From assembly GCF_024300825.1 (NCBI RefSeq), contig NZ_CP101323.1, positions 1 through 64,000 of the forward strand: a DNA stretch of 64,000 nt. Reading direction: 5' to 3'. The notes below the pieces were generated by a model. It was not told where the DNA came from. It searched no databases and saw only the letters and a program-made list of their open reading frames with translations. Origin of the DNA: Natronomonas gomsonensis (GTDB lineage Archaea; Halobacteriota; Halobacteria; Halobacteriales; Haloarculaceae). Shown piece after piece: positions 1-64,000 of the stretch; positions within the stretch are counted from its first letter, which is position 1, and every line of letters begins with the position of its first letter. The translations under genes were made by a program, and so were the position numbers.

Positions 1-66
1 GTGCAGCCGACGACGGCAGAAACATGGCTGCAAGCCTTCGCCGTCTGGTGGAATTCACTTAACTAA
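1..66 (+). CDS. 3' end of an unidentified CDS (possibly a transposase)
   Basis: The first 66 bases read open to TAA and encode about 21 residues ending in W-L-Q-A-F-A-V-W-W-N-S-L-N. The tryptophan-rich tail recalls the C-termini of some haloarchaeal insertion-sequence transposases, but the fragment is too short to be sure. The rest of the gene lies left of the window. Confidence 0.3.
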   Translation: MQPTTAETWLQAFAVWWNSLN

Positions 67-290
67 ACACGATGGTGTCGGACGGTCGTCAGACGAGAAC
101 TGACACGTCGTGAGTACACCCTCACCGCTTCGCTCCAAGTGTTGGCTCCGTTGACTCCTTGGACTGCTAGTATGGGGTTGAACGGCCAGTATACGATCCA
201 TCTCTGTAGTTCGGTACTGTGGAAAGGTCGCGGCGTGACGATGTTCGTCTTGCTACAACTATTTAAATTGTCGAAGGATTGGACTATCCG

Positions 291-593
291 ATGCCCTCCA
301 GAATCAAAGACGTTGTTTTCAGCGAACCATTCGGAAGGCGCCAAGCGTTCGTGATGTTCGCTGGCGCACTCGCCATACTGAGTATCTACGTCTACTATGG
401 TGTTCTCCGCGATGGGTCCTCCATCAGTTCGCTTATCATGGCGGTTGGATTCGCTCTGTCCGGATCCGCTGAAGCCCTTCCAACGGAGCGTCGACGGATA
501 GCAGGTGGTTTGCGTGTCACCGCGATTCTGTTGTTGGTCGTTCTACTCGGCCTCACTATCTTCGCCCCTGAGATCATCCTCGGGCCACGGTAG
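291..593 (+). CDS. small membrane protein, unknown function
   Basis: A 100-aa protein with about three hydrophobic segments (near residues 16-34, 40-56 and 72-92), so probably a small integral membrane protein. The ATG at 291 is preferred over an in-frame TTG at 279 because an AT-rich box (atttaaa, about 260-267) lies about 25 nt upstream, the usual distance for a leaderless haloarchaeal transcript. I do not recognise the family. The 270 bp that follow, up to 868, hold only degenerate coding-like sequence with a hydrophobic stretch near 740-800. Confidence 0.6.
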   Translation: MPSRIKDVVFSEPFGRRQAFVMFAGALAILSIYVYYGVLRDGSSISSLIMAVGFALSGSAEALPTERRRIAGGLRVTAILLLVVLLGLTIFAPEIILGPR

Positions 594-868
594 GAGTGCC
601 GTGTTCGATCCGCCTACGACCACATCGAAACGGTCGGTCGAGCGACCATCCCGAGCGCGATCACGTTGGTGAGCGGACGGGCCGCCGTCCCGTTCGAACT
701 CGGCAGGGGTGTCTCCGACGCCGTGTATCGCTGTTCGCTCCGGCCGTCGGTGAGGTACTCCTCGTCATCGGGTCGGCGGTGATTCTCCTGTGGGAGGGAC
801 CGATTGACGAGTCAAGTGTTCCGAACCGAACAGAAGGCTTTTTCCAGACCGTGACGCACCAATTGCCC

Positions 869-1468
869 ATGAGTAAGGCCTCCCCGTCCGACTCGTCCTC
901 CAAGTACGACATCTCGACGGTCGACCTCGACGACGACCGCTACGAGGTCAAACAGTCGATGATTCGGAACAAGTACGTCGTCCGCGACAGCACTGACAAC
1001 GTCGTCCTCCGCGGCAAGCAGAAGATGTTCAAACTGAAAGAGGAGTTCCCCTTCGTCACCGGCGACGACGAAGACGCTTTCAGCGTAAAGGCCGGCGGTA
1101 TCATGGATATCGCGGGTAACTACACCATCACGGACTCCGGAACTGGTGAGGATGTCGTCGTCCTCGATGAGGACTACTCGCTGTTCGTCGAGAACTGGAC
1201 GATTCGGGACCCCGATACGGGGGAGGCGTTGGCGACTATCAAATCGAAGAACAAACTGCTATCGGCGCTTCGGCACCTCTTTTCGGCTGCAAACCTCGTC
1301 CCGAACAAGTACGAGATCTTCGACGCCAACGGCGGCCACGTCGGCGACATTGAGGGCAAGTTCTCGATGCGGGACGCCTACACCGTGACTATCGACGACG
1401 CCAGCGACGTACCGAAGGAAGCGGTCATCGCCGCTGCGTGTATCCTTGACGCACTGGAGAACAAGTGA
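869..1468 (+). CDS. LURP-one-related (DUF567-like) protein
   Basis: A 199-aa protein starting M-S-K-A-S. It has repeated beta-strand units such as Y-x-V-x-Q-S-M-I-R-N-K-Y-V-V-R-D, followed by metal- or lipid-scaffold-like W-T-I-R-D-P-D-T-G motifs, which is the pattern of the LURP-one / Tubby-like fold. Function in archaea is unknown. The reading frame is open upstream to 596, but ATG 869 is chosen because homology-like composition begins there. Two truncated relatives of this gene occur at 6703-6741 and 7689-7946. The three copies share the C-terminal segment ending C-I-L-D-A-L-E-N-K. Confidence 0.7.
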   Translation: MSKASPSDSSSKYDISTVDLDDDRYEVKQSMIRNKYVVRDSTDNVVLRGKQKMFKLKEEFPFVTGDDEDAFSVKAGGIMDIAGNYTITDSGTGEDVVVLDEDYSLFVENWTIRDPDTGEALATIKSKNKLLSALRHLFSAANLVPNKYEIFDANGGHVGDIEGKFSMRDAYTVTIDDASDVPKEAVIAAACILDALENK

Positions 1469-1595
1469 GGGTGGCCGTAACTGGCCAGTAACTCCGAATT
1501 AGCTCACAATTTTGAGCACCACCAAGGCCAACACTTCCACGAGAAGGGTGTTGATTTTCGCCTGTTCGACAATCGGCCGGAAAGCCAAAAGCCGG

Positions 1596-2240
1596 CTACT
1601 CCGGGTCAGCGCCCCGCCTGTCGCCATTCCCTCCGGAGCTGAACAGTCCATCGACGACAGTCTCGATTAACGCCGCGTCGGCAATCGTCGGGTCGATTGA
1701 CTCACTGGTGTCAGCCACGACCTCTTTCGATCGGGTGGTGAAGATAAGCGATGTAAACATATCTCGGACGAGCGCGGGGTCGTTGAACCTGAACGTGTCC
1801 AATTGGACCCATTCTTCGACGTATCCTAACCCGTCGTCAGCCGTTTCAGCCGTCAATTGCTCGCGCTCGTCTGCAGAGAGTTGGTCAGTTAGTGTCTGTA
1901 GTTCGTTCCCGACGACCAACCGAGAAATCAAGGGGTCGTCTTGGACCTCGCTGAACATGGTCTGTAGCATCATCCGGGCTTCCTCGCGTGGCGTCGCCGC
2001 GTCGGCAACGGCCGCGTCGACCCGTTCGACGAGTTGTTCGCGCTTGTTTGCCAACACTTCGACGTACAGCATCTCTTTTGAGTCGTAGTACTGGTAGAAC
2101 GTGCTCGTGCCGATGCCGACCTCCTCGGTGATGTCCTTGATACGCGTGCGCTCAAGACCGAATTTGGTGAATAGCTCAGTCCCGGCCTCGATCAGCTCCG
2201 CTTGAATCCGGCGGCGGTCATCCTCACTGAACCGGCTCAT
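1596..2240 (-). CDS. TetR/AcrR-family transcriptional regulator
   Basis: A 214-aa protein with a typical TetR N-terminal helix-turn-helix (about residues 30-55, including T-R-I-K-D-I-T-E-E-V-G-I-G-T-S-T-F-Y-Q-Y-Y) and a helical ligand-binding C-terminal part. It is divergent from the secreted-protein/exporter pair at 2484-6620, the usual layout for a local repressor of a drug or lipid exporter. A 19-bp inverted repeat at 2283-2301, about 43 nt from its ATG, is a candidate operator. The ligand is unknown. Confidence 0.88.
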   Translation of the reverse strand: MSRFSEDDRRRIQAELIEAGTELFTKFGLERTRIKDITEEVGIGTSTFYQYYDSKEMLYVEVLANKREQLVERVDAAVADAATPREEARMMLQTMFSEVQDDPLISRLVVGNELQTLTDQLSADEREQLTAETADDGLGYVEEWVQLDTFRFNDPALVRDMFTSLIFTTRSKEVVADTSESIDPTIADAALIETVVDGLFSSGGNGDRRGADPE

Positions 2241-2282
2241 CGTCTGTGGCGATGCGTCGATTCGGAATAACAGTCATGAATC

Positions 2283-2301
2283 TTCATAGTGGCCCTATGA
2301 A
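2283..2301. promoter_or_regulatory. candidate TetR operator (inverted repeat)
   Basis: Perfect 7-bp arms ttcatag / ctatgaa separated by 5 bp, in the divergent intergenic region between the TetR gene and the exporter operon. Size and place fit an autoregulatory TetR operator. This is inferred, not proven. Confidence 0.5.
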
Positions 2302-2483
2302 CCCAAGAACGAAAACATTATCTGTTTTTGAATTCCTCAATCTAGTGTGAAGCGACCCCGATCCAGTTCCAATTATTTTCCGGCAGTACGACCGAAATCG
2401 GTCCGAAACGCCTCTCAGCGGTCTGTTGATAGGTTCTGCAGCGTTACCCCTCTGGCTGCTCATGTTCCCGTGAGGGCTGACGC

Positions 2484-4145
2484 GTGAAGGACCGCATCCT
2501 GTTGACGGTACTCGTCGTCGCCGTCGTGACATCCGGCACCGTCGCAGTCGTTGGGGGCCCAGTTGGTGGAGCCGATGCGGCAACCGCCAGCGCAACCACC
2601 GCAGACACGACGTTTACACAACAGCAAAGCGCTCAGATTCGGGGGTCGCCGGATCTCGATGCGAACGTTCCGAGTCCAACACTGACCCCAGGCGAAGTCA
2701 ACCAAGTTACCGTACAGATCTCCAATGAAGGAGATGTTTCCTACGGTCCACCCAGCCTTCGTAGCGTCGTGACAACTGCACGTAATGTTCACATCGAAGG
2801 GGAAGCCGACAGCCCTCTCACGGTCGAATCTGGTGAGGTCGCGATCGGGAGTGTCACCGAGTCCCGTCCCAGCGAGGTGACGCTTGCTATTAGCGTCCCG
2901 GAGGAAATCGAGCCCGGTGAATACGACCTCGATCTCGACATCGAATACTCGTATACCATCCAACAGACCGATACGCACACTCAAGATCGTAATCGGTTCC
3001 GTGATCTCTCGGTCGAGTTGGAGGTGTCCGAGGACGCCCGCTTCGAGATCGTTGAGGCAACGACGGACGCCCAAGTCGGCGACACGGGCACACTCGAAGC
3101 TACAATCAAGAACACGGGCTCGGAAACCGCCCGTGACATCAACGTCGGCCTCGAATCTTTGAGCACCGGCCTCAGCTTTGGCAGCGGCATCGCGAGTGAC
3201 TCGTCTCGTCTCGGCGAACTTGACCCCGGCGAAACTGGCACGGTCACCTATGACGTTGGCTTTGCTCCCAACACGCCCATTCGCGAGTACGTCCTTGACG
3301 GGACCGTGAGCTTCGAGACGCCGGACGGGTACCAACGCGTCGACGACGGGCCGACGACAAGTGTCAGTCCGGTCGCAGAACAGCGATTCTCGATTGGTGA
3401 TATCGAGTCCGACCTCTACGTCGGCGAGGCCGGTAACATACACGGCACCGTGACCAACGAGGGCCCGTTGAACGCTCGCAACGTCGTTGTCAAATACGCA
3501 GGGGAATCGCCGAATATCGTCCCACTAGAGGATTCGGTGGCTGTCGGGACGCTTGAAGCCGGTGAATCCGGCGAGTTCCGACTGCCTATCGAGGTGAGTA
3601 GCGAGGCGGAAGCGATTACCCGTTCGGCAAATATCGTCGTTCAGTACCGTGACGAGGACTTCGACGCCAAGACGTATCGAGAACTCGAACTCCTGTTCGA
3701 TGTCGACCCTAAACGCGACCGCTTCGATGTCGCGGTCACAAACCGCACAATCGAGACTGGCGGCACGCGGACGCTTTCGGTCGACGTAACGAACAACCTC
3801 AACGAGACGGTGAGCGATGTCGAGGCGCGGATGTTCGCCGATGACCCGATGAGTACGGGGAACACCGACACTGGCTACGTCCAGTCTATCGACCCCGGTG
3901 AGACGGTCACGATGCAGTTCGACCTGGCTGCGAGTGGATCGGCCACACCCGGTAGCACCTACCCCATCTCCTTCGATTTCCGATTTGACGACTCCGACGG
4001 CGACAGCCAGCTATCCAACACGATTCGCGCTCCGGTCGACGTCACCGAGAGTACCGACGACGGGTTCTCCCTGCCGTTCATCGGCGGATTGCTTCTGATC
4101 GCTCTCGCCGCCGTCGGCGGCGTTGTCTGGTACCGGAGGCAGTAG
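2484..4145 (+). CDS. secreted CARDB/COG1361-like protein, membrane anchored
   Basis: A 553-aa exported protein. It has an N-terminal signal segment (residues about 5-33, ending A-D-A-A), several Ig-like CARDB/NEW3 repeats (recurring patterns such as V-G-D-T-G-T-L-E-A-T-I-K-N-T-G and N-E-G-P-L-N-A-R-N-V), and a C-terminal membrane helix (about 528-550) followed by R-R-Q. The start is GTG, because the next upstream candidate runs into a stop. It is separated by 3 nt from the RND exporter gene. In haloarchaea this pairing behind a TetR gene is common, so it probably serves as the exporter's extracytoplasmic partner. Confidence 0.8.
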   Translation: MKDRILLTVLVVAVVTSGTVAVVGGPVGGADAATASATTADTTFTQQQSAQIRGSPDLDANVPSPTLTPGEVNQVTVQISNEGDVSYGPPSLRSVVTTARNVHIEGEADSPLTVESGEVAIGSVTESRPSEVTLAISVPEEIEPGEYDLDLDIEYSYTIQQTDTHTQDRNRFRDLSVELEVSEDARFEIVEATTDAQVGDTGTLEATIKNTGSETARDINVGLESLSTGLSFGSGIASDSSRLGELDPGETGTVTYDVGFAPNTPIREYVLDGTVSFETPDGYQRVDDGPTTSVSPVAEQRFSIGDIESDLYVGEAGNIHGTVTNEGPLNARNVVVKYAGESPNIVPLEDSVAVGTLEAGESGEFRLPIEVSSEAEAITRSANIVVQYRDEDFDAKTYRELELLFDVDPKRDRFDVAVTNRTIETGGTRTLSVDVTNNLNETVSDVEARMFADDPMSTGNTDTGYVQSIDPGETVTMQFDLAASGSATPGSTYPISFDFRFDDSDGDSQLSNTIRAPVDVTESTDDGFSLPFIGGLLLIALAAVGGVVWYRRQ

Positions 4146-4148
4146 CTG

Positions 4149-6620
4149 ATGAGCCTCGGCGAGCGAATCGAAGCGGCGATGCGACGGCTCAACGGCGTCA
4201 TCGTCGACCATCCACGTCAGGTCATCGCCGTGTTCCTCGTCATGACTGTCGTGTTCACTGCGGGCATCGGACTCGTCACCACCGACACGGAGGCGACCGA
4301 TTCGTTCACAGAGGGCCTCGAAGAACAGGAGGCACTCGACGCGGTCAACGCGGAGTTCGAAGACCCCTTCGCAGCCGACAGTGAATCGACACAGCTCATT
4401 CACACGGGTGGGAACGTCCTCACGAAAGAGGCGTTGGTCCGGGACCTCCGCGTACTCGAACGCATCGAGTCTCGGTCCGACCTCCGGCTGGAGACGGCAA
4501 ACGGGCCGGCCACGGTCGTCGCACAGACGCTTGACCCCTCGGCAACGTCGATTAGCGACCAGCGACGCGTCGTTGAATCAGCGACGAACACCGAAATCAG
4601 AGCGACCGTCCGCGAACTCCAGGACAACCAACGATTCAGCCGGAGCCTCTCGACTGACTTTAACCCGACGAGCGCCTCCGCGTCGGCCTCGATTACGGTC
4701 GTCTCTCACGATGTCCCGGCCGGGTTTACCTCGAATGACCTCACCGCAATCCAAACCGAGATCCGAACGATTGCCGAGGAACAACCGGGTGACATCCGAG
4801 CGTTCGGATCCGGAATAACAAGCGCCGAGACAGCGCAAGTCATCGGTGACTCACTGACGATCGTCATGCCGGTCGTCGTCGTTCTGTTGTTGCTGTTCTT
4901 GATCGTTGCCTATCGCGATCCGATAGACCTCTCACTCGGACTGTTGTCTCTGCTGATGACCGTTATCTGGACGTTCGGGTTCCTCGGGTACTCGGGGATT
5001 CCGTTCAACCAGCAGATGATTTCGGTCCCCGTTCTCCTGCTCGCTGTCGGGGTTGACTTCGGGATTCATATCATCAACCGCTACCGCGAGGAGACCGTCA
5101 AGGGGTACAGCCCCATCGAGGCGATGCGGACCGCGAACAACCAACTCATCATCGCGTTCGTCATCGTCACGGTCACCACTGTCTTCGGGTTCGGTGCGAA
5201 CATCATCTCCGATCTCGCGCCGATTCGAAACTTAGGCCTCGCTTCATCGGTTGGAATCATCTTTACGTTCCTCATCTTCGGGATTTTCCTCCCGGCGGCG
5301 AAACTCGAAGTCGACAGCTTCCGCGACCGATACGGTCTTCCGGAGTTCAATTCGAAGCCGATTTCCTCGGAGGATTCGGCGCTGGGCAAACTCCTCTCGT
5401 TCCCGGCACGAGCCAGTCAGTACGCGCCAGTCGTCTTCGTCATCGTACTGTTGCTGTCTGGCGGTGTCGCAGCCGCATACGGCAGCAGCGTGGACACCTC
5501 CTTCGAGACGGAGGACTTCCTTCCACCAGAGGAACAACCCGACTACGTGACGGCACTGCCGGAGCCCTTTGCACCCGGGGAGTACACCACCGCGGCAACG
5601 ATTAACCTACTCGAAGACCGCTTCGCCACGAGTCAAGACCAGTCGGTGAAGTTATACGTCGAGGGTAACTTCGAAGAGGACCACGCCTTAACAGCACTGG
5701 CGGAACCGAATTCGAATCCGCCCGATTCGCTCGCAGTCGGCGACGGTGGGGCGGCACGGCCCCAGAGCATCGTGACCGTCATCCAATCGTACGCCGACCA
5801 AAATCCGCGGTTTGGGGCCCTCGTCGCCCGCAATGACCGCAACGGCGACGGGATTCCCGAGCACAACCTCGATCGCATATACGACGAGCTGTTCGCTTCA
5901 CCTGCTGGTGACCGGGCCGCACAGTATCTCACCCCCGACCGCGGGAGTGCACAGGTTTCCTACGCCATCAAGTCCGACGCCACTCAGGCTGAAGCCGCTG
6001 TCGACGCACGGTCGTTCGCCGACGACTTTCGGTTCGACGCGACGGCAACCGGCCAACTCCTCGTTTTCGATGCGGTGACGGATGTCATCTTCCAATCGGC
6101 GATTCAGGGGATGCTCCTTGCCGTCGGACTGACGGCCCTGTTTCTCGTCATCGCCTACGCGGTGTTGGAACGCAAACCGATGTTGGGAATCGTCAACGTC
6201 TTCCCGATACTGATAGCAATCGCGTTCCTTATCGGGACGATGCGGTTCCTTGGGATGTCACTCAACGCCTTGACCGCGACGATCCTCTCGATCTCCATCG
6301 GGCTGGGAATCGCATACTCGGTCCACGCGACCCACCGGTTTATTGACGAATTCAACGAGAGTTCGGACGCCTACGACGCGATGCTTTCGACGCTGACCGG
6401 TACAGGTGGTGCACTCCTCGGGAGCATGCTTACCACGTCGCTCGGGACTGGTGCGTTGGCCCTCGCCATCACGCCAGTTCTCGGCGACTTCGGCCTCTTG
6501 ATGGCATTGAGCGTCCTCTACTCGTTCGTGTTCACCGTCGTCGCCCTCCCGCCAGCGGTGTTGCTCTGGGAGCGGTATCGCGGTCTCTGGTCTACTCCAG
6601 GTACCTCGACGACAGCTTGA
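4149..6620 (+). CDS. RND superfamily exporter (MMPL type)
   Basis: An 823-aa membrane transporter with the duplicated RND layout. TM1 near residues 18-42 is followed by a large extracytoplasmic loop and a block of five helices (about 235-400). The pattern then repeats, with a helix near 430, a second loop and a terminal block from about 645 to 815. Motifs such as L-L-L-A-V-G-V-D-F-G-I-H and I-S-I-G-L-G-I-A-Y-S-V-H-A-T-H-R-F carry the conserved small and charged residues of MMPL proteins in the helices that relay protons. It shares an operon with the upstream secreted protein and is probably controlled by the divergent TetR. The substrate is not evident. Confidence 0.88.
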   Translation: MSLGERIEAAMRRLNGVIVDHPRQVIAVFLVMTVVFTAGIGLVTTDTEATDSFTEGLEEQEALDAVNAEFEDPFAADSESTQLIHTGGNVLTKEALVRDLRVLERIESRSDLRLETANGPATVVAQTLDPSATSISDQRRVVESATNTEIRATVRELQDNQRFSRSLSTDFNPTSASASASITVVSHDVPAGFTSNDLTAIQTEIRTIAEEQPGDIRAFGSGITSAETAQVIGDSLTIVMPVVVVLLLLFLIVAYRDPIDLSLGLLSLLMTVIWTFGFLGYSGIPFNQQMISVPVLLLAVGVDFGIHIINRYREETVKGYSPIEAMRTANNQLIIAFVIVTVTTVFGFGANIISDLAPIRNLGLASSVGIIFTFLIFGIFLPAAKLEVDSFRDRYGLPEFNSKPISSEDSALGKLLSFPARASQYAPVVFVIVLLLSGGVAAAYGSSVDTSFETEDFLPPEEQPDYVTALPEPFAPGEYTTAATINLLEDRFATSQDQSVKLYVEGNFEEDHALTALAEPNSNPPDSLAVGDGGAARPQSIVTVIQSYADQNPRFGALVARNDRNGDGIPEHNLDRIYDELFASPAGDRAAQYLTPDRGSAQVSYAIKSDATQAEAAVDARSFADDFRFDATATGQLLVFDAVTDVIFQSAIQGMLLAVGLTALFLVIAYAVLERKPMLGIVNVFPILIAIAFLIGTMRFLGMSLNALTATILSISIGLGIAYSVHATHRFIDEFNESSDAYDAMLSTLTGTGGALLGSMLTTSLGTGALALAITPVLGDFGLLMALSVLYSFVFTVVALPPAVLLWERYRGLWSTPGTSTTA

Positions 6621-6702
6621 TTGGTCGCTCCCTCAGGTGACCAATCCGCTTGTTCGCTCCCCCTGATGTCGACTTTCGGCCGACTCGATGGCAGGCCGTT
6701 AT

Positions 6703-6741
6703 GTGGCCGCCTGCATCCTCGACGCCCTGGAGAACAAGTGA
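6703..6741 (+). pseudogene. remnant of LURP-one-like gene 3' end
   Basis: The frame reads V-A-A-C-I-L-D-A-L-E-N-K then TGA, matching the last 11 residues of the LURP-one-like protein at 869-1468. No other part of that gene is present. It sits 80 nt after the exporter gene, so it looks like a recombination scar at the boundary of the tetR/exporter module. Confidence 0.7.
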
Positions 6742-6887
6742 GCAGATCAAGCAAATACTAGCTGATTCGGCGTATTCGAGGTGGAGGCTGGAAACTACTG
6801 ATACTGACATAATATGCCTCGCCAAGGCAGGGTGCACCGGAAGGACACCCTTCTGATACCACTCGTTGGGGGTACCGAGTAAGATAT

Positions 6888-6911
6888 TTGTGTTTGTGCA
6901 CACAAACACAA
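6888..6911. promoter_or_regulatory. inverted repeat, likely vapBC autoregulatory operator
   Basis: Perfect 11-bp arms ttgtgtttgtg / cacaaacacaa around a 2-bp centre, 4 nt before the antitoxin ATG and overlapping the AT-rich promoter box (agatattt). Toxin-antitoxin complexes normally repress their own promoter at such a palindrome. The role is inferred from position. Confidence 0.6.
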
Positions 6912-6914
6912 TAT

Positions 6915-7187
6915 ATGGGGACGAAAACGATTGGGCTTCGAGACGAGGTGTATGCGCAGTTGAAAGCCCGAAAACGGGAAGATGAGAGTTTTAGCGATTT
7001 AGTAACTCGACTCTTAGAAGAGGCCGCCGTGGATTGGCGCGATAGCTTCGGGACGCTCTCGGAGGCCGAGGCCGACGAACTCGAAGCACTCGCCGACCGC
7101 TCCCGTGAGCAGATGAGCACGGGCATGGCCGACCGACAACAGGAGGCGCTCGAGGCTCTGGCAGGGGACGACGATGAAACTGCTTGA
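6915..7187 (+). CDS. vapB: VapB-like antitoxin
   Basis: A 90-aa protein starting M-G-T-K-T-I-G-L-R-D-E-V-Y-A-Q-L-K-A-R-K. This is the ribbon-helix-helix-like DNA-binding start of archaeal VapB antitoxins, with S-F-S-D-L-V-T-R-L-L-E-E following. The C-terminal half is acidic and Ala/Glu rich, suited to wrapping the toxin. It overlaps the PIN toxin gene by 14 nt, indicating coupled translation. The in-frame ATG at 6888 lies inside the operator and is unlikely to be the start. Confidence 0.82.
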   Translation: MGTKTIGLRDEVYAQLKARKREDESFSDLVTRLLEEAAVDWRDSFGTLSEAEADELEALADRSREQMSTGMADRQQEALEALAGDDDETA

Positions 7188-7575
7188 TACGACGTTTCTC
7201 ATCCACCATTGGGCCGGTCGAGACGCAGTTGCAGACTACTTGGAACGGCACGAAGAGTGTGACTTTGTGACGACGACATTGAACATCAAGGAGATTGCTG
7301 TCGGCCGAGAATTACAAGGCAGGTTGGACCCTTTCGAAATCAAATCACAGTTCGCGTGGGTACGAACTATCTCGTTCCAACTGGAGCATGCGATTCTCGC
7401 AGGTGAATTAGAAGCTGCCCTACACCGTGACGAGCAAATCAATCTGGATAAAATCAATTCCCTCGCTGGTGATGTCCTGATTGCCGCCGTTGCAAAAGCA
7501 ACCGGGGCGACGGTCGTCACGCGGAACAGAGACGACTTCGAGTTGCTCGATGGCGTCTCCGTTGAGTCATACTAA
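7174..7575 (+). CDS. vapC: VapC-like PIN-domain ribonuclease toxin
   Basis: A 133-aa PIN domain. The acidic metal-binding residues are visible: D5 in K-L-L-D-T-T-F-L-I, E40 in N-I-K-E, D100 in L-A-G-D-V-L-I-A-A-V-A, and D120 or D121 in T-R-N-R-D-D-F. The family cleaves tRNA or rRNA when not held by its antitoxin. Length and gene order (antitoxin first, overlapping) are standard. Activity seems intact because all four acidic positions are kept. The RNA target cannot be read from sequence. Confidence 0.87.
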   Translation: MKLLDTTFLIHHWAGRDAVADYLERHEECDFVTTTLNIKEIAVGRELQGRLDPFEIKSQFAWVRTISFQLEHAILAGELEAALHRDEQINLDKINSLAGDVLIAAVAKATGATVVTRNRDDFELLDGVSVESY

Positions 7576-7688
7576 CCGATTCTCGCTCGCTATCGTCCGC
7601 GGTAATTGCGAACGAAAACCATCCAGTCGGGTAGAAGGCATTCTTAGGAGAGTTCCGCCATTCGCCCATCGCAGCGGCCTTCTTTCCG

Positions 7689-7946
7689 TACGACATCTCC
7701 ACATCCGACCTCAATGACAATGACTACGTGGTCGAACAGTCGGCGCTTCGGCACCTCTTTTCGGCTGCGAACCTCGTCCCGACCAAATACGAAATCTTCG
7801 ACGCCGACGGCGGCCACGTCGGCGACATCGAGGGCAAGTTCTCCATGCGGGACGCCTACACCGTGACTATCGACGACGCCAGCGACGTGCCGAAGGAAGC
7901 CGTCATCGCTGCGGCGTGTATCCTTGACGCACTGGAGAACAAGTAA
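7689..7946 (+). pseudogene. internally deleted copy of the LURP-one-like gene
   Basis: The frame begins Y-D-I-S-T-S-D-L-N-D-N-D-Y-V-V-E-Q-S, matching the N-terminal region of the intact gene at 869-1468, and then jumps directly to A-L-R-H-L-F-S-A-A-N-L-V-P and runs to the same C-terminus with TAA. About 100 central residues are missing without loss of frame. No ATG is present near the 5' edge. A GTG at 7728 could start a 72-aa product. A relic is more likely than a functional short gene. Confidence 0.7.
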
Positions 7947-8043
7947 TCAGGGCGAGCAGTTACCGAAGTGGGAGGAGAAAGCACAGCCCATCAGAGTGGA
8001 TGATTCCGACAGCCAGTGATACAATTCGTTGTCTCGTCGCCAC

Positions 8044-9210
8044 TCATGGCGACTCGACCAGAGAAAGGATGTCTGGGGCTTTGTACACTTTGTTCCGCTC
8101 TTTGTCAGTTAGTTCTACGATGATTCCTTCGCCGGTGAGTTTCTCAATCGCGTCGTAGACCGCCTGTCGTGAGCGGCCGGTTGCGTCGATTGCTCGTGGA
8201 GCTTTGAGATACGACTCTTCGAAGAGATGGTCGATGACATCCCGGACTGCTGGACTGTTCGGGAAACGACTTCGGTAGTCCGATCGGAGTGACACGAGTT
8301 CGATGCCACACTGATAGGCATCGATCGCCTGTTCGGCTATCGCGTTCAGGACAAACGTAATCCACGATTCCCACTCGCCGTGTTGGCTCACCGCGAGAAG
8401 GCGGTCAAAGTACTCTGTCCGGTAGTGGTTGAAATACGCTGAGAGGTACAGATACGGCTCAGAGAGGAGGTTCGCCTGATACAGTTGCAACATAATGAGA
8501 AGGCGTCCAAGCCGACCATTGCCATCTCGGAATGGATGAATTGTCTCGAACTGATAGTGTGTGATCGCGATATCAATTAGCGGCGGGTAACTCCCGTTTC
8601 TGATGTACGAGAGCAACTGATCGAGGAGGAGTGCGACACTGTTTGGATTTGCCGGGACGAATCGAGCGTTCTTGATGTTGTTATCAGGCCCGATCATGAC
8701 CGGGATATCGTCTCGAATGTGTCCCGGACGCTTGTTCTCGCCACGGACGTCGATTAGCAATGATTCGTGGAGGTCACAGAGGAGTTCCTGATCGATTTGT
8801 CTGCCCGCATCCAGAGCATTGAACCCCGTCCGAATCGCCTCGACGTAATTATACGCTTCCCGGATATCCCGAAGATTCGCCGCTGAGCGCTCTGGATCGT
8901 CGTCGAGATTGTGAAGAACAATATCGGAAACTGTTACATCAGTCCCTTCGATTTGCGAGCTCATCGCCGCCTCACGGACAACAAACGGAGCGATGAGAAG
9001 GTTTTCGTTCTCAATGTCGTCGTGGAGTGTCGAGAGTTGTCCGAGCGCGTAACGTGCATCCCCGTAGGCACGGAGGATATCGTCAGTGTATGACAGTTCC
9101 GGTGGAAGTCCAGCAGGCTGATAGCATGGAATCCCCTCGTATGGTTCGATCCATCCTGGCCCGTCTTCAAAATCAGCAGGATTCATTTGACTAAGCGATT
9201 GTTGCCACAC
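8044..9210 (-). CDS. Fic-family protein (AMPylase-type) with C-terminal winged helix
   Basis: A 388-aa protein. The Fic active-site motif H-P-F-R-D-G-N-G-R-L-G-R is complete at residues 225-236. An N-terminal inhibitory-helix motif S-S-Q-I-E-G lies at 84-89, as in class II Fic proteins, where its Glu blocks ATP. The last ~80 residues look like a winged helix (D-A-T-G-R-S-R-Q-A-V-Y-D-A-I-E-K-L-T-G-E-G). The family transfers AMP to proteins. The target is unknown. An alternative start is M9. It is a single gene, convergent with the debris at 7689-7946. Confidence 0.87.
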   Translation of the reverse strand: MWQQSLSQMNPADFEDGPGWIEPYEGIPCYQPAGLPPELSYTDDILRAYGDARYALGQLSTLHDDIENENLLIAPFVVREAAMSSQIEGTDVTVSDIVLHNLDDDPERSAANLRDIREAYNYVEAIRTGFNALDAGRQIDQELLCDLHESLLIDVRGENKRPGHIRDDIPVMIGPDNNIKNARFVPANPNSVALLLDQLLSYIRNGSYPPLIDIAITHYQFETIHPFRDGNGRLGRLLIMLQLYQANLLSEPYLYLSAYFNHYRTEYFDRLLAVSQHGEWESWITFVLNAIAEQAIDAYQCGIELVSLRSDYRSRFPNSPAVRDVIDHLFEESYLKAPRAIDATGRSRQAVYDAIEKLTGEGIIVELTDKERNKVYKAPDILSLVESP

Positions 9211-9404
9211 TCCTAAATCTGACGAATACCATTTCAGATGATTAGTGAGGTGGATATGGGCTTATTAATCAGCCTAAATCGATATCCATTGACTTAACCC
9301 TTGAGTTCGCGACCAGTATTCAATTCCGATTCGACTGGACTCAGGAATCAATCACTGATGTCAACGACGACGGTGAACAACTACGACTACGGGCTCTACC
9401 TTTG

Positions 9405-10963
9405 ACAGCGCGAGAGTCCCGCCGTTCAAGGCGGGCGTAAATCGCGTCCGCCCGGGTAATGGACTGCCAATGTACTGCTGATATTGAGTCTCCAACAGTC
9501 TGGACCACTTCCACTTTCACTGTGGATGGATGACCTTGATTTTCCATCGACGCGTCTGCGCAAATGGCAGATGAAGCGATCCAACACGTTCGCCGTGCGA
9601 CCGCTCTCCGAGGATGGAGAGCAACTGCTACGAGACCTGTTGGACGCTTCTGCCGCTCTTTGGAACGAAGTCAACTACGAACGCCTCCTGCGGTATAACG
9701 GCGAGGACGGTTTCGACGGCGACGTCTGGGACGCCGATACTGGCCGACTCGAAGGCCAGTACAAAGGCGTTCTCGGTGCGTCCAATGCTCAACAGATGAT
9801 ACGGAAGAACAGCGAAGCGTGGCGGGCGTTCTTCCGACTGAAAGAGCAGTATCACGATGAGTCGAACACGTCGGTCATGGAACACCCCGAACCGCCGGGA
9901 TTCCGTGGTAACAAAAAAGAAGGGCGAACACTCAAGGGCATCATTCGCAACGACGCATACACTGTTGAGTGGGGCGAGCGGTCCCGACTTGAGATACTGG
10001 TCGGGAGCGAGTTGAAAGACAGATACGGCCATACCGGGCGTCTCCGGATGGAAATCGCTGGCGAGCCAAGTTGGCCCGATTACGAGAAACAGGGTCGGTT
10101 AGACCTGTGGTACGATGAGACTGATTGCACTTTCCGAGCTTCGCAACCCGTGACTCTTACTGATGCACGGGCAACTCCACTGGCCGACGAGACGGCCGCT
10201 CTGGATATTGGTGCGAACAATCTCGTCGCCTGTACCACCACGACCGGCGACCAATACCTGTACAAAGGTCGGGACCTGTTTAACCGCTTCCGTGAGACAA
10301 CACGAGAAATCGCCCGGTTACAGTCCAAGCTACAGGAAGGCCAATACAGTAGCGAGCGTATCCGGCGGCTGTACCGGAAACGGACTCGCCGCCGCGACCA
10401 CGCTCAGGAAGCGTTGTGTCGTGACCTAATCGAACGGCTGTACGAGGACGGCGTAGACACGGTGTATATCGGTGGACTGACCGACGTGCTGGACACGCAT
10501 TGGTCGGTCGAAACCAACGCCAAGACCCACAACTTCTGGGCGTTCAAGCAGTTTACTGAGCGGCTGGCATATACTGCTGAGGAATACGGTATCTCGGTGG
10601 AAGTCCGGTCGGAAGTGTGGACAAGCCAGGAGTGCCCGCAGTGCGGTTCAACAGACCGAACGAAACGACATCAGGACACACTAACGTGTCCGTGTGGCTT
10701 CGAGGGTCACGCCGACCTCAGAGCGTCAGAGACGTTCTTGAAGCGGCACACAGAGAAGGCAGTCAGGCCGATGGCACGGCCCGTGCGGTTCGAGTGGGAC
10801 GACCACACCTGGTCGGGGACACCACACCCTCACGAAAGTCCCAAAGAACAGCGCACAGACCCGAGTACCGTCCACCGTAACGGGAATGTTGCCTCCGGCG
10901 AGTCGTAGACCGGCTGAAACTCCCACGGAGGAAAACCCGGTGTAAACGCCGGGGAGGATGTCA
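9405..10963 (+). mobile_element. IS1341-type (IS200/IS605 family) tnpB-only transposon
   Basis: The element contains tnpB and no tnpA. Subterminal hairpins are visible at both ends: cccgcc-N6-ggcggg at 9418-9435 on the left, and cccgg-N8-ccggg at 10936-10953 on the right, as expected for IS200/IS605 ends. Exact ends are approximate because this family leaves no inverted repeats or target duplication. The right end abuts the tail of a lost MFS gene. The 3' untranslated part (10909-10963) would be the guide-RNA (omega/reRNA) scaffold in this family. Confidence 0.7.
9571..10908 (+). CDS. tnpB: TnpB-like RNA-guided nuclease family protein, unusual RuvC-II
   Basis: A 445-aa protein from ATG 9571 (M-K-R-S-N-T-F). 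The frame is open upstream to 9484, but the family usually starts here. RuvC-I is A-L-D-I-G-A-N-N with D212. The zinc-finger Cys pairs are C355/C358 and C373/C375. RuvC-III is H-A-D-L-R-A-S with D382. At RuvC-II the usual hydrophobic-Glu-Asp-Leu reads I-G-G-L (G301, G302), so the expected catalytic Glu is absent at its normal place. The protein may use another acid, or may bind without cutting. Confidence 0.85.
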
Positions 10964-10964
10964 T

Positions 10965-11117
10965 ACGTATCTCGCCATCTTCGGCGTCGGCGCCCTCGGT
11001 GCGGCGATTATCGGCACGGTGCGCACCTACGGGTCGATGTCGACGGTGTTTCTCGCCTTGGCCGCCTTCTCGACGCTCGCGGGGACGTTCGCAGTGCTAC
11101 TCGTGACGCGAGACTGA
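10965..11117 (+). pseudogene. C-terminal remnant of an MFS transporter
   Basis: The frame reads T-Y-L-A-I-F-G-V-G-A-L-G-A-A-I-I-G-T-V then two more hydrophobic stretches ending L-L-V-T-R-D and TGA, like the last two helices of a major-facilitator transporter. The 5' part is gone. The fragment begins exactly at the right end of the tnpB transposon, and no matching N-terminal half lies on its other side, so the insertion was probably followed by a deletion. Confidence 0.55.
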
Positions 11118-11175
11118 AAATTACGTTTAATCACAACAAAATTTTATGTAGTCGTGATTTGTGATATCGTTCGTC

Positions 11176-12903
11176 ATGGGGGATGAATTCACAGTTAGCG
11201 GTCGTGTAACCTACGGGGATGGCGTCGCTGCGGTTGGGTTGACGGCGATGGCGGTCGATGCCGACAGCAGTCCGGACGACCCACTGGGTGCGATGGCGGT
11301 TCGGCCGGATGGCTCCTTCGAACTCTCGGCGAGTCAAGCGGACCTCGGCGAGCCACAGGAGGGCACACCCGAGACGCATCTGTACCTGTTCCGCGACGGG
11401 TCGCTACTCCACCACCAGGAAGTCGACGCCAATCCGACGGCGACCGTAGAAATCACGGTCGACCGGCCCACCGAGCCATCGATGGACGATATGGTGGACG
11501 CCATGTGCAACATGCACCACGGAATGTCCGACCAACGCGGGATGAACAACACCCCGCGTGACCCGTTCCACCCCGGCCACGGCCGGTTCGGACGGATGTT
11601 CCCGTATCTGGAAGCGGCCGACCACGACGTGACGTTCCTCCAAGAGCTCGGGAAGCCGGGTAGGCCACTTGATGAAACAACGCACGACCGCTCGGTCGGT
11701 GAGTCGTCCGTGCCGGCTGGGTTCGCCATCCTCGGGCAGTTCATCGACCACGACATCACGCTGGACCCGCTATCGAGTCTCGCCCAGCGAAACGACCCTG
11801 ACGCGCTTCGGAACTTCCGGACGCCACATCTCGATCTCGATTCCGTCTACGGGTCCGGCCCCGAGACATCGCCGTATCTCTATGAGTCACCATTGCAGGG
11901 CGGCAACCACGAACGCCTGCTGGTCGCTACGGATGGCCGGCCGGACGTGCCACGCAACAGCGAAGCCGTCGCCCTCATCGGCGACCACCGCAACGACGAG
12001 AACCACCTCATCTCGCAGTTCCAGTATGCGATGCTGGAGTTCCACAACGCCATCATCGAGTGGATCGGCGAGGACTGCAAGGACGCCTTCGAGCACGCCA
12101 ACCAACTGGCGCGGTGGCACTACCACTGGATCGTCCTCGAGGAGTTCCTCCCGACGGTCTGTGACCCGGACGTCGTCGACGATGTCCGCGAGGAGCGCCA
12201 CCACTACACCATCGGTCAGAGCACGGAACCGTACCTGCCGATCGAGTTTGCCGGTGCCGCCTACCGGTACGGTCACAGCCAGATACGCGAACAGTACCAG
12301 GTCAACGAGAACACGGAGAAGGCGCTCTTCGGCCACGGTGACGACGCCTTCGGGATGGGGTTCGAAGCCCCATCGGCGGAGGACGCCGTCGACTGGCGGT
12401 ATCTGTTCGACCTCAAAGACCCTGCGGTCACCCCCCAGCGAGCCAGAGCCACCGACTCACTCATGTCGCCGGACCTGCTGGACCTCCCCTTCATCGACAG
12501 CGGCGACTGGCGTGCCTCGCTTGCCTCTCGCAATCTCGTCCGCGGCTATCGCCTCGGCCTGCCAAGTGGGCAAGCGATCGCCCGCGCGATGGGGCTGGAC
12601 CCGCTGTCGAACGCTGAACTTGGGTTCGACGAGATTCTCGATGCCCACGACCAACACCCCGACACGGAAGCGCCGCTGTGGTACTACGTGTTGGCGGAGG
12701 CACGCGTGGCCAGCGGCGGCGACCACCTCGGGCCCGTGGGAAGCCGCATCGTCGCCGAGACGCTCGTCGGACTCATCGAATCCGACCCGAGTTCGTTCCT
12801 GACCGTCCAGCCCGGCTGGACGCCCTCGCTGCCGGCGCCGAACAGCGGTCACGACGACTTCTCGGTGGCCGACCTCCTCGAGTTCGCGCTTGGCGAGGAG
12901 TGA
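11176..12903 (+). CDS. animal-type haem peroxidase family protein
   Basis: A 575-aa protein from ATG 11176 with a ~90-residue N-terminal carboxypeptidase-regulatory-like beta domain, then a peroxidase domain. Distal His192 sits in G-Q-F-I-D-H-D, the catalytic Arg272 in G-D-H-R-N-D-E-N, and the proximal His367 in A-Y-R-Y-G-H-S-Q-I, so the haem site looks complete. No signal peptide is seen, so it is probably cytoplasmic. The family oxidises halides or organic substrates with peroxide. The frame opens 15 nt earlier, but M-G-D-E-F is a better start. No partner gene is adjacent. Confidence 0.85.
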   Translation: MGDEFTVSGRVTYGDGVAAVGLTAMAVDADSSPDDPLGAMAVRPDGSFELSASQADLGEPQEGTPETHLYLFRDGSLLHHQEVDANPTATVEITVDRPTEPSMDDMVDAMCNMHHGMSDQRGMNNTPRDPFHPGHGRFGRMFPYLEAADHDVTFLQELGKPGRPLDETTHDRSVGESSVPAGFAILGQFIDHDITLDPLSSLAQRNDPDALRNFRTPHLDLDSVYGSGPETSPYLYESPLQGGNHERLLVATDGRPDVPRNSEAVALIGDHRNDENHLISQFQYAMLEFHNAIIEWIGEDCKDAFEHANQLARWHYHWIVLEEFLPTVCDPDVVDDVREERHHYTIGQSTEPYLPIEFAGAAYRYGHSQIREQYQVNENTEKALFGHGDDAFGMGFEAPSAEDAVDWRYLFDLKDPAVTPQRARATDSLMSPDLLDLPFIDSGDWRASLASRNLVRGYRLGLPSGQAIARAMGLDPLSNAELGFDEILDAHDQHPDTEAPLWYYVLAEARVASGGDHLGPVGSRIVAETLVGLIESDPSSFLTVQPGWTPSLPAPNSGHDDFSVADLLEFALGEE

Positions 12904-13111
12904 ACCCCCCGCTGTTGGGCGGTCGGATGTATTCGGAGAGTTCGCTTCGATACGTCGCCACCACTAGCTGGTATGGGATGTTTTCGTTTAGATATATATC
13001 TCCTGCGGTGGCCGCCCTGGTGGATTGACGAGTGGAGAGACACTGTGGCTGCCAGGGGATCGACCCATGCCGATTCGTTATGGGTTTCTACACAGTGATG
13101 TGAGAAAAGGC

Positions 13112-13902
13112 TTAGATATACACGTATAATGCCCCAATACATGGGAACGACAGCTGATGAACCGGGGCGAATCTATCCTCGACAGTCCACGTTCGGTTGG
13201 TTCCCGTGGCGTTCGCGTCCGCGGTTGCCTCGTGGGTTACCGTTGCCGTCTCGCCCGACGAGAGATAGACTGTCTCGTTGGCGACATGGGTCGTGTTGTT
13301 CGTAGTCTCGCCGGCAGTGAATAACACGGTAGCATAGTCCGAGTGGTTGCCGGTGTTCTCGACGGTCGCCGACACCTCGTAGCTCTCGTCGGGCATGACG
13401 ACCGACCGTTTGACTGCCCCTCGCTGACGGCGACGTTCTCATCGGCCGACTGTCGCTCTTCGACCGTCACGTGGTCGAGGAAGCGGTGGTTGATCCGAAT
13501 CGAGTGCCGATCGACCTCCGCGTACGAAATCGGTGCGCTGAACGTGTGGGTTTCCCCGGGTTCGATATCGACCCGCTCGCTGTAGAGGCTCGGGTCCATA
13601 TCGGTAATCAGCGCGTGGTACGTGCCGCCGGCCGACCCTTCGTTCTTGACAACGACTTCGGCCGTGAACGTCTCGTCTGTGTAGACCGTCGTGTTGCTGA
13701 GGGATTTTTCTATTACCTCAAAGTCCAGAGATGAGTATCGAGCCGTCTGCCGTTCGGGCTCACTAATGGCTTCCTCTTCGATGACTGCCGCAACGTCCGT
13801 GAACGACTCCGTCTCGAAGTTCGACCAGTGGCCGCAGTCGACCTCCCTGGTGTAGGTGTTGAGGTCGTTGTAATCACGGTCGCTGTCCGGCGAGAACGAC
13901 AC
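13112..13902 (-). pseudogene. frameshifted CARDB-like surface protein gene
   Basis: Two overlapping frames give one protein-like series. The first (13902 to about 13400) includes T-V-Y-T-D-E-T-F-T-A-E-V-V-V-K-N-E-G and E-P-G-E-T-H-T-F. The second (13396 to 13112) includes V-S-A-T-V-E-N-T-G-N-H-S-D and S-S-G-E-T-A-T-V-T. Both are Ig-like CARDB repeats, and the switch near 13396-13400 indicates a frameshift. The 5' side has no ATG or signal peptide: the frame is open into the neighbouring gene's end, so the N-terminus is also lost. Confidence 0.65.
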
Positions 13903-13946
13903 GAGGCACGCGTTTTCGTCGTCAATGCGCTGGAGAGCGCGCTCCT

Positions 13947-14705
13947 TTACTCTGATGCCGCGCTGGCTTCTTTGCTTTCAGCTTTGGCGTCGTAGCCGTC
14001 CTGCAGCCGTCTTTCGGCCTCCTTGCGGTCCTCGGGATAGCCGATGTCCATCCGCCAGCCGTCAAGCCGAATGGCGTCGATGGTCCGGCCACTCTGCAGG
14101 AGGAGGTTAATCGCGTCGGTGATCTCGTACTCGCCGCGGTTGGAGGGTTGGACGAGATGGCACGCGTGGAAGATGGCTGGGGTGAATGTGTAGAACCCAG
14201 TCATCACTAGATTCGTCGGCGGGTCGTCGGGTTTCTCGACGACTTTCGTAATCTCGCCGTAGTCGTTCGTATCACAAACGCCGTAGCGAGAGGCCTCCTC
14301 GTAAGGCACCTCTTCGACAAGGAAGGCAGCATCGGCGCGGTCCTCGCGCTGGCGCCGGACGACGTCATCGAGGTTCGCCTCGAAGATGTTGTCGCCCAGA
14401 ATGAGCATGAAGTCGTCATCGACGTGGTCTTCGACGGTGAGAACTGCGTGAGCGAGCCCCTTCGGTTCGCGTTGGTGGGTGTAGGTGATAGGGGTGCCCT
14501 CGTATTCGTCGCCATAGAAGTCGATGATTTTCTCTTTCTTGTAACCGACGACCACGAGGAGTTCGTCGGCACCTAGCTCAACGACGCGATCAAAACAGTG
14601 ACCCAGAATCGGGCGGCCGTCGACTTCGACGAGTGCCTTCGGCTTGTCTTCGGTGAGCGGCCGCAGTCGGGTCCCCTCACCAGCCGCGAGTACGACAGCT
14701 TGCAT
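13947..14705 (-). CDS. aglF: sugar-phosphate nucleotidyltransferase, AglF/RfbA-like
   Basis: A 252-aa protein from ATG 14705. It has the nucleotide-binding signature A-A-G-E-G-T-R-L-R-P-L-T with a downstream K-P-K at residues about 7-23, then G-D-N-I-F for metal and sugar phosphate binding, and V-V-E-K-P later. This family forms UDP-glucose or dTDP-glucose from NTP and glucose-1-phosphate. It lies just upstream of the S-layer and glycosylation genes, so a role making UDP-glucose for N-glycosylation, like AglF of Haloferax, is likely. The exact nucleotide is not readable. A frame upstream of 14705 is non-homologous. Confidence 0.8.
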   Translation of the reverse strand: MQAVVLAAGEGTRLRPLTEDKPKALVEVDGRPILGHCFDRVVELGADELLVVVGYKKEKIIDFYGDEYEGTPITYTHQREPKGLAHAVLTVEDHVDDDFMLILGDNIFEANLDDVVRRQREDRADAAFLVEEVPYEEASRYGVCDTNDYGEITKVVEKPDDPPTNLVMTGFYTFTPAIFHACHLVQPSNRGEYEITDAINLLLQSGRTIDAIRLDGWRMDIGYPEDRKEAERRLQDGYDAKAESKEASAASE

Positions 14706-15679
14706 ACTCCTGCGTGGGACACCGCGAAATAAATGCTTTCGGCTATACTCGATAAAAGACGCTGCTAGGGCCAGAGTCTCTACTTTGCCTAAGGCGACCT
14801 TTCGGACCACTCCAATTGGCAGGTCTGGGACCGAACAGCGTCTAAGGACCGCCTCGGTAGCCTCGTTAGTGAATTCTCATTCACTAACGACCAGACAGTG
14901 ATCCCCACCGATTAACTTGAGCAAGACTACGTCATTACGGCAAACATTCACACTAACGGAACTAAGTGGTTATTATCACGAAGGCAACGGTGTCGCTTAG
15001 ACTTCACTGAGCTCGAACAGTAGTGCGGTACCGACAAGTACGTCGAAATTATCGTCAAGAACTTCGAAGCGAACTTCGAGGACGCTGATGGTGACGAAGT
15101 CAACGATGTTGTGTTTGAAGAATGATTCCGAAGATATGTCTACTCTAATTCAAAAATACCTTGAATATTTCGGATGGTTGAGGCCGCAGATGAGACCGGG
15201 ATTGCTCTCGGGTTGCCGCTGCGCTACTATATCGCCCGGTCAGATTTCGAAACGTTTGTTGCCATCATTAACCTCGCTAGCAGGCACTGATTCCGCATCG
15301 CTACGGGTCGGCCGCAGCGAGTGCTCAATGTCAGCCACTGAGTAGCTTGGCGTAGGTGCCTGTTCAGGATATTCCCCACGGGTCGATAGTACTATACCGG
15401 TGTGTTTGAGATGGTACTGGCCGGGGTTTCACGTCGTGTTTCTTCCAAGTAACGACCTGTAACTCACCCCACCACACCGGTTGCAATGATTTCTACGTCT
15501 CAAGCACCCTTCGTGGACGAAATTCACCAGGTGGCCAACGCAACGGATTCTCTGCTCATCGAGTATGCTGTCAACTAAACTGTGAAGCGAGAGGGTGCTT
15601 CAATCCCCTTTTCTGGGTCTACAACGGTAGTTTCGGAACCAATCTATCACCGAAAGATATGGCCAGTCATGTTTCTCAA
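14706..15679. other. gene-poor region with degenerate coding fragments
   Basis: No intact gene seen. Short open pieces on the + strand, broken by stops and shifts, read like protein: K-Y-V-E-I-I-V-K-N-F-E-A-N-F-E-D-A-D-G (about 15035-15100), A-L-G-L-P-L-R-Y-Y-I-A-R-S-D-F-E-T-F (about 15200-15260) and V-D-E-I-H-Q-V-A-N-A-T-D-S-L-L-I-E-Y (about 15510-15570). They may be relics of one or more mobile or surface genes, but I cannot name the family. Confidence 0.4.
14863..14890. repeat. perfect 12-bp inverted repeat
   Basis: Arms tcgttagtgaat and attcactaacga flank a 4-bp centre tctc. It has no T-run and no nearby start codon. It may be a protein-binding site, a folded RNA or a transposon end. Confidence 0.55.
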
Positions 15680-15696
15680 ACACAAAGCATATACCA
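15680..15696 (+). promoter_or_regulatory. S-layer gene promoter element, copy 1
   Basis: The motif acacaaagYATWTACCA ends about 97 nt before the S-layer ATG and recurs at 30909-30925 before the second S-layer gene. The cAAAG-YATWTA core looks like an archaeal BRE/TATA pair. This implies a transcribed leader of roughly 75 nt. Confidence 0.55.
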
Positions 15697-15728
15697 CCTT
15701 TGGCATATCAGTATATATAGCCCTACTC

Positions 15729-15744
15729 CTCGCTAGTCAGCGAG
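15729..15744 (+). promoter_or_regulatory. leader stem-loop of S-layer gene 1
   Basis: Six-bp stem ctcgct/agcgag with loop agtc, about 50 nt before the start codon, inside the predicted leader. A similar hairpin lies at 30982-31001 before the second S-layer gene. Confidence 0.4.
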
Positions 15745-15792
15745 TCCCCCATCGTACGGTAAGGAAAGCTGACACCAACAACAGATCAGAAG

Positions 15793-18441
15793 ATGACAGA
15801 AACAAACGGTAAAGCACGCAGTCTTGTGCTGGCCACGTTGATGGTTCTCTCCATAGTTGGAGGGTCCATTGCATTTACAGGAGCTGCAGCTGCAGCACAA
15901 GGTGATAATGCAGATAGTATCGACCTGAGCTCAAGTTCGGTATCGAGCAGTTCAGAGCAAGTCTGGGTGAATGTGAGTATTTCCGCCACTGGCAAGGACG
16001 TTATCTATGCCACAGACTACAACAATAACGGCGATATTGACGATGGTGAGGTTTTCGCTGTTATCACTGATGGCGGTAGTGCAGACATGGATAACTCCGA
16101 TGGTGAGGTAGCGATTCAGGTGTCAGCGAACAGCGCAGGATTCCAAGCTACCTCAGCGGATATCCTCGTTGAGGGAGAGGATGGCTCGGATTCAGAGAAC
16201 GGCGAAGTCGACCTCGCCTATCCGTTCACTGCAGATGCGAGTGCAACCCTCTCGATTACCGGAACCGCTACCCGTGATCAAACTGCGGTCTACAGTGCGC
16301 CTGCAACGGTGTTCCTCGGTGAAGAGGGCGTCAACGTTGGGCCTGCGGAAGGAACTGGCGGCTCGGTGACGTTCTCCGGTATCGCAGGCGCTGCTGACGG
16401 AGACGTTATTATTGCTGATGACGCAAACAACGTTGATTTCACCAGCAACAACGGCTTCTCGACTGGTGGGTACAGCACTGGCGACCCATCAGACGAAGTC
16501 GACTACAGCGTTCGAACGCCGCAGGTTAACAATGTGAGCCTGTATATGGGTGCTGGTAAGCTTGGTGCCGATGTCACGGACGGACTGGTCACCACCGATA
16601 CCGATACGGTTACGATCAGCCCTCAGTTCAACTTCCAGTCGGCTGACCGACTCGAGATTATAGTCACCGACGGCGACGACCTTGACATCAGTGGGGATAC
16701 CGTTAGCGGCTCGCCGAACGTCGTTGAGGAGGATGGTGACTACTACTACACGGGGCCCACTGACGGGGAATTCTGGGTTGACATAAGTGATTACGACACC
16801 GGTAACTACACCGTTGAAGTTGCTGGTGATGAACTCTCATCGGCCAGTAATGACGCTGACTTCGAGATTACCAATAGCGAAACCACGATCGAGCTTGAAC
16901 ACAATAGCGTCGTCAAGGGCGAGAGCGTTGTCGCGACCGCGACGGGCACGCCCGGCGAAAACGTCATTGTCCGAGTTGATAACGACGCACTCGCAGACAC
17001 AATGCCCAACGGCTCCGTGGTTAGTGCGGCGGATCTCTACGCCAACACTGGTGATGTCGTCATCCGCGTTCATAATAATATCGCTGATATCACCTACGCG
17101 GAACTTTCGTTAGGTGACGATGGTGTGGCGCAGACCCGCATCAAGACGGGTGCGCTTGAGGCTGGCAGCACGGCCACCTTTGAGGTTGCAACATTCCCCG
17201 ACGCCGACGCTGAAGACGATGTTGATCTTGAGGTTTTCGAACAGAGCATTTCGATTGACGACGCGCGGAAGACGGTTGCTGCTGGGAGTGATTTCACGAT
17301 GAACGGCACGGCACCGGAGGCAAGTGAAGTCGCTGCCTACGTCAAGATTGACGATACCTGGTATCTGATTCCGGGAAGTACCAACCCTGATACCAGCCTT
17401 GACAGTGATGATTACGAGCTTGAACTGACCGCGAGCGACGAGCTGAACATTCCGGGATCCTACCGGGTTGGTGTTGCTGCTTGGCCATCAAGCGGTAACG
17501 CAGATGCCCAACTTACGAACGACGAGTGGACCAATCTTGAGACAACAACTTCGACCTTGATTCGGTCGGTTGAAGGGAACCTGAGTGCTCAGATTTCGCG
17601 GAACCGCATTGCAGTGGCTTCCAACGACGAAGTGACGTTGTCCGGCCTTGCGGTTGGGCAGACAGACGTTGTCTATTACGTAGTTGGTCCACGTGGCGAT
17701 GTGATGACGAGCAATTTATCGGTTGATGAGCAGGAATTCAGCCGTGACATTGGCGGCTTTGACCGGCGTGGTGTCCACGAGATTGTGGTTGTCGGCACGG
17801 GTCGCGATGGCGGCTACGAGACCCCGCCGAGCACGGTTGTGAGCCAAGTTGGTTCATCGGCGACGCAGGAGCAGGCTATTGAAGTTATCAAAGACCGCCA
17901 CAGTGGGGCTGGCGTTGATGACGTATGGGTCCAGACGAACCTGACCGCAGAGAGCGCCCGGGTGACGCTGGAAGCTGCTGACCGACTCGGCCAGGAAGAA
18001 GTCACCATCTCGGGGACGTCGAACCGTCAGCCCGATACGGTGTATTTCATTGAGATGGCCGACGACAATGGTAACATCGTGGCCAGCGGTGAAAGCGAAG
18101 TGAACGCAAACGGCACGTGGAATCTGACGCTTGACCTGTCGGAGGTTGAGACAGGGATGTACACGTTGTCGGTTGAAGGCGACGAGGCGTCCGCCATGCA
18201 GAGGGTCGAAGTGGCTGAATCGGTGACCACGGAGACGCCGACCGCGACGCCGGAGCCGACAGCGACAGCGGAGTCCACACTGACGGCGACGGCGGAGTCC
18301 ACGTCGACAGCCCCCGGGGCCGCTGGCACGGACGAGCCAACGGAAACCACATCCGAGGACCAGCCTGGATTCGGTGCTGTCATCGTGCTCATCGCGCTCC
18401 TTGGCGCAGCACTGCTGGCTGCCCGGCGGAACGCATTCTAA
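15793..18441 (+). CDS. csg: S-layer glycoprotein with PGF-CTERM anchor
   Basis: An 882-aa secreted protein. The N-terminus M-T-E-T-N-G-K-A-R-S is followed by a hydrophobic signal segment ending A-A-A-A-A-Q near residue 36. The long acidic ectodomain carries scattered N-x-S/T sequons. A Thr/Ala/Glu/Pro-rich stretch (about 815-850), suitable for O-glycosylation, comes before the C-terminal P-G-F-G-A-V plus hydrophobic helix and A-R-R tail. That tail is the PGF-CTERM signal processed by archaeosortase. This is the classic haloarchaeal surface glycoprotein. It is followed by the glycosylation cluster and by a terminator at 18448-18488. Confidence 0.93.
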   Translation: MTETNGKARSLVLATLMVLSIVGGSIAFTGAAAAAQGDNADSIDLSSSSVSSSSEQVWVNVSISATGKDVIYATDYNNNGDIDDGEVFAVITDGGSADMDNSDGEVAIQVSANSAGFQATSADILVEGEDGSDSENGEVDLAYPFTADASATLSITGTATRDQTAVYSAPATVFLGEEGVNVGPAEGTGGSVTFSGIAGAADGDVIIADDANNVDFTSNNGFSTGGYSTGDPSDEVDYSVRTPQVNNVSLYMGAGKLGADVTDGLVTTDTDTVTISPQFNFQSADRLEIIVTDGDDLDISGDTVSGSPNVVEEDGDYYYTGPTDGEFWVDISDYDTGNYTVEVAGDELSSASNDADFEITNSETTIELEHNSVVKGESVVATATGTPGENVIVRVDNDALADTMPNGSVVSAADLYANTGDVVIRVHNNIADITYAELSLGDDGVAQTRIKTGALEAGSTATFEVATFPDADAEDDVDLEVFEQSISIDDARKTVAAGSDFTMNGTAPEASEVAAYVKIDDTWYLIPGSTNPDTSLDSDDYELELTASDELNIPGSYRVGVAAWPSSGNADAQLTNDEWTNLETTTSTLIRSVEGNLSAQISRNRIAVASNDEVTLSGLAVGQTDVVYYVVGPRGDVMTSNLSVDEQEFSRDIGGFDRRGVHEIVVVGTGRDGGYETPPSTVVSQVGSSATQEQAIEVIKDRHSGAGVDDVWVQTNLTAESARVTLEAADRLGQEEVTISGTSNRQPDTVYFIEMADDNGNIVASGESEVNANGTWNLTLDLSEVETGMYTLSVEGDEASAMQRVEVAESVTTETPTATPEPTATAESTLTATAESTSTAPGAAGTDEPTETTSEDQPGFGAVIVLIALLGAALLAARRNAF

Positions 18442-18447
18442 CTAACT

Positions 18448-18488
18448 GAATCGGACAATGCGATTCGGTTTTCGCGGTTTTCATTTTT
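18448..18488 (+). terminator. terminator after S-layer gene 1
   Basis: Short hairpin gaatcg/cgattc followed by T-rich sequence (gtttt...gcggttttcattttt), starting 7 nt after the stop. The end ttttcatttttcg recurs after the second S-layer gene. Confidence 0.55.
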
Positions 18489-18582
18489 CGACGCCACCGT
18501 TCCAGTGGCGACACAGCAGCTCAGTTCTCGTCGAACGATCGAGACACAACGCTTATTCTGCATTCGTGGGTAGCCTCGCCTC

Positions 18583-19500
18583 ATGAAGGTCTCGGTCGTC
18601 ATCTGTACGTACACCGAAGAGATGTACGAACACTTCGAGGACGCCCTCGAGAGCGTCCGCGAACAGACGTACGATGACATCGAGATTGTCGTGGTCGTCG
18701 ACGGCAACGAGGCGCTGTACGAGCGTATTCAGGGCGACTACGGCGGCGGCGAAGGACTGGTACTCTACTGCAACGAGGAGAATGTCGGGCTCTCGGCCAG
18801 CCGCAACAACGCCCTCGAACTCGTTTCCGGGGACGTGGTTGCACTCATTGACGACGACGCCGTCGCCGACGAACGCTGGGTGGAGGAACTCGTCTTCGTC
18901 TATGAGTCAACTGATGCCATCGCAGCTGGTGGAAAGATGACACCACTGTGGGTCGCCAGCAAACCCGAGTTTCTTCCTGAGGAGTTCTACTGGCTCGTCG
19001 GCGTCACTCATCGGGGATTCGCTGAACCCGGCGAGGAGGTCCGGAACACCTTCGGGTCGAACATCTCGTTTAAGACGGAGGTCATGAAGGAGTTAGGCGG
19101 GTTTGAGTCACAGGTTGGCCGACAGGGCGAAAAGAACCTCCAGGCCCACGAGACGGAGTTCTGCGCTCGGATGCGCGAGGAGTACGGCCGCGGGGTCGTC
19201 TACAATCCCGACGCGAAAGTCGGCCACAAGGTCTTCGAGTGGCGCACCGACAAGCAGTGGTTGCTGGAGCGGTCGTTTTGGCAGGGATACTCCAAGCGGG
19301 CGATGGAGACACTCGTCTCCGAGGAATCCAGCGAAGAAGAGTCGGATTTCCTCAAACAACTCCTCGTTGAGTTCATTCCCTCACGGCTGAAAGGGCTTCT
19401 CACGGACCCGAGCGTCCCAAAGGCCAAACAGCTGGTGACACTGTTCCTGCTGACGGCGACGGTCGGCGTTGGCTACCTCTACGGTCTGTTGAAGTGGTAG
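18583..19500 (+). CDS. aglG: GT2 glycosyltransferase, AglG/AglE/AglI-like
   Basis: A 305-aa GT-A enzyme. The start K-V-S-V-V-I-C-T-Y-T, N-V-G-L-S-A-S-R-N-N-A and the metal-binding I-D-D-D-A motif (about residue 88) define family GT2. A single hydrophobic helix at the C-terminus (about 282-300) would hold it on the membrane. In Haloferax, related proteins (AglG, AglE, AglI) add hexuronic acid or hexose to dolichol-linked glycan. The place right after the S-layer gene and near UDP-sugar dehydrogenases supports this. The specific homologue (G, E or I) is uncertain, so the symbol is tentative. Confidence 0.72.
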   Translation: MKVSVVICTYTEEMYEHFEDALESVREQTYDDIEIVVVVDGNEALYERIQGDYGGGEGLVLYCNEENVGLSASRNNALELVSGDVVALIDDDAVADERWVEELVFVYESTDAIAAGGKMTPLWVASKPEFLPEEFYWLVGVTHRGFAEPGEEVRNTFGSNISFKTEVMKELGGFESQVGRQGEKNLQAHETEFCARMREEYGRGVVYNPDAKVGHKVFEWRTDKQWLLERSFWQGYSKRAMETLVSEESSEEESDFLKQLLVEFIPSRLKGLLTDPSVPKAKQLVTLFLLTATVGVGYLYGLLKW

Positions 19501-19555
19501 AGTATTCGCATCCCAAGCGATGCCCTGAAAGCCCCCACGCTCCTGAACTAGGCCA

Positions 19556-20827
19556 ATGAGTACTCAGACGCGGGTCGGCGTCGTCGGGTTGGGCTATGTT
19601 GGCCTCCCGCTGGCGCTTGCGATGCATCGGGCCGGCCACGAGGTGGTCGGTGTCGACGTTAACCTCGATACCGTCAAATACCTCCGAAACGGTGATTCGA
19701 CTGTCAGCGACGTGAGCGACGCCGAAGTCACAGATGCCGTCGCCGAAGGCATTACGTTCACTACCGACTACGCGGCGCTGAGCGATGTCGATGGCGTTTC
19801 CATCTGTGTCCCGACGCCGCTCCGGAAGACCGATACTCCAGATCTTTCCTTTGTCATCGATGCGGCAGAGCGCTTGGCGGGCGTGGTTCCGGACGGCTGT
19901 ACGATCATTCTCGAAAGCACCGTCTATCCCGGTGCCACCGAAGAGGTCGTCGGCGACGCCCTCACAGAAAACGGCGCGACTGTCGGCGAGGACGTGTATC
20001 TCGCTTTCTCACCGGAGCGTATTGACCCCGGCAACAAGGAGTACGGTCCCACGGACATCCCGAAAGTCCTCGGCGGCGTCACACCGGCCTGCGGGGACCA
20101 CGCCAAGGCGTTGTACAGCCCCGTCTTCGATGAGGTCGTCCGCGTCGAGTCGGCCACGGAAGCCGAACTCGTCAAACTACTTGAAAATACTTTCCGTGCG
20201 GTCAACATCGGACTCATCAACGAACTTGCACAGGTGGCCCACGAACTGGATGTGGACATCTGGAATGCTATCGATGCTGCCAAGACGAAGCCGTTCGGAT
20301 TCATGCCATTCTATCCTGGGCCCGGATTGGGTGGTCATTGCATTCCTATCGACCCGTTCTATCTGTCTTGGAAGGCAAATGAACAGGGCATCGACACGCG
20401 ATTCATCCACCTCGCGGATACGGTTAACCGCGAGATGCCTGATCACGTTGTCCAGCGAGTCGTCGAGCAGCTCAACGACCGTGGCGTGGCGCTCTCCAGG
20501 GCCGACATCCTCGTCGTCGGCGCGGCCTACAAGCCCGACGTTTCGGACACGCGAGAATCGCCAGCCGTCGATATCGTGCTCAAACTTGAAGAGTGGAGTG
20601 CGGATGTCGACTACCACGACCCGCACGTGCCGACGCTGGCCGTCGACGACGAAACCTACGAATCCGTGCCGCTAACCGACGACCGACTTGACTCGGCCGA
20701 TTGCACTATTATCGTCACCGACCACTCCGCCCTCGACATCGAACGCATCGTCGAACGCTCCTCGATGGTGTTCGACGCCCGCAACGCGACCGCGGACATC
20801 GACGCCGACAATGTCGTCCGACTCTAA
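19556..20827 (+). CDS. UDP-N-acetyl-hexosamine 6-dehydrogenase (WecC/WbpO-like)
   Basis: A 423-aa nucleotide-sugar dehydrogenase. The NAD-binding G-L-G-Y-V-G-L-P-L-A lies at residues 11-20, the E-S-T-V-Y-P-G motif near 120, and catalytic C262 sits in G-G-H-C-I-P-I-D-P. The G-G-H-C-I-P-I-D form is typical of UDP-ManNAc/UDP-GlcNAc dehydrogenases, whereas UDP-glucose dehydrogenases have G-G-S-C-F-P-K-D (as at 35923). It should oxidise C6 in two steps to a uronate. The next gene is an epimerase of the UDP-GlcNAc/uronate kind, so the two probably build one sugar donor. Confidence 0.85.
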   Translation: MSTQTRVGVVGLGYVGLPLALAMHRAGHEVVGVDVNLDTVKYLRNGDSTVSDVSDAEVTDAVAEGITFTTDYAALSDVDGVSICVPTPLRKTDTPDLSFVIDAAERLAGVVPDGCTIILESTVYPGATEEVVGDALTENGATVGEDVYLAFSPERIDPGNKEYGPTDIPKVLGGVTPACGDHAKALYSPVFDEVVRVESATEAELVKLLENTFRAVNIGLINELAQVAHELDVDIWNAIDAAKTKPFGFMPFYPGPGLGGHCIPIDPFYLSWKANEQGIDTRFIHLADTVNREMPDHVVQRVVEQLNDRGVALSRADILVVGAAYKPDVSDTRESPAVDIVLKLEEWSADVDYHDPHVPTLAVDDETYESVPLTDDRLDSADCTIIVTDHSALDIERIVERSSMVFDARNATADIDADNVVRL

Positions 20828-20878
20828 TTTCTCAGTTGGAGTCGACACGTTCAACCGCACGCCACGAGGAGCACCGAT

Positions 20879-21823
20879 ATGCCGACTGCACTCGTCACCG
20901 GTGTGGCGGGCTTTATTGGATCGAGCCTCGCCGACGCCCTACTGGACCGCGGCTACACCGTCTACGGTATGGACAACTTCGAAACCGGCCGCGAAGTCGC
21001 CCTCAAACCGCTGGAGGGTCGTGAGGAATTTACCTTCACTGAAGCCGACATTCGCGACGCCGACGCCGTGGCTGACCTCACTGACAGTGTCGATTACGTG
21101 TTCCATCAAGCCGCGGTCCCCTCGGTACCGCGGAGCGTCGACGACCCCGTGACGACGACCGACGCCAACTGCACCGGTACGGCGACGGTTCTGGACGCCG
21201 CTCGAAAGAACGACGTGGATTCCGTCGTCGTCGCCTCCTCGTCGTCGGTGTACGGCTCCAGCGAGGAACTGCCGAAAGTCGAAACGATGGAGTCCAATCC
21301 CGAGTCTCCGTATGCTCTCTCAAAGTACTTCACCGAGAAACTCGCTCTCCAGTGTAGCGACCTCTACGACATCGACACAGCCGCGCTTCGCTACTTCAAT
21401 ATTTTTGGTCCCCGACAGGACCCCAACGGCGAGTACGCCGCAGTCATCCCGAAATTCATCGATTTGATGCTCAGCGGCGAACAGCCCGTCATCTACGGCG
21501 ATGGCGAGCAGTCACGGGATTTCACCTACATCGACAACGCGATCCAGGCCAACATCTTAGCCGCCGAATCCGACGTAACCGGTGAGGCGTTCAACGTCGG
21601 TACGGGCGGTCGCGTCACCGTCAACGAACTCGTCGAGATCCTGAACGATCTACTCGGGACGGATATCGACCCTGTTCACGATGGCCCACGTCCCGGGGAC
21701 GTACGGCATTCTCATGCGGATATCTCTAAGGCCATAGAACTAGTCGGCTACGAGCCACACATCGGGTTCAAAAAGGGACTAGAGAATACCCTCGAATACT
21801 ATCGAGACGATGGCCGACGATAA
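20879..21823 (+). CDS. NAD-dependent UDP-sugar 4-epimerase (WbpP/GalE-like)
   Basis: A 314-aa extended SDR enzyme. Cofactor motif T-G-V-A-G-F-I-G at residues 7-14, the Ser-rich V-V-V-A-S-S-S-S-V-Y-G near 117-126, and catalytic Y145-x3-K149 in Y-A-L-S-K. The sequence R-Y-F-N-I-F-G-P-R-Q-D-P matches UDP-N-acetylglucosamine or uronate 4-epimerases. Its 3' end overlaps the next glycosyltransferase by 14 nt, showing an operon. Substrate (acetylated or not, uronate or not) is inferred only from the adjacent WecC-like gene. Confidence 0.85.
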   Translation: MPTALVTGVAGFIGSSLADALLDRGYTVYGMDNFETGREVALKPLEGREEFTFTEADIRDADAVADLTDSVDYVFHQAAVPSVPRSVDDPVTTTDANCTGTATVLDAARKNDVDSVVVASSSSVYGSSEELPKVETMESNPESPYALSKYFTEKLALQCSDLYDIDTAALRYFNIFGPRQDPNGEYAAVIPKFIDLMLSGEQPVIYGDGEQSRDFTYIDNAIQANILAAESDVTGEAFNVGTGGRVTVNELVEILNDLLGTDIDPVHDGPRPGDVRHSHADISKAIELVGYEPHIGFKKGLENTLEYYRDDGRR

Positions 21824-23063
21824 TCTCCCATCGATATTGCTGGTTTCGTTTCGATATCCGCCAGAAACCGGCGCAGCGGCAACCCGATTAGAGGACTTGA
21901 CAACTCGATGGGCCAGTCTTGGACACGATGTGACCGTTCTCACGACCACGCCCGACTATCCGGATGGCGAAGTCTACGATGGGTATCACAACGAGTGGCT
22001 GCGAAGAGAGCAACACGATGGTGTTGATGTCGTTACGACGAAGTCCCTTCCTGCGTCACCTTCAGACCATATTCTACGAAGAGCTATCAAATACGTTTGG
22101 TTTACCGCAATTGCAGTACTCGTCGGCACCTTCTGGCTAGACAGACGTGACATCGTCCTTGCAACGTCTCCCCAACCGTTTGCCGGTCTTGCAGGTTTCA
22201 CGATTGCGCGTCTTCGTCGTGTTCCATTCGTCTTTGAGATTCGTGATCTGTGGCCCGAAAGCTTGGTTGCCATGGGAGAAGTGGACAACACAGCAGTAAT
22301 CTCTCTGTTAGAGACAATTTCCAATTTCCTCTATACCCATGCAGACCGAGTTAGTGTCGTTGCTCCCGGTATGAAAGAAACGGTCGTTGAAGCCGGGGCC
22401 GACCCAGACGACGTTTGGCTGCACACCAATGGTATCGATCATACCTTTTTCGCCAGAGAGAATGCAGGTGGTATTGACGAGACGGAGCTGTTTGAGGATA
22501 ACTTTGTTCTCTCGTACATTGGTACGGTTGGGAAAGCACAGGGACTCGATGTCGTTCTGGATGTCGCCGAGCAGTTGCAAGCCACAGACGAGTACGACGA
22601 TATCCTGTTCGCCTTCATCGGCTTTGGAAGTCGATACGATGACCTCACACAGCGCGCCGAGGCACGGAATCTTGACAACATAGCCTTCTTGGGACGCCGT
22701 CCGATGTCTGAGGTTCCGAACTACCTACACCACTCCGATGCTGCATTTATTCACACCGAGTCCGAGGAGGCATTCGAGACGATGATTCCGATGAAACTCT
22801 ATGAAGCGCTCGGTGCCAGATTACCTATCGTCCTTGGGGCCAGTGGTGATGCCGTCGAGATACTGTCGCGGGCGGACGCTGGCATAGCTACGACACCCGG
22901 CGATGCAGGTGCGATTCTCGAAGCAGTCAAAGAGTTGCGGGAAAACGCTACAAAACGCCAGGAATTCAGCGAGAACGGTCGGCGCTATGTGGTCGAAAAC
23001 CACTCTTGGGACGCTATTGCCGAAGCGTACAGTGATAAAATCCGATGTTTGGTCGAAGGGTAG
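21810..23063 (+). CDS. GT4 glycosyltransferase (WbuB-like)
   Basis: A 417-aa GT-B enzyme. The N-terminal acceptor domain starts with S-I-L-L-V-S-F-R-Y-P-P-E-T-G-A-A-A-T-R-L, typical of WbuB-like proteins. The C-terminal donor domain has S-Y-I-G-T-V-G-K-A-Q-G-L-D-V and the E-x7-E-type region M-K-L-Y-E-A-L-G-A-R-L-P-I-V. A hydrophobic patch at about 95-135 suggests membrane association. It overlaps the epimerase gene. The gene is visibly richer in A and T than the S-layer genes, which would fit a transferred sugar cassette. Confidence 0.83.
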   Translation: MADDNLPSILLVSFRYPPETGAAATRLEDLTTRWASLGHDVTVLTTTPDYPDGEVYDGYHNEWLRREQHDGVDVVTTKSLPASPSDHILRRAIKYVWFTAIAVLVGTFWLDRRDIVLATSPQPFAGLAGFTIARLRRVPFVFEIRDLWPESLVAMGEVDNTAVISLLETISNFLYTHADRVSVVAPGMKETVVEAGADPDDVWLHTNGIDHTFFARENAGGIDETELFEDNFVLSYIGTVGKAQGLDVVLDVAEQLQATDEYDDILFAFIGFGSRYDDLTQRAEARNLDNIAFLGRRPMSEVPNYLHHSDAAFIHTESEEAFETMIPMKLYEALGARLPIVLGASGDAVEILSRADAGIATTPGDAGAILEAVKELRENATKRQEFSENGRRYVVENHSWDAIAEAYSDKIRCLVEG

Positions 23064-23071
23064 TGAGTTTG

Positions 23072-24520
23072 TCAGCGCAATCTCTGGGGTATCCGCACCG
23101 GACTATTGGCGACGACAGTTGAACGGAATTCAGTCGACAACCCATAGAGGGCGACGAAATACACGCTCGCTCCAACGCTGACGAGTGTAAGCAACACGAT
23201 GACGTTATACCCGAATTCAATCGCTTCGAACGCCCGCAGTCCAGCCATAACGATGCCGGCCATCAGACCAGCAGCGAGGAATTGCCGCGCGATTTCGCCA
23301 TGTGGAATCGAAAACGATAGGAGCGCCCGTAAGACAAAAAACGACACCACCATCCCGAACCCGGCGGAGACTGCGGTCGCAATGGCTGCGCCGACATAGC
23401 CTACGGCAGAGACGAGCACGACGTTCAATACAACGTTCGCAACGATGAATGATAGGTTGATTCGAAACGCAAGATCTGGACGGTCAATCGCGTTCAAAGC
23501 GTTCATCAACTGCTTCTGATAGCCGTACAGCAGGCTTGCTAGAACGAGTATCCACAACACGGTTGCACCCTGTGTAAATTCTGGGCCGTAAACGCGAAGC
23601 AACCGTTCCCCGAGTATCAGACTCCCGAACAACCCGGGGATGACGATGAGACCACCATACGTCAGGGAGTCATTGACGAGTTTCGAGACGATATCACGGC
23701 TATCTTCAGCATCGGCCTTACTGAGTTCCGGGAACACGGCGCTGCTAACTGCCGTATCAAACAGCGTCAGGAATGTTGCAATACTCCAAGCAACCGAGTA
23801 AATCCCGACCAATGCCGATGGGACGAAGACACCCAGAACCAATACGTCCACATCGTCGAAAGACTTGTTCTTGAGGCCGCTGAGCCACGAAAAGCGGGCG
23901 TACTCGAAGAGACTCTCGAAGTGCTCCCGTCGGGGGCGTGCCATCTCTGTCGAAATGAAGTACAATCCAACGATACCGACAAGCAAGCCGCCAGCCGCAT
24001 GGCCGATAAGAAGCCCCGTCAATTCGAATCCGAGGACGACCAAGCCGAGCTTTAGGAGACTCTGCCCGCTAATCTTCACCGGTGTCAGCAGCCCACTGAT
24101 GTGTACCTTCTGTTCGCCGCTCAGAATGTCTCTCGTAAATTCCGAGATTAATTGTAGGGCAAGGAGGCCGGCCACGAAACTTGCGACCGGACGACCAACG
24201 TACGCATCAACGTAATCACCGAGCATGATGACCGAACTGATAATAGCTACCGCAACAGCCCCAACAATGAGCAGACTCGCAGTCAGGTATTCGCCTGTGT
24301 CTCTTCCCTCGCTCATTCGTTTCTTCATCGCTGCACCAACACCCACGACGCCCGCTCCACTCGGGACCGTTAGCCAAGTGACCAATGCGAGTACTAATGC
24401 GAAATATCCCAAAATGTCTGCCCCGAGGACGCGAGCAAAATAGATCGTTGCAAGGAACCCGATTGCTGACCCACTGAGTTTCGAGACGAAGACAACAAAG
24501 GAGGTTTGACCAATCCTCAT
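23072..24520 (-). CDS. polysaccharide/oligosaccharide flippase (Wzx/AglR-like)
   Basis: A 482-aa protein with about 14 hydrophobic helices in the MATE-like polysaccharide transporter pattern, beginning T-S-F-V-V-F-V-S-K-L-S-G-S-A-I-G-F-L-A. Such proteins move lipid-linked glycans across the membrane. In Haloferax, AglR does so in N-glycosylation. It is convergent with the GT4 gene (8 nt apart) and head-to-tail with a sulfatase-like gene 32 nt upstream. The glycan it carries is not determined. Confidence 0.82.
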   Translation of the reverse strand: MRIGQTSFVVFVSKLSGSAIGFLATIYFARVLGADILGYFALVLALVTWLTVPSGAGVVGVGAAMKKRMSEGRDTGEYLTASLLIVGAVAVAIISSVIMLGDYVDAYVGRPVASFVAGLLALQLISEFTRDILSGEQKVHISGLLTPVKISGQSLLKLGLVVLGFELTGLLIGHAAGGLLVGIVGLYFISTEMARPRREHFESLFEYARFSWLSGLKNKSFDDVDVLVLGVFVPSALVGIYSVAWSIATFLTLFDTAVSSAVFPELSKADAEDSRDIVSKLVNDSLTYGGLIVIPGLFGSLILGERLLRVYGPEFTQGATVLWILVLASLLYGYQKQLMNALNAIDRPDLAFRINLSFIVANVVLNVVLVSAVGYVGAAIATAVSAGFGMVVSFFVLRALLSFSIPHGEIARQFLAAGLMAGIVMAGLRAFEAIEFGYNVIVLLTLVSVGASVYFVALYGLSTEFRSTVVANSPVRIPQRLR

Positions 24521-24552
24521 AACTGGGTGAAATCGGGCTTCATTATAGCCAG

Positions 24553-25950
24553 TTATTCCTTATAGCCCAAATCCTGAAGTCGCTGTTGAACCTCGTCTCC
24601 CATCTCGACAGCAGTTGCGTCCGGTTCGGTGCTGTCAACAAATTCAATGTGGGTATCAACAACGCTGCGTAACTCGTCTCTTACTTGCGGATGGTCATCG
24701 ACAACATTGGTGCCATCGTCGTTCCCCACCGTGTGCAACTCTTCCTCGGCAGCATTTGTTTGGGCTTCGTAACAAGTGCCGTTTTCGCGATACACGTATG
24801 TCCATCCTAGGTCTCGATACGCGAAGTTTCGATCGCCTGTTTCGTTGTCTTGCCACTCTGCAATGACGTGGTCGCGTTCCCACTCTTCGCCGGCTGCTAT
24901 GCGTCGAAGGCTCGTTCCAACAAAGGTCTCCGGTTGAGTCACTCCGGCGTACTCCGCGAGAGTTGGGGCAACATCCACGAGCCCGACGACTTCGTCGTAG
25001 CTATCTCCCTCATCGTCAGCATCGATGAATAGTGGCACGTGGATGTACTCGTCAAGGAATTTCGGCATATGGTGACTGTATCCACCATGATCGCCGAGTT
25101 CTTCGCCGTGATCAGAGGTAAACGCGGTAACAACATCGCCCCACGCCGATTCTGCGGCCGTTATCAGGCGGCCGACCTCCGAATCCATATGCCGGATTTC
25201 GGCATCGTAGAGGTCGATGATTTTCTGACGGTCTTCGGCACCGAGGTCGCCGAGCTCATCCAACATCCGACGGCGGAGTTTAACGGATTCACGGTCACTG
25301 ATTACCTCACCACGTATGGCACGTTGGTGTTCCTCCGGTGGGAGATAGGGATGATGAACGTCCATATAATGGACCCATAGGCACGCCGGCTCCGAGGGAT
25401 TACTTTCAATCCACTCGATAGCCAAGTCAGTCAGCGTTTCGGCATCAACGAACGGCGACCCCACCTCAACACCCATCGTACGTTCGCTCGCTTTAAATGC
25501 CTTAAACAACAGTTGATACAGAATGCCGTCATTATCGAGATTATCTTTGACAAACTGGCGGGCTTTCGCCGGAAGTGATTTATCCTCAATTGAGTCGAAG
25601 TATTCGTCGAACCCGCGGTTGTAATTGAACTCTTCGGAGAGATACGGGTTTGAATGGAACCCTGCTGTCGCGTAGCCGGCTTCATTGAGAACCTCAGAAA
25701 TGAGCGTTCGGTTATCCGAGAGGCGCTTGCCTCCGCCGTACATCGTGGAATACGTCGAAGTGAGGATTGCGGGGAATGAATAGGGCGTTTGACAAGCGTG
25801 AGAAAAGGCGTTTGAGTACGTTTGTGCTTCGTTGACTCTCTCATCAAGTACTGGCGTCGTATCACGGTTGTAGCCGTGCCATCCAACGTGGTCCGCCCTG
25901 AGAGAATCGACGGTGACAAACAAAATACTCGGTGGGGGCTCACTCGCCAT
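24553..25950 (-). CDS. sulfatase-superfamily hydrolase/transferase
   Basis: A 465-aa protein of the alkaline-phosphatase superfamily. The metal-binding start is V-T-V-D-S-L-R-A-D-H-V (residues about 12-22), and late metal ligands lie in A-F-T-S-D-H-G-E-E-L-G-D-H-G. The nucleophile region reads H-A-C-Q-T-P-Y-S-F-P-A-I-L, so the strict C/S-x-P-x-R sulfatase signature is missing. The Thr before P may act as nucleophile, as in phosphoglycerol transferases. It might remove or transfer sulfate or phosphate on surface glycans. There is no signal peptide. It is co-directional with the flippase. Confidence 0.75.
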   Translation of the reverse strand: MASEPPPSILFVTVDSLRADHVGWHGYNRDTTPVLDERVNEAQTYSNAFSHACQTPYSFPAILTSTYSTMYGGGKRLSDNRTLISEVLNEAGYATAGFHSNPYLSEEFNYNRGFDEYFDSIEDKSLPAKARQFVKDNLDNDGILYQLLFKAFKASERTMGVEVGSPFVDAETLTDLAIEWIESNPSEPACLWVHYMDVHHPYLPPEEHQRAIRGEVISDRESVKLRRRMLDELGDLGAEDRQKIIDLYDAEIRHMDSEVGRLITAAESAWGDVVTAFTSDHGEELGDHGGYSHHMPKFLDEYIHVPLFIDADDEGDSYDEVVGLVDVAPTLAEYAGVTQPETFVGTSLRRIAAGEEWERDHVIAEWQDNETGDRNFAYRDLGWTYVYRENGTCYEAQTNAAEEELHTVGNDDGTNVVDDHPQVRDELRSVVDTHIEFVDSTEPDATAVEMGDEVQQRLQDLGYKE

Positions 25951-26120
25951 GGCTATTTACGGGATTGTAACGGATTTAATGATTTTCGTTCCCATTAGCA
26001 CCTCAAAATTCCACGCAGATCTCCACGGGCCCACCCTTTATTCTGACACGCACATGTCCCCCGGGCAACATTCCACATCAATAGCTTCATATCTATGTCT
26101 GGATCAGTTACTCCAAGAGC

Positions 26121-27530
26121 ATGAGTTGCCCGAATGTTCTACTTGTCATCTTAGACAGTGTGAGGGCACAGAATACGAGCTTACACGACTATCCTATTGA
26201 GACGACACCCACTCTGGATTCGCTTGCAAACGAAGCGACTCACTACGAACAGGCTCGGTCGCCGGGTATTCACAGTATCGCGAGCCATGCGAGCATCTTT
26301 TGCGGGTATGAAGTTGAAGAACATCAGATATTCGAACACGAGACAAAACTTGACCCGGCGGCAAGTATCTGGCCAGAGTTGGCCGAGTCGGGGTACCGGA
26401 CGGGGCTCTTTACATCGAACGCCGTCGTAGCGCAAGCATCGAACCTTGCAGAGCATTTCCAACATACTGAGGGTCCGCGACGATGGACACCTCTGGAAAC
26501 CGGTTTGGACCCTGCTGACCTCGAAGGCGAAGTCCCGATAACTAGATTCCTGCGAGAAGCCCTCCGACACGACAGACCGCTCCACTCTCTTATTAATGGG
26601 GTCGGCTGTCAACTCCGCGAAAACGCGGATAACGACCCTGAGACAGAACGAGCAGCTATCTATGTTTCGGAATTTTTCGATTGGGTGGACCAAGATTCCA
26701 AGCCATGGGCAGCATGTCTCAATCTAATGGATGCTCACTATCCGTATGTCGCCCAACCGGAATTCCGACTGCATGATGACGATCAACTCCGGGCATTGGC
26801 GGATTTCTTCGAAGGCGCTGTTTCACAGCAGGTCCTCTCAGATGGGAGTTGGTGGGCGCTTACTGCGCTCGAAGACTTATACGATGAGTGCATCCGACAG
26901 GCAGATCATGGCGTACAACAGCTTTTAGACGGCCTTCACGACCGTGGTCAGTACGATGATACACTAATCATCGTAACGAGTGACCATGGCGAAGCCTTTG
27001 GGGAGTATAGTCAAGTTTCACCGTCAATTCGGCTCTGTGACCATAGTTGGGGGATTCACGAGGTGCAAACCCATGTCCCACTCGTGGTGAAACATCCGAA
27101 TCAAGTAGAATCCGAACAGATTAGCCAGGTTGCTACCCTTTCGGCATTTCCTGATGTTGTTCGCGAGGCGATTGGTGATGGACAAGGTTCGTTTGTCCCT
27201 GAATCCGGGTCAGTAATCGCCTCGACGTATCGAGTCCCAGCGCCTGGGGATATGCTTCCAGAGGTGGTTGACCCGGAGCATTATGTCGGACCGTGGCGAG
27301 CGGTTTACGAGAACGACTCTTCCGGTGTGATTAAGCGGGCGACACACGGTAGCGACGGCGCAACTATCACCATTCGTTCCGCACAGGAACGGTGTGTCAC
27401 GTCTCGTGAATATCCGGATGAGGTAACATCCGCTTTCAACTCATTCCACGATGCGGACGTTCATATGGGAACGAAGGAAACTGCTGATGAGGTCGAAGAC
27501 CGGTTAGAAGCCCTCGGATATATGCGGTGA
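26121..27530 (+). CDS. sulfatase-superfamily protein, second copy
   Basis: A 469-aa alkaline-phosphatase-fold protein, divergent from the one at 24553-25950. It starts N-V-L-L-V-I-L-D-S-V-R-A-Q-N. The nucleophile region is A-R-S-P-G-I-H-S-I-A-S-H-A-S-I-F, again without C-x-P-x-R, and the late metal site is V-T-S-D-H-G-E-A-F-G. Both proteins end with similar sequence (D-E-V-E-D-R-L-E-A-L-G-Y versus D-E-V-Q-Q-R-L-Q-D-L-G-Y), so they are diverged paralogues. Sulfated or phosphorylated glycan handling is inferred from the cluster. Confidence 0.72.
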   Translation: MSCPNVLLVILDSVRAQNTSLHDYPIETTPTLDSLANEATHYEQARSPGIHSIASHASIFCGYEVEEHQIFEHETKLDPAASIWPELAESGYRTGLFTSNAVVAQASNLAEHFQHTEGPRRWTPLETGLDPADLEGEVPITRFLREALRHDRPLHSLINGVGCQLRENADNDPETERAAIYVSEFFDWVDQDSKPWAACLNLMDAHYPYVAQPEFRLHDDDQLRALADFFEGAVSQQVLSDGSWWALTALEDLYDECIRQADHGVQQLLDGLHDRGQYDDTLIIVTSDHGEAFGEYSQVSPSIRLCDHSWGIHEVQTHVPLVVKHPNQVESEQISQVATLSAFPDVVREAIGDGQGSFVPESGSVIASTYRVPAPGDMLPEVVDPEHYVGPWRAVYENDSSGVIKRATHGSDGATITIRSAQERCVTSREYPDEVTSAFNSFHDADVHMGTKETADEVEDRLEALGYMR

Positions 27531-27657
27531 TTGGTCGACGACTTTGCGGAATGGCTCGTCAAAGAACTAGTGACTCAGATCGACGTCGCGATTATCGTTG
27601 TCCCGAACCTTTCGATCGCTTCGGAGCGGGCCGACTCACCCAATTCGAGGCGAAGGG

Positions 27658-27717
27658 CCCACCCTCAAGGAGCGCGGGGCTTCCGGTTCTGGCAGAAGCA
27701 CAAGCGAGTAGGGTGGG
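27658..27717 (+). mobile_element. right-end relic of an IS200/IS605-type tnpB element
   Basis: Inverted arms cccaccct (27658-27665) and agggtggg (27710-27717) enclose caaggagcg-type sequence, as seen at the 3' ends of haloarchaeal tnpB elements (the omega-RNA region). No tnpB lies directly before it. The 27531-27657 stretch carries only a short open fragment of unknown origin. Confidence 0.4.
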
Positions 27718-27808
27718 GAGGAAGCCGACCCAGCAGTGACCTGCTGCCAGACAGTTGCCTACTAACTCCCAGATATTACGTAACCCTAACTATATATGTG
27801 AAAATACA

Positions 27809-28840
27809 GTGGAGTACCGTCGTACAGCTGTTATCAAGCTCGACACCCCGAAGGCGCGGATGCACACCTGCGGGAGACTGTTGAGCAATTCAGATACTGT
27901 GCCAACACCGCGAGCGAGTGGTGCTGGCACGGCGACGACGGCTACCACGTCACATCGAAAGCGAAGGCTGAACGCGGTCTATACGACCAGCTACGCGAAG
28001 ATACGGAGTTGACCGCGAACCTCGTCCAGAAAGGGATTCGTCAAGCCGTCGAAGCCGTCAAAAGCGGCGTCGAACGACTCAAGAACGACCAAGATATGTC
28101 CCGCCCGACGTTCACGGCGGATACCGCTGTCTACGACAAGCGAAGCGCCACTTTCCACTGTGACCACGTCTCATTGTCAACAGTCGACGGACGTATCGAG
28201 TGCAGGTACATTCTTCCCGACGACGCCGACACACCGCCGACAAAGTACGTTCCAACGAGAAGTACGAGTTTCGGCGGGCTACTCTGCATCGACGTGACGG
28301 TGACTGGTATCTCCATGCGTCGATGCTCAAAGAAGAGGACGACGACACCGACACCACCACCGGGCACAGAACAGTCCTCGGTGTGAATCAACTCGCGGTC
28401 GCTTCGACCGGACGGTTCTGGTCGGCAGACGAGTTCGACCACTGGAAACGAGAGTACTAAAAACGGCATGGCGACCTCCAAGAGTGCGGGACTCGGGCCG
28501 CCCATGACGCGATAGTTGGTGTCGAGCGCAAAGAAGACGGTCGCTTCGAGATCTTCCTGCATCGTGTCGCCAACGAAATCATAGCCGAAGCCGTCGACCA
28601 CGGCTGTTCGCACATCGTGTTCGAGGACCTAACCGACATTCGTGAGAACGTGCCAGCGGCGTCGTGGCACTATCTGTGGGCATTCCGTCGCCTCTACGAG
28701 TACGTCGCTTACAAAGCCAGAGAGCAGGGTGTCAAAGCCGTCCAAGTGGACCCACGGAACACCTCGAAGCGGTGTTCGACGTGTGGGTTTACCCACGACG
28801 ACAACCGACACGGCGAAGACTTCGAGTGTCTAGATTGCGG
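27809..28840 (+). pseudogene. tnpB pseudogene, interrupted by an IS
   Basis: The series [39 protein letters not shown] and S-K-R-C-S-T-C-G-F belongs to a haloarchaeal TnpB, but needs several frame changes (first near 27850, others near 28240 and 28460, with an in-frame TAA there). RuvC-II has the normal F-E-D-L. The frame stops after E-C-L-D-C-G where the IS5-like element begins. Beyond that element, at about 29911-29940, S-D-S-A-N-P-A-A resembles the RuvC-III tail, so the gene was split. Confidence 0.75.
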
Positions 28841-29915
28841 CTGAGGGTGTCATAGAACGAGTAGCACACCAAAGAGCAGGGTGAACGCTGAGATGGTATG
28901 GCCTCAGCGACCCTGCAAGATGACCCTTCGGTAGAGTCGTTGTTCAATGTCGCGGAGACCGAGACGCTAGCGTTGTTTGAGCATCTCTCCTTCGAGTTTC
29001 TCGAAGAGTTCGACGTGTTCGCCCCGGCACAGACGGGGCGAACACGAGAGCACGAACCACCAGAGCTGATGCGTGGCTTCTTCCACTGCTACTACCACGA
29101 CATCTACGGCATTCGTCCCGTTGAGCGAGAGCTTCGGAACACGGTTGTTTGGCTGAGCTGTGGCTTCGATCGACCGCCGTCGAGAGACACGCGGTCGATC
29201 GCTTTTTTACCGACCTCGAACACGTCGTTGACGAAGTCTTCGACCGACTCGTCGAGCAGGCCGCCCGCCGCGGCCTGCTCGACTTGACCTACTGCATCGA
29301 TTCAACCGACGTGAGGGCGATGCCCGCCGATTAAGACGCGTCGAAGTGCTACGATCCAACCGACGACGAGTACTACTACGGCTACGGTTGCACGGTCGTC
29401 TCGACCGGGCAAAAGATCGCGATTGCAGCCGAGTTCACCGAGAGTAAGCAAGCGCCAGAGGAGACGGCGATGCGCGTCACGTGTGACGCGCTCGCCGTCG
29501 CCAAGCCGATCTGGATGGTCGGTGACAGCGCCTACGACACGCTCGACTGGCACGACCCCTGCGGCCAGCAGGTGGTCGTGCCAGTCGCTCCCTACAACGC
29601 GCGAAACACTGACGACCCGAAAGACATCGAGTACAGGGTCGAAGACCGCATCGAACAACACAGCGAGGATGTTCAGCTAAAGCAGTCCACGTTGGATGAG
29701 ACGTACAACCGCCGTACTGGAGTCGAACGAACCAACGAATCAGTGAAAGACTGCGGCCTCGGGCGAACGCACGCCCGAGGCCGCGTCCACGCACGAGCGC
29801 AGGTGTTCCTCGCTCTGTGCCTTCGTCTCGTCGTCGCAATCACCAACTACGAACGCGGAGACAATCCGGGAAGCCCGATCATCACGGTGTGACAAGACTT
29901 CTATGACACCCTCAG
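28841..29915 (+). mobile_element. IS5-like insertion sequence with 17-bp terminal inverted repeats
   Basis: The left end ctgagggtgtcatagaa (28841-28857) is the exact reverse complement of the right end at 29899-29915. Between them lies one broken DDE transposase gene. The element is about 1.07 kb and sits inside a tnpB pseudogene. No clear target-site duplication is visible, so its outermost bases could differ by one or two. Confidence 0.8.
28898..29892 (+). pseudogene. IS5-like transposase, frameshifted and with a stop
   Basis: The first frame (28898 to about 29150) gives an N-terminal domain with L-F-E-H-L-S-F-E-F-L-E-E-F-D-V-F. A +1/-1 shift near 29150 continues as A-V-D-R-F-F-T-D-L-E-H and L-T-Y-C-I-D-S-T-D-V, the first DDE acid region, then TAA at 29332-29334. 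After the stop the same frame continues with W-M-V-G-D-S-A-Y-D-T-L and a C-terminal Y-N-R-R-T-G-V-E-R-T-N-E region. One shift plus one nonsense codon make it inactive. Confidence 0.75.
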
Positions 29916-29991
29916 ACAGTGCCAATCCGGCTGCCGTGTTTACCTTCTGTTGTTTTTGTGTTGCCAATGAACAAGCGTTTTGTCTCTACCC

Positions 29992-30750
29992 TTATCGGGC
30001 TTCGAGCCACGCCGGTTCCCGAACGGAGACGTTTTGGGTTCCTGCGAGGCTGAATTCGTGGTGGACGATCTGCCGGGTGCCGCCCGACCTCCCGCCGACG
30101 GTTAGCCTCGCAGTCCAGATACGTCCCGATCGGTCGATTTTTACCTGTCCGCTTGCCGATTCGATCGTCTCCGGGAGCTGGTTTTCCGGATCAGCGGTGA
30201 TGTTCGTTGTATTGTACACCAGGACGGTCCGGCCGTTGTGCTGTTCAGTTCCCGTGGCGGTATAGTTGCCCGCACGGACGATTGTACTGAGGAGGGGGCC
30301 CGGGCGGGCGCCCGTCGTGTGGGTCTCTCCAAAGGACTGCTGGACGGTGCTCGTGTTTGAAACCGTCGTGCCGCTTATGTTCTGCTGGATGTGGTAGCCG
30401 TCCGCGGTATAGTACTCGTCGATCGTTCGCCGGGGGAGGTCACTCCGACTCCGTTGTCGTTGCTGGCTCGCGTTGCTCGTGACGACCGTCGACGTGTTCG
30501 TTATCGTGGTCCCTTGCACCATCGTGAAGTTATAGCTGAGCCGATAGCTATCCTCGGCAACCGCCGTTTGGTGGGTTTCCAGCACGGTCGTTGCATTCGT
30601 GAACCCATCCGCCGACGCTCCCCGTGGATACTGGCCGTCGCCGAGCTGGGTGTCGTTCTGGTCTGCCGTCGGCTGGCCCACGAAGCTGCTGCATCCGGCT
30701 GTCAGTAAGAGGAGACAGACCGCGATCGTACCGAGAGTTCGACGCTTCAT
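29992..30750 (-). CDS. haloarchaeal lipoprotein, unknown function
   Basis: A 252-aa protein with signal peptide and lipobox L-L-L-T-A-G-C (C20), so a lipid-anchored surface protein. The mature part is rich in N-x-T/S sequons and has the layout of a widespread haloarchaeal lipoprotein family: a T-V-L-E-T-H-Q-T-A-V segment, Y-N-F-T repeats, then a late V-K-I-D-R-S-G-R-I-W. A distant relative is at 47742-48866. It is divergent from the second S-layer gene. No enzymatic motif is visible. Confidence 0.78.
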   Translation of the reverse strand: MKRRTLGTIAVCLLLLTAGCSSFVGQPTADQNDTQLGDGQYPRGASADGFTNATTVLETHQTAVAEDSYRLSYNFTMVQGTTITNTSTVVTSNASQQRQRSRSDLPRRTIDEYYTADGYHIQQNISGTTVSNTSTVQQSFGETHTTGARPGPLLSTIVRAGNYTATGTEQHNGRTVLVYNTTNITADPENQLPETIESASGQVKIDRSGRIWTARLTVGGRSGGTRQIVHHEFSLAGTQNVSVREPAWLEAR

Positions 30751-30908
30751 GCGTTTCGTAACAGATACTTGCTCGGGTCGGATGAAGATACCGCTCTGGA
30801 ACTGTCGCGTGCGTGAAATAACAAATACATTTTTTATCGAGAATCGAGAGTCTGGCTCTAACCGCGATTCGACGCCGTATCTGGCTAGTTACGCTATACC
30901 ATACTTAC

Positions 30909-30925
30909 ACACAAAGTATTTACCA
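30909..30925 (+). promoter_or_regulatory. S-layer gene promoter element, copy 2
   Basis: Same acacaaagYATWTACCA motif as at 15680-15696, ending about 124 nt before the second S-layer ATG. It predicts a leader of about 100 nt. Confidence 0.55.
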
Positions 30926-30981
30926 GCCCCGATTTTTGTCTTGGGTGTACCCCTGCCAACTGGTGATGGGACGAGTATGGC

Positions 30982-31001
30982 GATAGCCGTTCGCGGCTAT
31001 C
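30982..31001 (+). promoter_or_regulatory. leader hairpin with UUCG-type loop before S-layer gene 2
   Basis: Perfect 8-bp stem gatagccg / cggctatc closed by loop ttcg, about 48 nt before the ATG. Such tetraloops are very stable in RNA. It may protect the abundant S-layer mRNA or shape its translation. Confidence 0.55.
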
Positions 31002-31048
31002 ATCGCGGAAAGTCACTGTCGCCGTCCGATACGAAATACGATACAACC

Positions 31049-33799
31049 ATGACAGAATCAAACTATAAGGTCCGCAGTCTGTTCCTGGCTGCGCTGATGG
31101 TCTTCGGCATCTTCGCTGGGACCGTCGCGATTACGGGGACGGCTGCGGCGAACGTCAGCGATCTCGGCCTCTCGGCTGAGGACGTTCAAACCGGACAGAG
31201 TAGCGCTACGCAAACAGTAACGATCGACGTAAATGATGCGGATGGTGATGACTCGGACGCATCTAATATCATCAACCTTGACGTGTCTGCGGCTTCGTCA
31301 TTGAAGTCTGAAGCAGTAACTGACAGTGATGTCGAGATTACTGATAGTAACCAGGGCGGTGATCTCAGTGTCGACGATGTCACTGACAACGGTGACAACA
31401 TCGACATTACCGTTGATGACTCCAACGCCGATGGGAGCAACCATGACTATACTGTCGAAGTCACGCTAACTCACGACACGACGGGCGCAGGTGAGGTTAC
31501 TGACGCCTCTTACACCGCAACCGTTGATGGTGCCTCTGCTTCAGCCACCTTCGACATCACGGTCGTTGACGGTAAGCGACTCATCCAGTCCGGTGACAGT
31601 ATCTTCCAGGGTGAATCTGACCTCGTCTACGACGGTGTTCAGCCTGAAGAGCTTGAACGGACTGCTGGTAGCGACGAAGGCCTTCCGCTCGAAGACCCAA
31701 TCCCGACGAACCAGCCGACTGGTTCCTACGACAACGGGCTGGGTACTGAGGATGCGGATTACTTCACCACTACTGTTCAGACTCCCCGAATAACTGACCT
31801 CGAGATTCTGAACCAAGGAGGTGCAGACGTTGCTGATGGAACGATTTCGACCAACAACGAAGAGGCAGATGTCAACGTTGACTGGAACTTCGAGAACGCG
31901 GAATCGCTTAGCATCACTGTAGAGGACGAAAGCGGTCTCGACGTGACCAACGCAGTCGTTGATGGCGATGACACCGCTGCAAGTGACACCAACACCGAAT
32001 TCGTTCTCGACGTTGATGCACTCGACAGTGGCGAAGAATACACTGTAATAGTTGAGGGCAACGACGATCTCGACTTCGGCGAAGCCACTCGCAGCGCGAC
32101 GCTCAACGTCTCGTCGGACGATACCGCGACGCTGACCCTCGATCAAGATGAGGCCACGCGTGGCGAAGATGTCGGCTACGAGATTACGGGTGCCGACGAG
32201 GGTGACATCCACCCTGTCGTCATCGAGAACTCTGATATCACTGCAGACGACGTCGAAACTGCATTCCGAAACGTTGGTGACACTGTCACCGTTCGGAATG
32301 TCGATGATGACGCTGTAGCATTCGTTGAAATTGACGGTGGTGCCGGTGTGGGCCAGATCGAAACTGGTGTCCTCGATGAGTCGAGCATCGATGTCACGCT
32401 GTACAGTGACATCGGTGACGCCGACCCCGAAACTGCCGGTGCGGAATACCTCGATAGTGAGGATGAAGCAGACGAACAAACGCTTGAGGTCACCGAAGGT
32501 GCAGTTGAGTTGACCAGTCCGAGTGGCTCGTACGTGATCGGTACGGAAACGGACATCAACGGCACCGCGACGGAGGGTGTCGAGGACGTTGCACTCTACG
32601 TCCGTGACGAAGGTGACTACAAGCAGCTCACTAAGACGATTAATGTTGATGACGAATCCTTCGAGGAAGAGGATATCGTCATTTCGGACGATACCGAGGA
32701 CCTCATCGAAGACGACACGTTGAGTCTGCCGGGGACTTACCGTATCGCTATTGTCGATGCTGACGATCCCGAAATCACTGACGATGATGGTAACCTGTTG
32801 GAGACAGCAGGCACCTCTGACATCAGCTCCGCAGTTAATACCCAGTACAGCCTGCGAGTGGTAGACACGAACCTGTCCGTTGATTACGTGAGTATCATTA
32901 ACGGTCAGGTCGCTGACGTTGACAACCTGGAAGTTCGCGGTGTTGCACCGGGTCAGAGTGACGTCTCGGTCAGCTTCTACGGCCCGCGTGGTGGCTACGA
33001 CGTGCACTCCGTCTCGGTCGACTCGAACAGTGAGTTCGAGGACGACAGTATTGCCATCGGCGGGAACTACGACATCTCGCAGGGTGAGGTCGTGATGTCC
33101 GTCTACTCGCAAGGTCGTGACGGCGTGGTCGGTAACGGTCAAATTAATGGAGAAACTGCTACTGAGGAGGCACAACAGGACTTCATTGAGCAAATCAATG
33201 AAGACTCGCTGACGCAGCAGCAGGTCCTCGACCGCGTTGCTTCCGAGACGACGGAAGATACTGGTAGCGACGACATCGCCGTTACCTACCAGTTCCGCTA
33301 CACGGATGCTCAGACCTCGATCGACAATGTCGATGTCTCACCTGACGGCGTGACCATTGAAGGTGTCACCAACCGCCAGCCTGACGATACCGATATTACG
33401 GTTGAGGGAGTCGACGGCCCTGCCGCAGCTAGTATGGGCATCGAGTCGACTGACGAATGGGGTACTGACGGGCAGTGGAACGTCACGCTCAACGCTGACG
33501 ACCTCGAGCCCGGCAACTACACCGTCGAATCTGATGACGGTGACAGTACTGACATCGCTACCTTCCAGGTCACCGAGGAAGACCTGACGGAAGTGACTGA
33601 AACACCCATGGAAACCGAAGCGCCCACGGAAACCGAAGCGCCCACGGAAACCGAAGCGCCCACGGAAACCGAAGCGCCCGCGGAAACCGAAGCGCCCGGA
33701 ACCGATACGCCTAGCGAAGACCAGCCTGGCTTCACGGCCCTGATTGCTCTCGTTGCGCTGCTCGGTGCCGCGCTTCTGGCAGCTCGCCGTCGCGACTAA
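31049..33799 (+). CDS. second S-layer glycoprotein with PGF-CTERM anchor
   Basis: A 916-aa protein starting at ATG 31049 (M-T-E-S-N-Y-K-V-R-S), although the frame is open far upstream. The signal region L-F-L-A-A-L-M-V-F-G-I-F ends T-A-A-A-N. The ectodomain is very acidic, Asp/Thr rich with few sequons. A run of E-T-E-A-P-T repeats comes before D-Q-P-G-F and the PGF-CTERM helix with A-A-R-R-R-D. It is a paralogue of the gene at 15793. Such duplicates may serve as alternative surface coats or mixed lattices. It has its own promoter and terminator. Confidence 0.92.
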   Translation: MTESNYKVRSLFLAALMVFGIFAGTVAITGTAAANVSDLGLSAEDVQTGQSSATQTVTIDVNDADGDDSDASNIINLDVSAASSLKSEAVTDSDVEITDSNQGGDLSVDDVTDNGDNIDITVDDSNADGSNHDYTVEVTLTHDTTGAGEVTDASYTATVDGASASATFDITVVDGKRLIQSGDSIFQGESDLVYDGVQPEELERTAGSDEGLPLEDPIPTNQPTGSYDNGLGTEDADYFTTTVQTPRITDLEILNQGGADVADGTISTNNEEADVNVDWNFENAESLSITVEDESGLDVTNAVVDGDDTAASDTNTEFVLDVDALDSGEEYTVIVEGNDDLDFGEATRSATLNVSSDDTATLTLDQDEATRGEDVGYEITGADEGDIHPVVIENSDITADDVETAFRNVGDTVTVRNVDDDAVAFVEIDGGAGVGQIETGVLDESSIDVTLYSDIGDADPETAGAEYLDSEDEADEQTLEVTEGAVELTSPSGSYVIGTETDINGTATEGVEDVALYVRDEGDYKQLTKTINVDDESFEEEDIVISDDTEDLIEDDTLSLPGTYRIAIVDADDPEITDDDGNLLETAGTSDISSAVNTQYSLRVVDTNLSVDYVSIINGQVADVDNLEVRGVAPGQSDVSVSFYGPRGGYDVHSVSVDSNSEFEDDSIAIGGNYDISQGEVVMSVYSQGRDGVVGNGQINGETATEEAQQDFIEQINEDSLTQQQVLDRVASETTEDTGSDDIAVTYQFRYTDAQTSIDNVDVSPDGVTIEGVTNRQPDDTDITVEGVDGPAAASMGIESTDEWGTDGQWNVTLNADDLEPGNYTVESDDGDSTDIATFQVTEEDLTEVTETPMETEAPTETEAPTETEAPTETEAPAETEAPGTDTPSEDQPGFTALIALVALLGAALLAARRRD
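33611..33697 (+). repeat. tandem 18-bp repeats in S-layer gene 2
   Basis: Five nearly identical units of gaaaccgaagcgcccacg code for E-T-E-A-P-T just before the PGF-CTERM. The spacer is likely an extended, O-glycosylated stalk. Units this alike can expand or contract by slippage without shifting frame. Confidence 0.8.
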
Positions 33800-33810
33800 C
33801 GGCTGAATCC

Positions 33811-33848
33811 CCGGTTTCATACCGGTTTGTGACTTTTCATTTTTCGGA
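33811..33848 (+). terminator. terminator after S-layer gene 2
   Basis: Hairpin ccggt-ttcat-accgg followed by T-rich ttttcatttttcg, the same T-rich end as after the first S-layer gene. Confidence 0.55.
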
Positions 33849-33989
33849 TGCGCTCGAACGCATAGCGGCTGCCGGTGACATCTCTTAGTTGTCGCTCGTC
33901 GTACGACATCAGCCATCAGCTGAAACATTACACCGGGTTGACGACACTGAGAGAATGATATTCCGCACTCTATTAGACACAATCCTCAG

Positions 33990-34300
33990 TGTCCACAGCC
34001 TCGGGCCACGCTCGAAGATTGTCGGTGGACTCCCGTTCTGGCCTCAGTGGAGACTAGAGAAGAGCCTCCGTTCACCTTTAGCGTCCCATTCATCAAGCGT
34101 ACGACCACAGGTGCGCCCCGTTGTCACCATGTGATCGCGATTGAGATACTGTAATCCAATGTTTTTGAGGAGTTAGAGTCAGCGTGAATATCTGTCTCAA
34201 ATTTCGGACACACAAGCTCGTCCCCGTCATGAATGAAGTTGCCTGCAATCGGGCGTGGTCTCCCTCATGATCCGAGCATCGCGGTGTTCCCACAGCTATT
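33990..34300 (-). pseudogene. relic of a tnpB 3' end
   Basis: On the minus strand one frame reads H-D-G-D-E-L-V-C-P-K-F-E-T-D-I-H-A-D-S-N-S-S-K-N-I-G (broken here after the key motif), the zinc-finger/RuvC-III tail of a TnpB, with a Cys of the finger changed to Phe. Further on, L-M-N-G-T-L-K-V-N-G resembles the usual extreme C-terminus. Upstream sequence is gone. The rest of 33849-34538 shows nothing else I can assign. Confidence 0.5.
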
Positions 34301-34538
34301 GTTCTTGTGGTGACTGACGGAAACCGTGTTCCGTGGGGCTATAGCTAAATTCGCCACAAAACGCTATGATTCAACGGTCGATGAGGAATCCACAGAAATT
34401 ATCCTAAGCTCTACCAGCCATGAGATCGGGACTGCCAAAACCACCGCACGGTGTCCGTCTTCTTAGTTTACTCTTGTGAGTCGCTACCAACATGTTCAAT
34501 CGGCCGCCGCCGATCTTACTGAGCAGTTAGTTAGTGAT

Positions 34539-34925
34539 TCAGCTTTGCACGTTAGCGTCGGCTGTTGAGTGAATGAAGAGGTGCCTGATCTCTTCTATGA
34601 GGTCACCGACGCCGCGACCATCGTTGCCCCGAACCGCTCTCCGAAGCGTTCGTGGTTGAACTGTTGTTCCCCGGTCGTACTCGGTGAGAAATTTGTCGAG
34701 AGTGCGGTTTCCGTTGGCAGGAGGGACTTCACGCGCGATACCCGCCACGATCTTGTTGCTGGCCGCAAAAATACCGGTTGCATAGGTTTTTGCGTGACGG
34801 CGTTGTGCTAGTGACAGCGGGTCAAGCCCGTATAACACGCGCGTACATGATAAGAAGTCTGTAATCGGCATCATCCGCCTTTGTTACCGTCTACATCACG
34901 TTCCTACCTTAACGTGCAAAGCTGA
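34539..34925 (-). mobile_element. internally deleted transposon (MITE-like) with both terminal repeats
   Basis: The 16-bp end tcagctttgcacgtta (34539-34554) is the exact reverse complement of 34910-34925. Inside is the 5' part of a transposase on the minus strand: T-D-F-L-S-C-T-R-V-L-Y-G-L-D-P-L-S-L-A and I-V-A-G-I-A-R-E-V-P-P-A-N-G-N-R, then a frameshift to Q-Q-F-N-H-E-R-F. The start resembles IS701-like/DDE_5 haloarchaeal transposases. At 387 bp it can move only if a full-length relative supplies transposase. Confidence 0.7.
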
Positions 34926-34950
34926 GCTAGTTAGCTAATCAGGTGGGCGA

Positions 34951-35826
34951 TCACCATCGTACTTGAACGAATGCATAGGAGACGCCAACGATGGGCGCAA
35001 CGACGAGGCCCAACGGCCCGACGCTGTATGCGAAGCCGTCGGCGCCCGTCTCGTAGGCAAAGAGGAACAGCGGCGAGTTCGGAACGCCGACACGTATCGA
35101 CGCGACCCCGGTCACTCCCATCACCAACGGCACGACGGCGAAGAGAATCAATAGGGCAAGTGTGGCCGCCCCGGTGCCCAAGGATACGTCCCAGATGACT
35201 CGAACTGGCGATGGATTATCTATCGATGGCGCCTCTTCGGGCCGGCCGTACACCGACAGCCCCGTCCGGGTGTCGAGAACCGTCACCGTCGAGGGATAGC
35301 CGAGCATCGTCAGTGCCATCCACACGTTGCCGACCGCGCCACCGGCGTTCTCCGCCAGCGCAACGGCCAGACACGGCAGTTCCAACGCGACCATCAGCGG
35401 CGTGCCGAGCAACGTCAACACCATCAGCGGGACAAGCGTGATGGCGAGAAACTGGTTTCGGGTGAAGTGGTCTTCGACTGTCGCGTAGGCGTACGGAAAC
35501 ACGAAGTACGCGAGGCCGACGCCGTATCGCGGCCGTCAGCCGTACAGTCGCACCGCCAGCCCGTGAACCAGTTCGTGCGGGATAATGATGCCGAACACTA
35601 ACGCGAGGAACGCGAGCACCGATAGCCCCGTACTTCACCAGCCGGTGTCGCTTCCGATGCCGAACGCCAAGGCGGCGCTGTCGCCCGTCGCGAGGTAGTA
35701 CACGCCGACGAAACCGAACAGTCCAGAGACGAATCCCATCGTCGAGACAGCCGTCCACTGTAGTGCCAACGACCGCGACAGCGTGTACTCGGCGAGTACG
35801 TTTTCGGAGGACTCGGAGGTCGACAT
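34951..35826 (-). pseudogene. DUF3267-type membrane metalloprotease, two nonsense codons
   Basis: One continuous frame from M-S-T-S-E-S-S-E-N-V-L to V-Q-V-R-W contains TGA twice: after G-S-D-T-G-W (near 35633) and after V-R-L-Y-G (near 35535). Between them lies I-I-I-P-H-E-L-V-H-G-L, an HExxH zinc motif within a membrane helix, as in DUF3267 proteins. The remaining helices follow in the same frame to 34951. Both stops could be one-base changes from TGG or GGA. Otherwise the gene looks recent and complete (about 290 codons). Confidence 0.72.
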
Positions 35827-35922
35827 AGTCTGTTGACCACGGCCAGCAGAGTAAGTGTGAGGGTCGCCGGACTGTCGGCGGTAAGCCGAAGCCTCAAACC
35901 CTCCCGCCTGCTACCCGGAGTC

Positions 35923-38625
35923 ATGAACGTAAGCGTCGTCGGGAGCGGCTACGTCGGCACCACGCTTTCGGCGTGTCTCGCCGACCTCGGTCACGACGTG
36001 ACCGCCATCGACGTCGACGAGGAGACGGTCGAGCGACTCAACGCTGGCGAAACAACCATTCACGAACCCGGTCTCGACCCGTTGGTCTCCGCCTATGCCG
36101 GCGACCGACTGAACGCGACGACGGACCACGCCGCGGCCGCCGACACCGACATCACCTTTCTGGTCGTCGGGACGCCCGCCCGCGAGGACGGTTCCATCGA
36201 TCCCTCGGCGCTTTTGGCCGCCGCCGAGGATGTCGGCGACGCCATCGCCGACAAAGCGGGCTATCACCTCGTCGTCGTGAAGTCGACGGTCCTCCCCGAC
36301 GTCATCGAGACGGAACTCGTCCCGGCAATCGAACGCGCGTCGGGAAAGACCGACGGCGAGGCGTTCGGCGTCGCGGTCAACCCCGAGTTCCTGCGTGAGG
36401 GTAGTGCCGTCGACGACTTCATGGACCCCGATAGAATCGTCGTCGGCACCGACGGCGACGGCCGCGCCCTCGATTTACTCGCTGAGTTGTACGAACCGCT
36501 CATCACCGACTGGGACGTGCCCACCGTCGAGACGGGTCGCCGGGAGGCGGCGATGATAAAGTACGCCAGCAACGCCTTCCTCGCGGCAAAAGTCAGCCTC
36601 ATCAACGATCTCGGCAACATCTGCAAGGAGTTCGGCGTCGACACCTACGCAGTCGCCGACGCGATGGGGATGGATGACCGCATCGGCGAGCGGTTCCTCA
36701 ACTCGGGGGTGGGTTGGGGAGGCTCCTGTCTTCTCGGTGACGAGCTCATCCTGATTAAAAACAAACAGGGAACGCGGCTACTCACCATGGCCGAGTTCTT
36801 CGAGCAGTACGTGGCTGATGAGACCGTTGAGGACATGTCGGTCCTCAGTTACGATGAAGGGGAAGCTACGTTCAAGCCGGTTCAGGCTGCGAGCAAACGT
36901 ACCTACGATGGGGATCTCTTCACGATTCGGACTCGAATGAACAAGGAAGTCACGGTCACCCACGACCACCCGATGCTCGTCGTGGAGGGTGGTGAGCCGA
37001 CGGTTCGAGAAGCCCAGCATCTCGAAGACGGAGACGAACTCCCCGTTCAGACCAGCCTCCCTGCTGATCCGATCGGTAAGTTCGACATCATCGAATTGGT
37101 GGCCGATTCGCCGGCCTTCGACAACGAGGCCGTCTATCTGAAGCCATCTTTCGATATGGACGAGGTCAAAGACGAACTCCGTGACGTCCTTCGGGAGTAC
37201 AACAAACAGTTTAGTTACGACAAAGTCCATGAGTTCATCCGTCGAGATTATCTTATCCTTGATGCCTTCCTTGAGTTCGAAGACCAGTTGTCGATTGGCC
37301 GCGACGACTTGAGCCTCTATACGACTGTCGGTGGGGGGCAAACGTACGTACCGGCAATCATTCCAGCGGATGAGGAATTTTGGCGATTCATCGGCTACTA
37401 CCTCAGTGAGGGCCACATCAATGAAGACGACTCCGGACACGGCACAACGACTCGGAAGCGCGTCATGCTGAGTTTCCATCCCACCGACGAGCAGGCATAC
37501 GTCGCCGAGGTCGAATCGTATCTCGAGCGACACGGAATCCACTACCGGACAAGTACTCAGGAAACGGCCACGCAAATAGAGACATCGAGCCGGGTACTTT
37601 CCCACTTCCTCGAATGGCTTGGCTGTGGCACTGGTTCATATACAGCGGCAATCCCGGATACAGCCTTCCAAGAGACAGAACGAAACCGGAAGGCGCTCTT
37701 GTCAGGACTCTTCCGTGGTGACGGATACATCGAATACACGAGCCATTCGAACGCTGTCGTCTACGATTATGGGTCAGTGAGCGAAGAGCTGATTCGAGGA
37801 ATGCAGTTCCTGCTTCATAGTCTCGGTATCGTCCCAAGTTACAAGACGTCTCAGTCCGCTAAATCAACTCGGCCTGCCCACTTCCTCCGCGTGAGTGCGA
37901 AAGACCAGATTGGGGCCCTCAAAGAAATGTTCCTCCCTTCAGAGCAGGAACGAATCGAGCGGCGGCTTAACGATGTCGCTGATATCAGACCAACCGGGCA
38001 CACCGATGGTGGGGCCCATACCACCGTTGCTGTCAAGGATATCAGCGTGACCGAAAATGAGGTTGAGGTGTACTCTCTCGAGGTTGCGGATACGCACACC
38101 TTCGTGACGACTGACGCGCTCGTCGTTCACAACTGCTTCCCGAAGGACACCGCTGGACTCGCCGCTGCCGCTCGGGACAACGATTACACACCGGCGATGA
38201 TAGAGGCTGCAATCGAGGTCAACGACGGTCAACCCGAGCGCCTGCTTGAACTGCTTGATTCCCACGTTGACGTGGTGGACAAACGCATCGCCGTCCTCGG
38301 CCTCGCATTCAAGGCCGGTACCGACGACATCCGTGGCTCCCGTGCCAAGCCGGTCATCGAAGGGCTGCAGGACCGAGGTGCCGATATCGTCGCCTACGAC
38401 CCTCTCGCCAAGGAGGCGATGGCCGAACAGTACCCCGATATCGAATACGTCGACTCCGCGGCCGAGGCGCTCGACGGCGCCCACGGCGTCGCTGTCGTTA
38501 CTGACTGGCCCGAATTCACCGACCTCAACAAGGAGTTCGATGCGATGGCCAACCCCGTCGTCATTGATGGCCGCCGTATCATCAGTCGTCGGGACGGACT
38601 TACCTATGAAGGACTGACGTGGTAA
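35923..38625 (+). CDS. aglM: UDP-glucose 6-dehydrogenase (AglM-like) with an intein
   Basis: The 900-codon frame encodes a 431-aa host enzyme interrupted by a 469-aa intein. The host has N-terminal V-V-G-S-G-Y-V-G-T-T-L, V-V-V-K-S-T-V-L-P and N-P-E-F-L-R-E-G-S-A, and the spliced active-site motif G-G-S-C-F-P-K-D, whose Cys is the catalytic thiol. It should make UDP-glucuronate from UDP-glucose for N-glycosylation, like AglM of Haloferax. ATG 35923 is chosen over the upstream open frame because the Rossmann motif begins right there. It is convergent with and 1 nt from the STT3-like gene. Confidence 0.9.
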   Translation: MNVSVVGSGYVGTTLSACLADLGHDVTAIDVDEETVERLNAGETTIHEPGLDPLVSAYAGDRLNATTDHAAAADTDITFLVVGTPAREDGSIDPSALLAAAEDVGDAIADKAGYHLVVVKSTVLPDVIETELVPAIERASGKTDGEAFGVAVNPEFLREGSAVDDFMDPDRIVVGTDGDGRALDLLAELYEPLITDWDVPTVETGRREAAMIKYASNAFLAAKVSLINDLGNICKEFGVDTYAVADAMGMDDRIGERFLNSGVGWGGSCLLGDELILIKNKQGTRLLTMAEFFEQYVADETVEDMSVLSYDEGEATFKPVQAASKRTYDGDLFTIRTRMNKEVTVTHDHPMLVVEGGEPTVREAQHLEDGDELPVQTSLPADPIGKFDIIELVADSPAFDNEAVYLKPSFDMDEVKDELRDVLREYNKQFSYDKVHEFIRRDYLILDAFLEFEDQLSIGRDDLSLYTTVGGGQTYVPAIIPADEEFWRFIGYYLSEGHINEDDSGHGTTTRKRVMLSFHPTDEQAYVAEVESYLERHGIHYRTSTQETATQIETSSRVLSHFLEWLGCGTGSYTAAIPDTAFQETERNRKALLSGLFRGDGYIEYTSHSNAVVYDYGSVSEELIRGMQFLLHSLGIVPSYKTSQSAKSTRPAHFLRVSAKDQIGALKEMFLPSEQERIERRLNDVADIRPTGHTDGGAHTTVAVKDISVTENEVEVYSLEVADTHTFVTTDALVVHNCFPKDTAGLAAAARDNDYTPAMIEAAIEVNDGQPERLLELLDSHVDVVDKRIAVLGLAFKAGTDDIRGSRAKPVIEGLQDRGADIVAYDPLAKEAMAEQYPDIEYVDSAAEALDGAHGVAVVTDWPEFTDLNKEFDAMANPVVIDGRRIISRRDGLTYEGLTW
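36727..38133 (+). other. full-length intein with LAGLIDADG homing endonuclease
   Basis: The 469-aa insert begins with Cys1 (C-L-L-G-D-E-L) and ends V-V-H-N, followed by the host Cys. Block B T-V-T-H-D-H-P lies at 76-82. The endonuclease motifs are F-I-G-Y-Y-L-S-E-G-H-I at 221-231 and L-L-S-G-L-F-R-G-D-G-Y-I at 324-335. Block F is V-E-V-Y-S-L-E-V-A-D-T-H-T-F-V. All splicing residues (Cys1, block-B His, penultimate His, Asn469, Cys+1) are present, so it should splice. The homing site is the active-site codons. Confidence 0.92.
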
Positions 38626-40905
38626 TCACGCCCGTACCGTCTCACCGCTGTTCACCGCTGCTTCGCTGACGGACACTGGCTCTGTCGCCGCACCCTCAAG
38701 GTCGTACTCGCCGGGATAGGGAACCGTCACACTGTAGGTCCCGTTCGCGTTCGCTGTCGTTTGACGCTCGTAGGTGAATTCGTCACCTTCAATGTCGACC
38801 TCGGTCGTTAGCGTCACGGTTGCGTCCGGTTCGGCGGCCCCTTCGATTGTCGCGCCGGGGACGATGCGGAACGCCTTGTAATCGCCGATCGGACTGGCGT
38901 ACAGCGCCCGGTAGTGGGCGAGCCCGGCGACGCCCTCGCTGCGACTCCCGTAGTGGTCGTGCAGCCGCGATTGCATCATCGCGTCGGTGATGTTCGGCGA
39001 CCCTGGAACCGGTTCGGTCACGAGGTAGCTGTCGCTTCTGACGTACTGCTGGTAGGATTCGTCGGGGGTCTCGGAAAACGTGAACGGGCGATAGTTGCTC
39101 TGTGCGTAGCCGTAGCTTTGGGCTTCACCATTGACGTAGTAGTTGTACATTCGGTTCCACGACCACGGGCTGAAGACGTACGACTGGGGGTAATCGTAGC
39201 CGTTTTCTTTGGCGTGGCCATCGATGAACGACGCCGTTTCGTATTGCTCTTGTGGGATGGCGAGGTCGCTCGTGACGATGGGGGCCTGAATCGCCGAAAG
39301 CCCGCACACCAAGACGACGACGAAACCGATGCGGACCGCCACGTCCCGGTCGGGAATCGACAGCTCCAGGCTCTCGTTTTCAAATGGAACTGGCGAGCGG
39401 GCGGCGTCAACCCATCGGGCGAGCGCGACGATGACGACACCGGCGAACAGCGCGACGAACGGGGCGAGTTCCCCACCGTATCGCAACTGGACGGCGCCGA
39501 GACCGAGCAACACGACACCGTAGCTGGTCGGTGCGAGCCAGTGGCGCTCGCCGTCGTAGACGCGGTAGACGCCCCAGCCCATCGCCGGTATCGAGACGAC
39601 CAACAGTAACCCGAAGAGGACCAGCCACCCCATCGTCGACCCGCTGAACAGCGAGTTGACTTCGGCGATGTTTTGCCCTTCGAACAGCCGTGATAGCTGT
39701 CCGGTGATGCGTCCCCACGTTGTCGGAGCGAGCAGTGCAACAGCGGCAGTGACGGCGGCGGCACCACCGACGCCGGTCACTGGGAACGTCCACGGTGGGA
39801 GTTCGAGGTGACGCCACGCGGCCACCGCGCTGACGACGCCGGCAACGCCAACGGCCAAGAGAACCGGTACCGCAACGACGACAGTGTCGTGCCAGCCCCA
39901 CACGAGATGTGTAAGGCCGACGAGCGTCGCTCCCAAACCAACCCCGAGCGTCGTCGCCACGCCCGGAGCGAAAAGCGGCTCGTCATCTCGAACTGCAAGG
40001 GTCCCGCCGACCACGACGGAGAGGGCAACCGGGAGCAACAACAACGCTGCGGCCCACCAGGCGAGCACGCTTCCGGCGACGCCGAGACCTAACAGCGAGA
40101 TTGCTCGGATGGTCGGCCACTCCACCTCCAGCGTGTCGATGCCGAGCGTCACGGTCAGTCCCCACGCCGCCATGACGAGCCACGGGGCGTCGAAGGCGTG
40201 GTGGTCGACGAACCCCGCACTTGAACGGGCAACATGTAACGGCAACACGGCGAGGACGAGGACGCTCGCAAGCGCGATGCGGCGGTCGCCGGTCACCTCA
40301 CACGCAAACAGGTACAACAGCAGGCCCGTCATGACGGCCGCAATCACCGGCAGGACAGCGAGAACTGTGCTGTGGTGTCCGAGCCCACCGGCGAGGTCGG
40401 CACTACTGAGCATGATTAGTACGGTCAGTGGCTCCTGTGTCTCCAACCCCCCGGGAAGGTTCGAGGGTCCCCAGCCATTTTGCAGTCCTTGTTCGACGTG
40501 ATAGACGTAGTAGTAGGGGTCGTTGGCCGGGTAGACCACGCGGTCGCGGAACACCGATCCGTACGTAGTCATGCGGAAAGCGACGGTGAGACCGAGCAAT
40601 CCGAGTAGACTCGCCACGGCCGTCCGGTCGATGTCGGGCAGCGAGAACTCGATGTCGGTCGTCTCGCTTTCCTCGACTTCCCCGAATATCGCCGCCTCGA
40701 CAGCCCTAGGGTCGGCGAGTCGGTACTCGTCGCCGGCCGATTCGACCACGCCAGCACCGACCAACTCGCCGAAGACACCGGAGTCGACGGGCACGTCGTC
40801 GAACGCCCATGTTTCGGTGTCGCGGTCAACCGCCCGAACGTCCTCGAGGGCAGGTTCGAGGTCCGGCCGGTCGTCCAGTAACTCACGCACCTCGCGGGCG
40901 TCCAT
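38626..40905 (-). CDS. STT3/AglB-like membrane protein lacking WWDYG
   Basis: A 759-aa protein. Residues 1-95 form a soluble, winged-helix-like domain. About a dozen helices follow, then a periplasm-type C-terminal domain with a short Ig-like end. STT3-type acid motifs are visible: N-D-P-Y-Y-Y (128-133), V-D-H-H-A-F-D (233-239) and N-I-A-E-V-N with E415. Where oligosaccharyltransferases have W-W-D-Y-G this protein has W-S-W-N-R-M-Y (581-587). It could be a paralogue with altered acceptor recognition or another GT-C enzyme. The place beside aglM supports a glycan role. Confidence 0.7.
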   Translation of the reverse strand: MDAREVRELLDDRPDLEPALEDVRAVDRDTETWAFDDVPVDSGVFGELVGAGVVESAGDEYRLADPRAVEAAIFGEVEESETTDIEFSLPDIDRTAVASLLGLLGLTVAFRMTTYGSVFRDRVVYPANDPYYYVYHVEQGLQNGWGPSNLPGGLETQEPLTVLIMLSSADLAGGLGHHSTVLAVLPVIAAVMTGLLLYLFACEVTGDRRIALASVLVLAVLPLHVARSSAGFVDHHAFDAPWLVMAAWGLTVTLGIDTLEVEWPTIRAISLLGLGVAGSVLAWWAAALLLLPVALSVVVGGTLAVRDDEPLFAPGVATTLGVGLGATLVGLTHLVWGWHDTVVVAVPVLLAVGVAGVVSAVAAWRHLELPPWTFPVTGVGGAAAVTAAVALLAPTTWGRITGQLSRLFEGQNIAEVNSLFSGSTMGWLVLFGLLLVVSIPAMGWGVYRVYDGERHWLAPTSYGVVLLGLGAVQLRYGGELAPFVALFAGVVIVALARWVDAARSPVPFENESLELSIPDRDVAVRIGFVVVLVCGLSAIQAPIVTSDLAIPQEQYETASFIDGHAKENGYDYPQSYVFSPWSWNRMYNYYVNGEAQSYGYAQSNYRPFTFSETPDESYQQYVRSDSYLVTEPVPGSPNITDAMMQSRLHDHYGSRSEGVAGLAHYRALYASPIGDYKAFRIVPGATIEGAAEPDATVTLTTEVDIEGDEFTYERQTTANANGTYSVTVPYPGEYDLEGAATEPVSVSEAAVNSGETVRA

Positions 40906-40994
40906 AGATACCCTCGTCTGACAACCCCGAGGCTATAAACTCACCGTCCTCGCTCGAACGCGGGACCTATATCCCGGCCGTCCCACCCCATCGT

Positions 40995-41588
40995 ATGCGC
41001 CAGTTCGTCGTCGTCGGCCACGACGCGCCAACGACCCCCGACTTCTCGCTTGAGGATTTGCCCGGTGCCGGCCGCCTCGACGTGTTGTGTCGGTGTGTCA
41101 ACAGTGCGTTCTTCCTCTCACACACACTCCGCGAGAACGTCCGTGCTCATCTCGTCTTGGCCGACGAGTACGTCGTCCGCTTCGAGGGCGCGGAACTGCG
41201 GCGTCTCAACCCCGACGAGCGGTCGACGGCTGCCTTGATTCGCGGCGCGTTGGAGGCTCGTGAGGGCGCCATCGGTGCGATGGAGGCCAACCCCTCTCCC
41301 GGCGTCTACATCGGCAAGGGTGACTTCGAGTCGACCGTCCGCTCCGTCGCCGAGGAGAGCACGCTCGTCGAACTGCACGAGGACGGCCGGCCGGTCGTTG
41401 ACCTTGACCCGCCAAGTGACCCAGTGTTCGTCCTTTCGGACCACCACGACTTCACCGACGCCGAAGCCGCGCTCCTCGCCGACGTGGCCGACGAACGCGT
41501 CTCACTCGGCCCGGAACCCCTCCACGCTGACCACGCCATCACGGTCGCACACAACTACCTCGACACCGACGGGTTCGGTATATATTGA
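40995..41588 (+). CDS. trmY: tRNA (pseudouridine-54-N1)-methyltransferase
   Basis: A 197-aa SPOUT methyltransferase. Length, the start M-R-Q-F-V-V-V-G-H-D-A, the internal P-G-V-Y-I-G-K-G-D-F, and V-F-V-L-S-D-H-H-D-F plus the knot region near the C-terminus match archaeal TrmY, which turns pseudouridine 54 into N1-methylpseudouridine in the T-loop of tRNAs using S-adenosylmethionine. It is divergent from the STT3-like gene and followed 58 nt later by an unrelated membrane protein. Confidence 0.87.
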   Translation: MRQFVVVGHDAPTTPDFSLEDLPGAGRLDVLCRCVNSAFFLSHTLRENVRAHLVLADEYVVRFEGAELRRLNPDERSTAALIRGALEAREGAIGAMEANPSPGVYIGKGDFESTVRSVAEESTLVELHEDGRPVVDLDPPSDPVFVLSDHHDFTDAEAALLADVADERVSLGPEPLHADHAITVAHNYLDTDGFGIY

Positions 41589-41646
41589 CCGACATCTCCG
41601 GCTTCTGACGGGGTTTTAAGTGAACTGGTGGCGAATTCCGTCGCGT

Positions 41647-42408
41647 ATGTCCCTCCAAATCGGTGATGCGCTCGGCGACGGTATTCGCCGGTCGCTCACG
41701 TACAGTGGTGGCGTCCTGATGGCACTGACCTTCGTGTATCAACTGCTGTTCCTCGGGTCGATCAACGCGATTTTCGTCGACATCCTCCCGCCGGAGGCCC
41801 AACAATCCGGCCAGCTCGGCTTCGCGCTGCCGGTTCCGGCCGCCGTCGCTGGCGTCATCGCCCTCCTCGGATTGGTGTTCGGTATCGTTCTCTACATCGC
41901 TGCGACGCGGGCGTTGACCCGCGAGCAGTCCGAACTCGACTCCCTTTCCGGAGAGCTGTTCACCCGTCGGATGGGTCGGGCGCTCGTTTCGGCCGTGGGT
42001 GCCAACATCGTCGTCACCATCGCGGTCACCATCGGGTTCATCCTGCTGTTCGTTCCCGGCATCTTCCTCGCGATTAGCTTCATCTTCGTCATCTTCGCCG
42101 TCGGTGTTGAGGATGAACGCGCTATCGACGCCCTGAGTCGCAGTTGGGAACTCGCAAGCGGCAATCGTTGGGGCCTGTTCGCGCTCGGTCTCATCGTCGG
42201 CGTCGTCACTGGCGTCGGAAGTAGCATCGGTTCGGTGGCTTCCTTCGTCAGCCCCGTCGCCGGACAAATCCTGAGCCTCGCGCTCACGTCGGTGTTCTCC
42301 ATCGTCGGCTACGGCATCCTCGCCGACGCCTACCTACAGGTCAGCGGCGAGAAACCCGGCAGCGGCGGCGGTACTGTCGAGCCGACCTCCGAACCCGAGG
42401 CGCTCTGA
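41647..42408 (+). CDS. six-helix membrane protein (DUF7847-like)
   Basis: A 253-aa protein from ATG 41647 with about six hydrophobic helices. The conserved-looking start is L-Q-I-G-D-A-L-G-D-G-I-R-R-S. The cytoplasmic segment E-D-E-R-A-I-D-A-L-S-R-S-W-E-L-A is typical of a haloarchaeal membrane family also seen as glycerophosphoryl-diester-type membrane domains. An AT-rich box (ttttaag) 25 nt upstream suits a leaderless start. Function is unknown. Confidence 0.72.
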   Translation: MSLQIGDALGDGIRRSLTYSGGVLMALTFVYQLLFLGSINAIFVDILPPEAQQSGQLGFALPVPAAVAGVIALLGLVFGIVLYIAATRALTREQSELDSLSGELFTRRMGRALVSAVGANIVVTIAVTIGFILLFVPGIFLAISFIFVIFAVGVEDERAIDALSRSWELASGNRWGLFALGLIVGVVTGVGSSIGSVASFVSPVAGQILSLALTSVFSIVGYGILADAYLQVSGEKPGSGGGTVEPTSEPEAL

Positions 42409-42459
42409 ATCGAGCCGCATCATAACCCTTAAAGTCGATGCCGGCTTCCTACCGAGTGC

Positions 42460-42532
42460 GGGCCGGTGGGGTAGCTTGGTATCCTTCGGCCTTCGGGTGG
42501 CCGTAACCACGATTCAAATTCGTGCCGGCCCA
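42460..42532 (+). tRNA. tRNA-Pro (anticodon CGG)
   Basis: A 73-nt cloverleaf. Acceptor arms GGGCCGG / CCGGCCC with discriminator A, a D-arm with loop AGCTTGGTA, anticodon stem CGGCC/GGCCG with loop TTCGGGT (U33, anticodon CGG), and T-arm CACGA-TTCAAAT-TCGTG. There is no intron, and CCA is not encoded. Confidence 0.93.
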
Positions 42533-42997
42533 TTGCCCGCTTCCGCTTTTGATACCTACGTTCCCACAGCGACAGTTCTCAGGGTTCGCGTTTTCGCCAC
42601 TCTTGGCCGTCTCGTTCGCCACTCTAACGGAGAAGTGAGTCGATAGGGTGTGAACTCATTCTGTCGGCTATCCCTACCACTTGGTGTGTCGTCACAACCT
42701 GAAGACGGGCCGGGTGTTTTATGCGCGTTGCCACGAAAGACGTGAATGCACCGCAGGGAGATTCCATGCCCTACGTCGGTGTGCGCCCACTACCGGGTGC
42801 GGTCAGCGTCACACCTACGACCCCCGGCCGCTGGGGTCGTTTTCGTGACTTTTCAAAATGCCACTCAGGAGACTTCCGTCTGTGAGTTTCGGCACCCCGA
42901 CTCACGGCTTGAGTCGGCTTACACCTTTATTACAAATGCCTCTGATTGGATAGGATAAGCGTACTCTACCCGCAGTGGGTGTGCGCTGCACCAAATC
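42533..42997. other. intergenic region between tRNA and pilin locus
   Basis: No gene seen. It holds a strong hairpin at 42817-42840 and an AT-rich box (tttattacaaa, about 42926-42936) that may be the promoter for the first pilin cassette. Confidence 0.4.
42817..42840 (+). terminator. hairpin with T-rich tail
   Basis: Perfect 8-bp stem acgacccc / ggggtcgt with an 8-nt loop, followed by gttttcgtgacttttc. It looks like a terminator, but no gene ends just before it, so an attenuator or a small-RNA 3' end is also possible. Confidence 0.45.
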
Positions 42998-43477
42998 ATG
43001 GAACTGAAACACCTGTTCACAGCAGACGACGACAACCGTGCCGTATCACCCGTCATCGGGGTTATCCTGATGGTGGCAATAACCGTCATCCTCGCCGCCG
43101 TCATCGGGACGTTCGTTCTAGGACTTGGCGACCAAGTCCAACAAACGAGTCCGAACGCACAGTGGAACTGAGATGTGGATGCCAGTGATGACGTGAACCT
43201 TACGCATGAAGGAGGAGACTCGATAGCAGTTAATACCCTGAGCCTCAGCGGCGACGCACTCGGGAGCGGTCCAAACGGCGACGACCTAACCGATGGGGGA
43301 AGCTTCCAAGGTTCCGGTGATGCGGAATCCACTGGCTTTAGTGATGACCCAATCAAAGCAGGGAGTACCCTGAGCATCGCGAACGAAGACCTGTCAAGCG
43401 GCGAGCTCCGACTTGTCTGGACCGCCGAGGGCGGTGGTTCTTCATCCACACTAACGACCTACGACTACTCGCCGTAA
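42998..43477 (+). pseudogene. type IV pilin cassette with a nonsense codon
   Basis: The frame starts [10 protein letters not shown] and has the archaeal pilin segment [14 protein letters not shown], but meets TGA at 43169-43171 in A-Q-W-N-stop-D-V. The next cassette has W-N-W-D here, so a Trp codon became TGA. The frame continues to 43477 with the shared end [11 protein letters not shown]. Only a 57-aa N-terminal peptide would be made without readthrough. Confidence 0.8.
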
Positions 43478-43502
43478 TGTCATCAAATTCGAATTTCCAA
43501 CA

Positions 43503-43949
43503 ATGAAGCTTACAGAACTATTTACGGCCGACGAATCGGAAAGGGCAGTCTCACCAGTAATCGGGGTTATCCTGATGGTGGCAATCACGGTCATCCTTGC
43601 CGCTGTCATTGGGACGTTCGTCCTAGGCTTGGGCGATCAAGTCCAGCAGACGAGTCCGAACGCACAGTGGAATTGGGATCAACAGAGTACCAACCCAAAA
43701 CTCCAATTGACGCACGAAGGGGGCGACAGCGTCACCCCAGCACGACTTGAGGTCACTAGTACCTCTGGCGACGTTGACCCGACCGACAACTGTGGAGTCG
43801 CTGGAGAATGGAGTGGCGGTTCGACAATTACCGCCGGTAGTACCTGTGATGTCGTTCAGGGCGGATCCGCTTCGGGCACTTACCGTCTACTCTGGACGGC
43901 CGAAGGTGGCGGGTCCTCCTCGACGCTTTCGACGTACGAAGTGAACTAA
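43503..43949 (+). CDS. archaeal type IV pilin
   Basis: A 148-aa protein. The class III signal peptide has basic/acidic residues before the cleavage zone, then [21 protein letters not shown], the conserved hydrophobic spine of haloarchaeal PilA-type pilins (DUF1628-like N-terminal domain). Two Cys flank the variable middle (about residues 98-119) and could form a disulfide. The C-terminus [14 protein letters not shown] is shared with its neighbours. It likely forms adhesive pili after prepilin peptidase cleavage. Confidence 0.88.
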
Positions 43950-43973
43950 CGCCGACACCGATTTTCCAGTATT

Positions 43974-44797
43974 TTGCTTGAAACACCCACCGACACAGCG
44001 GCTGCAAAGCGGGCGTTCGTCCGTACCTACAGCAGCCGCGGGTTCGAAGACACCTGGGATATCATCGAGGCCTTCGAAGAGGTCCAGGCAGTTCGTGGGA
44101 AGTATCCAGAGCGGGGCTCGTCGTTCGTGGCACAGAAGGCCGGCTACCCGCGGTCATGGATTCGGCGTTGGGTCGACGACGACGCGATTCCTTACCGTAT
44201 CAAGGCCTGCAGACGGCGCTCTCGCATGGGTGGCTGGACCTTTCACCCGGCGACGAAGCGACGCGCTCGTTGGTAGCGCTAATTGGATACGTCCTCGGGA
44301 AAGGGTCGCTGAAAGGCGAGAAATACGGGCCGCGGGCCTCGGCTGGCTGGCGCGTGACGCTCGACGAGCTGCACGAGGCGTTTGCTGCAGTTGGTGTCGA
44401 CTCGGAGACGGTCACAACCGACGACCCGGAGCGACCACCACAGGTCCACCCCACAACGAATGGCTCGGTGTTGGGACGGATGCTCTACGTACTCGGTGTC
44501 CCGGCAGGGCGTGAAGACGTGCGGCGTAACCGATTGCCGTCAATCCTCAACGAAATCGATATTCAGTCCCGAGCGCGGTTTTGTGAGTTGTTCGTACGCC
44601 AGCGGGGGCTCGACAGCCACTACGAATCCTATGAGCCGACGCGGGTGTTGGTAGATCGACCGCAGCACTTCAGGCGTGAGTTCGCGGCACTTGTCGAGGA
44701 CGTGACTGGCGAATCCGCGGCACCGTATAGTCGGGGCGTCGAGGTCTCGCTGGACGGGATGGTGGCGTTGGGTGTCGACCCGCGCGACGACGGGTAG
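43974..44797 (+). pseudogene. frameshifted DNA-binding-like gene between pilins
   Basis: Frame 1 from TTG 43974 gives a helix-turn-helix-like part (A-Q-K-A-G-Y-P-R-S-W-I-R-R-W-V-D-D-D-A-I-P-Y-R-I, shown in part). Near 44205 it must shift to the frame that reads G-L-Q-T-A-L-S-H-G-W-L-D-L-S and A-L-I-G-Y-V-L-G-K-G-S-L. The latter resembles a worn LAGLIDADG helix, with R-F-C-E-L-F-V-R-Q-R-G as a possible second one. Such HTH-LAGLIDADG proteins occur as regulators or homing-enzyme relatives. The identity is tentative. Confidence 0.5.
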
Positions 44798-44974
44798 CAA
44801 TTGCGAAGCAAGACATACAAAATAACAATTAGCCGGCTATCCCGATGTCGATTACTGACACCCGATTGTACTCAACGGTAGCTCAGTGTTTGAGCTATCT
44901 CGTAGCTTCATTAGCTGATCCGTGCTTCTACTGTCCACGAAGCCGGACGCGTCGGTAGTTGCACTTGATTCACC

Positions 44975-45415
44975 ATGCAACTCACACAGACTATTACTGC
45001 ACAGAACGACGAACGAGCCGTCTCCCCGGTCATCGGAGTGATATTGATGGTCGCGACCACTGTGATTCTCGCGGCTGTCATCGGAACGTTCGTTCTCGGC
45101 TTGGGTGACCAAGTCCAACAGACGAGTCCGAACGCACAGTGGACGTGGGACCAACCGACCGACACCAAACTTGAACTGACGCATCAGGGCGGCGACACCG
45201 TCGCTGTGGACCGGGTGATCGTGACTGGCGGCGATAACATCGACTCGACGAACGACTGTGACGTAAACAACGACTGGAGCGACTCGAATGCTGAAATTAC
45301 TGCGGGCGACACCTGCGCCAATATCCCCACCGGAGACGCCGGTGGGACATACCGCTTCGTTTGGACGGCTGACGGCGGTGGCTCATCGTCGACGCTTTCA
45401 ACATACGATGCCTAA
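44975..45415 (+). CDS. archaeal type IV pilin
   Basis: A 146-aa pilin. The start is [21 protein letters not shown] with the same hydrophobic spine, [14 protein letters not shown], and the shared C-terminus [13 protein letters not shown]. Two middle Cys are in matching positions to the 43503 pilin. Only the middle third differs strongly, so these are cassettes of one pilin type. Confidence 0.88.
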
Positions 45416-45580
45416 GACCGGACCAGGACCGATATCTTTCGAGTGCAAGGCAGAGAAATCTCAGCTGGCTGGGTATCCTGAGATCGACTGAGTGACGCTG
45501 ACAGGTATTTTGTTGGATAGCTGTCTCTACTCTCTTCGGAGAAACTGGTTTGCTAAATCACGTTGGTGTGTCATCGCATA

Positions 45581-45729
45581 GACGTCGAATTTGCGTTCGA
45601 TTACGGGCATGATGTCTCTGCGTTTACCCGGGGGAGGCGACGATGAACGTACCGTTGGAGTGTGCGAACTGTGGTGTGGTGTGGACGCTCACGCTGACGA
45701 GTCTCCGATCCGGCAAAGAGGGGCCGTAA
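45581..45729 (+). pseudogene. degenerate copy of the small zinc-binding protein gene
   Basis: The frame D-V-E-F-A-F-D-Y-G-H-D-V-S-A-F-T-R-G, after a one-base shift near 45635, continues N-V-P-L-E-C-A-N-C-G-V-V-W-T-L-T-L-T. It matches the 46-aa protein at 46556, but the first Cys pair has become Phe and Tyr and there is no start codon. Confidence 0.7.
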
Positions 45730-45877
45730 GCCAGCGCCACCGCCTTTCGCCAAGTGAGCCGACTCACTGCCGAACCCGGTTTAGGGAGGGAGGACACGTT
45801 CGGACACCGGAGTGTTATCAACGCCTGAAAACGGGTGATTGGGTTTATCCAACGCGGATGCCATCCTAAATATATCT

Positions 45878-46420
45878 ATGACGCCCTCCACTCCAGAGGC
45901 GGTTCGTCTTGGGGAGCGTGGCGTTTCTCCCGTTGTGGGTGCCGTGTTGATGGTTGCAATCGTCATCTTGCTTGCTGCAGTCCTCTCAACAATGGCGCTC
46001 GGATTCGAGGACGAACTCCAAGAGCCGGCACCGAGCGGCGCGTTCGATCAGGAGTACGTGGCATCCGGGACAGATAACACGGATGATAGACCGTATGTGA
46101 CTATTACGCACAACTTCGGGAAGACCGCTGACGCCGACAACATCATCATCAAAGACGATGCCGGGAACACGATCAGGTGGAACGATGTCTGGACGGGTGG
46201 CCCTGAGGTTAGAGCCGGCGAGTACGTTCATATCGACGGCTTCCAAAGTGATTCAGCCCTCCAGCCCATCTGTGAGAAAGGGGATAGTTACTGGATTATC
46301 TGGGAGACCGACGATGGGGACGAACTCGTCGTCAACAAATGGACTGCACCGTCTGACCCGAACCTCCCGCCGAGTTCGTCATCCGATGACGATGGGGATG
46401 GCATTCCGAACTGGTGTTGA
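45878..46420 (+). CDS. divergent type IV pilin-like protein
   Basis: A 180-aa protein from ATG 45878. The N-terminus has L-G-E-R-G-V-S-P-V-V-G-A-V-L-M-V-A-I-V-I-L-L-A-A-V, the pilin spine, but the rest is unlike the three cassette pilins. It ends with a Ser-rich linker, D-D-D-G-D-G-I-P-N and a terminal Cys. D-G-D-G-I-P is the calcium-binding signature of thrombospondin type-3 repeats. It may be a minor or tip pilin. The frame opens 39 nt earlier without a better start. Confidence 0.8.
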   Translation: MTPSTPEAVRLGERGVSPVVGAVLMVAIVILLAAVLSTMALGFEDELQEPAPSGAFDQEYVASGTDNTDDRPYVTITHNFGKTADADNIIIKDDAGNTIRWNDVWTGGPEVRAGEYVHIDGFQSDSALQPICEKGDSYWIIWETDDGDELVVNKWTAPSDPNLPPSSSSDDDGDGIPNWC

Positions 46421-46555
46421 TAGTGCTTGTTGCTAGCGTGGTGGTCCCGGAGGCCGCACATGATTCACTCGCGGTTTCCCCCGATAACGCCACCCGCTAC
46501 TCCGGCCTAATATATTAGAACACAATGTTGAGCGCATTTCATTCGGTTTGTCCCT

Positions 46556-46696
46556 ATGGAAGTTGAATTTGCGTGCGATTGCGGACACGATATCTCTGAG
46601 TTTACACGGGGGAGTGCGACGAAGAACGTGCAGTTGGAGTGTCCGAACGGTCAGGCGGTATGGACGCTCACGCTGACTAATATTCGGTCTATTTGA
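46556..46696 (+). CDS. 46-aa zinc-ribbon-like protein
   Basis: A short protein M-E-V-E-F-A-C-D-C-G-H-D-I-S-E-F-T. It has C-x-C-G near the start and C-P-N-G-Q-A-V-W later. The sister fragment at 45581 has C-A-N-C-G at the second site, so this copy keeps three of four expected ligands. The fold is probably a small zinc ribbon. Function unknown. Recognised by comparison of the two copies. Confidence 0.6.
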   Translation: MEVEFACDCGHDISEFTRGSATKNVQLECPNGQAVWTLTLTNIRSI

Positions 46697-46734
46697 CGGA
46701 AAGAGACATATCTCCGCCTATGAGAATAACGCGT

Positions 46735-46947
46735 ATGGATACTCTCCGAGAGATGTACCGACATCTGGATGATCGAGTGCGTCAACTATCCCGTGTTTCC
46801 TACGCTCTCCTCGTTGGTTTCGTCTCTGCTGTGGGTGTGTTTGCTGTTCGACTCCTGCTTCCGGGCGATGGAAGTTTTGGGCCAGTAGCAATGGGTGTCA
46901 CGATGACTGTGGTCTACTACGCCTTTGACCCGAATAACGAAACCTGA
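46735..46947 (+). CDS. small two-helix membrane protein
   Basis: A 70-aa protein from ATG 46735 (an ATG at 46720 is also possible). A charged amphipathic start (L-R-E-M-Y-R-H-L-D-D-R-V-R-Q-L) is followed by two hydrophobic helices and the tail Y-Y-A-F-D-P-N-N-E-T. It lies directly after the zinc-ribbon gene and may share its transcript. Not recognised further. Confidence 0.6.
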   Translation: MDTLREMYRHLDDRVRQLSRVSYALLVGFVSAVGVFAVRLLLPGDGSFGPVAMGVTMTVVYYAFDPNNET

Positions 46948-47028
46948 TATGAACCACCCTCTCTGTACTGATTACCGTCTACAGAACGGCATCGCCATCA
47001 TTTTCAAACTCGCGTTGGAAATCCAACC

Positions 47029-47307
47029 ATGCCCTCCAACAAAGCGACAGCCGCGGCCCCGATAACTACTGGCGTCCTTCTCGCCGGGACGGCTGCACGA
47101 GAAGTCGCACAGAATGGACTCGAACTCTGGACGACGCTGGCACTCGCCGGTGGTCTCTCCGCGGTCGCTGTCGGCCTCGGCGTTCTGACCGGTCGTGGGT
47201 TCGACTCCGACGACGATCTCGACGGACATCACGACCGGACAACAGTCGCGCTCGTTGGCCTCGCACTGACGAGTCTCGCCGTCGGTGCCGGGATTGCACT
47301 GGCGTAG
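47029..47307 (+). CDS. small membrane protein, unknown
   Basis: A 92-aa protein with three hydrophobic stretches (about 10-25, 32-52 and 73-91) and an acidic/His loop D-S-D-D-D-L-D-G-H-H-D. No family recognised. It lies in the same direction as the preceding small genes. Confidence 0.6.
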   Translation: MPSNKATAAAPITTGVLLAGTAAREVAQNGLELWTTLALAGGLSAVAVGLGVLTGRGFDSDDDLDGHHDRTTVALVGLALTSLAVGAGIALA

Positions 47308-47735
47308 ACGACGCCAATCGACTCGTGTTCGCGTTACATCCGATACCCGCTTATCGTATGCTGCACTCCGGGATACGCAGCGGCGCACGCCGCCGCATTT
47401 TCTCAGTAGGTAGCTTGTCCTGAACGAGAGGGACTTTCCCTGTCTCTACCGATTCACCCACTCTCCAACACCCGAGATCTCAGAGGCTGATACGCGCCCT
47501 CTATGCAGCATAACCTTCCTAAACTATCAGCCACTGCGGGTTTCAACAGAGCCATTGACTGGCAAATATTCGACGAAGTTCGGTCCCCCGGTGACGATAT
47601 GCAGCGGTTAGAAATAAGACACTCCTTTTTACACCCACCTCGCATTCGTGGGCCCACCCGACCCAAGACGTGTGAAGGCCACACACAAAGAGCCGTTTGA
47701 GCTTACTCAACCCCTATGCATCCATCGGGAGATGA
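47308..47735. other. intergenic region without recognised content
   Basis: I see no gene, repeat or clear hairpin here. Short open frames on both strands lack coding-like composition. Confidence 0.4.
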
Positions 47736-47741
47736 TTGCGT

Positions 47742-48866
47742 GTGACACGACTTAAAGTAGTCCTCGCACTCGTCCCAATACTCTTGCTGGCGGGTTGTAT
47801 TGGCGGTTTGGGTGCGGAGACACAACCCTCCGACTCGACAGCTAGCTCACCTGAAGAGGTCCCGGGTGTCACGAACGGGACGCTCGCGAATGACTCGGCG
47901 CTCATCCAGGCAAACCGGAAGGCGGTAACAACAAATGGAGCGACTGTCCAGATTAATCAGTCCTCGAGAGAGATGAATATCGACGCTCGGCTCGTTATCG
48001 GGGCGAATCTCTCGACGTACCGCCTCTCAGGGTCGGGGGTAGCGAGTCCGGATGAGGAAACGTCAATCGACAAATGGAGCAACGAAACCACGCAGTTCGT
48101 TCGCACCTCGTCGGGCGAGCAGACGAACTATCGCGTCCTCGAGGGACATGACGACCGACTCACGATGCTCTCCTCGATGGAGACATTTCTAGCAGCAGGT
48201 AATTTCGAGGTTGCCAACGAGACCACCGACGACGGAATGGTCGTATTGACTGCTGACAGTGCGTCACCAGCAGATACGTCGATGGCGAATCTCGAGCAGT
48301 TCGAGGGGCGTTTGGTTGTCAACGAGTCCGGCCAAATTCAGGACGTCACGGTGACGCTGACGCAGGACGGCGACCAGGTGTCCTATAGCTACGAGCTGCA
48401 GCAAGTCGGTGTCGAAAGCGTTCAAAAACCAGCCTGGGTGAACGACGTTCCGCCAGGCGCAACGCTGCAGACCCAGCTCTCCGTTACTGTGGAAAACAAC
48501 TCGTATCTTGTGCTCGAACATTCCGAAGGTGACGTCGTCCCAAGAGGAACGACGGTGCAAGTGAAGTCCAATGGGACGACTGACACGGTGGGCCTGAACA
48601 GTTCATTATCTGCTGGTGACAGGCGCTACCTGTACTTCGATACGTCGTCGCAGGACCTCCAGGTGACGGCTGACCGGCCTGATTCGAGCGCTGTTTCGCC
48701 CGTTACCAGTCCGACCTCTGTGGAGATAACCACTGAAGACGGTGTGATACTCCATAGTGGAAGTATGGGCTGGGCCTCCGAAAGCGCGGGTGCAAGCGAC
48801 GCTGGCAGTAGCCATGACTCGAACTCCGAAGAGAGTGCGGACGGAACGGCAACTCCGTCACAGTAG
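47742..48866 (+). CDS. lipoprotein, unknown function
   Basis: About 374 aa, with a GTG start at 47742 (a TTG two codons earlier is possible). Signal peptide and lipobox L-L-L-A-G-C come at the start, followed by a Ser/Thr/Asp-rich mature protein with many N-x-S/T sites. The first ~220 residues recall the lipoprotein at 29992-30750 (L-I-Q-A-N-R-K-A-V, V-V-N-E-S-G-Q-I-Q-D-V-T-V). A second beta-rich part and an acidic Ser-rich tail follow. It is surface-exposed on the membrane. No catalytic motif. Confidence 0.75.
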   Translation: MTRLKVVLALVPILLLAGCIGGLGAETQPSDSTASSPEEVPGVTNGTLANDSALIQANRKAVTTNGATVQINQSSREMNIDARLVIGANLSTYRLSGSGVASPDEETSIDKWSNETTQFVRTSSGEQTNYRVLEGHDDRLTMLSSMETFLAAGNFEVANETTDDGMVVLTADSASPADTSMANLEQFEGRLVVNESGQIQDVTVTLTQDGDQVSYSYELQQVGVESVQKPAWVNDVPPGATLQTQLSVTVENNSYLVLEHSEGDVVPRGTTVQVKSNGTTDTVGLNSSLSAGDRRYLYFDTSSQDLQVTADRPDSSAVSPVTSPTSVEITTEDGVILHSGSMGWASESAGASDAGSSHDSNSEESADGTATPSQ

Positions 48867-49031
48867 AACGGGTTAACGCAGACCACGCCGATATTCGACG
48901 CTGGCGACGTAAGGCTAACTCCACAAACTGAGTTGGCTGGGACGCTACCCCATCGACTCCGAATCTGAACGAGTGAAGGATGCCGCTATTCTCACGCAAT
49001 CATCCTCGACGTCGGTTCGAGTCTGTCACCC

Positions 49032-49349
49032 TCACTCCGATTGCTCCCACTCTGGTGCCGAAACCAACTCCGGCCGAACCGAGTCAATATCCATCTCGGC
49101 GGCGCCGTAAAATCGCTCTCGACCGGCGGGTGTCTGGAACCGGAGTACGACCGTTTCGCTCGTGGCACGGAATATCGAGAGCGTCCACGCGCCGCCGACT
49201 CGCTCCCACGTACCGAGTTCGACGCCGTCCTCAACGACACGGGAGCCGAGTTCCCAACTCAGCCGGGTAACCTGCGGTACGTCGAAGGGTACAACACGGG
49301 GGAGTCCAGCGGCGGTCCCATCGGTCGGTTGCGGGCCACGTGTAGCCAT
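49032..49349 (-). CDS. conserved-looking hypothetical protein
   Basis: A 105-aa protein with a W-rich middle (L-G-T-W-E-R-V-G-G-A-W-T-L-S-I-F) and no helix or signal. It has acidic haloarchaeal composition, and its start region follows good third-base GC use, so it is likely real. No family recognised. It is divergent from the duplicated-domain gene at 49482. Confidence 0.5.
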   Translation of the reverse strand: MATRGPQPTDGTAAGLPRVVPFDVPQVTRLSWELGSRVVEDGVELGTWERVGGAWTLSIFRATSETVVLRFQTPAGRERFYGAAEMDIDSVRPELVSAPEWEQSE

Positions 49350-49481
49350 ACCACGAGTGAGGCTATCAGTCAGTAAAAACCACTCGCTTTCCGCCAGACC
49401 ATCACGACCGGAAAACCGACCTCAGCTCCCAGTCCGACCAGCAGCCACGAGGGTTATCAGCGATGGCGACCCAGAGTGGGT

Positions 49482-50210
49482 ATGACTTCGTTTGCGGATT
49501 TGGACCTCGCCGACGTGGAGGCGGTCGCAGAGCGGCGTGAGGAACTCCTCGCTGCAGTCCGTGACCACGCGGGTCGCATCGCTTACCACATTGCCCGCGT
49601 CGACGGCGGCGACTACGGCCAGCGGTCGTTTTCGACCGACGACGGCGAGTGGACGGTGAAATACGAGGCAGGCGACCTCGAATACCTCCGCTTCGAGCCG
49701 CGTGGCGGCGGCGAGACGTACGTCATCTCGACACAACAACCGGCCGAACCGAAGGCGCTGGCGGAGGCCCTCGAAGACTACCCCGCCTTTGTGGCGGCGT
49801 ACAACGATTACGTCGACTCACTGGCCGGCCTGCTTGATGCAGTCGACGCGTCCTTCCCAACGGTGGAATCAACCGAGAGCGTCGTCACCGAACGCGACCG
49901 TATTGTCGAGACAATCGAGGCCTGCTGTGATCGGATGGCCGGCGAGTTGCGGCGCTACGAGGGCACCGAATACGGCACCTTCGCCGCCAGAATCGATGGC
50001 ACCCGCTGGGAGTTGAAGTGGGACGAAGACGGTGCGTCGTATCTCCGGGCCGGCGGCTCGGGCGGCGTGTACGTCCTCTCCCAGTACGGCCCACCCTCTG
50101 CGGCCGACGTACGGGAGTACGCACCCCGATTCGGGGGGTTCGTCGACGCTTACAACGACCACGTCGCCGAGTTGGAGTTGGACCTCGAAACCATCACCTT
50201 CGAGACCTGA
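49482..50210 (+). CDS. two-repeat protein of unknown function
   Basis: A 242-aa protein from ATG 49482 made of two similar halves. Residues about 45-115 (D-G-E-W-T-V-K-Y-E-A-G-D-L-E-Y-L-R-F, Y-V-I-S-T-Q-Q-P, F-V-A-A-Y-N-D-Y-V) match about 165-235 (G-T-R-W-E-L-K-W-D-E-D-G-A-S-Y-L-R, Y-V-L-S-Q-Y-G-P-P, F-V-D-A-Y-N-D-H-V). Each half is preceded by a helical segment. It is cytoplasmic, with no signal. The fold may be profilin-like, but I cannot assign a role. Confidence 0.72.
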   Translation: MTSFADLDLADVEAVAERREELLAAVRDHAGRIAYHIARVDGGDYGQRSFSTDDGEWTVKYEAGDLEYLRFEPRGGGETYVISTQQPAEPKALAEALEDYPAFVAAYNDYVDSLAGLLDAVDASFPTVESTESVVTERDRIVETIEACCDRMAGELRRYEGTEYGTFAARIDGTRWELKWDEDGASYLRAGGSGGVYVLSQYGPPSAADVREYAPRFGGFVDAYNDHVAELELDLETITFET

Positions 50211-50269
50211 TCCGACTAGCCGTGAGGGTTTTGCGGCTGGAGTCAAAACATCATGTGGAGAGTCAACAT

Positions 50270-50425
50270 ATGTGTCACCACACACTCGGCACGGAACCAG
50301 AGGCGTGGCGTCACGAACAGACCGAAGACGATGACGAGGACGACCCTGCTGAATCGGCGGAACCACCCGAATTCGCGAACGACGACACCGCAGTCGACGT
50401 CGAGTTGCTGGATGCCGACGACTGA
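50270..50425 (+). CDS. 51-aa acidic protein with Cys-His-His start
   Basis: Starts M-C-H-H-T-L-G-T-E-P-E-A-W and then is nearly all acidic, ending L-L-D-A-D-D. The Cys-His-His start could bind a metal. The ATG follows a spaced AT-rich box. It sits just before dpsA. Function unknown. Confidence 0.5.
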   Translation: MCHHTLGTEPEAWRHEQTEDDDEDDPAESAEPPEFANDDTAVDVELLDADD

Positions 50426-50533
50426 TTGCTGTCAGCAGTACGGTACCGACGGATAATCGGATTTTAGGCGAGGCGAAAAAAATATTTGCATATTGATAAA
50501 TTATAAGTCGCTGGCGACCCAACTACCGGTGTA

Positions 50534-51079
50534 ATGAGCACCCAGAAGACCACTCGTCAGCAGGCCGACACCGTCGAGGAGAACGCGCTTCGACTCGACA
50601 CCGAGAAAGCCGAACAAATTATCGACGCGCTGAACACCGACCTCGCGGACGCGTACGTCCTCTATCACCAACTCCACAAGCACCACTGGAACGTCGAGGG
50701 CGCAGAGTTCCTCGACATCCACGTGTTCCTCCAAGAGGTGTACGAGGACGTCGAAGACGCCGCCGACGAACTCGCCGAGCGCCTGCAGGCGCTGGGCGGC
50801 GTTCCGCACGCCAGCATGACGACGCTGGCCGAGAACGCCACCGTCGAAGCCGAAGACGAGGACGTCTACGACATCCGAACGTCGCTGGAGAACGACCTCG
50901 AGATGATGGGCGACATGATCGAGAGCTACCGGCAACACATCGAGTTGGCCGACGGCCTCGGCGACTACGCGACCAGCGAGATGCTCCGCGAACAGCTCGA
51001 AACGCTCGAAGAACACACCCACCACATCGAACACTACCTCGAAGACGACTCGCTCGTCCTCGAATCCGCGACGAAGTAA
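50534..51079 (+). CDS. dpsA: DNA-protecting ferritin-like protein (Dps)
   Basis: A 181-aa Dps. The inter-subunit ferroxidase residues appear in H-K-H-H-W-N-V-E-G (about 48-56) and in D-I-H-V-F-L-Q-E-V-Y-E-D (61-72). A long helical bundle follows, with H-T-H-H-I-E-H-Y at the C-terminus. Twelve subunits store iron and consume hydrogen peroxide, protecting DNA. AT-rich sequence (ataaattataag) before the start forms the promoter. A weak half iron-box (ttttagg near 50461) lies upstream. The place next to the iron regulon fits its role. Confidence 0.92.
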   Translation: MSTQKTTRQQADTVEENALRLDTEKAEQIIDALNTDLADAYVLYHQLHKHHWNVEGAEFLDIHVFLQEVYEDVEDAADELAERLQALGGVPHASMTTLAENATVEAEDEDVYDIRTSLENDLEMMGDMIESYRQHIELADGLGDYATSEMLREQLETLEEHTHHIEHYLEDDSLVLESATK

Positions 51080-51089
51080 CGCCGACTGA

Positions 51090-51386
51090 CTATCGAACGT
51101 CGGGTGCCGACTCGTCGCTTCGTCCCGGAATCTCTACCTCGATTTCTAACTCTTGGTCACCGACGCCGTCGAAGTCGATTTCGACGTCGACCGGCTCACC
51201 GAAGGCAAACGGGAGTTCCCACTCCTCGTCGACGAGCGTGAGTTCGTCGCCGTCTCTGAGTTGTTCTCCCAGCGCTATCAGAAACTCGCCGGCTTCCTTC
51301 GAGTCAAGGCGGTATTCGGTTTCGAACGCCCGACCCGCCCGAATCGTCGTCCGCTCGTCCTCGGTAGCTGAGTCAGAATCGTCCAC
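51090..51386 (-). CDS. amphi-Trp domain protein
   Basis: A 98-aa acidic protein. The middle L-D-S-K-E-A-G-E-F-L-I-A-L-G-E-Q-L-R-D-G and W-E-L-P-F-A-F-G-E-P-V-D-V-E-I-D-F match the amphi-Trp domain seen in haloarchaea. The start follows the zinc-binding gene by 6 nt, so both are probably read from the promoter with the iron box at 51568. Role unknown. Confidence 0.75.
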   Translation of the reverse strand: MDDSDSATEDERTTIRAGRAFETEYRLDSKEAGEFLIALGEQLRDGDELTLVDEEWELPFAFGEPVDVEIDFDGVGDQELEIEVEIPGRSDESAPDVR

Positions 51387-51392
51387 GAGTAC

Positions 51393-51560
51393 TCACCGTC
51401 GAACGTCGACCGTCAAGTCACTCGCAATCCAGCCGTCGTTGTTGTCCGTTTCGATGAACACGGACTTGCCGGGACAACTCTCACACTGGCACACATCGGG
51501 TCTGGAGTCGGCGTCGGAATCAACGCGCCGTTCCGAACGCCGCCGGGCACGCGCCGTCAT
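51393..51560 (-). CDS. small zinc-binding protein under an iron box
   Basis: A 55-aa protein from ATG 51560. The basic start T-A-R-A-R-R-R-S-E-R is followed by C-Q-C-E-S-C-P-G-K-S-V-F-I-E, a compact three-Cys cluster suited to metal binding. A further ATG at 51578 would fall inside the operator, so 51560 is preferred. The inverted repeat tttagg-taca-cctaaa starts 8 nt upstream, so metal-dependent repression is likely. First gene of a pair with the amphi-Trp gene. Confidence 0.62.
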   Translation of the reverse strand: MTARARRRSERRVDSDADSRPDVCQCESCPGKSVFIETDNNDGWIASDLTVDVRR

Positions 51561-51567
51561 TACCTGA

Positions 51568-51583
51568 TTTAGGTACACCTAAA
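51568..51583. promoter_or_regulatory. DtxR-type iron box
   Basis: Inverted repeat tttagg-taca-cctaaa, same pattern as four other sites at 58.7 and 63.0 kb. It lies at the promoter of the small zinc-binding gene. Confidence 0.75.
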
Positions 51584-51605
51584 GTAAAAGCGTTTTCGGT
51601 CCCGG

Positions 51606-52007
51606 TCAACGCTCGCCCGCCTCGCTTGCCGTCGCGACCGGCTCCGAATTCGCAGTATCACCCAACAGCGTCACGGCCAGTCGCTCGGCGACGGCCGGAC
51701 TGACACTCCCGGCCATCCGCATCGCCTCGGCTTCCGAGTCCTCCAACCCGAGTACCTCCCGAAAGAACTGCGAGAGCGTCCGGTAGGTGTCGTGCAACTC
51801 CTCGGCGGTCTCCTGTCCCTCGTCAGTCAGCGTCGCTCCTTCGTAGGGTTCGTGGACCACCAGCCCGTCGGCTTCGAGGCGCTGGAGCATCTCGGTCGTC
51901 GCCGCCGGCGACTTCTCCAGTCTCTCGGCGAGTCGCCCCGGCGACACCGGGTGGTCGTCACCACCCTCCATGTAGATAACGAGGAGATACCGCACGGCGC
52001 TCGCCAT
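51606..52007 (-). CDS. DtxR-family metal-dependent regulator
   Basis: A 133-aa protein from ATG 52007, placed 1 nt after the stop of the 46-aa gene. The N-terminal winged helix has P-V-S-P-G-R-L-A-E-R-L-E-K-S-P-A-A-T-T-E-M-L (about 20-41). The dimer/metal part has F-F-R-E-V-L-G-L and M-R-M-A-G-S-V-S-P. In IdeR/MntR this last motif reads with E-H metal ligands, here replaced by A-G, so its metal site differs from the classic one. It is the last gene of the receptor operon and a candidate binder of the TTAGG-N4-CCTAA boxes. SirR/Idr-like. Confidence 0.82.
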   Translation of the reverse strand: MASAVRYLLVIYMEGGDDHPVSPGRLAERLEKSPAATTEMLQRLEADGLVVHEPYEGATLTDEGQETAEELHDTYRTLSQFFREVLGLEDSEAEAMRMAGSVSPAVAERLAVTLLGDTANSEPVATASEAGER

Positions 52008-52008
52008 C

Positions 52009-52149
52009 TCAACGACCACCCTCCGTGGATTCGCCAGAGGCATCAGACTCCTCGTCAGCCACGCCACCCTCCGAATCCGACCCGAACAGCGCCAGATACA
52101 GCCACGCTTTCGTCCGACCGCGCTGTTTGCGAGGTCCCGAGTCGGTCAT
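52009..52149 (-). CDS. 46-aa small protein in the iron operon
   Basis: Reads M-T-D-S-G-P-R-K-Q-R-G-R-T-K-A-W-L-Y-L-A-L-F, then an acidic Ser/Glu/Gly tail. Its ATG overlaps the previous gene's stop by 4 nt (ATGA), and its stop is 1 nt from the DtxR ATG, so it is firmly within a coupled operon. A basic start plus a short hydrophobic patch suggests an anchor or a partner peptide. Function unknown. Confidence 0.6.
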   Translation of the reverse strand: MTDSGPRKQRGRTKAWLYLALFGSDSEGGVADEESDASGESTEGGR

Positions 52150-52949
52150 GCGCGTCTGGTGAGATGGTCGCGAACGGTTCGTTGACACTCAGTACATATC
52201 GCGTCGAGGCGAGCGGCCGCCGACAACTCCGGAAACGTGGTCGAACGCTCCTGTGACAAGTACGCAACGAGCGACCGATGTGTGAGGCCCGTTTTCGCTC
52301 CCTCGCTCGTCGTTCGGTCGAGTACCGCCTGTCGGTCTGTAGCGACCGTTTCACACCGATTTCGGTGGGTTTCGAGCCGCTCGTGGCGCTCCCGAAGCGC
52401 CTCGAAACCGAGTACCGACAGTGGCCGTTCGTCGGCCGCATCGAGCCACTCACACGTCCCTTCCAGTCGTTCCAACGACTCGCCCAGTGACTCCCGCTCG
52501 ATGTCGAGAGCGCGCTCCATCGCCCGCAGCTCGGCCTGTCGTTGCTCGACAGCACTGTGAATCGACTGCTGGACCTCGGCCGTGAACTGTCCGGGTGTCG
52601 AGGGGTCCAACACGGCCGCGATGCCCTCGCCCAACTCCTCGCTCATCGTTGCCGTGAGCGGCTCCGACTCCTCGAGGTCGGCCACGCTGTAGGGGCGGAC
52701 GGTCTCTTCGAACAGCGACCGAACCTCCTCGGCCTCTGCAGTCGCCGGCCCTTGCTGTACTGTTGGCGCCGCTGGCGTCACCTCGCCAGTGGCTGGTACG
52801 CCGCCACCGCCGTTCGGAAGCGACGCCGGGTCGAGGGCTCGGACCTCGGCGTCGAAGCGCTCGAAAGCCCTCGACGTGGCTTCGACGTGTGCCACCTCCT
52901 CGTCGACGCGGTCGATGGCCGCCCGAATCGGGTCGATGATTCCGCTCAC
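52146..52949 (-). CDS. helical (coiled-coil) protein of the iron operon, unknown
   Basis: A 267-aa protein. The GTG start at 52949 overlaps the stop of the previous gene (GTGA) and has gagggg-type Shine-Dalgarno sequence 5 nt upstream. An upstream open frame is not used. It is nearly all helical, with A-A-I-D-R-V-D-E-E-V-A-H-V-E-A at the start and long Glu/Arg heptads (Q-R-Q-A-E-L-R-A-M-E-R-A-L-D-I-E-R). A C-terminal C-T-E-C pair lies near residue 253. No signal or membrane helix. I do not recognise a function. Confidence 0.7.
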   Translation of the reverse strand: MSGIIDPIRAAIDRVDEEVAHVEATSRAFERFDAEVRALDPASLPNGGGGVPATGEVTPAAPTVQQGPATAEAEEVRSLFEETVRPYSVADLEESEPLTATMSEELGEGIAAVLDPSTPGQFTAEVQQSIHSAVEQRQAELRAMERALDIERESLGESLERLEGTCEWLDAADERPLSVLGFEALRERHERLETHRNRCETVATDRQAVLDRTTSEGAKTGLTHRSLVAYLSQERSTTFPELSAAARLDAICTECQRTVRDHLTRRA

Positions 52950-53857
52950 GGACACCCCTCCGTTGACACGCAAGCGAGGCCGCCGACACGCCCCGTCGTG
53001 TTCGTCTCGATGGACAGCCGCCACGACCCCGACCCTTCGACACGCTCTGCGCCCGAAATCGTCACCGACCGCGTCGCCAACCGGTCGAACAGCTGCACCA
53101 CCAACGGCAGCGTCACGACCCGACCCGGCGTCCCGTCGAGACTGTACCCCTCGATGCACACCGTCCACGACCGCGATTCGCCACCCGAGGCTGCCGAACA
53201 CCGCTCGATGCGATAGTCGTCGACGAGTCCGACCGCCTCCAGTGAATCCAGCGTCTCCGCGAGCGGTTCGGGCGCCAAGACGCCACCGTCGTCGCGTGGC
53301 AAGTTCGCCGCCGCCTCTCGTAGGACCGCCGCTTGTTCCTCGGGCGCCAACCGCTCGTCGAGTTCCGTCGCGATGCTTTCGAGCAGTCGCAGACAGAGTT
53401 CGTCGGGTGATGCGACCGCCTCGGCGGCGTCGAGATACGTGTCCATGATAGCGTCCTGTAAGTCGCCGTGGGCCGACCCGGCGATGGCCTCGAAGACGAC
53501 GCTGGCGACGGTGTGACAGAACTCGATAGCGTCCGTTCCTCCGCGTTCGGGCGGCGTCGGCGGCAACTCACGCGTTCGGTCGGCCAGTGGCGTCCCGTCC
53601 GACGCTTCCCAGCCCGGCAACTCCTCGCGAACGATGATGTCGCGATACGAGACTTGCGGGTCGTATCGTCGAAGCGTCGCCCGGTACTGTTCGGTCGCCT
53701 GTGCGGCCGCGCGGGCGCTCGCTCGACTGTCGAAGGCCAACTCGTCGGCCGGGACCGGCCGACACCCCGTCCGCGCGCAGGCGACGTAGTAGCGGCCGTC
53801 CTCGCTGGCGAGCGATTCGATGTGGTCGCGAATGTCGCCCAGTGTCGTTCCTATCAT
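52946..53857 (-). CDS. two-part protein of the iron operon, unknown
   Basis: A 303-aa protein. Residues 1-75 (I-G-T-T-L-G-D-I-R-D-H-I-E-S-L and Y-V-A-C-A-R-T-G-C-R-P-V-P) look like a small separate domain with two Cys. The middle is helical (about 105-210), and the end is a beta-rich domain with S-W-T-V-C-I-E-G-Y. It overlaps the next gene by 4 nt. The pair appears to be a conserved haloarchaeal gene set, but I cannot name the family with confidence. Iron-linked by operon only. Confidence 0.68.
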   Translation of the reverse strand: MIGTTLGDIRDHIESLASEDGRYYVACARTGCRPVPADELAFDSRASARAAAQATEQYRATLRRYDPQVSYRDIIVREELPGWEASDGTPLADRTRELPPTPPERGGTDAIEFCHTVASVVFEAIAGSAHGDLQDAIMDTYLDAAEAVASPDELCLRLLESIATELDERLAPEEQAAVLREAAANLPRDDGGVLAPEPLAETLDSLEAVGLVDDYRIERCSAASGGESRSWTVCIEGYSLDGTPGRVVTLPLVVQLFDRLATRSVTISGAERVEGSGSWRLSIETNTTGRVGGLACVSTEGCP

Positions 53858-53903
53858 GGTTGGTCTCTCCCAGTGGGTTGTTCAGGTGGGCTCTCCTGTC
53901 GGG

Positions 53904-54077
53904 TCAGCGACGCACTTTCGTCGGGTTCTCGGCGGTGATGAACGGCTCGCCGCCCTCCTCGGCGAAGGCGAGGCTGCCACATTCCAGTCGGCAGACCTCC
54001 CAATCCGGCAGCGCCGGAATACCGTAATCCTCTGGCTCGCGGTAACAGCCCGCGATGGCCCACGTCCGCGCACGCAT
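53904..54077 (-). CDS. 57-aa protein of the iron operon
   Basis: Starts M-R-A-R-T-W-A-I-A-G-C-Y-R-E-P-E-D-Y-G and contains D-W-E-V-C-R-L-E-C-G-S-L-A-F, three Cys in total. Its ATG directly abuts the TGA of the receptor gene at 54078 (TGAATG). Coupling to the receptors makes it real although short. It may bind metal through the Cys. Function unknown. Confidence 0.6.
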   Translation of the reverse strand: MRARTWAIAGCYREPEDYGIPALPDWEVCRLECGSLAFAEEGGEPFITAENPTKVRR

Positions 54078-55226
54078 TCAGACATCACCGGTGACGATAT
54101 CCGCGACGCGCTGGCGGTCGAACAGCTCTTCGTCGGCGCCGAACGTCTCGGGATATATCCCGCGGGCGGCCCGTTCGAGTTGGAACAGGTGGAGTATCGG
54201 CCCCTGATACGTCAGCCCGCTGTAGAACACCCTGCCCTCCTGGACTGCCGTCAGTTCGCTGGCTACGTCGTGGTCCTCGAGATGCGAGCGAATCTCGCGG
54301 TCGAAGTACGCGTCGGTGATTTCGCCCTGGATGCGAACGGCGATGGCGTCGGGGTCGATGTCCAGCAGCGTCTCGAAGTCGATGGTGCCGCCGTCGACTT
54401 GGGCGTCCGTGACGCCGTTGGTCGCCAGCGCGTCGCCGACTTCGAGGTCGCGGAACTGCTTCGATTGAAAGCCCTCGCCGACGAGATACGGGTAGAACGA
54501 CTCCGGCGGCATCTCGGCGGGGTACAACACCGCGATGTCCGGGGACTCCGACGGAAGACGGTCCTGTACATCTCCAAGAACCTCGTCGTGAAGTTCGTCG
54601 AAGGCCTCGTAGCGGCCCCGCTCGTCGAAAAGCTCGGCCATCTTCTCGAAGGCCTCGTACATCGAGTAATACCGATAGTCGTCGTGCCAGTCGTACACCC
54701 GCGTGAAGCCGGTGTTGCCGACCAACGGGGCGACGTTGTCGCGTATCTCCTCGACGTCGGCCTCGCTCACCCCGAGGCGGTTGACCATGAAGTTCGGGTC
54801 GACGACGTTGACATCGGGGTCGAGTTCGTAGAACACCTCCTTGTCGGTGCCGTCGTTCCACAGTTGGGTGAGCGCCTTGTCGTCGACGGCAACGCCCGGC
54901 AGTTCCTCGTAGTAGTGGGTGCCGAAGCGGGCGCGAACCCCGATAGCTTCGAGGCCATCGGCCTGTCCCAAAGCGACGCCCATGTCGGCGTAATCGCCGG
55001 TGTAGGCCAGCCACTGTTCGGGCACGGCGTCGAACTCGACGGTGCCGACCGGCTCCATCGTCACCGAATGGCCGTCGTCAGTGTTCGGCGGCTCCTCGTC
55101 AGCCGTCCCCGTTGAACCGTCGCCGACACAGCCGGCGACCAATCCGCTCCCGACGAGGGAGGTGCCGTACTTGATGGCGTCTCTGCGCGTCGGTGCTGTC
55201 TGTCGAATCGTCTCGTCGTCGCTCAT
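54078..55226 (-). CDS. iron/siderophore ABC receptor lipoprotein (copy 4)
   Basis: A 382-aa substrate-binding protein. Tat motif T-R-R-D-A-I-K-Y-G and lipobox L-V-A-G-C (C33), so it is exported folded and lipid-anchored outside. Then a two-lobed periplasmic-binding fold of the FecB/FhuD type (T-M-E-P-V-G-T-V-E-F-D start, Y-Y-E-A/S-M-Y-E-A-F-E-K linker helix). The N-terminus is acidic. It is the fourth of four tandem paralogues, 2 nt after its neighbour. It probably hands ferric chelates to the permease at 59783. Confidence 0.87.
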   Translation of the reverse strand: MSDDETIRQTAPTRRDAIKYGTSLVGSGLVAGCVGDGSTGTADEEPPNTDDGHSVTMEPVGTVEFDAVPEQWLAYTGDYADMGVALGQADGLEAIGVRARFGTHYYEELPGVAVDDKALTQLWNDGTDKEVFYELDPDVNVVDPNFMVNRLGVSEADVEEIRDNVAPLVGNTGFTRVYDWHDDYRYYSMYEAFEKMAELFDERGRYEAFDELHDEVLGDVQDRLPSESPDIAVLYPAEMPPESFYPYLVGEGFQSKQFRDLEVGDALATNGVTDAQVDGGTIDFETLLDIDPDAIAVRIQGEITDAYFDREIRSHLEDHDVASELTAVQEGRVFYSGLTYQGPILHLFQLERAARGIYPETFGADEELFDRQRVADIVTGDV

Positions 55227-55228
55227 CG

Positions 55229-56365
55229 TTAGCTCTCTCCGTTGATGATGTCTGCCACTCGCTGGCGGTCGAACAGTTCGCCATCGAACCGCGAGGGGAA
55301 GTACGCCGTCGCGTACCGCTCTAGCATGAAGAGGTTGTGCAGCGGCCCGCAGTAAATCGGGCTGCCGCGGAACACCCGCCCCTCTTGGACGGCCGTCAAC
55401 TGACTCCCAACGTCGTGCTCGCGCATGTACGCCAGCGTCGTCTCCTCGAACTCCTCGCGCGTCTTGTTGCCGTGATACCGGAGCAACAGCGAATCGGGGT
55501 CGATTTCCAACAGCGTCTCGTAGTCAACCGACTGCGACCCCGAATAACCCTCGACCTTCGTGCCTTCGAAGGCGTCGTCGATACCCAGTGTGTGGAAGTG
55601 CTCCTTGTTGGCTCCCATTCCCGAGACCCGATACGGCGCGAAACTGTCCGGTTCGTCGCCGGCGAACAGCAGCGCACCATCTGGTCGCTCCTCGGCCGGT
55701 GGGAGTTCGGCCTCGATTTCGGCGACCACCTCGCTGTGCAGCGACTGAATCGCCTCGAACCGCTCGCGCTCCTGAAACACCGCGGCGACCTTCTCGAAGG
55801 CTTCGTACAGCGTGTAGTACCGGTAGTCGTGCCACTCGTCGGTTCGCCGGAAGATGAGGTTCCCGAGGAACGGCGCGACGTTCGTCTCTATCTCCTCGAT
55901 GTCCTCGGCCGGCCAATCGTCGAGCCAGTTGGTCAGCGAGTGAGGGTCGATGAGGTGGAGGTCGGCATCGATTTCGTACAACAGCTCCTTCGAGATGCCG
56001 TCGTTCCACAGCGGCGTGAGTCGGTCCGTGTCGATGCCGACATCGGGGAGTTCCTCGTAGTGTCTCGTCTTGTACCGGTTCTGATACCAGACCGTTTCGG
56101 CCGCGTCGGCCTGCCCCAACGCGACCATCATATCGATGTAATCCGGGGTGAACGGCGCGACGGTCTCCGGAACTCCGTCAAACTCGACGGTCCCGACCGG
56201 TTCCATCGTCACCGAGTAGCCGTCCGATTCTTTGGCCGGCGTCGATTCGGGACTGTCATCTGAGCTGTCGCCGGCCGTACAGCCCGCCAACAGGCCGCCG
56301 GCGGCGACGGCACTACCGTACTTGATGGCGTCTCTGCGGGTCGGTCCGGTGGTGTCATCACTCAT
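55229..56365 (-). CDS. iron/siderophore ABC receptor lipoprotein (copy 3)
   Basis: A 378-aa paralogue. Tat motif T-R-R-D-A-I-K-Y-G and lipobox L-L-A-G-C with C29, followed by D-G-Y-S-V-T-M-E-P-V-G-T-V-E-F and R-Y-Y-T-L-Y-E-A-F-E-K-V. Variable parts lie where the ligand cleft would be (Y-Q-N-R-Y-K-T-R-H-Y and R-V-S-G-M-G-A-N-K), so its ligand probably differs from the others. 2 nt spacing on each side. Confidence 0.87.
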   Translation of the reverse strand: MSDDTTGPTRRDAIKYGSAVAAGGLLAGCTAGDSSDDSPESTPAKESDGYSVTMEPVGTVEFDGVPETVAPFTPDYIDMMVALGQADAAETVWYQNRYKTRHYEELPDVGIDTDRLTPLWNDGISKELLYEIDADLHLIDPHSLTNWLDDWPAEDIEEIETNVAPFLGNLIFRRTDEWHDYRYYTLYEAFEKVAAVFQERERFEAIQSLHSEVVAEIEAELPPAEERPDGALLFAGDEPDSFAPYRVSGMGANKEHFHTLGIDDAFEGTKVEGYSGSQSVDYETLLEIDPDSLLLRYHGNKTREEFEETTLAYMREHDVGSQLTAVQEGRVFRGSPIYCGPLHNLFMLERYATAYFPSRFDGELFDRQRVADIINGES

Positions 56366-56367
56366 GT

Positions 56368-57558
56368 TCAGATGTCTCCGTTGATGATGTCCGCAAGTCG
56401 CTGGTGGTCGAACAGCCGCTCGCTTTCGTCGAACACGGGATAGGTATCACCGTTCTCGTAGCGTGGCCACGCGCCGAACTGCTCGGGATACAGTTGCTTG
56501 GCGGTCATCTCCATCTGGAAGAGGTTCATCAACGGCCCCTGCCACCGCGTTCCCTGGACGTACACCCGGTCGTTGTTGACGGCACGCAGTTCGCTGCCGG
56601 CGGGGTCGTCTCGGAGGTTTTGTACCATCGCCTCGAAGCCGACGGCGTCGGTGACCGTCCACAGCGCGAGTATCGCGTCGGGGTCGGCCTCCAGCAGCGC
56701 CTCCATATCGATCTGTTTGAACGCTCCGTCCCACTGTTCGTCACCGAAGGCGTCGACAGCACCGAGCGGTCGGCTGTGGGCGTTGAAGTAGCCGGGGGCG
56801 TTCAACCGAAGCAGGTAGATGGCCGAGAGGTCCGTCGAAATCGAGAGATACGCCACGGTCGGTCGGTCCGATTCCGGCGGCCGCTCACGTTCTATCGTTT
56901 CGAGCATGTTCTCCCGAACGGACGCAAGGGCCTCGTATCGCGATTGCTCCCCGTAAAGCGTCGCGACTCGCTCGAACAGCTCCCACAGCTCGTAGTACTC
57001 GTAGCCGTCCGCCCAGTCGTCAGGCGGCGTCGCGTGGAAGTTGCTGTAGTAGTTCCCGAGCCACGACCCGACGTTGTTCGTGACCTCGTCGATATCCGCC
57101 CGTGTCCAGTTGTCCTGTGTCGTCACCCATGCCGGGTCGACGAGATGGAGGTCGCTGTCGAGTTCGTACACCTGCTCTTTCGTGAAGCCGTAGGACTCAG
57201 TTTCGTCCCGCCACGGGATGTCGACGCCCTCGAGGTCGGAAGTGAAGTACTCCAGCGTCGAGGCGGTTCCGTCCCACCAGACGTTGTTGATGCTGTCACC
57301 CTGCCCGAGTGCCGTCGCCATGTCGGCGAACCACGGGAAGTGGGTGAACACGTCGGTCGGTGGCTCCTCGAGCGTCACGTCACCGACCGGTGACATCTCC
57401 ACCGAGTACGAGGTTTCGTCGGGGCTGTCGGTCCCTTCAGGCGTGTCCGGGTCGCCGTTACCGGTACAGCCAGCCAACAGTCCCCCGCCGACGACTGCGC
57501 CGCCGTACTTCACGATATCGCGTCGTGTCGATGCCTTGACCGTGGTGTCGTTCGTCAT
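56368..57558 (-). CDS. iron/siderophore ABC receptor lipoprotein (copy 2, most divergent)
   Basis: A 396-aa paralogue, the longest and least like the rest. Tat motif T-R-R-D-I-V-K-Y-G and lipobox L-L-A-G-C with C31. The cleft-side segments carry many aromatic residues (N-N-V-W-W-D-G-T-A-S, Y-Y-S-N-F-H-A-T-P-P-D-D-W), and Y-E-Y-Y-E-L-W-E-L-F replaces the usual Y-Y-T-L-Y-E-A-F. This suggests a distinct ligand. Positioned second in the four-receptor run. Confidence 0.87.
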   Translation of the reverse strand: MTNDTTVKASTRRDIVKYGGAVVGGGLLAGCTGNGDPDTPEGTDSPDETSYSVEMSPVGDVTLEEPPTDVFTHFPWFADMATALGQGDSINNVWWDGTASTLEYFTSDLEGVDIPWRDETESYGFTKEQVYELDSDLHLVDPAWVTTQDNWTRADIDEVTNNVGSWLGNYYSNFHATPPDDWADGYEYYELWELFERVATLYGEQSRYEALASVRENMLETIERERPPESDRPTVAYLSISTDLSAIYLLRLNAPGYFNAHSRPLGAVDAFGDEQWDGAFKQIDMEALLEADPDAILALWTVTDAVGFEAMVQNLRDDPAGSELRAVNNDRVYVQGTRWQGPLMNLFQMEMTAKQLYPEQFGAWPRYENGDTYPVFDESERLFDHQRLADIINGDI

Positions 57559-57560
57559 TG

Positions 57561-58718
57561 TCAGAACTCCCCGTTGATGATGTCCGCCACGCGCTGGCGG
57601 TCGAACAGCTGTTCGTCGCTCGTTACCTCGCCGAACTCCCCGGGGTACAGTTGCTGAGCGGCGCGTTCGGTGAGGAAGAGGTTGTGAATCGGCCCTTGAT
57701 GGAGGTAGCCGCCGCGGTAGACGCGGCCCCCTTGGACGGCCTGCAGTTCACTCGCCACGTCGTGGTCCTTCATGTACGCGAGAACGGTGTCGCGGAACTC
57801 CGTGGCGGACTTCCGCTCGTGGCCGCGGACGAGGATGACCTCGGGGTCGATTTCGAGGAGGTTCTCGTAGTCGAGTTCGCCGCGGTCGGTCGTGCTGAGG
57901 TTGTCGATGTCGGTGCCGGCGAGGGCGTCGGTGACGCCGAGGTCGTTCCACTGCTTCTTGCTCGTGCCCTTGTCATTGAGGCGGTACGGCGAGAACGTCG
58001 CGGGTTCGTTCGTCCCCTCGAAAGTGAGGAAGACGTTCGGCCGCTCGTCGGCCGGCGGCAGGCGGCTCTGAATCGACGCGATGAACTCGTCGTGGAAGGC
58101 CGCAAACGCCTCGTATCGCTCCGTCTCGTCGAAGGCCCTCGCGACTTTCTCGAAGGCCTCGTACAGCGTGTAGTACCGGTAGTCGTGCCACTCGTCGGAG
58201 CGCCGGAAGATGAGGTTCCCGAGGAACGGGGCGACGTTCGTCCGGATTTCCTCGACGTCGGCGTCGCTCCAATCGAACCAGTTGCGCAACATCCCGGGGT
58301 CGTAGAGGTGGAGGTCGCTGTCGAGTTCGTAGAACTCCTCTTTCGTTCGGACCTCGGGATTGGCCTCGATGGTCTCGCGGTCGACCGAGACGCCTGGCAG
58401 TTCGTCGTAGACGTACGTGTAGTAACGGTCGGCGCCACCGACGCCGGTCAGGCCGTCGGCCTGCCCCAACGCGACGGCCATGTCGGCGTAGCCGCCGTCG
58501 TAGGCCGCCCACTGTTCGGGGACCGATTCGAAGCTTACCTCGCCCATCGGCGCCATCTCGACGGTGTAGGCGTCGGTGTCGTCGTCCCCCTCCGATTCCT
58601 CGGCGGGTTCGGTCTCACCAATACAGCCGGCGAGCAAGCCGCCGACTGCGACGGCACTGCCGTATTTGATGGTGTCTCTGCGCGTCGGTCCCCCGCGTAT
58701 CGCGTCGTCTCTGGACAT
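57561..58718 (-). CDS. iron/siderophore ABC receptor lipoprotein (copy 1)
   Basis: A 385-aa paralogue and first gene of the operon. Tat motif T-R-R-D-T-I-K-Y-G and lipobox L-L-A-G-C with C32. The body has E-M-A-P-M-G-E-V-S-F, D-L-H-L-Y-D-P-G-M-L, the linker R-Y-Y-T-L-Y-E-A-F-E-K-V and V-I-L-V-R-G-H-E. The ATG lies only 2 nt from the 18-bp palindrome at 58721-58738, so transcription is probably leaderless and blocked by the iron regulator. Confidence 0.88.
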   Translation of the reverse strand: MSRDDAIRGGPTRRDTIKYGSAVAVGGLLAGCIGETEPAEESEGDDDTDAYTVEMAPMGEVSFESVPEQWAAYDGGYADMAVALGQADGLTGVGGADRYYTYVYDELPGVSVDRETIEANPEVRTKEEFYELDSDLHLYDPGMLRNWFDWSDADVEEIRTNVAPFLGNLIFRRSDEWHDYRYYTLYEAFEKVARAFDETERYEAFAAFHDEFIASIQSRLPPADERPNVFLTFEGTNEPATFSPYRLNDKGTSKKQWNDLGVTDALAGTDIDNLSTTDRGELDYENLLEIDPEVILVRGHERKSATEFRDTVLAYMKDHDVASELQAVQGGRVYRGGYLHQGPIHNLFLTERAAQQLYPGEFGEVTSDEQLFDRQRVADIINGEF

Positions 58719-58720
58719 GG

Positions 58721-58738
58721 TTTTAGGCTAGCCTAAAA
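58721..58738. promoter_or_regulatory. iron box, perfect palindrome
   Basis: ttttaggctagcctaaaa is a perfect 18-bp palindrome next to the first receptor's ATG, with an AT-rich box (ttataatat, minus strand) just upstream. It matches the TTAGGCTAGCCTAA type known for IdeR/DtxR-like regulators. Confidence 0.85.
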
Positions 58739-58756
58739 TATTATAACTGCTTCGAT

Positions 58757-58774
58757 TTTTAGGTTGGCCTAAAA
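58757..58774. promoter_or_regulatory. iron box, second site
   Basis: ttttagg-ttgg-cctaaaa, centred 36 bp from the first site. The centre differs but arms are perfect. Two sites 36 bp apart allow paired binding around the promoter. Confidence 0.8.
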
Positions 58775-58842
58775 TGTTTGAACAGCGTGTTGGAGGGGTA
58801 TCTTCGTCGGTCGTCGACTTGTCGGCTCGAACGTCTCCTCGG

Positions 58843-59781
58843 TCACCACCGTGCCTCCCCTTCGGTCGACTCCTTCGCCTCAACCGCGTCCGCGTCGTCT
58901 TCGTCCTCGTGTCGGGCGCGAAGCGGTGTGATTCGCGGTCCGCGGTCGGTCGGCACCACCTCGGCGTCGACGCGGAACACCTCCGCGAGCAGCTCCTCGG
59001 TGACGACGGCTTCGGGCGGTCCGCGGGCCTGAATTTCGCCGTCCTTGAGGGCGACTACGCGGTCGGCGAGTCGCGCCGCCTGCTCGATGTCGTGGAGCAC
59101 GACGACGACCGTGATGTCGCTGTCCGCCCGCAGCGTCTCGATTATCTCCATCACTTCCAGTTGGTGATGGAGGTCGAGGAACGTCGTCGGCTCGTCGAGC
59201 AACAACACATCGGTGTCCTGGGCGAGCACCATCGCAATCCACGCCAGCTGCTTCTGGCCGCCGCTGAGGCTGCCGACCTCCCGGTTTCGGAGGTGTTCAC
59301 AGCCGGCCAACTCGATGGCCCGGTCGACCGCTTGTTGGTCTTCCTCGGTGACGTGTTCGAAGAAGCCGCGGTGGGGATACCGGCCGTGATACACGAGGTC
59401 CTCGACGGTGATGGAGTCGGGTGAGGTGCTCTCTTGGGAGAGCAAACCGAGCTTTCGGGCGAGTTCCTTCGTCCCCATCGAGTGGACATCGCGGCCGTCG
59501 ACCAACACCGAGCCGTCGTCGGGGTCGAGTTGCTTCGCCAACCCCTTCAGGAGCGTGCTCTTCCCGGACCCGTTGGGGCCGACCAGCGCCGTCACCGCTC
59601 CCGGTTCGGCGACGATACTCTCGCCGTCGACGACCGGGTCCTCCATCGTGGGGTACCCCAGCACCAACCCCTCGCCGGCGAGGTCGCTCGCTCCGCCTTC
59701 GGGGGCGTTCGATGTCGGGGTGTCGTCGACAGCGTCTTCGCTTCCGTCCGAGTGTCGTAGCGAACCGACGTTGAACACCAT
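58843..59781 (-). CDS. iron/siderophore ABC transporter ATPase
   Basis: About 312 aa, starting at ATG 59781 right after the permease stop, although an upstream GTG is possible. Walker A G-P-N-G-S-G-K-S-T, signature L-S-G-G-Q-K-Q-L, Walker B V-L-L-L-D-E-P-T-T-F-L-D-L and switch His (V-L-H-D-I-E-Q-A) are all present. The FepC-type V-Y-H-G-R-Y-P-H-R-G segment confirms the siderophore/cobalamin group. It drives uptake through the FecCD permease, and both lobes act as dimers. Confidence 0.9.
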   Translation of the reverse strand: MVFNVGSLRHSDGSEDAVDDTPTSNAPEGGASDLAGEGLVLGYPTMEDPVVDGESIVAEPGAVTALVGPNGSGKSTLLKGLAKQLDPDDGSVLVDGRDVHSMGTKELARKLGLLSQESTSPDSITVEDLVYHGRYPHRGFFEHVTEEDQQAVDRAIELAGCEHLRNREVGSLSGGQKQLAWIAMVLAQDTDVLLLDEPTTFLDLHHQLEVMEIIETLRADSDITVVVVLHDIEQAARLADRVVALKDGEIQARGPPEAVVTEELLAEVFRVDAEVVPTDRGPRITPLRARHEDEDDADAVEAKESTEGEARW

Positions 59782-59782
59782 T

Positions 59783-60904
59783 TCAGATTTCACCCATGTT
59801 CTGCTTCTTCCGCATCAGATACAGGAAGTACGGCCCTCCGACCAGCCCGGTGACGATGCCGACCGGTATCTGGACGGGGTTCAACGCGAGACGGGCGCCC
59901 ACGTCGGCGCCGACCATCAACGCCGGGCCGACGAACAGACAGCCGACGATGACTTTCTTGTAGTCGCTGCCGACCAGATTCCGCACAACGTGGGGGACGA
60001 TGAGGCCGACGAAGCCGACGATGCCCGCCACCGCGATACTGGCGGCGGCGGCCAACACGGCCACGCCCGAGAGCGCGAAGCGGACCTTCTCGATGGACAT
60101 CCCCAGCGACTTGGCGGTCCGCTCGCCCAGCAACATCACGTTACACTGCCGGGCGCCGACGACGGCCAACAGGATGGCGACGACCGACCACGGCAACACC
60201 AGTCGAACCTGCGCCCAGTCGGTGCCGGTGAGCGACCCGGTCGTCCACGCGATGGCCGACTGGACGATGCCGATGTCGTCGGCGAAGAAGAACAGCGCCG
60301 TCTGGAGACTGTTGAAGACGGTGCCGACGATGACGCCAGCCAAGACGAGTCTGACCGGCGAGGTGCCGTTCTTCCAGGCGATTGCGTAGACGATGAGAAA
60401 CGCCGTCGCGCCGCCGGCTGCGGCGATGAGCGGCAGGAACGCCGACAGCCCACCGAACACCACGAGCGTCAACAGAATCATCAGTCCAGCCCCGGAGGAG
60501 ACGCCGAGGATGAACGGACTCGCCAGTTCGTTGCGCGTGACGGCCTGAAAGATGGCGCCCGAGACGGCGAGGTTCATCCCGACGATGATGCCGACGAGCA
60601 CGCGCGGTAGCCTGATGTTCCAGACGATGAGGCTCTCGGTGCTCATCTCCGGCAGTTCGCCACCGAGCAGGAAGGCGTTCCACGCCTGTGCGTTGAACAG
60701 TACTTGTGGGTCGAAGACCGCTCCCCATGCCTGTGCGAACGTCATCGAGTAGGCGCCGAAACTCACCTGTACGAGACCGCCGAGGACAACGACAACGAGG
60801 CTTCCGGCCGCGGTAGTCAGCAGTTTCGGGTCGAACAGCCACGCGAACCGACTGCTCCGGCGGCGCTCGCTCGGTCGTCCAGATTTGACGGATTCACTGC
60901 TCAT
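59783..60904 (-). CDS. FecCD-type iron-siderophore ABC permease
   Basis: A 373-aa permease from ATG 60904, which overlaps the previous gene by 11 nt. About ten helices. The family motifs R-L-P-R-V-L-V-G, N-E-L-A-S-P-F-I-L-G-V-S-S-G-A-G and G-L-I-V-P-H-V-V-R (near the end) are present. Only one permease gene exists in the window, so it would act as a homodimer and serve all five receptors. Confidence 0.9.
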   Translation of the reverse strand: MSSESVKSGRPSERRRSSRFAWLFDPKLLTTAAGSLVVVVLGGLVQVSFGAYSMTFAQAWGAVFDPQVLFNAQAWNAFLLGGELPEMSTESLIVWNIRLPRVLVGIIVGMNLAVSGAIFQAVTRNELASPFILGVSSGAGLMILLTLVVFGGLSAFLPLIAAAGGATAFLIVYAIAWKNGTSPVRLVLAGVIVGTVFNSLQTALFFFADDIGIVQSAIAWTTGSLTGTDWAQVRLVLPWSVVAILLAVVGARQCNVMLLGERTAKSLGMSIEKVRFALSGVAVLAAAASIAVAGIVGFVGLIVPHVVRNLVGSDYKKVIVGCLFVGPALMVGADVGARLALNPVQIPVGIVTGLVGGPYFLYLMRKKQNMGEI

Positions 60905-61856
60905 TACGGACCCCCTCTGGCTGGTCGCTGTGGTAGGCACGAATTGTCTCGTCGTCGATTGCTTCCAAGAGCGCCTTTTCACCGATTCCGTCCACGACGG
61001 CGTCGGTGTCGAGTGCCGACGCGAGCGCCTCATGACCCGATGTCCCACGCGCGTCGATTTCCGCGTCGGTCAGATACGTTTCCCGCTGGGCGTCGATGTA
61101 GGCGTCCCTGACGCGCTCGAAGCGGTCTTCGCCGGGGTCGACTGGCGCGTCGTCGCCGTAATATTCCTCGAACCACTCGACCCACTGCTCTCGGTCGGTC
61201 CACTCGCCGTCGAGACTGGTCGCCCGCCGCATCCAGTCTTTGTGGTCTGCGGCCTCGGGCCACCAACCGTCGTCGAGTCTGCTGTCGGCGACGACGCGAT
61301 GGGCGACCCGCGCGCCCCGACCGGCGGCCATGATGGCCTGTTTGTCGGCGACCGTCGCGGGGGAGGCGACGTACAGCCCCTCGATTGGCGTCGTTCCGTC
61401 TGCGTCGGCGTACTCGCGGTCGAAGCGCTCGGTCGTCTCCTCGCCGTGGTCAATAGTTTCGAACATCGCTTCGTCGTCGCCGAGGCCACGCAGGTACTCG
61501 CCGTCGTATCTGGTCGCCGCGACGACCCGTCTCGCGGTTACGGACCCACTCTCCTGTGGGACGACGACCAAGCCCTCGCCATCGGGTTCGACCGACTCGA
61601 CGAGGTCCGAGCGGAGGTCACACCCCGCCGCTCGGATGTGGTCGTGCATCAACTCGTAGAACGTCTCGACATCGATGCCGTCGGGGAAGCCGAGGTAGTT
61701 CTCTAGGTAGGCACACTTCCGGATGGACGACCGGCCCCGGTCGAAGACGACGGTGTCGAGTTCCTCACGGGCGAGGAAGACGGCGGCCGAACACCCAGCG
61801 GGGCCACCGCCGACGACGGCCACATCGTAGTCGACGGTCGAACTCACCGCCGACAC
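60894..61856 (-). CDS. FAD-dependent oxidoreductase in the iron operon
   Basis: A 320-aa protein. The FAD motif V-V-G-G-G-P-A-G-C-S-A-A-V-F-L lies at residues about 14-28, and a later G-L-Y-V-A-S-P-A closes the FAD site. It looks like a shortened thioredoxin-reductase relative, but has no C-x-x-C, and the NADPH domain is poorly visible. The last ~110 residues are an added helical acidic part. Between receptor and permease genes, it may reduce ferric siderophore or repair a thiol. The role is inferred. Confidence 0.75.
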   Translation of the reverse strand: MSAVSSTVDYDVAVVGGGPAGCSAAVFLAREELDTVVFDRGRSSIRKCAYLENYLGFPDGIDVETFYELMHDHIRAAGCDLRSDLVESVEPDGEGLVVVPQESGSVTARRVVAATRYDGEYLRGLGDDEAMFETIDHGEETTERFDREYADADGTTPIEGLYVASPATVADKQAIMAAGRGARVAHRVVADSRLDDGWWPEAADHKDWMRRATSLDGEWTDREQWVEWFEEYYGDDAPVDPGEDRFERVRDAYIDAQRETYLTDAEIDARGTSGHEALASALDTDAVVDGIGEKALLEAIDDETIRAYHSDQPEGVRNEQ

Positions 61857-61900
61857 CTCCCTCGGGTGTGTCGGTGAGACGGTCGATTCGAGTCGGTCAT

Positions 61901-63040
61901 CTACTCCTCACCGGTGACGATGGCCGCGAGTTCCCCACGGTCGAACAACTCCCCGGAGTACGCCTCGGGGAAGTACCCCGTCGCGTAGCGTTCGAGGAGG
62001 AACAGGTGATGCAGCGGCCCGGAGTAAATCGGCCCGCCGCGGAACACCATGTCGTTTTGGACGGCCGTCAACTCCGAGGCCGTCTCGTGGTCTTTCATGA
62101 ACGCGAGGACGGTGTCTTCGAACTCCGCGCGGCTCTTGTTCTCGTGGCCGCGAATCAGGATGGAGTCGGGGTCGACCTCGAGCATCGTCTCGTAGTCGAT
62201 TTGGCCCCGCTCGGTCGTCGAAAGCCCCTCGATTCCCGTGTCGGCGAGTGCGTCGGTGATGCCGAGGTCGCGGAACTGCTTTTTGTTCGTCCCTTGGTCG
62301 CTCACGCGGTAGGGGTAGAAGGCCTCGGGCTCGTTTGCGGCGGCGAAGGTCAACAGTGCGTTCGGCCGGTCGTCGGCCGACGGGAGGTCGGCCTGAACGT
62401 CGGCGAGAACGTCGTCGTGGAACTGCTTGAGTTGGGTAAACCGCTCCTGCTCTTGGTAAATCTTGGCGACCTTTTCGAAGGCCTCGTACAGCGTGTAATA
62501 CCGGTAGTCGTGCCACTCGTCGGTCCGGCGGAAAATCGTGTTCCCGATGAACGGCGCGACGGTGTTGCCGACCTCCTCGATGTCGCTTTCTTCGAGTTTG
62601 AACGCGCTGTTGTTGATGAGCCACTCGGGGTCGATGAGATGGAGGTCCCCGTCCAGTTCGTAGAAGAGTTCTCTGTCGATGCCGTTGTCGCTCAGTCGCG
62701 TCAGCGACTCCGCGTCGACGCTGACACCGTTGAGTTCCTCGTAGTGGGTGGTGTGGTACCGCGAAGGCAGCCCCATCGAGAGAATCGAGTCGCCGTGGCC
62801 CAACGCGACGGCCATGTCGCCGTAGTCGGGGAAGTAGTGGACGACACGCTCCGGGGCTTCCTCGAATTCGACGGACCCCACCGGCGCCATCGTCACCGAG
62901 TACTTCCCCTCGGTGTCCGCACCGGAGTAGCCGACGTTGTCGGTACACCCCGCGAGAAGTCCACCGCCGAGTGCCGCCCCGCCGTACTTGATGGTGTCTC
63001 TCCGTGTCGGTGCCGCGTCGCGCCACGAATCGTTCGCCAT
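61901..63040 (-). CDS. iron/siderophore ABC receptor lipoprotein (copy 5)
   Basis: A 379-aa paralogue that heads the transporter operon. Tat motif T-R-R-D-T-I-K-Y-G, lipobox L-L-A-G-C with C32, then S-V-T-M-A-P-V-G-S-V-E-F, D-L-H-L-I-D-P-E-W-L and R-Y-Y-T-L-Y-E-A-F-E-K-V. An iron box lies 4 nt before the ATG. It is followed after 44 nt by the oxidoreductase, permease and ATPase, so this is the transporter's own receptor. Confidence 0.9.
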   Translation of the reverse strand: MANDSWRDAAPTRRDTIKYGGAALGGGLLAGCTDNVGYSGADTEGKYSVTMAPVGSVEFEEAPERVVHYFPDYGDMAVALGHGDSILSMGLPSRYHTTHYEELNGVSVDAESLTRLSDNGIDRELFYELDGDLHLIDPEWLINNSAFKLEESDIEEVGNTVAPFIGNTIFRRTDEWHDYRYYTLYEAFEKVAKIYQEQERFTQLKQFHDDVLADVQADLPSADDRPNALLTFAAANEPEAFYPYRVSDQGTNKKQFRDLGITDALADTGIEGLSTTERGQIDYETMLEVDPDSILIRGHENKSRAEFEDTVLAFMKDHETASELTAVQNDMVFRGGPIYSGPLHHLFLLERYATGYFPEAYSGELFDRGELAAIVTGEE

Positions 63041-63044
63041 GTGG

Positions 63045-63060
63045 TTTAGGCTTCCCTAAA
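63045..63060. promoter_or_regulatory. iron box before transporter operon
   Basis: tttagg-cttc-cctaaa, 4 nt before the receptor ATG at 63040. Same N4-spaced pattern as the sites at 58.7 kb. Confidence 0.8.
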
Positions 63061-63080
63061 GAACTAAAGCAGTTTCGAAT

Positions 63081-63096
63081 CTTAGGTGGGCCTAAA
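63081..63096. promoter_or_regulatory. iron box, second site before transporter operon
   Basis: cttagg-tggg-cctaaa, centred 36 bp from the first site, the same centre-to-centre distance as the pair at 58721 and 58757. One outer base does not pair. Confidence 0.7.
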
Positions 63097-63106
63097 ACGA
63101 CGCGGG

Positions 63107-64000
63107 TCAGCGTGGCGCACCGCAGTCGGGACACATCGGCGGGCCGCCCTCGGGAAGTTCGAGGCCACACTGCGGACACGCCGACTCGTCGCTTCTTCGC
63201 ATCGCTCCGAGTACGTCGTCCGTGCGTTCACGAACCGCTGTCAGCGAACCGATGTCCTCGTCGAAATCCTCCGACCCCGCCTCCTCGACACCGGCGAGTG
63301 CGAACCGCACACGCTCGGTCGCGAACGCCTCGTCGTCGCCATCGCCATCGGCCTCGACCATGGCAACCAGTTTCGATTCGGGTATCGCTGCCGACGTGTC
63401 GGCCCGAGCCACGAGTCCCAACGCTTCGGCCGCCCGCCCGCGGACGTACGGGGAGTCGTCGTCCAACCGCGCGGAGAGTTCCTCGACTGCGTCGGCGACA
63501 GCCTCGGGCGCCGTACAGCCGACCGCGAGTAGTGCCGTCGCGAGGTGATAGCGGATTTCCTCGCTGTCGTCACCGAGGTGGGTCGCGAGCGTCGGAACGT
63601 GGTGTCGGAGTCGACTGGGACTCGCCACCGCCACGTGGGCCAACGCCTTCGCCAGTTTTTCGCGTACCTCGGGTTCGTCGAACTCCAGTCCGACTCGGAG
63701 GTCCGCGAGTACCCCGGGCGAGACGACTTCTTCGGGCACTTCGAGCGCGAGATAGCCGAGTGCCTCCGCCGAGCGCGCACGGACGTAGTAGAACTCCTCG
63801 TCGTCGGCGAGTCGTGCGGCGAGTGCGTCGGCGCCCCCGAGTGCCGCCTCCGGCGCCGTTCGGGCCACCGCCACGAACAGTTTGACCGTCGAGAGCCGAA
63901 TCGAGCGCTGTTCGTCGGTCAGAAACGGGACCAGCGCCGAAGCAATCGGCTCGAACGCCTCCGGGGCCTCCTCGGCGAACCGCTGTAGCGACCGTATCGC
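63107..64000 (-). CDS. HEAT-repeat protein with C-terminal zinc ribbon (partial)
   Basis: Frame open to the window edge, at least 297 aa, N-terminus outside. Repeated helical units (A-E-E-A-P-E-A-F-E-P-I-A-S-A-L, L-A-D-D-E-E-F-Y-Y-V-R-A-R-S-A-E-A-L-G, Y-V-R-G-R-A-A-E-A-L-G-L) are HEAT/armadillo-like. It ends with the zinc ribbon C-P-Q-C-G-L-E-L-P-E-G-G-P-P-M-C-P-D-C-G. A protein-binding scaffold is likely. The stop lies just 11 nt from the iron box region, so its relation to iron is only positional. Confidence 0.8.
   Translation of the reverse strand, partial: AIRSLQRFAEEAPEAFEPIASALVPFLTDEQRSIRLSTVKLFVAVARTAPEAALGGADALAARLADDEEFYYVRARSAEALGYLALEVPEEVVSPGVLADLRVGLEFDEPEVREKLAKALAHVAVASPSRLRHHVPTLATHLGDDSEEIRYHLATALLAVGCTAPEAVADAVEELSARLDDDSPYVRGRAAEALGLVARADTSAAIPESKLVAMVEADGDGDDEAFATERVRFALAGVEEAGSEDFDEDIGSLTAVRERTDDVLGAMRRSDESACPQCGLELPEGGPPMCPDCGAPR

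Follow-up and report, generated by a model that had tools for sequence, protein, structure and literature searches.

The window, the whole 64,000-nucleotide stretch of Natronomonas gomsonensis DNA that was analysed, carries at 38626–40905 on the minus strand a gene for a divergent STT3/AglB paralogue of 759 residues, assigned from its open reading frame, Pfam, an AF2 model and a fold match. We call it STT3b, a name used here for the separate haloarchaeal clade that holds this gene. The frame starts with ATG and stays open for 759 codons. The protein begins with an N-terminal winged-helix-like domain (residues 1–74; 40684–40905, minus strand), predicted to be cytosolic and delimited by profile, profile–profile and domain-model evidence. 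A GT-C membrane domain follows (residues 91–548; 39262–40635, minus strand), placed by the AF2 model and the match to the fold of A. fulgidus AglB, and the C-terminal end is formed by an AglB_L1 peripheral domain (residues 684–757; 38635–38856, minus strand; Pfam PF18079, 47.5 bits). Within this frame, translation and alignment locate NDPYYY (residues 128–133; 40507–40524, minus strand), which contains the first-loop Asp, D129, whose counterpart in the AglB of this genome is D61; the DHH motif D234–H236 (40198–40206, minus strand; VDHH spans 233–236), aligned with the DHH of AglB; and I-A-E with E415 (39661–39669, minus strand; NIAE spans 412–415), the counterpart of the TIxE/SVSE glutamate. 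These three elements correspond to the metal and donor residues of STT3, AglB and PglB oligosaccharyltransferases. At the place of WWDxG stands the family motif YVFSPWSWNRMYNYYVNG (39127–39180, minus strand), assigned from motif counts and profile–profile alignment and containing W581, R585 and N588; its WSWNRMY occupies residues 581–587, and no WWD occurs anywhere in the 759-residue translation. A sequence-only reading of this gene had pointed to the same four elements, N-D-P-Y-Y-Y, V-D-H-H, N-I-A-E and W-S-W-N-R-M-Y for WWDYG, all of which are found at these residues.

STT3b lies tail to tail with a gene for a UDP-glucose/GDP-mannose dehydrogenase containing a LAGLIDADG intein (35833–38625, plus strand; Pfam). 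The window also contains a glycan island, with genes for a GT2 glycosyltransferase (18583–19500, plus), a second, intein-free UDP-sugar dehydrogenase (19556–20827, plus), an NAD-dependent sugar epimerase (20879–21823, plus), a GT4 glycosyltransferase (21810–23063, plus), a polysaccharide/MurJ-type flippase (23072–24520, minus) and two sulfatase-fold proteins (24553–25950, minus; 26121–27530, plus). Similar 'sulfatase' genes of Halobacterium salinarum have been studied as sulfotransferases, according to the available text of PMC11980604; by analogy, the first of the two may be a sulfotransferase, and the sulfatase annotation of both may be misleading. The likely acceptor, judged from its sequence, is an S-layer glycoprotein homologue (31049–33799, plus) in which a 34-residue signal is followed by NVSDLG, or by ANVSDLG if cleavage falls one residue earlier, its N-terminal Asn thus sitting in N-V-S. 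A second S-layer-like, PGF-CTERM protein with a signal peptide of the same family (15793–18441) has no Asn in its first four mature residues (AQGDNAD). Elsewhere in the window, several pilin-like open reading frames with near-alike N-termini stand in a row at 43503–46420, and a Fic-domain gene adjoins a TnpB/IS605 transposase-like gene (8044–9210 and 9484–10908).

The sequence-only reading had called the protein STT3-like, and our comparisons place it firmly in the STT3 fold and family. The Pfam STT3 model PF02516 scores 27.2 bits on the window protein, against a cut-off of 24.5, and 29.4 bits on STT3b of Hbt. salinarum, whereas TIGR04154 (archaeo_STT3), the NCBIfam model of canonical haloarchaeal AglB, gives 126.7 bits, below its curated cut-off of 450. 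By sequence search, the solved relatives are A. fulgidus AglB chains only (E 3e-7). The AF2 model (mean pLDDT 91.3, pTM 0.83) has the same protein as its best PDB fold match (Z 37.1, rmsd 3.8, 596 residues aligned), followed by STT3 of OST complexes and PglB, with the other GT-C folds at lower Z (ArnT 23.9, DPY19 23.3, Pmt4 21.2). Profile–profile alignment with 14 AglBs (probability 100) pairs D129 with D61, D234 with D178, E415 with E382 and R475 with R444. An unrelated GT-C family, against which an alignment check had been suggested, is disfavoured, with sequence profile, profile–profile alignment and fold all grouping STT3b with AglB. The search for a genuine AglB elsewhere in the genome likewise succeeded: the second STT3 match, about 0.7 Mb from STT3b, is a 936-residue AglB with AWWDYGHWI; STT3b is thus a paralogue and not the standard enzyme. 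AglB is also present in all 47 further STT3b genomes examined.

N-glycosylation is taught as tied to N-x-S/T, the +2 residue being recognised by STT3 enzymes via WWD, whose residues hold the sequon Ser/Thr in the known enzymes. By comparison, W-x3-R-x2-N-x4-G occupies the WWDxG position in 74 of 77 STT3b members and WWD in none of the 77, whereas WWDxG is found in 31 of 31 canonical AglBs. In the profile–profile alignment with the 14 AglBs, W581 lies opposite the second W of WWDYG, and the D571 of that motif faces S582. Conservation was read from a 53-member STT3b alignment, at least two rows of which (G136 and G217) use sequences from the alignment-based scan of named genomes described below: D129, H235 and R475 are kept in all 53 members, E415 in 52 and D234 in 45, as are W581 in 52 and R585 and N588 in 53, with D, D, H and E all kept in 45. 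Judged from these alignments, the STT3b family retains the catalytic set and has lost WWDxG, and since the features are conserved across the family, they are not due to chance. In a tree of 39 STT3b proteins and 31 canonical AglBs, one branch with support of 100 splits the two.

Two readings of the family bear directly on these residues. Loss of the sequon pocket, together with the O-linked disaccharides of haloarchaeal S-layer proteins described in an excerpt of PMC9943897, would suit an O-linked oligosaccharyltransferase acting, for example, on the Thr-rich stretch of S-layer proteins; however, STT3b retains the counterpart of the Asn-amide-binding I-x-E, and we regard this reading as very improbable. 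In one subclade (L052, L054, L055, L056, L057 and L059), DHH is altered to DHQ, EHR, EHL or HHR, position 234 being E or H and position 236 R or L. The STT3b of G005, a genome without a PF02397 gene, also carries E415Q. The EHR, EHL and HHR forms and the single E415Q would fit a pseudoenzyme or an accessory subunit that modulates AglB, but retention of all four residues in 45 of the 53 members, and a gene position that tracks PF02397 and not AglB (see below), leave this the least credible of the readings considered.

The clade is widespread among haloarchaea. Searching with the window protein, we found an STT3b match, in some cases partial, in 33 of 60 relatives at E 1e-5, and 80 of the 145 genomes of the order sample (each at least 90% complete) have one at E 1e-40. 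A scan of named genomes with a single STT3b protein as query gave no match; an alignment-based scan of named genomes retained 80 loci, every one from a haloarchaeon according to its title, in which DHH and NDPY are conserved by construction, the two peptide patterns of the scan requiring FxDHHAFD and NDPY. These loci include Halobacterium salinarum DSM 3754, Haloarcula, Halorubrum, Haloquadratum and Natronomonas, and none of the 80 is from Haloferax.

The N-terminal domain links STT3b to a second group of membrane proteins. In the AF2 full model and in a model of the domain alone (pLDDT 84), residues 1–74 adopt a helix–helix–helix–hairpin–helix arrangement (helices 3–12, 14–29, 42–51 and 66–73; strands 54–57 and 60–63). 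Structural comparison returned mostly winged-helix proteins, with a best Z of 8.0 over 76 residues that is weak on the tool's own scale, and Foldseek with this domain gave no match at E < 0.001; the label 'winged-helix-like' is thus weakly supported by the predicted models. In 37 of 39 genomes, a profile of the domain matches STT3b itself or mostly open reading frames of about 300–340 residues. Those read among the non-STT3b matches (L034–L037, L207, L208, L209 and two in L211) are all EMC3-like by eye, and Pfam confirmed PF01956 for that of L035, the one so checked; L210 and L213 yielded no legible reading frame. Several of the insertase genes, among those at L034–L037 and L207, adjoin adenylate kinase genes, as judged by eye. 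The hhalign comparison of the STT3b domain with that of the EMC3/TMCO1-type insertases gives a probability of 98 (E 5.5e-14), and the window genome has its own such insertase at C1:171037–171927. Window STT3b has no Pfam match to PF01956, its sole part in common with the insertases being this N-domain of about 75 residues. As the N-terminus of STT3 is cytosolic and the insertases appear to have one more membrane segment at the front, a cytosolic location of the domain is probable in both protein types. The sequence-only reading had described a regulatory-type, winged-helix-like front of about 95 residues; the winged-helix resemblance survives, over residues 1–74, while the regulatory role finds no support. 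We set aside a transcription regulator, the domain being fused to a membrane protein and common to membrane insertases, which makes docking to export machinery likelier than gene regulation.

The neighbourhood of STT3b is rich in genes for glycan assembly. Among 81 STT3b loci, a PF02397 polyprenyl sugar-phosphate transferase is found at 42, an SDR epimerase at 40, a nucleotidyltransferase at 38, a sugar-nucleotide dehydrogenase-like gene at 29, GT4 at 22 and GlmS at 12; these labels were assigned by sequence, with a Pfam check of the PF02397, nucleotidyltransferase and GlmS genes of Hbt. salinarum. An S-layer homologue lies within 10 kb at only 4 of the 81 loci, and S-layer adjacency was therefore dropped as a general rule. 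In a set of 48 genomes chosen for having STT3b, many of them fragmented, a PF02397 gene is present in 47, and its distance from STT3b is at most 10 kb in 31, 25 kb in 39 and 50 kb in 42; AglB comes as close as 25 kb to it in 1, with genes on different contigs scored as distant, for AglB as well as for STT3b. The order sample of 145 divides into 76 genomes with both genes, 4 with STT3b alone, 23 with PF02397 alone and 42 with neither, and the two lie within 25 kb of each other in 52 of its 80 STT3b genomes. The genes for STT3b and PF02397 are thus linked. On contig C1 of the window genome, PF02397 is grouped with GT4, WecB-like and WecC-like genes at the opposite end, and the gap to STT3b is 38.8 kb across the contig ends if C1 is circular. 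PF02397-type transferases make diphosphate-linked starters, and a diphosphate donor is hence a natural inference for STT3b; such transferases also start exopolysaccharides.

A genome-wide comparison of S-layer-type proteins reveals an association of STT3b with an N-terminal Asn. The query was a profile of their common 34-residue signal peptide that includes no mature residue, 15 of its 16 rows coming from STT3b genomes; the best match per genome was taken, with cleavage sites inferred from the common A-x-A end. Of the 145 genomes, 102 were read, 13 having no signal match and 30 being left out with matches outside those listed. Asn occurs among mature residues 1–4 in 49 of 62 STT3b genomes versus 9 of 40 without STT3b (Fisher 1.7e-8, on genomes that are not independent), leaving as exceptions 13 STT3b genomes without it and the 9 others with it, while windows deeper into the mature sequence give 0.20–0.24. 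The Asn peaks at position 2, in 37% of the STT3b genomes versus 5% of the others. The association gives p 5e-5 when labels are permuted within families and only p 0.033 within genera; genus means are 0.75 (25 genera with STT3b) versus 0.11 (17 without). The effect is kept in the best 44 signal matches (28 of 32 versus 3 of 12), and genomes with PF02397 but no STT3b show the Asn in 3 of 9. Genomes with intact catalytic residues have it in 33 of 42 cases and those with degenerate residues in 3 of 7, a difference that is not significant (p 0.07), and degeneration as the cause of a missing Asn was set aside.

The residue at +2 from this Asn is S in 14, D in 13, A in 9, G in 5, E in 4, P in 2, V in 2 and T in none of the 49 genomes, so that S/T is not significantly above background (p 0.16). 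This bears on the possibility that STT3b is an ordinary second AglB that transfers a different glycan and reads N-x-S/T with other residues. Such an enzyme would agree with its place in the STT3 family and its intact catalytic residues, and the available part of PMC5131992 notes, in general terms, genomes that carry multiple copies of aglB, together with variant forms of WWDXG. However, the +2 counts, the absence of WWD from all 77 members and the facing of its first W and D by other residues in the profile alignment make it an improbable account.

In Halobacterium salinarum, where STT3b was seen in one strain, DSM 3754, the gene (L118:9971–12292) is separated by 3.3 kb from that of the S-layer protein (L118:4115–6655) and adjoins GlmS-like, PF02397 and two nucleotidyltransferase genes. 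The S-layer gene is homologous to that of the solved Haloferax volcanii protein (E 1.8e-149). After a signal that we take to be 34 residues long, as in the Hbt. halobium S-layer protein, its product reads A-N-A-D, so that Asn-2 is naturally without a sequon Ser. As relayed by reviews, Zeitler in 1998 reportedly observed glycosylation of Asn-2 without the sequon Ser, and a second oligosaccharyltransferase was postulated. According to the available text of a review (PMC2952790), the Asn-2 glycan of Hbt. salinarum is a repeating-unit glycan built on dolichyl diphosphate, and Asn-2 glycosylation persists when the sequon Ser (Ser-4) is replaced by Val, Leu or Asn; the same text states that a suitable explanation is lacking and that a second transferase is unsubstantiated because a single gene was found. 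A 2019 paper, in the portion available, still calls the part of AglB in this step unclear (PMC6591318). In the open-access literature, which leaves out most subscription journals, we found no gene assigned to the second transferase.

Taken together, we consider it probable, though well short of assured, that STT3b is a second haloarchaeal oligosaccharyltransferase, which transfers diphosphate-linked glycans, independently of a sequon, to Asn situated close to the mature N-terminus of S-layer-type proteins. In the proposed model, the PF02397 transferase would start the glycan on a dolichyl-diphosphate carrier, the diphosphate-linked glycan would be flipped outward, and STT3b would move it onto an Asn near the newly exposed N-terminal end of surface proteins of the S-layer type. 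Ser/Thr at +2 would not be required, because the WWD pocket that reads this residue is replaced, and the cytosolic winged-helix-like domain may dock STT3b at the export or ribosome machinery. Activity, diphosphate donor, acceptor and docking are all what we infer from the observations above. A more specific version, in which a sequon-independent, diphosphate-fed enzyme tethered to export by the insertase-type domain picks Asn by its nearness to the new mature N-terminus, is possible, and we hold it just short of probable. The earlier suggestion that the protein glycosylates a different sequon accordingly gains indirect support from the missing WWD, the retention of most metal and donor residues and the sequon-free N-terminal Asn of STT3b genomes, while that of another lipid-linked sugar step stands only as a different donor, which would be diphosphate-linked.

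Several observations weigh against the second-transferase reading: the modest within-genus permutation value and the exceptions of both kinds, the non-significant contrast between intact and degenerate members, the rarity of nearby S-layer genes, and, in the window genome itself, the distance of PF02397 and the N-V-S context of the S-layer Asn. The main rival holds that a relaxed canonical AglB glycosylates Asn-2, with STT3b serving another island pathway, such as the joining or export of an acidic exopolysaccharide, in which a diphosphate-linked glycan would go to a non-protein acceptor. The exopolysaccharide-starting role of PF02397-type transferases and the 23 genomes of the order sample that have PF02397 without STT3b are compatible with it. 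The strongest counter-evidence to our reading comes from Hfx. volcanii, which has three noncanonical N-glycosites according to an excerpt of PMC8241124 and AglB as its only STT3 homologue according to the available text of PMC3871713, suggesting that AglB may be relaxed. On the other hand, STT3b retains a C-terminal globular part with AglB_L1, as expected of a peptide-holding enzyme, and the N-terminal Asn follows STT3b, genomes with PF02397 alone mostly lacking it; we therefore judge the relaxed-AglB account unlikely. A natural and widespread STT3 clade without the WWD pocket would represent a second recognition logic within one enzyme family, the more specific, nearness-based version would solve the Halobacterium Asn-2 puzzle with an enzyme that spans about half of haloarchaea, and a sequon-free transferase would be of interest to glycoengineering.

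Archaeal AglB (A. fulgidus AglB-L, PDB 3waj and 7e9s, and haloarchaeal AglB) resembles STT3b in fold over 596–640 residues, and both have the metal-site D/DHH/E, the AglB_L1 peripheral domain and a conserved membrane Arg. Unlike AglB, STT3b is without WWDxG and has W-x-x-x-R-x-x-N-x4-G in its place, contains the additional N-terminal winged-helix-like domain and a shorter C-terminal part, and is encoded by a gene linked to that of a PF02397 transferase. Haloarchaeal EMC3/TMCO1-type insertases (PF01956) have an N-terminal domain of about 75 residues homologous to that of STT3b, the remainder being unrelated. For the low-salt Agl5–Agl15 pathway of Hfx. volcanii, the transferase is likewise a sought non-AglB oligosaccharyltransferase, but STT3b is unlikely to be this enzyme and was rejected as such, the species being AglB-only in the available text of PMC3871713 and no Haloferax standing among the 80 loci. 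Identity with Haloarcula Agl23 was also rejected, as an excerpt of PMC11182771 describes Agl23 as a flippase. By comparison, the predicted sequon-Ser independence, diphosphate carrier and S-layer N-terminus of the postulated second Halobacterium oligosaccharyltransferase fit STT3b, which we propose to be that enzyme; its gene is thus a candidate in the puzzle, dating from 1998, of an Asn-2 glycosylated without the sequon Ser from a diphosphate carrier.

Follow-up and report, generated by a model that had tools for sequence, protein, structure and literature searches.

The first 64,000 nt of contig NZ_CP101323.1 of Natronomonas gomsonensis (the window) contain a minus-strand array (58718-51606) in which four genes of no assigned function lie between four receptor lipoproteins and a DtxR-type regulator, raising the question of whether these genes take part in iron acquisition and its regulation and, if so, in which capacity. 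All nine genes are present at the positions first called, in the order four Tat lipoproteins, 57 aa, 303 aa, 267 aa, 46 aa and DtxR, with junctions of 2, 2, 2, 0, 46, -4, -4 and +1 nt; the gene coordinates thus bear out the order, the close or overlapping junctions and the 46-nt gap described in the first-pass annotation. The array is probably transcribed as one unit, and a weak internal promoter could lie inside the 46-nt gap. The closest relative found is likewise a Natronomonas, its 303-aa protein being 97 % identical. Together with its neighbours, the array forms three co-oriented units with the same operator (unit 1, 63040-58843; unit 2, 58718-51606; unit 3, 51560-51090), composed as follows:

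63082..63095, no strand: operator 2 of unit 1, TTAGGTGGGCCTAA (exact match)
63046..63059, no strand: operator 1 of unit 1; spacing 36 bp to operator 2 and roughly 5 nt to the start of the receptor gene
61901..63040, minus: fifth Tat lipoprotein receptor of the FecB/FhuD-like type, unit 1 (Peripla_BP_2, 1.5e-25)
60894..61847, minus: FAD-dependent pyridine-nucleotide oxidoreductase, unit 1 (Pyr_redox_2, 1.4e-7; gene call)
59783..60904, minus: FecCD-type permease, unit 1 (FecCD, 1.5e-87; gene call)
58843..59781, minus: FecE-type ATPase, unit 1 (ABC_tran, 9.8e-32)
58759..58772, no strand: operator 2 of unit 2, TTAGGTTGGCCTAA (sequence match)
58723..58736, no strand: operator 1 of unit 2, TTAGGCTAGCCTAA; spacing 36 bp to operator 2 and roughly 4 nt to the start codon
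57561..58718, minus: receptor lipoprotein 1 (Tat motif, lipobox; Peripla_BP_2, 1.1e-17)
56368..57558, minus: receptor lipoprotein 2 (Peripla_BP_2, 1.2e-13)
55229..56365, minus: receptor lipoprotein 3 (Peripla_BP_2, 3.5e-15)
54078..55226, minus: receptor lipoprotein 4 (Peripla_BP_2, 1.9e-13)
53904..54077, minus: 57-aa conserved small protein, MRAREWxIA...PFIxAExPVxVRR (13 homologues)
52946..53857, minus: 303-aa DUF7552+DUF7551 protein (Pfam, 1.1e-33 and 2.5e-63)
52146..52949, minus: 267-aa DUF7260 protein, long-helix coiled coil (Pfam, 1.1e-66)
52009..52149, minus: 46-aa conserved peptide, RQRAxAWAWVYxALFG plus acidic tail (about 20 homologous loci)
51606..52007, minus: DtxR regulator of the Idr type, 133 aa, lacking metal ligands (Fe_dep_repress, 5.7e-14; ligand table; tree)
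51569..51582, no strand: operator of unit 3, TTAGGTACACCTAA (sequence match)
51393..51560, minus: 55-aa DUF7331-like small protein, unit 3 (Pfam, 0.0034, below cut-off)
51090..51386, minus: unit 3 protein of 98 aa with an Amphi-Trp domain (Pfam, 1.7e-5, slightly short of the cut-off)
50534..51079, plus: convergent Dps/ferritin-like iron-storage protein (Ferritin, 7.6e-33)

The four receptors of unit 2 are of the FecB/FhuD type (Peripla_BP_2 E-values of 1e-13 to 1e-17; TRRDxxKYG...AGC in the translations). The top NCBIfam model of the unit 1 ATPase is FecE (5.1e-79, under that model's cut-off), and the 55-aa DUF7331-like gene of unit 3 recurs at comparable loci. A defence-system reading was dropped, PADLOC yielding zero matches; no phage or PHROG origin was found, and Rfam returned zero matches in the region, i.e., no RNA element or riboswitch.

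The common operator is the palindrome TTAGGNNNNCCTAA, for which a pattern search revealed 10 exact sites in the 3.65-Mb genome, five of them at the locus and a further four no more than 26 kb away, such that 9 of the 10 fall inside 37 kb; none of 20000 random placements clustered as tightly. The window holds five exact sites, and six if one mismatch is allowed (0.41 expected from shuffles). The sites precede units that encode receptors, Fe-type ABC transport or small proteins, and the promoter of unit 2 carries this operator of the haloarchaeal iron regulon as tandem sites at 58723 and 58759. In the homologous operon of Haloferax mediterranei, the FecB genes E6P09_17310 and 17315 responded to denitrification with log2FC of -3.2 and -4.1, alongside siderophore genes (PMC11218638). 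According to our analysis, E6P09_17310 has tandem operators 36 bp apart, and both genes are closely followed by a DUF7260 remnant and an Idr gene.

The designation of four genes as unknown holds with respect to function; the 303-aa and 267-aa proteins nevertheless belong to described Pfam families, the gathering cut-offs being exceeded (DUF7551, DUF7552 and DUF7260: 213.9 vs 52.6, 115.8 vs 27 and 225.2 vs 27 bits). Residues C114, H115, E123, E146 and C155 of the 303-aa protein are invariant, and both proteins yielded predicted models (pLDDT 85.6 for the 303-aa protein, 87.2 for DUF7260). PDB homologues of the 303-aa protein were detected neither by sequence nor by profile, and DUF7260 produced only chance coiled-coil matches in the PDB. 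In case of the 57-aa protein, homologues mostly adjoin FecB/FAD genes; its cysteine residues are not conserved among the 13 homologues, so that the proposed role as a Cys-based metal protein or sensor was abandoned. Our literature search retrieved no paper naming DUF7551, DUF7552 or DUF7260, and we found no prior description of these families or of the 57-aa and 46-aa proteins as regulon members.

DUF7551 relatives occur in 197 of 292 Halobacteria genomes, and the coupling of DUF7551 with DUF7260 is shared by no fewer than 14 named genera, which, together with the five exact operator sites in the window, argues against a chance layout. The gene upstream of DUF7551 encodes a FAD oxidoreductase at 15 and a receptor at 14 of 81 loci. 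Had the unknown genes merely hitchhiked in a receptor operon without any role in iron metabolism, as the occurrence of about half of the DUF7551 loci without a nearby transporter gene (40/81 without FecB, FecC or FecE within 7 kb) might suggest, these standalone copies should not carry the operator. Yet an exact TTAGGNNNNCCTAA site is located within 200 nt upstream of DUF7551(-DUF7260) starts at 29 of these 40 loci of other haloarchaea, compared to 21 of 1020 control starts, a background of about 2 % (Fisher 3e-34, related species representing non-independent samples). The link of DUF7551 to iron is thus regulatory, beyond positional, the suspicion of an accidental association does not hold, and the hitchhiker explanation is strongly disfavoured and highly improbable. 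Membership of the unknown genes in the iron regulon, as the first-pass annotation had presumed from the layout, is accordingly well supported. The same annotation had considered receptor chaperones, an idea that loses its support since the DUF7551-DUF7260 pair also occurs away from receptors.

The terminal gene encodes a DtxR-family protein by homology, with winged helix-turn-helix and dimerisation domains both found (PF01325, 5.7e-14; PF02742, 1.7e-7). Judged from the alignment with homologues, its start is most likely the ATG at 52007 (133 aa) and not the GTG at 52067. The expectation of an operon-encoded DtxR regulator was hence correct, except that the metal ligands are lost: D8, E11, H77, E99, E102 and H103 of MntR correspond to R, L, Y, M, A and G, and H77, E99, E102 and H103 are missing in all 38 clade members. 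A SirR-type paralogue in the same genome retains D, H, D, E and H at five of the six ligand positions. Phylogenetic analysis places the window protein in a monophyletic subfamily without metal ligands, present in 48 of 145 genomes. A second type, present in all 145 genomes, carries a Cys tail (CPDCFDxxxDxC) that was conserved across a sample of 20; it is assigned to TroR because the published flanking primer of HVO_0863 has an exact match roughly 0.5 kb from the Cys-tail gene in three genomes of Haloferax. The DtxR proteins described for H. volcanii are Idr (HVO_0538), SirR and TroR, with Idr1/Idr2 in Halobacterium (PMC11349517), and SirR is the DtxR type with a FeoA domain (PMC11218638). After assignment of the TroR and SirR types, the subfamily lacking ligands is by elimination probably Idr. 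The loss of ligands suggests that the Idr-type protein is metal-blind and acts independently of metal, a loss that may already be known in the literature. Dps/ferritin-like genes are recurrent neighbours of Idr-type genes (DpsA in Natrinema).

The Idr-type protein is unlikely to be the only reader of the operator. Near-complete genomes without the Idr subfamily still contain the DUF7551-DUF7260 pair (e.g., G052, G064), and DUF7551 keeps its upstream operator in such genomes (G052, G064, G104), so that some other regulator must read it there and the pair, even if it should form the regulator-modulating complex that the first-pass annotation also considered, cannot serve the Idr-type regulator alone. 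The recognition-helix core SPAxxxEM is common to the Idr and TroR types and absent from the SirR type, pointing to TroR as the probable main operator reader.

We therefore favour, at about even confidence, an iron-starvation unit with TroR-type repression. Under iron sufficiency, a repressor of the DtxR family, most probably TroR with its universal distribution, would occupy the tandem TTAGGNNNNCCTAA operators and keep the unit off; iron shortage would release it and switch on 58718-51606. The four alternative Tat-lipoprotein receptors would then deliver ferric chelates to the adjacent, co-regulated unit 1 with its FecCE transporter and FAD reductase, and the cytosolic module of DUF7552/7551 and coiled-coil DUF7260 would presumably handle iron after import, with the invariant C-H/E/E/C cluster of DUF7551 as the place where iron or one of its chelates may bind. 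The cluster may also be structural. The Idr-type protein could provide metal-independent feedback through these operators or related ones, whether by damping the induced operon or by heterodimerising with TroR.

Other functions are conceivable for the DUF7551-DUF7260 pair. It might act as a general stress or starvation effector under an iron operator, e.g., as an iron-sparing RNA or protein binder that does not itself contact iron, the receptors or Idr; standalone operator-driven pairs beside unrelated genes in Natrinema and Natrialbaceae and partial fold matches to ribosomal protein S24e (about 77 columns) are in line with this, but in many genera the pair repeatedly adjoins genes for receptors or FAD reductases, which renders such a role rather unlikely. 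Alternatively, DUF7551 might replace the lost sensor, perceiving iron or a ligand through its invariant C/H/E/C residues, with DUF7260 transmitting the signal, the 46-aa peptide serving as adaptor and Idr being contacted protein-to-protein. The general absence of canonical ligands from the Idr type would fit, as would the 46-aa peptide gene directly upstream of the DtxR gene at the locus, the frequent position of 46-aa peptide or DUF7260 genes directly upstream of Idr elsewhere (4-nt or 1-nt junctions) and a co-occurrence of Idr-type and DUF7551 genes above expectation (p=6e-7, uncorrected for phylogeny). The pairs in genomes free of Idr and the absence of DUF7551 from 5 of 48 Idr-type genomes oppose this reading, which we regard as unlikely; a haloarchaea-specific signalling relay, in which DUF7552/7551, DUF7260 and the 46-aa peptide control a metal-blind DtxR, appears similarly unlikely.

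A role of DUF7551 as haem or gas sensor with H-NOX fold was suggested by the top Foldseek matches (T. tengcongensis H-NOX, E 4.8e-4, probability 1.00, with soluble guanylate cyclase ranking lower) and a similar helix/strand order. The resemblance is weak, though, with TM-scores of 0.31 (query) and 0.45 (target) and an rmsd of 7 Å, and there is neither an invariant His in a helix placed like the haem-ligand helix, nor a match in the PDB sequence search, nor profile similarity to haloarchaeal H-NOX-like/V4R proteins (hhalign probability 0.2-0.3 %). Membership of DUF7551 in the H-NOX group is thus not supported (TM-score below 0.5, proximal haem His missing, negative profile comparison), and such a sensor function is very unlikely.

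Returning to the favoured iron-starvation unit, the locus had been proposed as an undescribed system, which is too strong: it rather represents a regulon for Fe/siderophore uptake in haloarchaea, some members of which are uncharacterised and whose Idr-type regulator is presumably metal-blind. DUF7551 and DUF7260, widespread in Halobacteria, thereby gain a first testable function class as members of an iron-starvation regulon. Likewise, a conserved haloarchaeal DtxR subfamily lacks the canonical metal site, so that for its members usual metal sensing cannot be assumed from the annotation "metal-dependent transcriptional regulator".

Compared to MntR of B. subtilis and DtxR of C. diphtheriae, the window DtxR shares helix-turn-helix and dimerisation domains, whereas the metal ligands are replaced. 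With Idr of H. volcanii and Idr1/Idr2 it has in common the DtxR domain pair as well as Dps and Fe uptake neighbours, and its clade is present in Haloferax; its identity derives from elimination and not from a match to the HVO_0538 sequence. TroR (HVO_0863) forms the sister clade with a similar recognition-helix core and also lacks H77 and H103 of MntR, but is universal and Cys-tailed, in contrast to the tail-less Idr type of restricted distribution. Known haloarchaeal Fe uptake involves an expansion of FecB/FhuD receptors (11 paralogues in H. volcanii), FecCD permease, FecE ATPase and palindromic operators, as is the case here.

The nine minus-strand genes between 58718 and 51606 form one unit (unit 2), as the first-pass annotation had laid them out, with junctions of 2, 2, 2, 0, 46, -4, -4 and +1 nt in gene order. 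It is flanked by units 1 and 3:

63040-58843: unit 1, fifth receptor, FAD oxidoreductase, FecCD permease and FecE ATPase
58718-51606, minus strand: unit 2, four receptor lipoproteins, 57-aa, 303-aa, 267-aa and 46-aa proteins, DtxR regulator
51560-51090, minus strand: unit 3, 55-aa CxC..C DUF7331-like protein and Amphi-Trp protein, with its own operator
50534-51079, convergent: Dps/ferritin-like gene

In several genera, the pair of unit 3 (DUF7331-like plus Amphi-Trp) again stands beside Dps and genes of the Idr type. Elsewhere in the window (35833-38625, plus strand), a 930-aa UDP-sugar dehydrogenase-like ORF carries an apparent intein-like insertion.

All three units begin with the palindrome TTAGGNNNNCCTAA (the operator), present singly or as a tandem pair with a spacing of 36 bp. 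The whole 3.65-Mb genome contains 10 exact sites: five at the window locus, four at 81-89 kb, where they precede several units including those of a solute-binding protein and an ABC permease, and one isolated at 3.38 Mb; none of 20000 random placements clustered as tightly. The four sites at 81386-88879 and those of the window constitute an iron-regulon island. In this contig stretch past the window (L152), the operators stand before genes for four proteins: the solute-binding protein, which has a Tat signal, the ABC permease, and reversibly-glycosylated-polypeptide-like and glycosyltransferase-like proteins.

Two of the four genes originally regarded as unknown have Pfam names, i.e., the 303-aa protein (DUF7552, residues 5-79; DUF7551, residues 111-299) and the 267-aa protein (DUF7260), while the 57-aa and 46-aa proteins are indeed without Pfam match. 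Both small proteins nevertheless belong to conserved families. The 57-aa protein has 13 further homologues, among which its cysteines vary, such that its initial designation as a Cys protein was mistaken. About 20 loci encode the 46-aa family, whose proteins share the motif RQRAxAWAWVYxALFG plus a tail of acidic residues and whose gene lies directly upstream of the DtxR gene. For the latter, ATG 52007 is a more likely start than GTG 52067, since homologue starts point there.

DUF7551 relatives are present in 197 of 292 haloarchaeal genomes. In a survey of 81 DUF7551 loci with long flanks (80 plus the window; genes called with a purpose-written codon-bias script and clustered by BLAST, counts possibly off by a few), FecB, FecC or FecE was encoded within 7 kb in 41 loci and in none of the other 40. 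The predicted iron link of the unknown genes was borne out even at these transporter-free loci: in 29 of the 40, the 200 nt preceding the DUF7551 start contain an exact operator, compared to 21 of 1020 control transcription-unit starts from the same contigs (Fisher p = 3e-34, with independence overstated by the relatedness of the species, though genera are many). In several of the other eleven, the operator is located 430-850 nt upstream. Among the 81 loci, the same-strand gene directly upstream of DUF7551 encodes an FAD oxidoreductase in 15 and a receptor in 14, and the downstream gene is DUF7260 in 31 (4-nt overlap in 23). A plasmid of Natribaculum longum displays the order FecE-FecB-FAD-FecB-FAD-DUF7551-DUF7260-46aa-Idr.

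At the positions of the Bacillus subtilis MntR metal ligands D8, E11, H77, E99, E102 and H103, the window DtxR has R, L, Y, M, A and G; the MntR reference sequence agrees with the PDB chain across the stretch aligned. The SirR-type paralogue of N. gomsonensis retains D, H, D, E and H at five of the six positions. Among 39 collected close relatives of the window DtxR, 38 form one clade (SH-aLRT 99), all 38 lacking H77, E99, E102 and H103; one has D and nine have E at position 8, in each case with the other ligands missing. The remaining relative, a Halococcus protein (L064), falls into the sister group. In Halococcus thailandensis (L064, 4286-4774), a TroR-type paralogue with Cys-tail follows DUF7551-DUF7260-46aa, where other genomes carry the Idr type. 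The subfamily is clearly separated in genome searches: matches to it at about 1e-28 or better occur in 48 of 145 genomes, and a paralogue that scores less well (1e-15 to 1e-24, approximately) throughout the 145.

The DtxR proteins of Haloferax volcanii are named Idr, SirR and TroR (PMC11349517), the FeoA-domain type being described as SirR (PMC11218638). Three Haloferax genomes contain an exact match to a published primer flanking HVO_0863 (PMC6801745), at a distance of about 0.5 kb from the gene of the universal paralogue, which is therefore TroR. With the TroR and SirR types thus accounted for, the sequence of the window DtxR would by elimination be Idr-type. The TroR type (L171, L185-L204) has also lost H77 and H103; its C-terminal tail CPDCFDxxxDxC, conserved in the 20 sampled, is possibly a Cys-based Fe or Fe-S site.

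As to which protein reads the operator, the palindrome still precedes DUF7551 in three genomes without the Idr type (G052, G064 and G104). The operator can therefore be read without Idr, likely by TroR. In H. volcanii, TroR is reported to serve as primary iron regulator and to repress idr, which would fit the proposed circuit. The recognition-helix core SPAxxxEM is common to the Idr and TroR types and absent from the SirR type; hence, Idr may recognize these sites or ones related to them.

AlphaFold2 models were confident for the 303-aa protein (pLDDT 85.6) and DUF7260 (87.2). DUF7260 consists of long helices and has no significant match in the PDB. DUF7551 comprises a helical part followed by strand-strand-helix-strand-strand. 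C114, H115, E123, E146 and C155, invariant in 51 DUF7551 sequences, and the nearly invariant D139 are all located in the helical part, and one may speculate that they form a metal site. The best Foldseek matches of DUF7551 are H-NOX domains; membership is not claimed, since the TM-scores stay under 0.5 and comparing profiles with H-NOX-like proteins of haloarchaea gave no support. Some haloarchaeal genomes encode several V4R/H-NOX-like proteins starting with MHGI (L213-L232).

On plasmid pHME505 of Haloferax mediterranei, tandem operators 36 bp apart precede the receptor gene E6P09_17310, followed by a truncated receptor (17315), a C-terminal DUF7260 remnant with the 46-aa region, and an Idr-type gene (17320). 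Here (L233, 13438-14004), DUF7260 and the second receptor are thus reduced, and the Idr-type gene is intact. In RNA-seq under denitrification, 17310 and 17315 were decreased (log2 3.2 and 4.1) alongside siderophore biosynthesis genes (PMC11218638), supporting co-regulation of this operon type with iron uptake, the variable being denitrification rather than iron itself.

Specialist interest lies in DUF7551/DUF7260 as members of the iron regulon and in their coupling to a DtxR subfamily that is presumably metal-blind. The suggestion of an undescribed system was premature, the region 58718-51606 being a real, conserved and probably iron-starvation-induced operon of an already known general kind.
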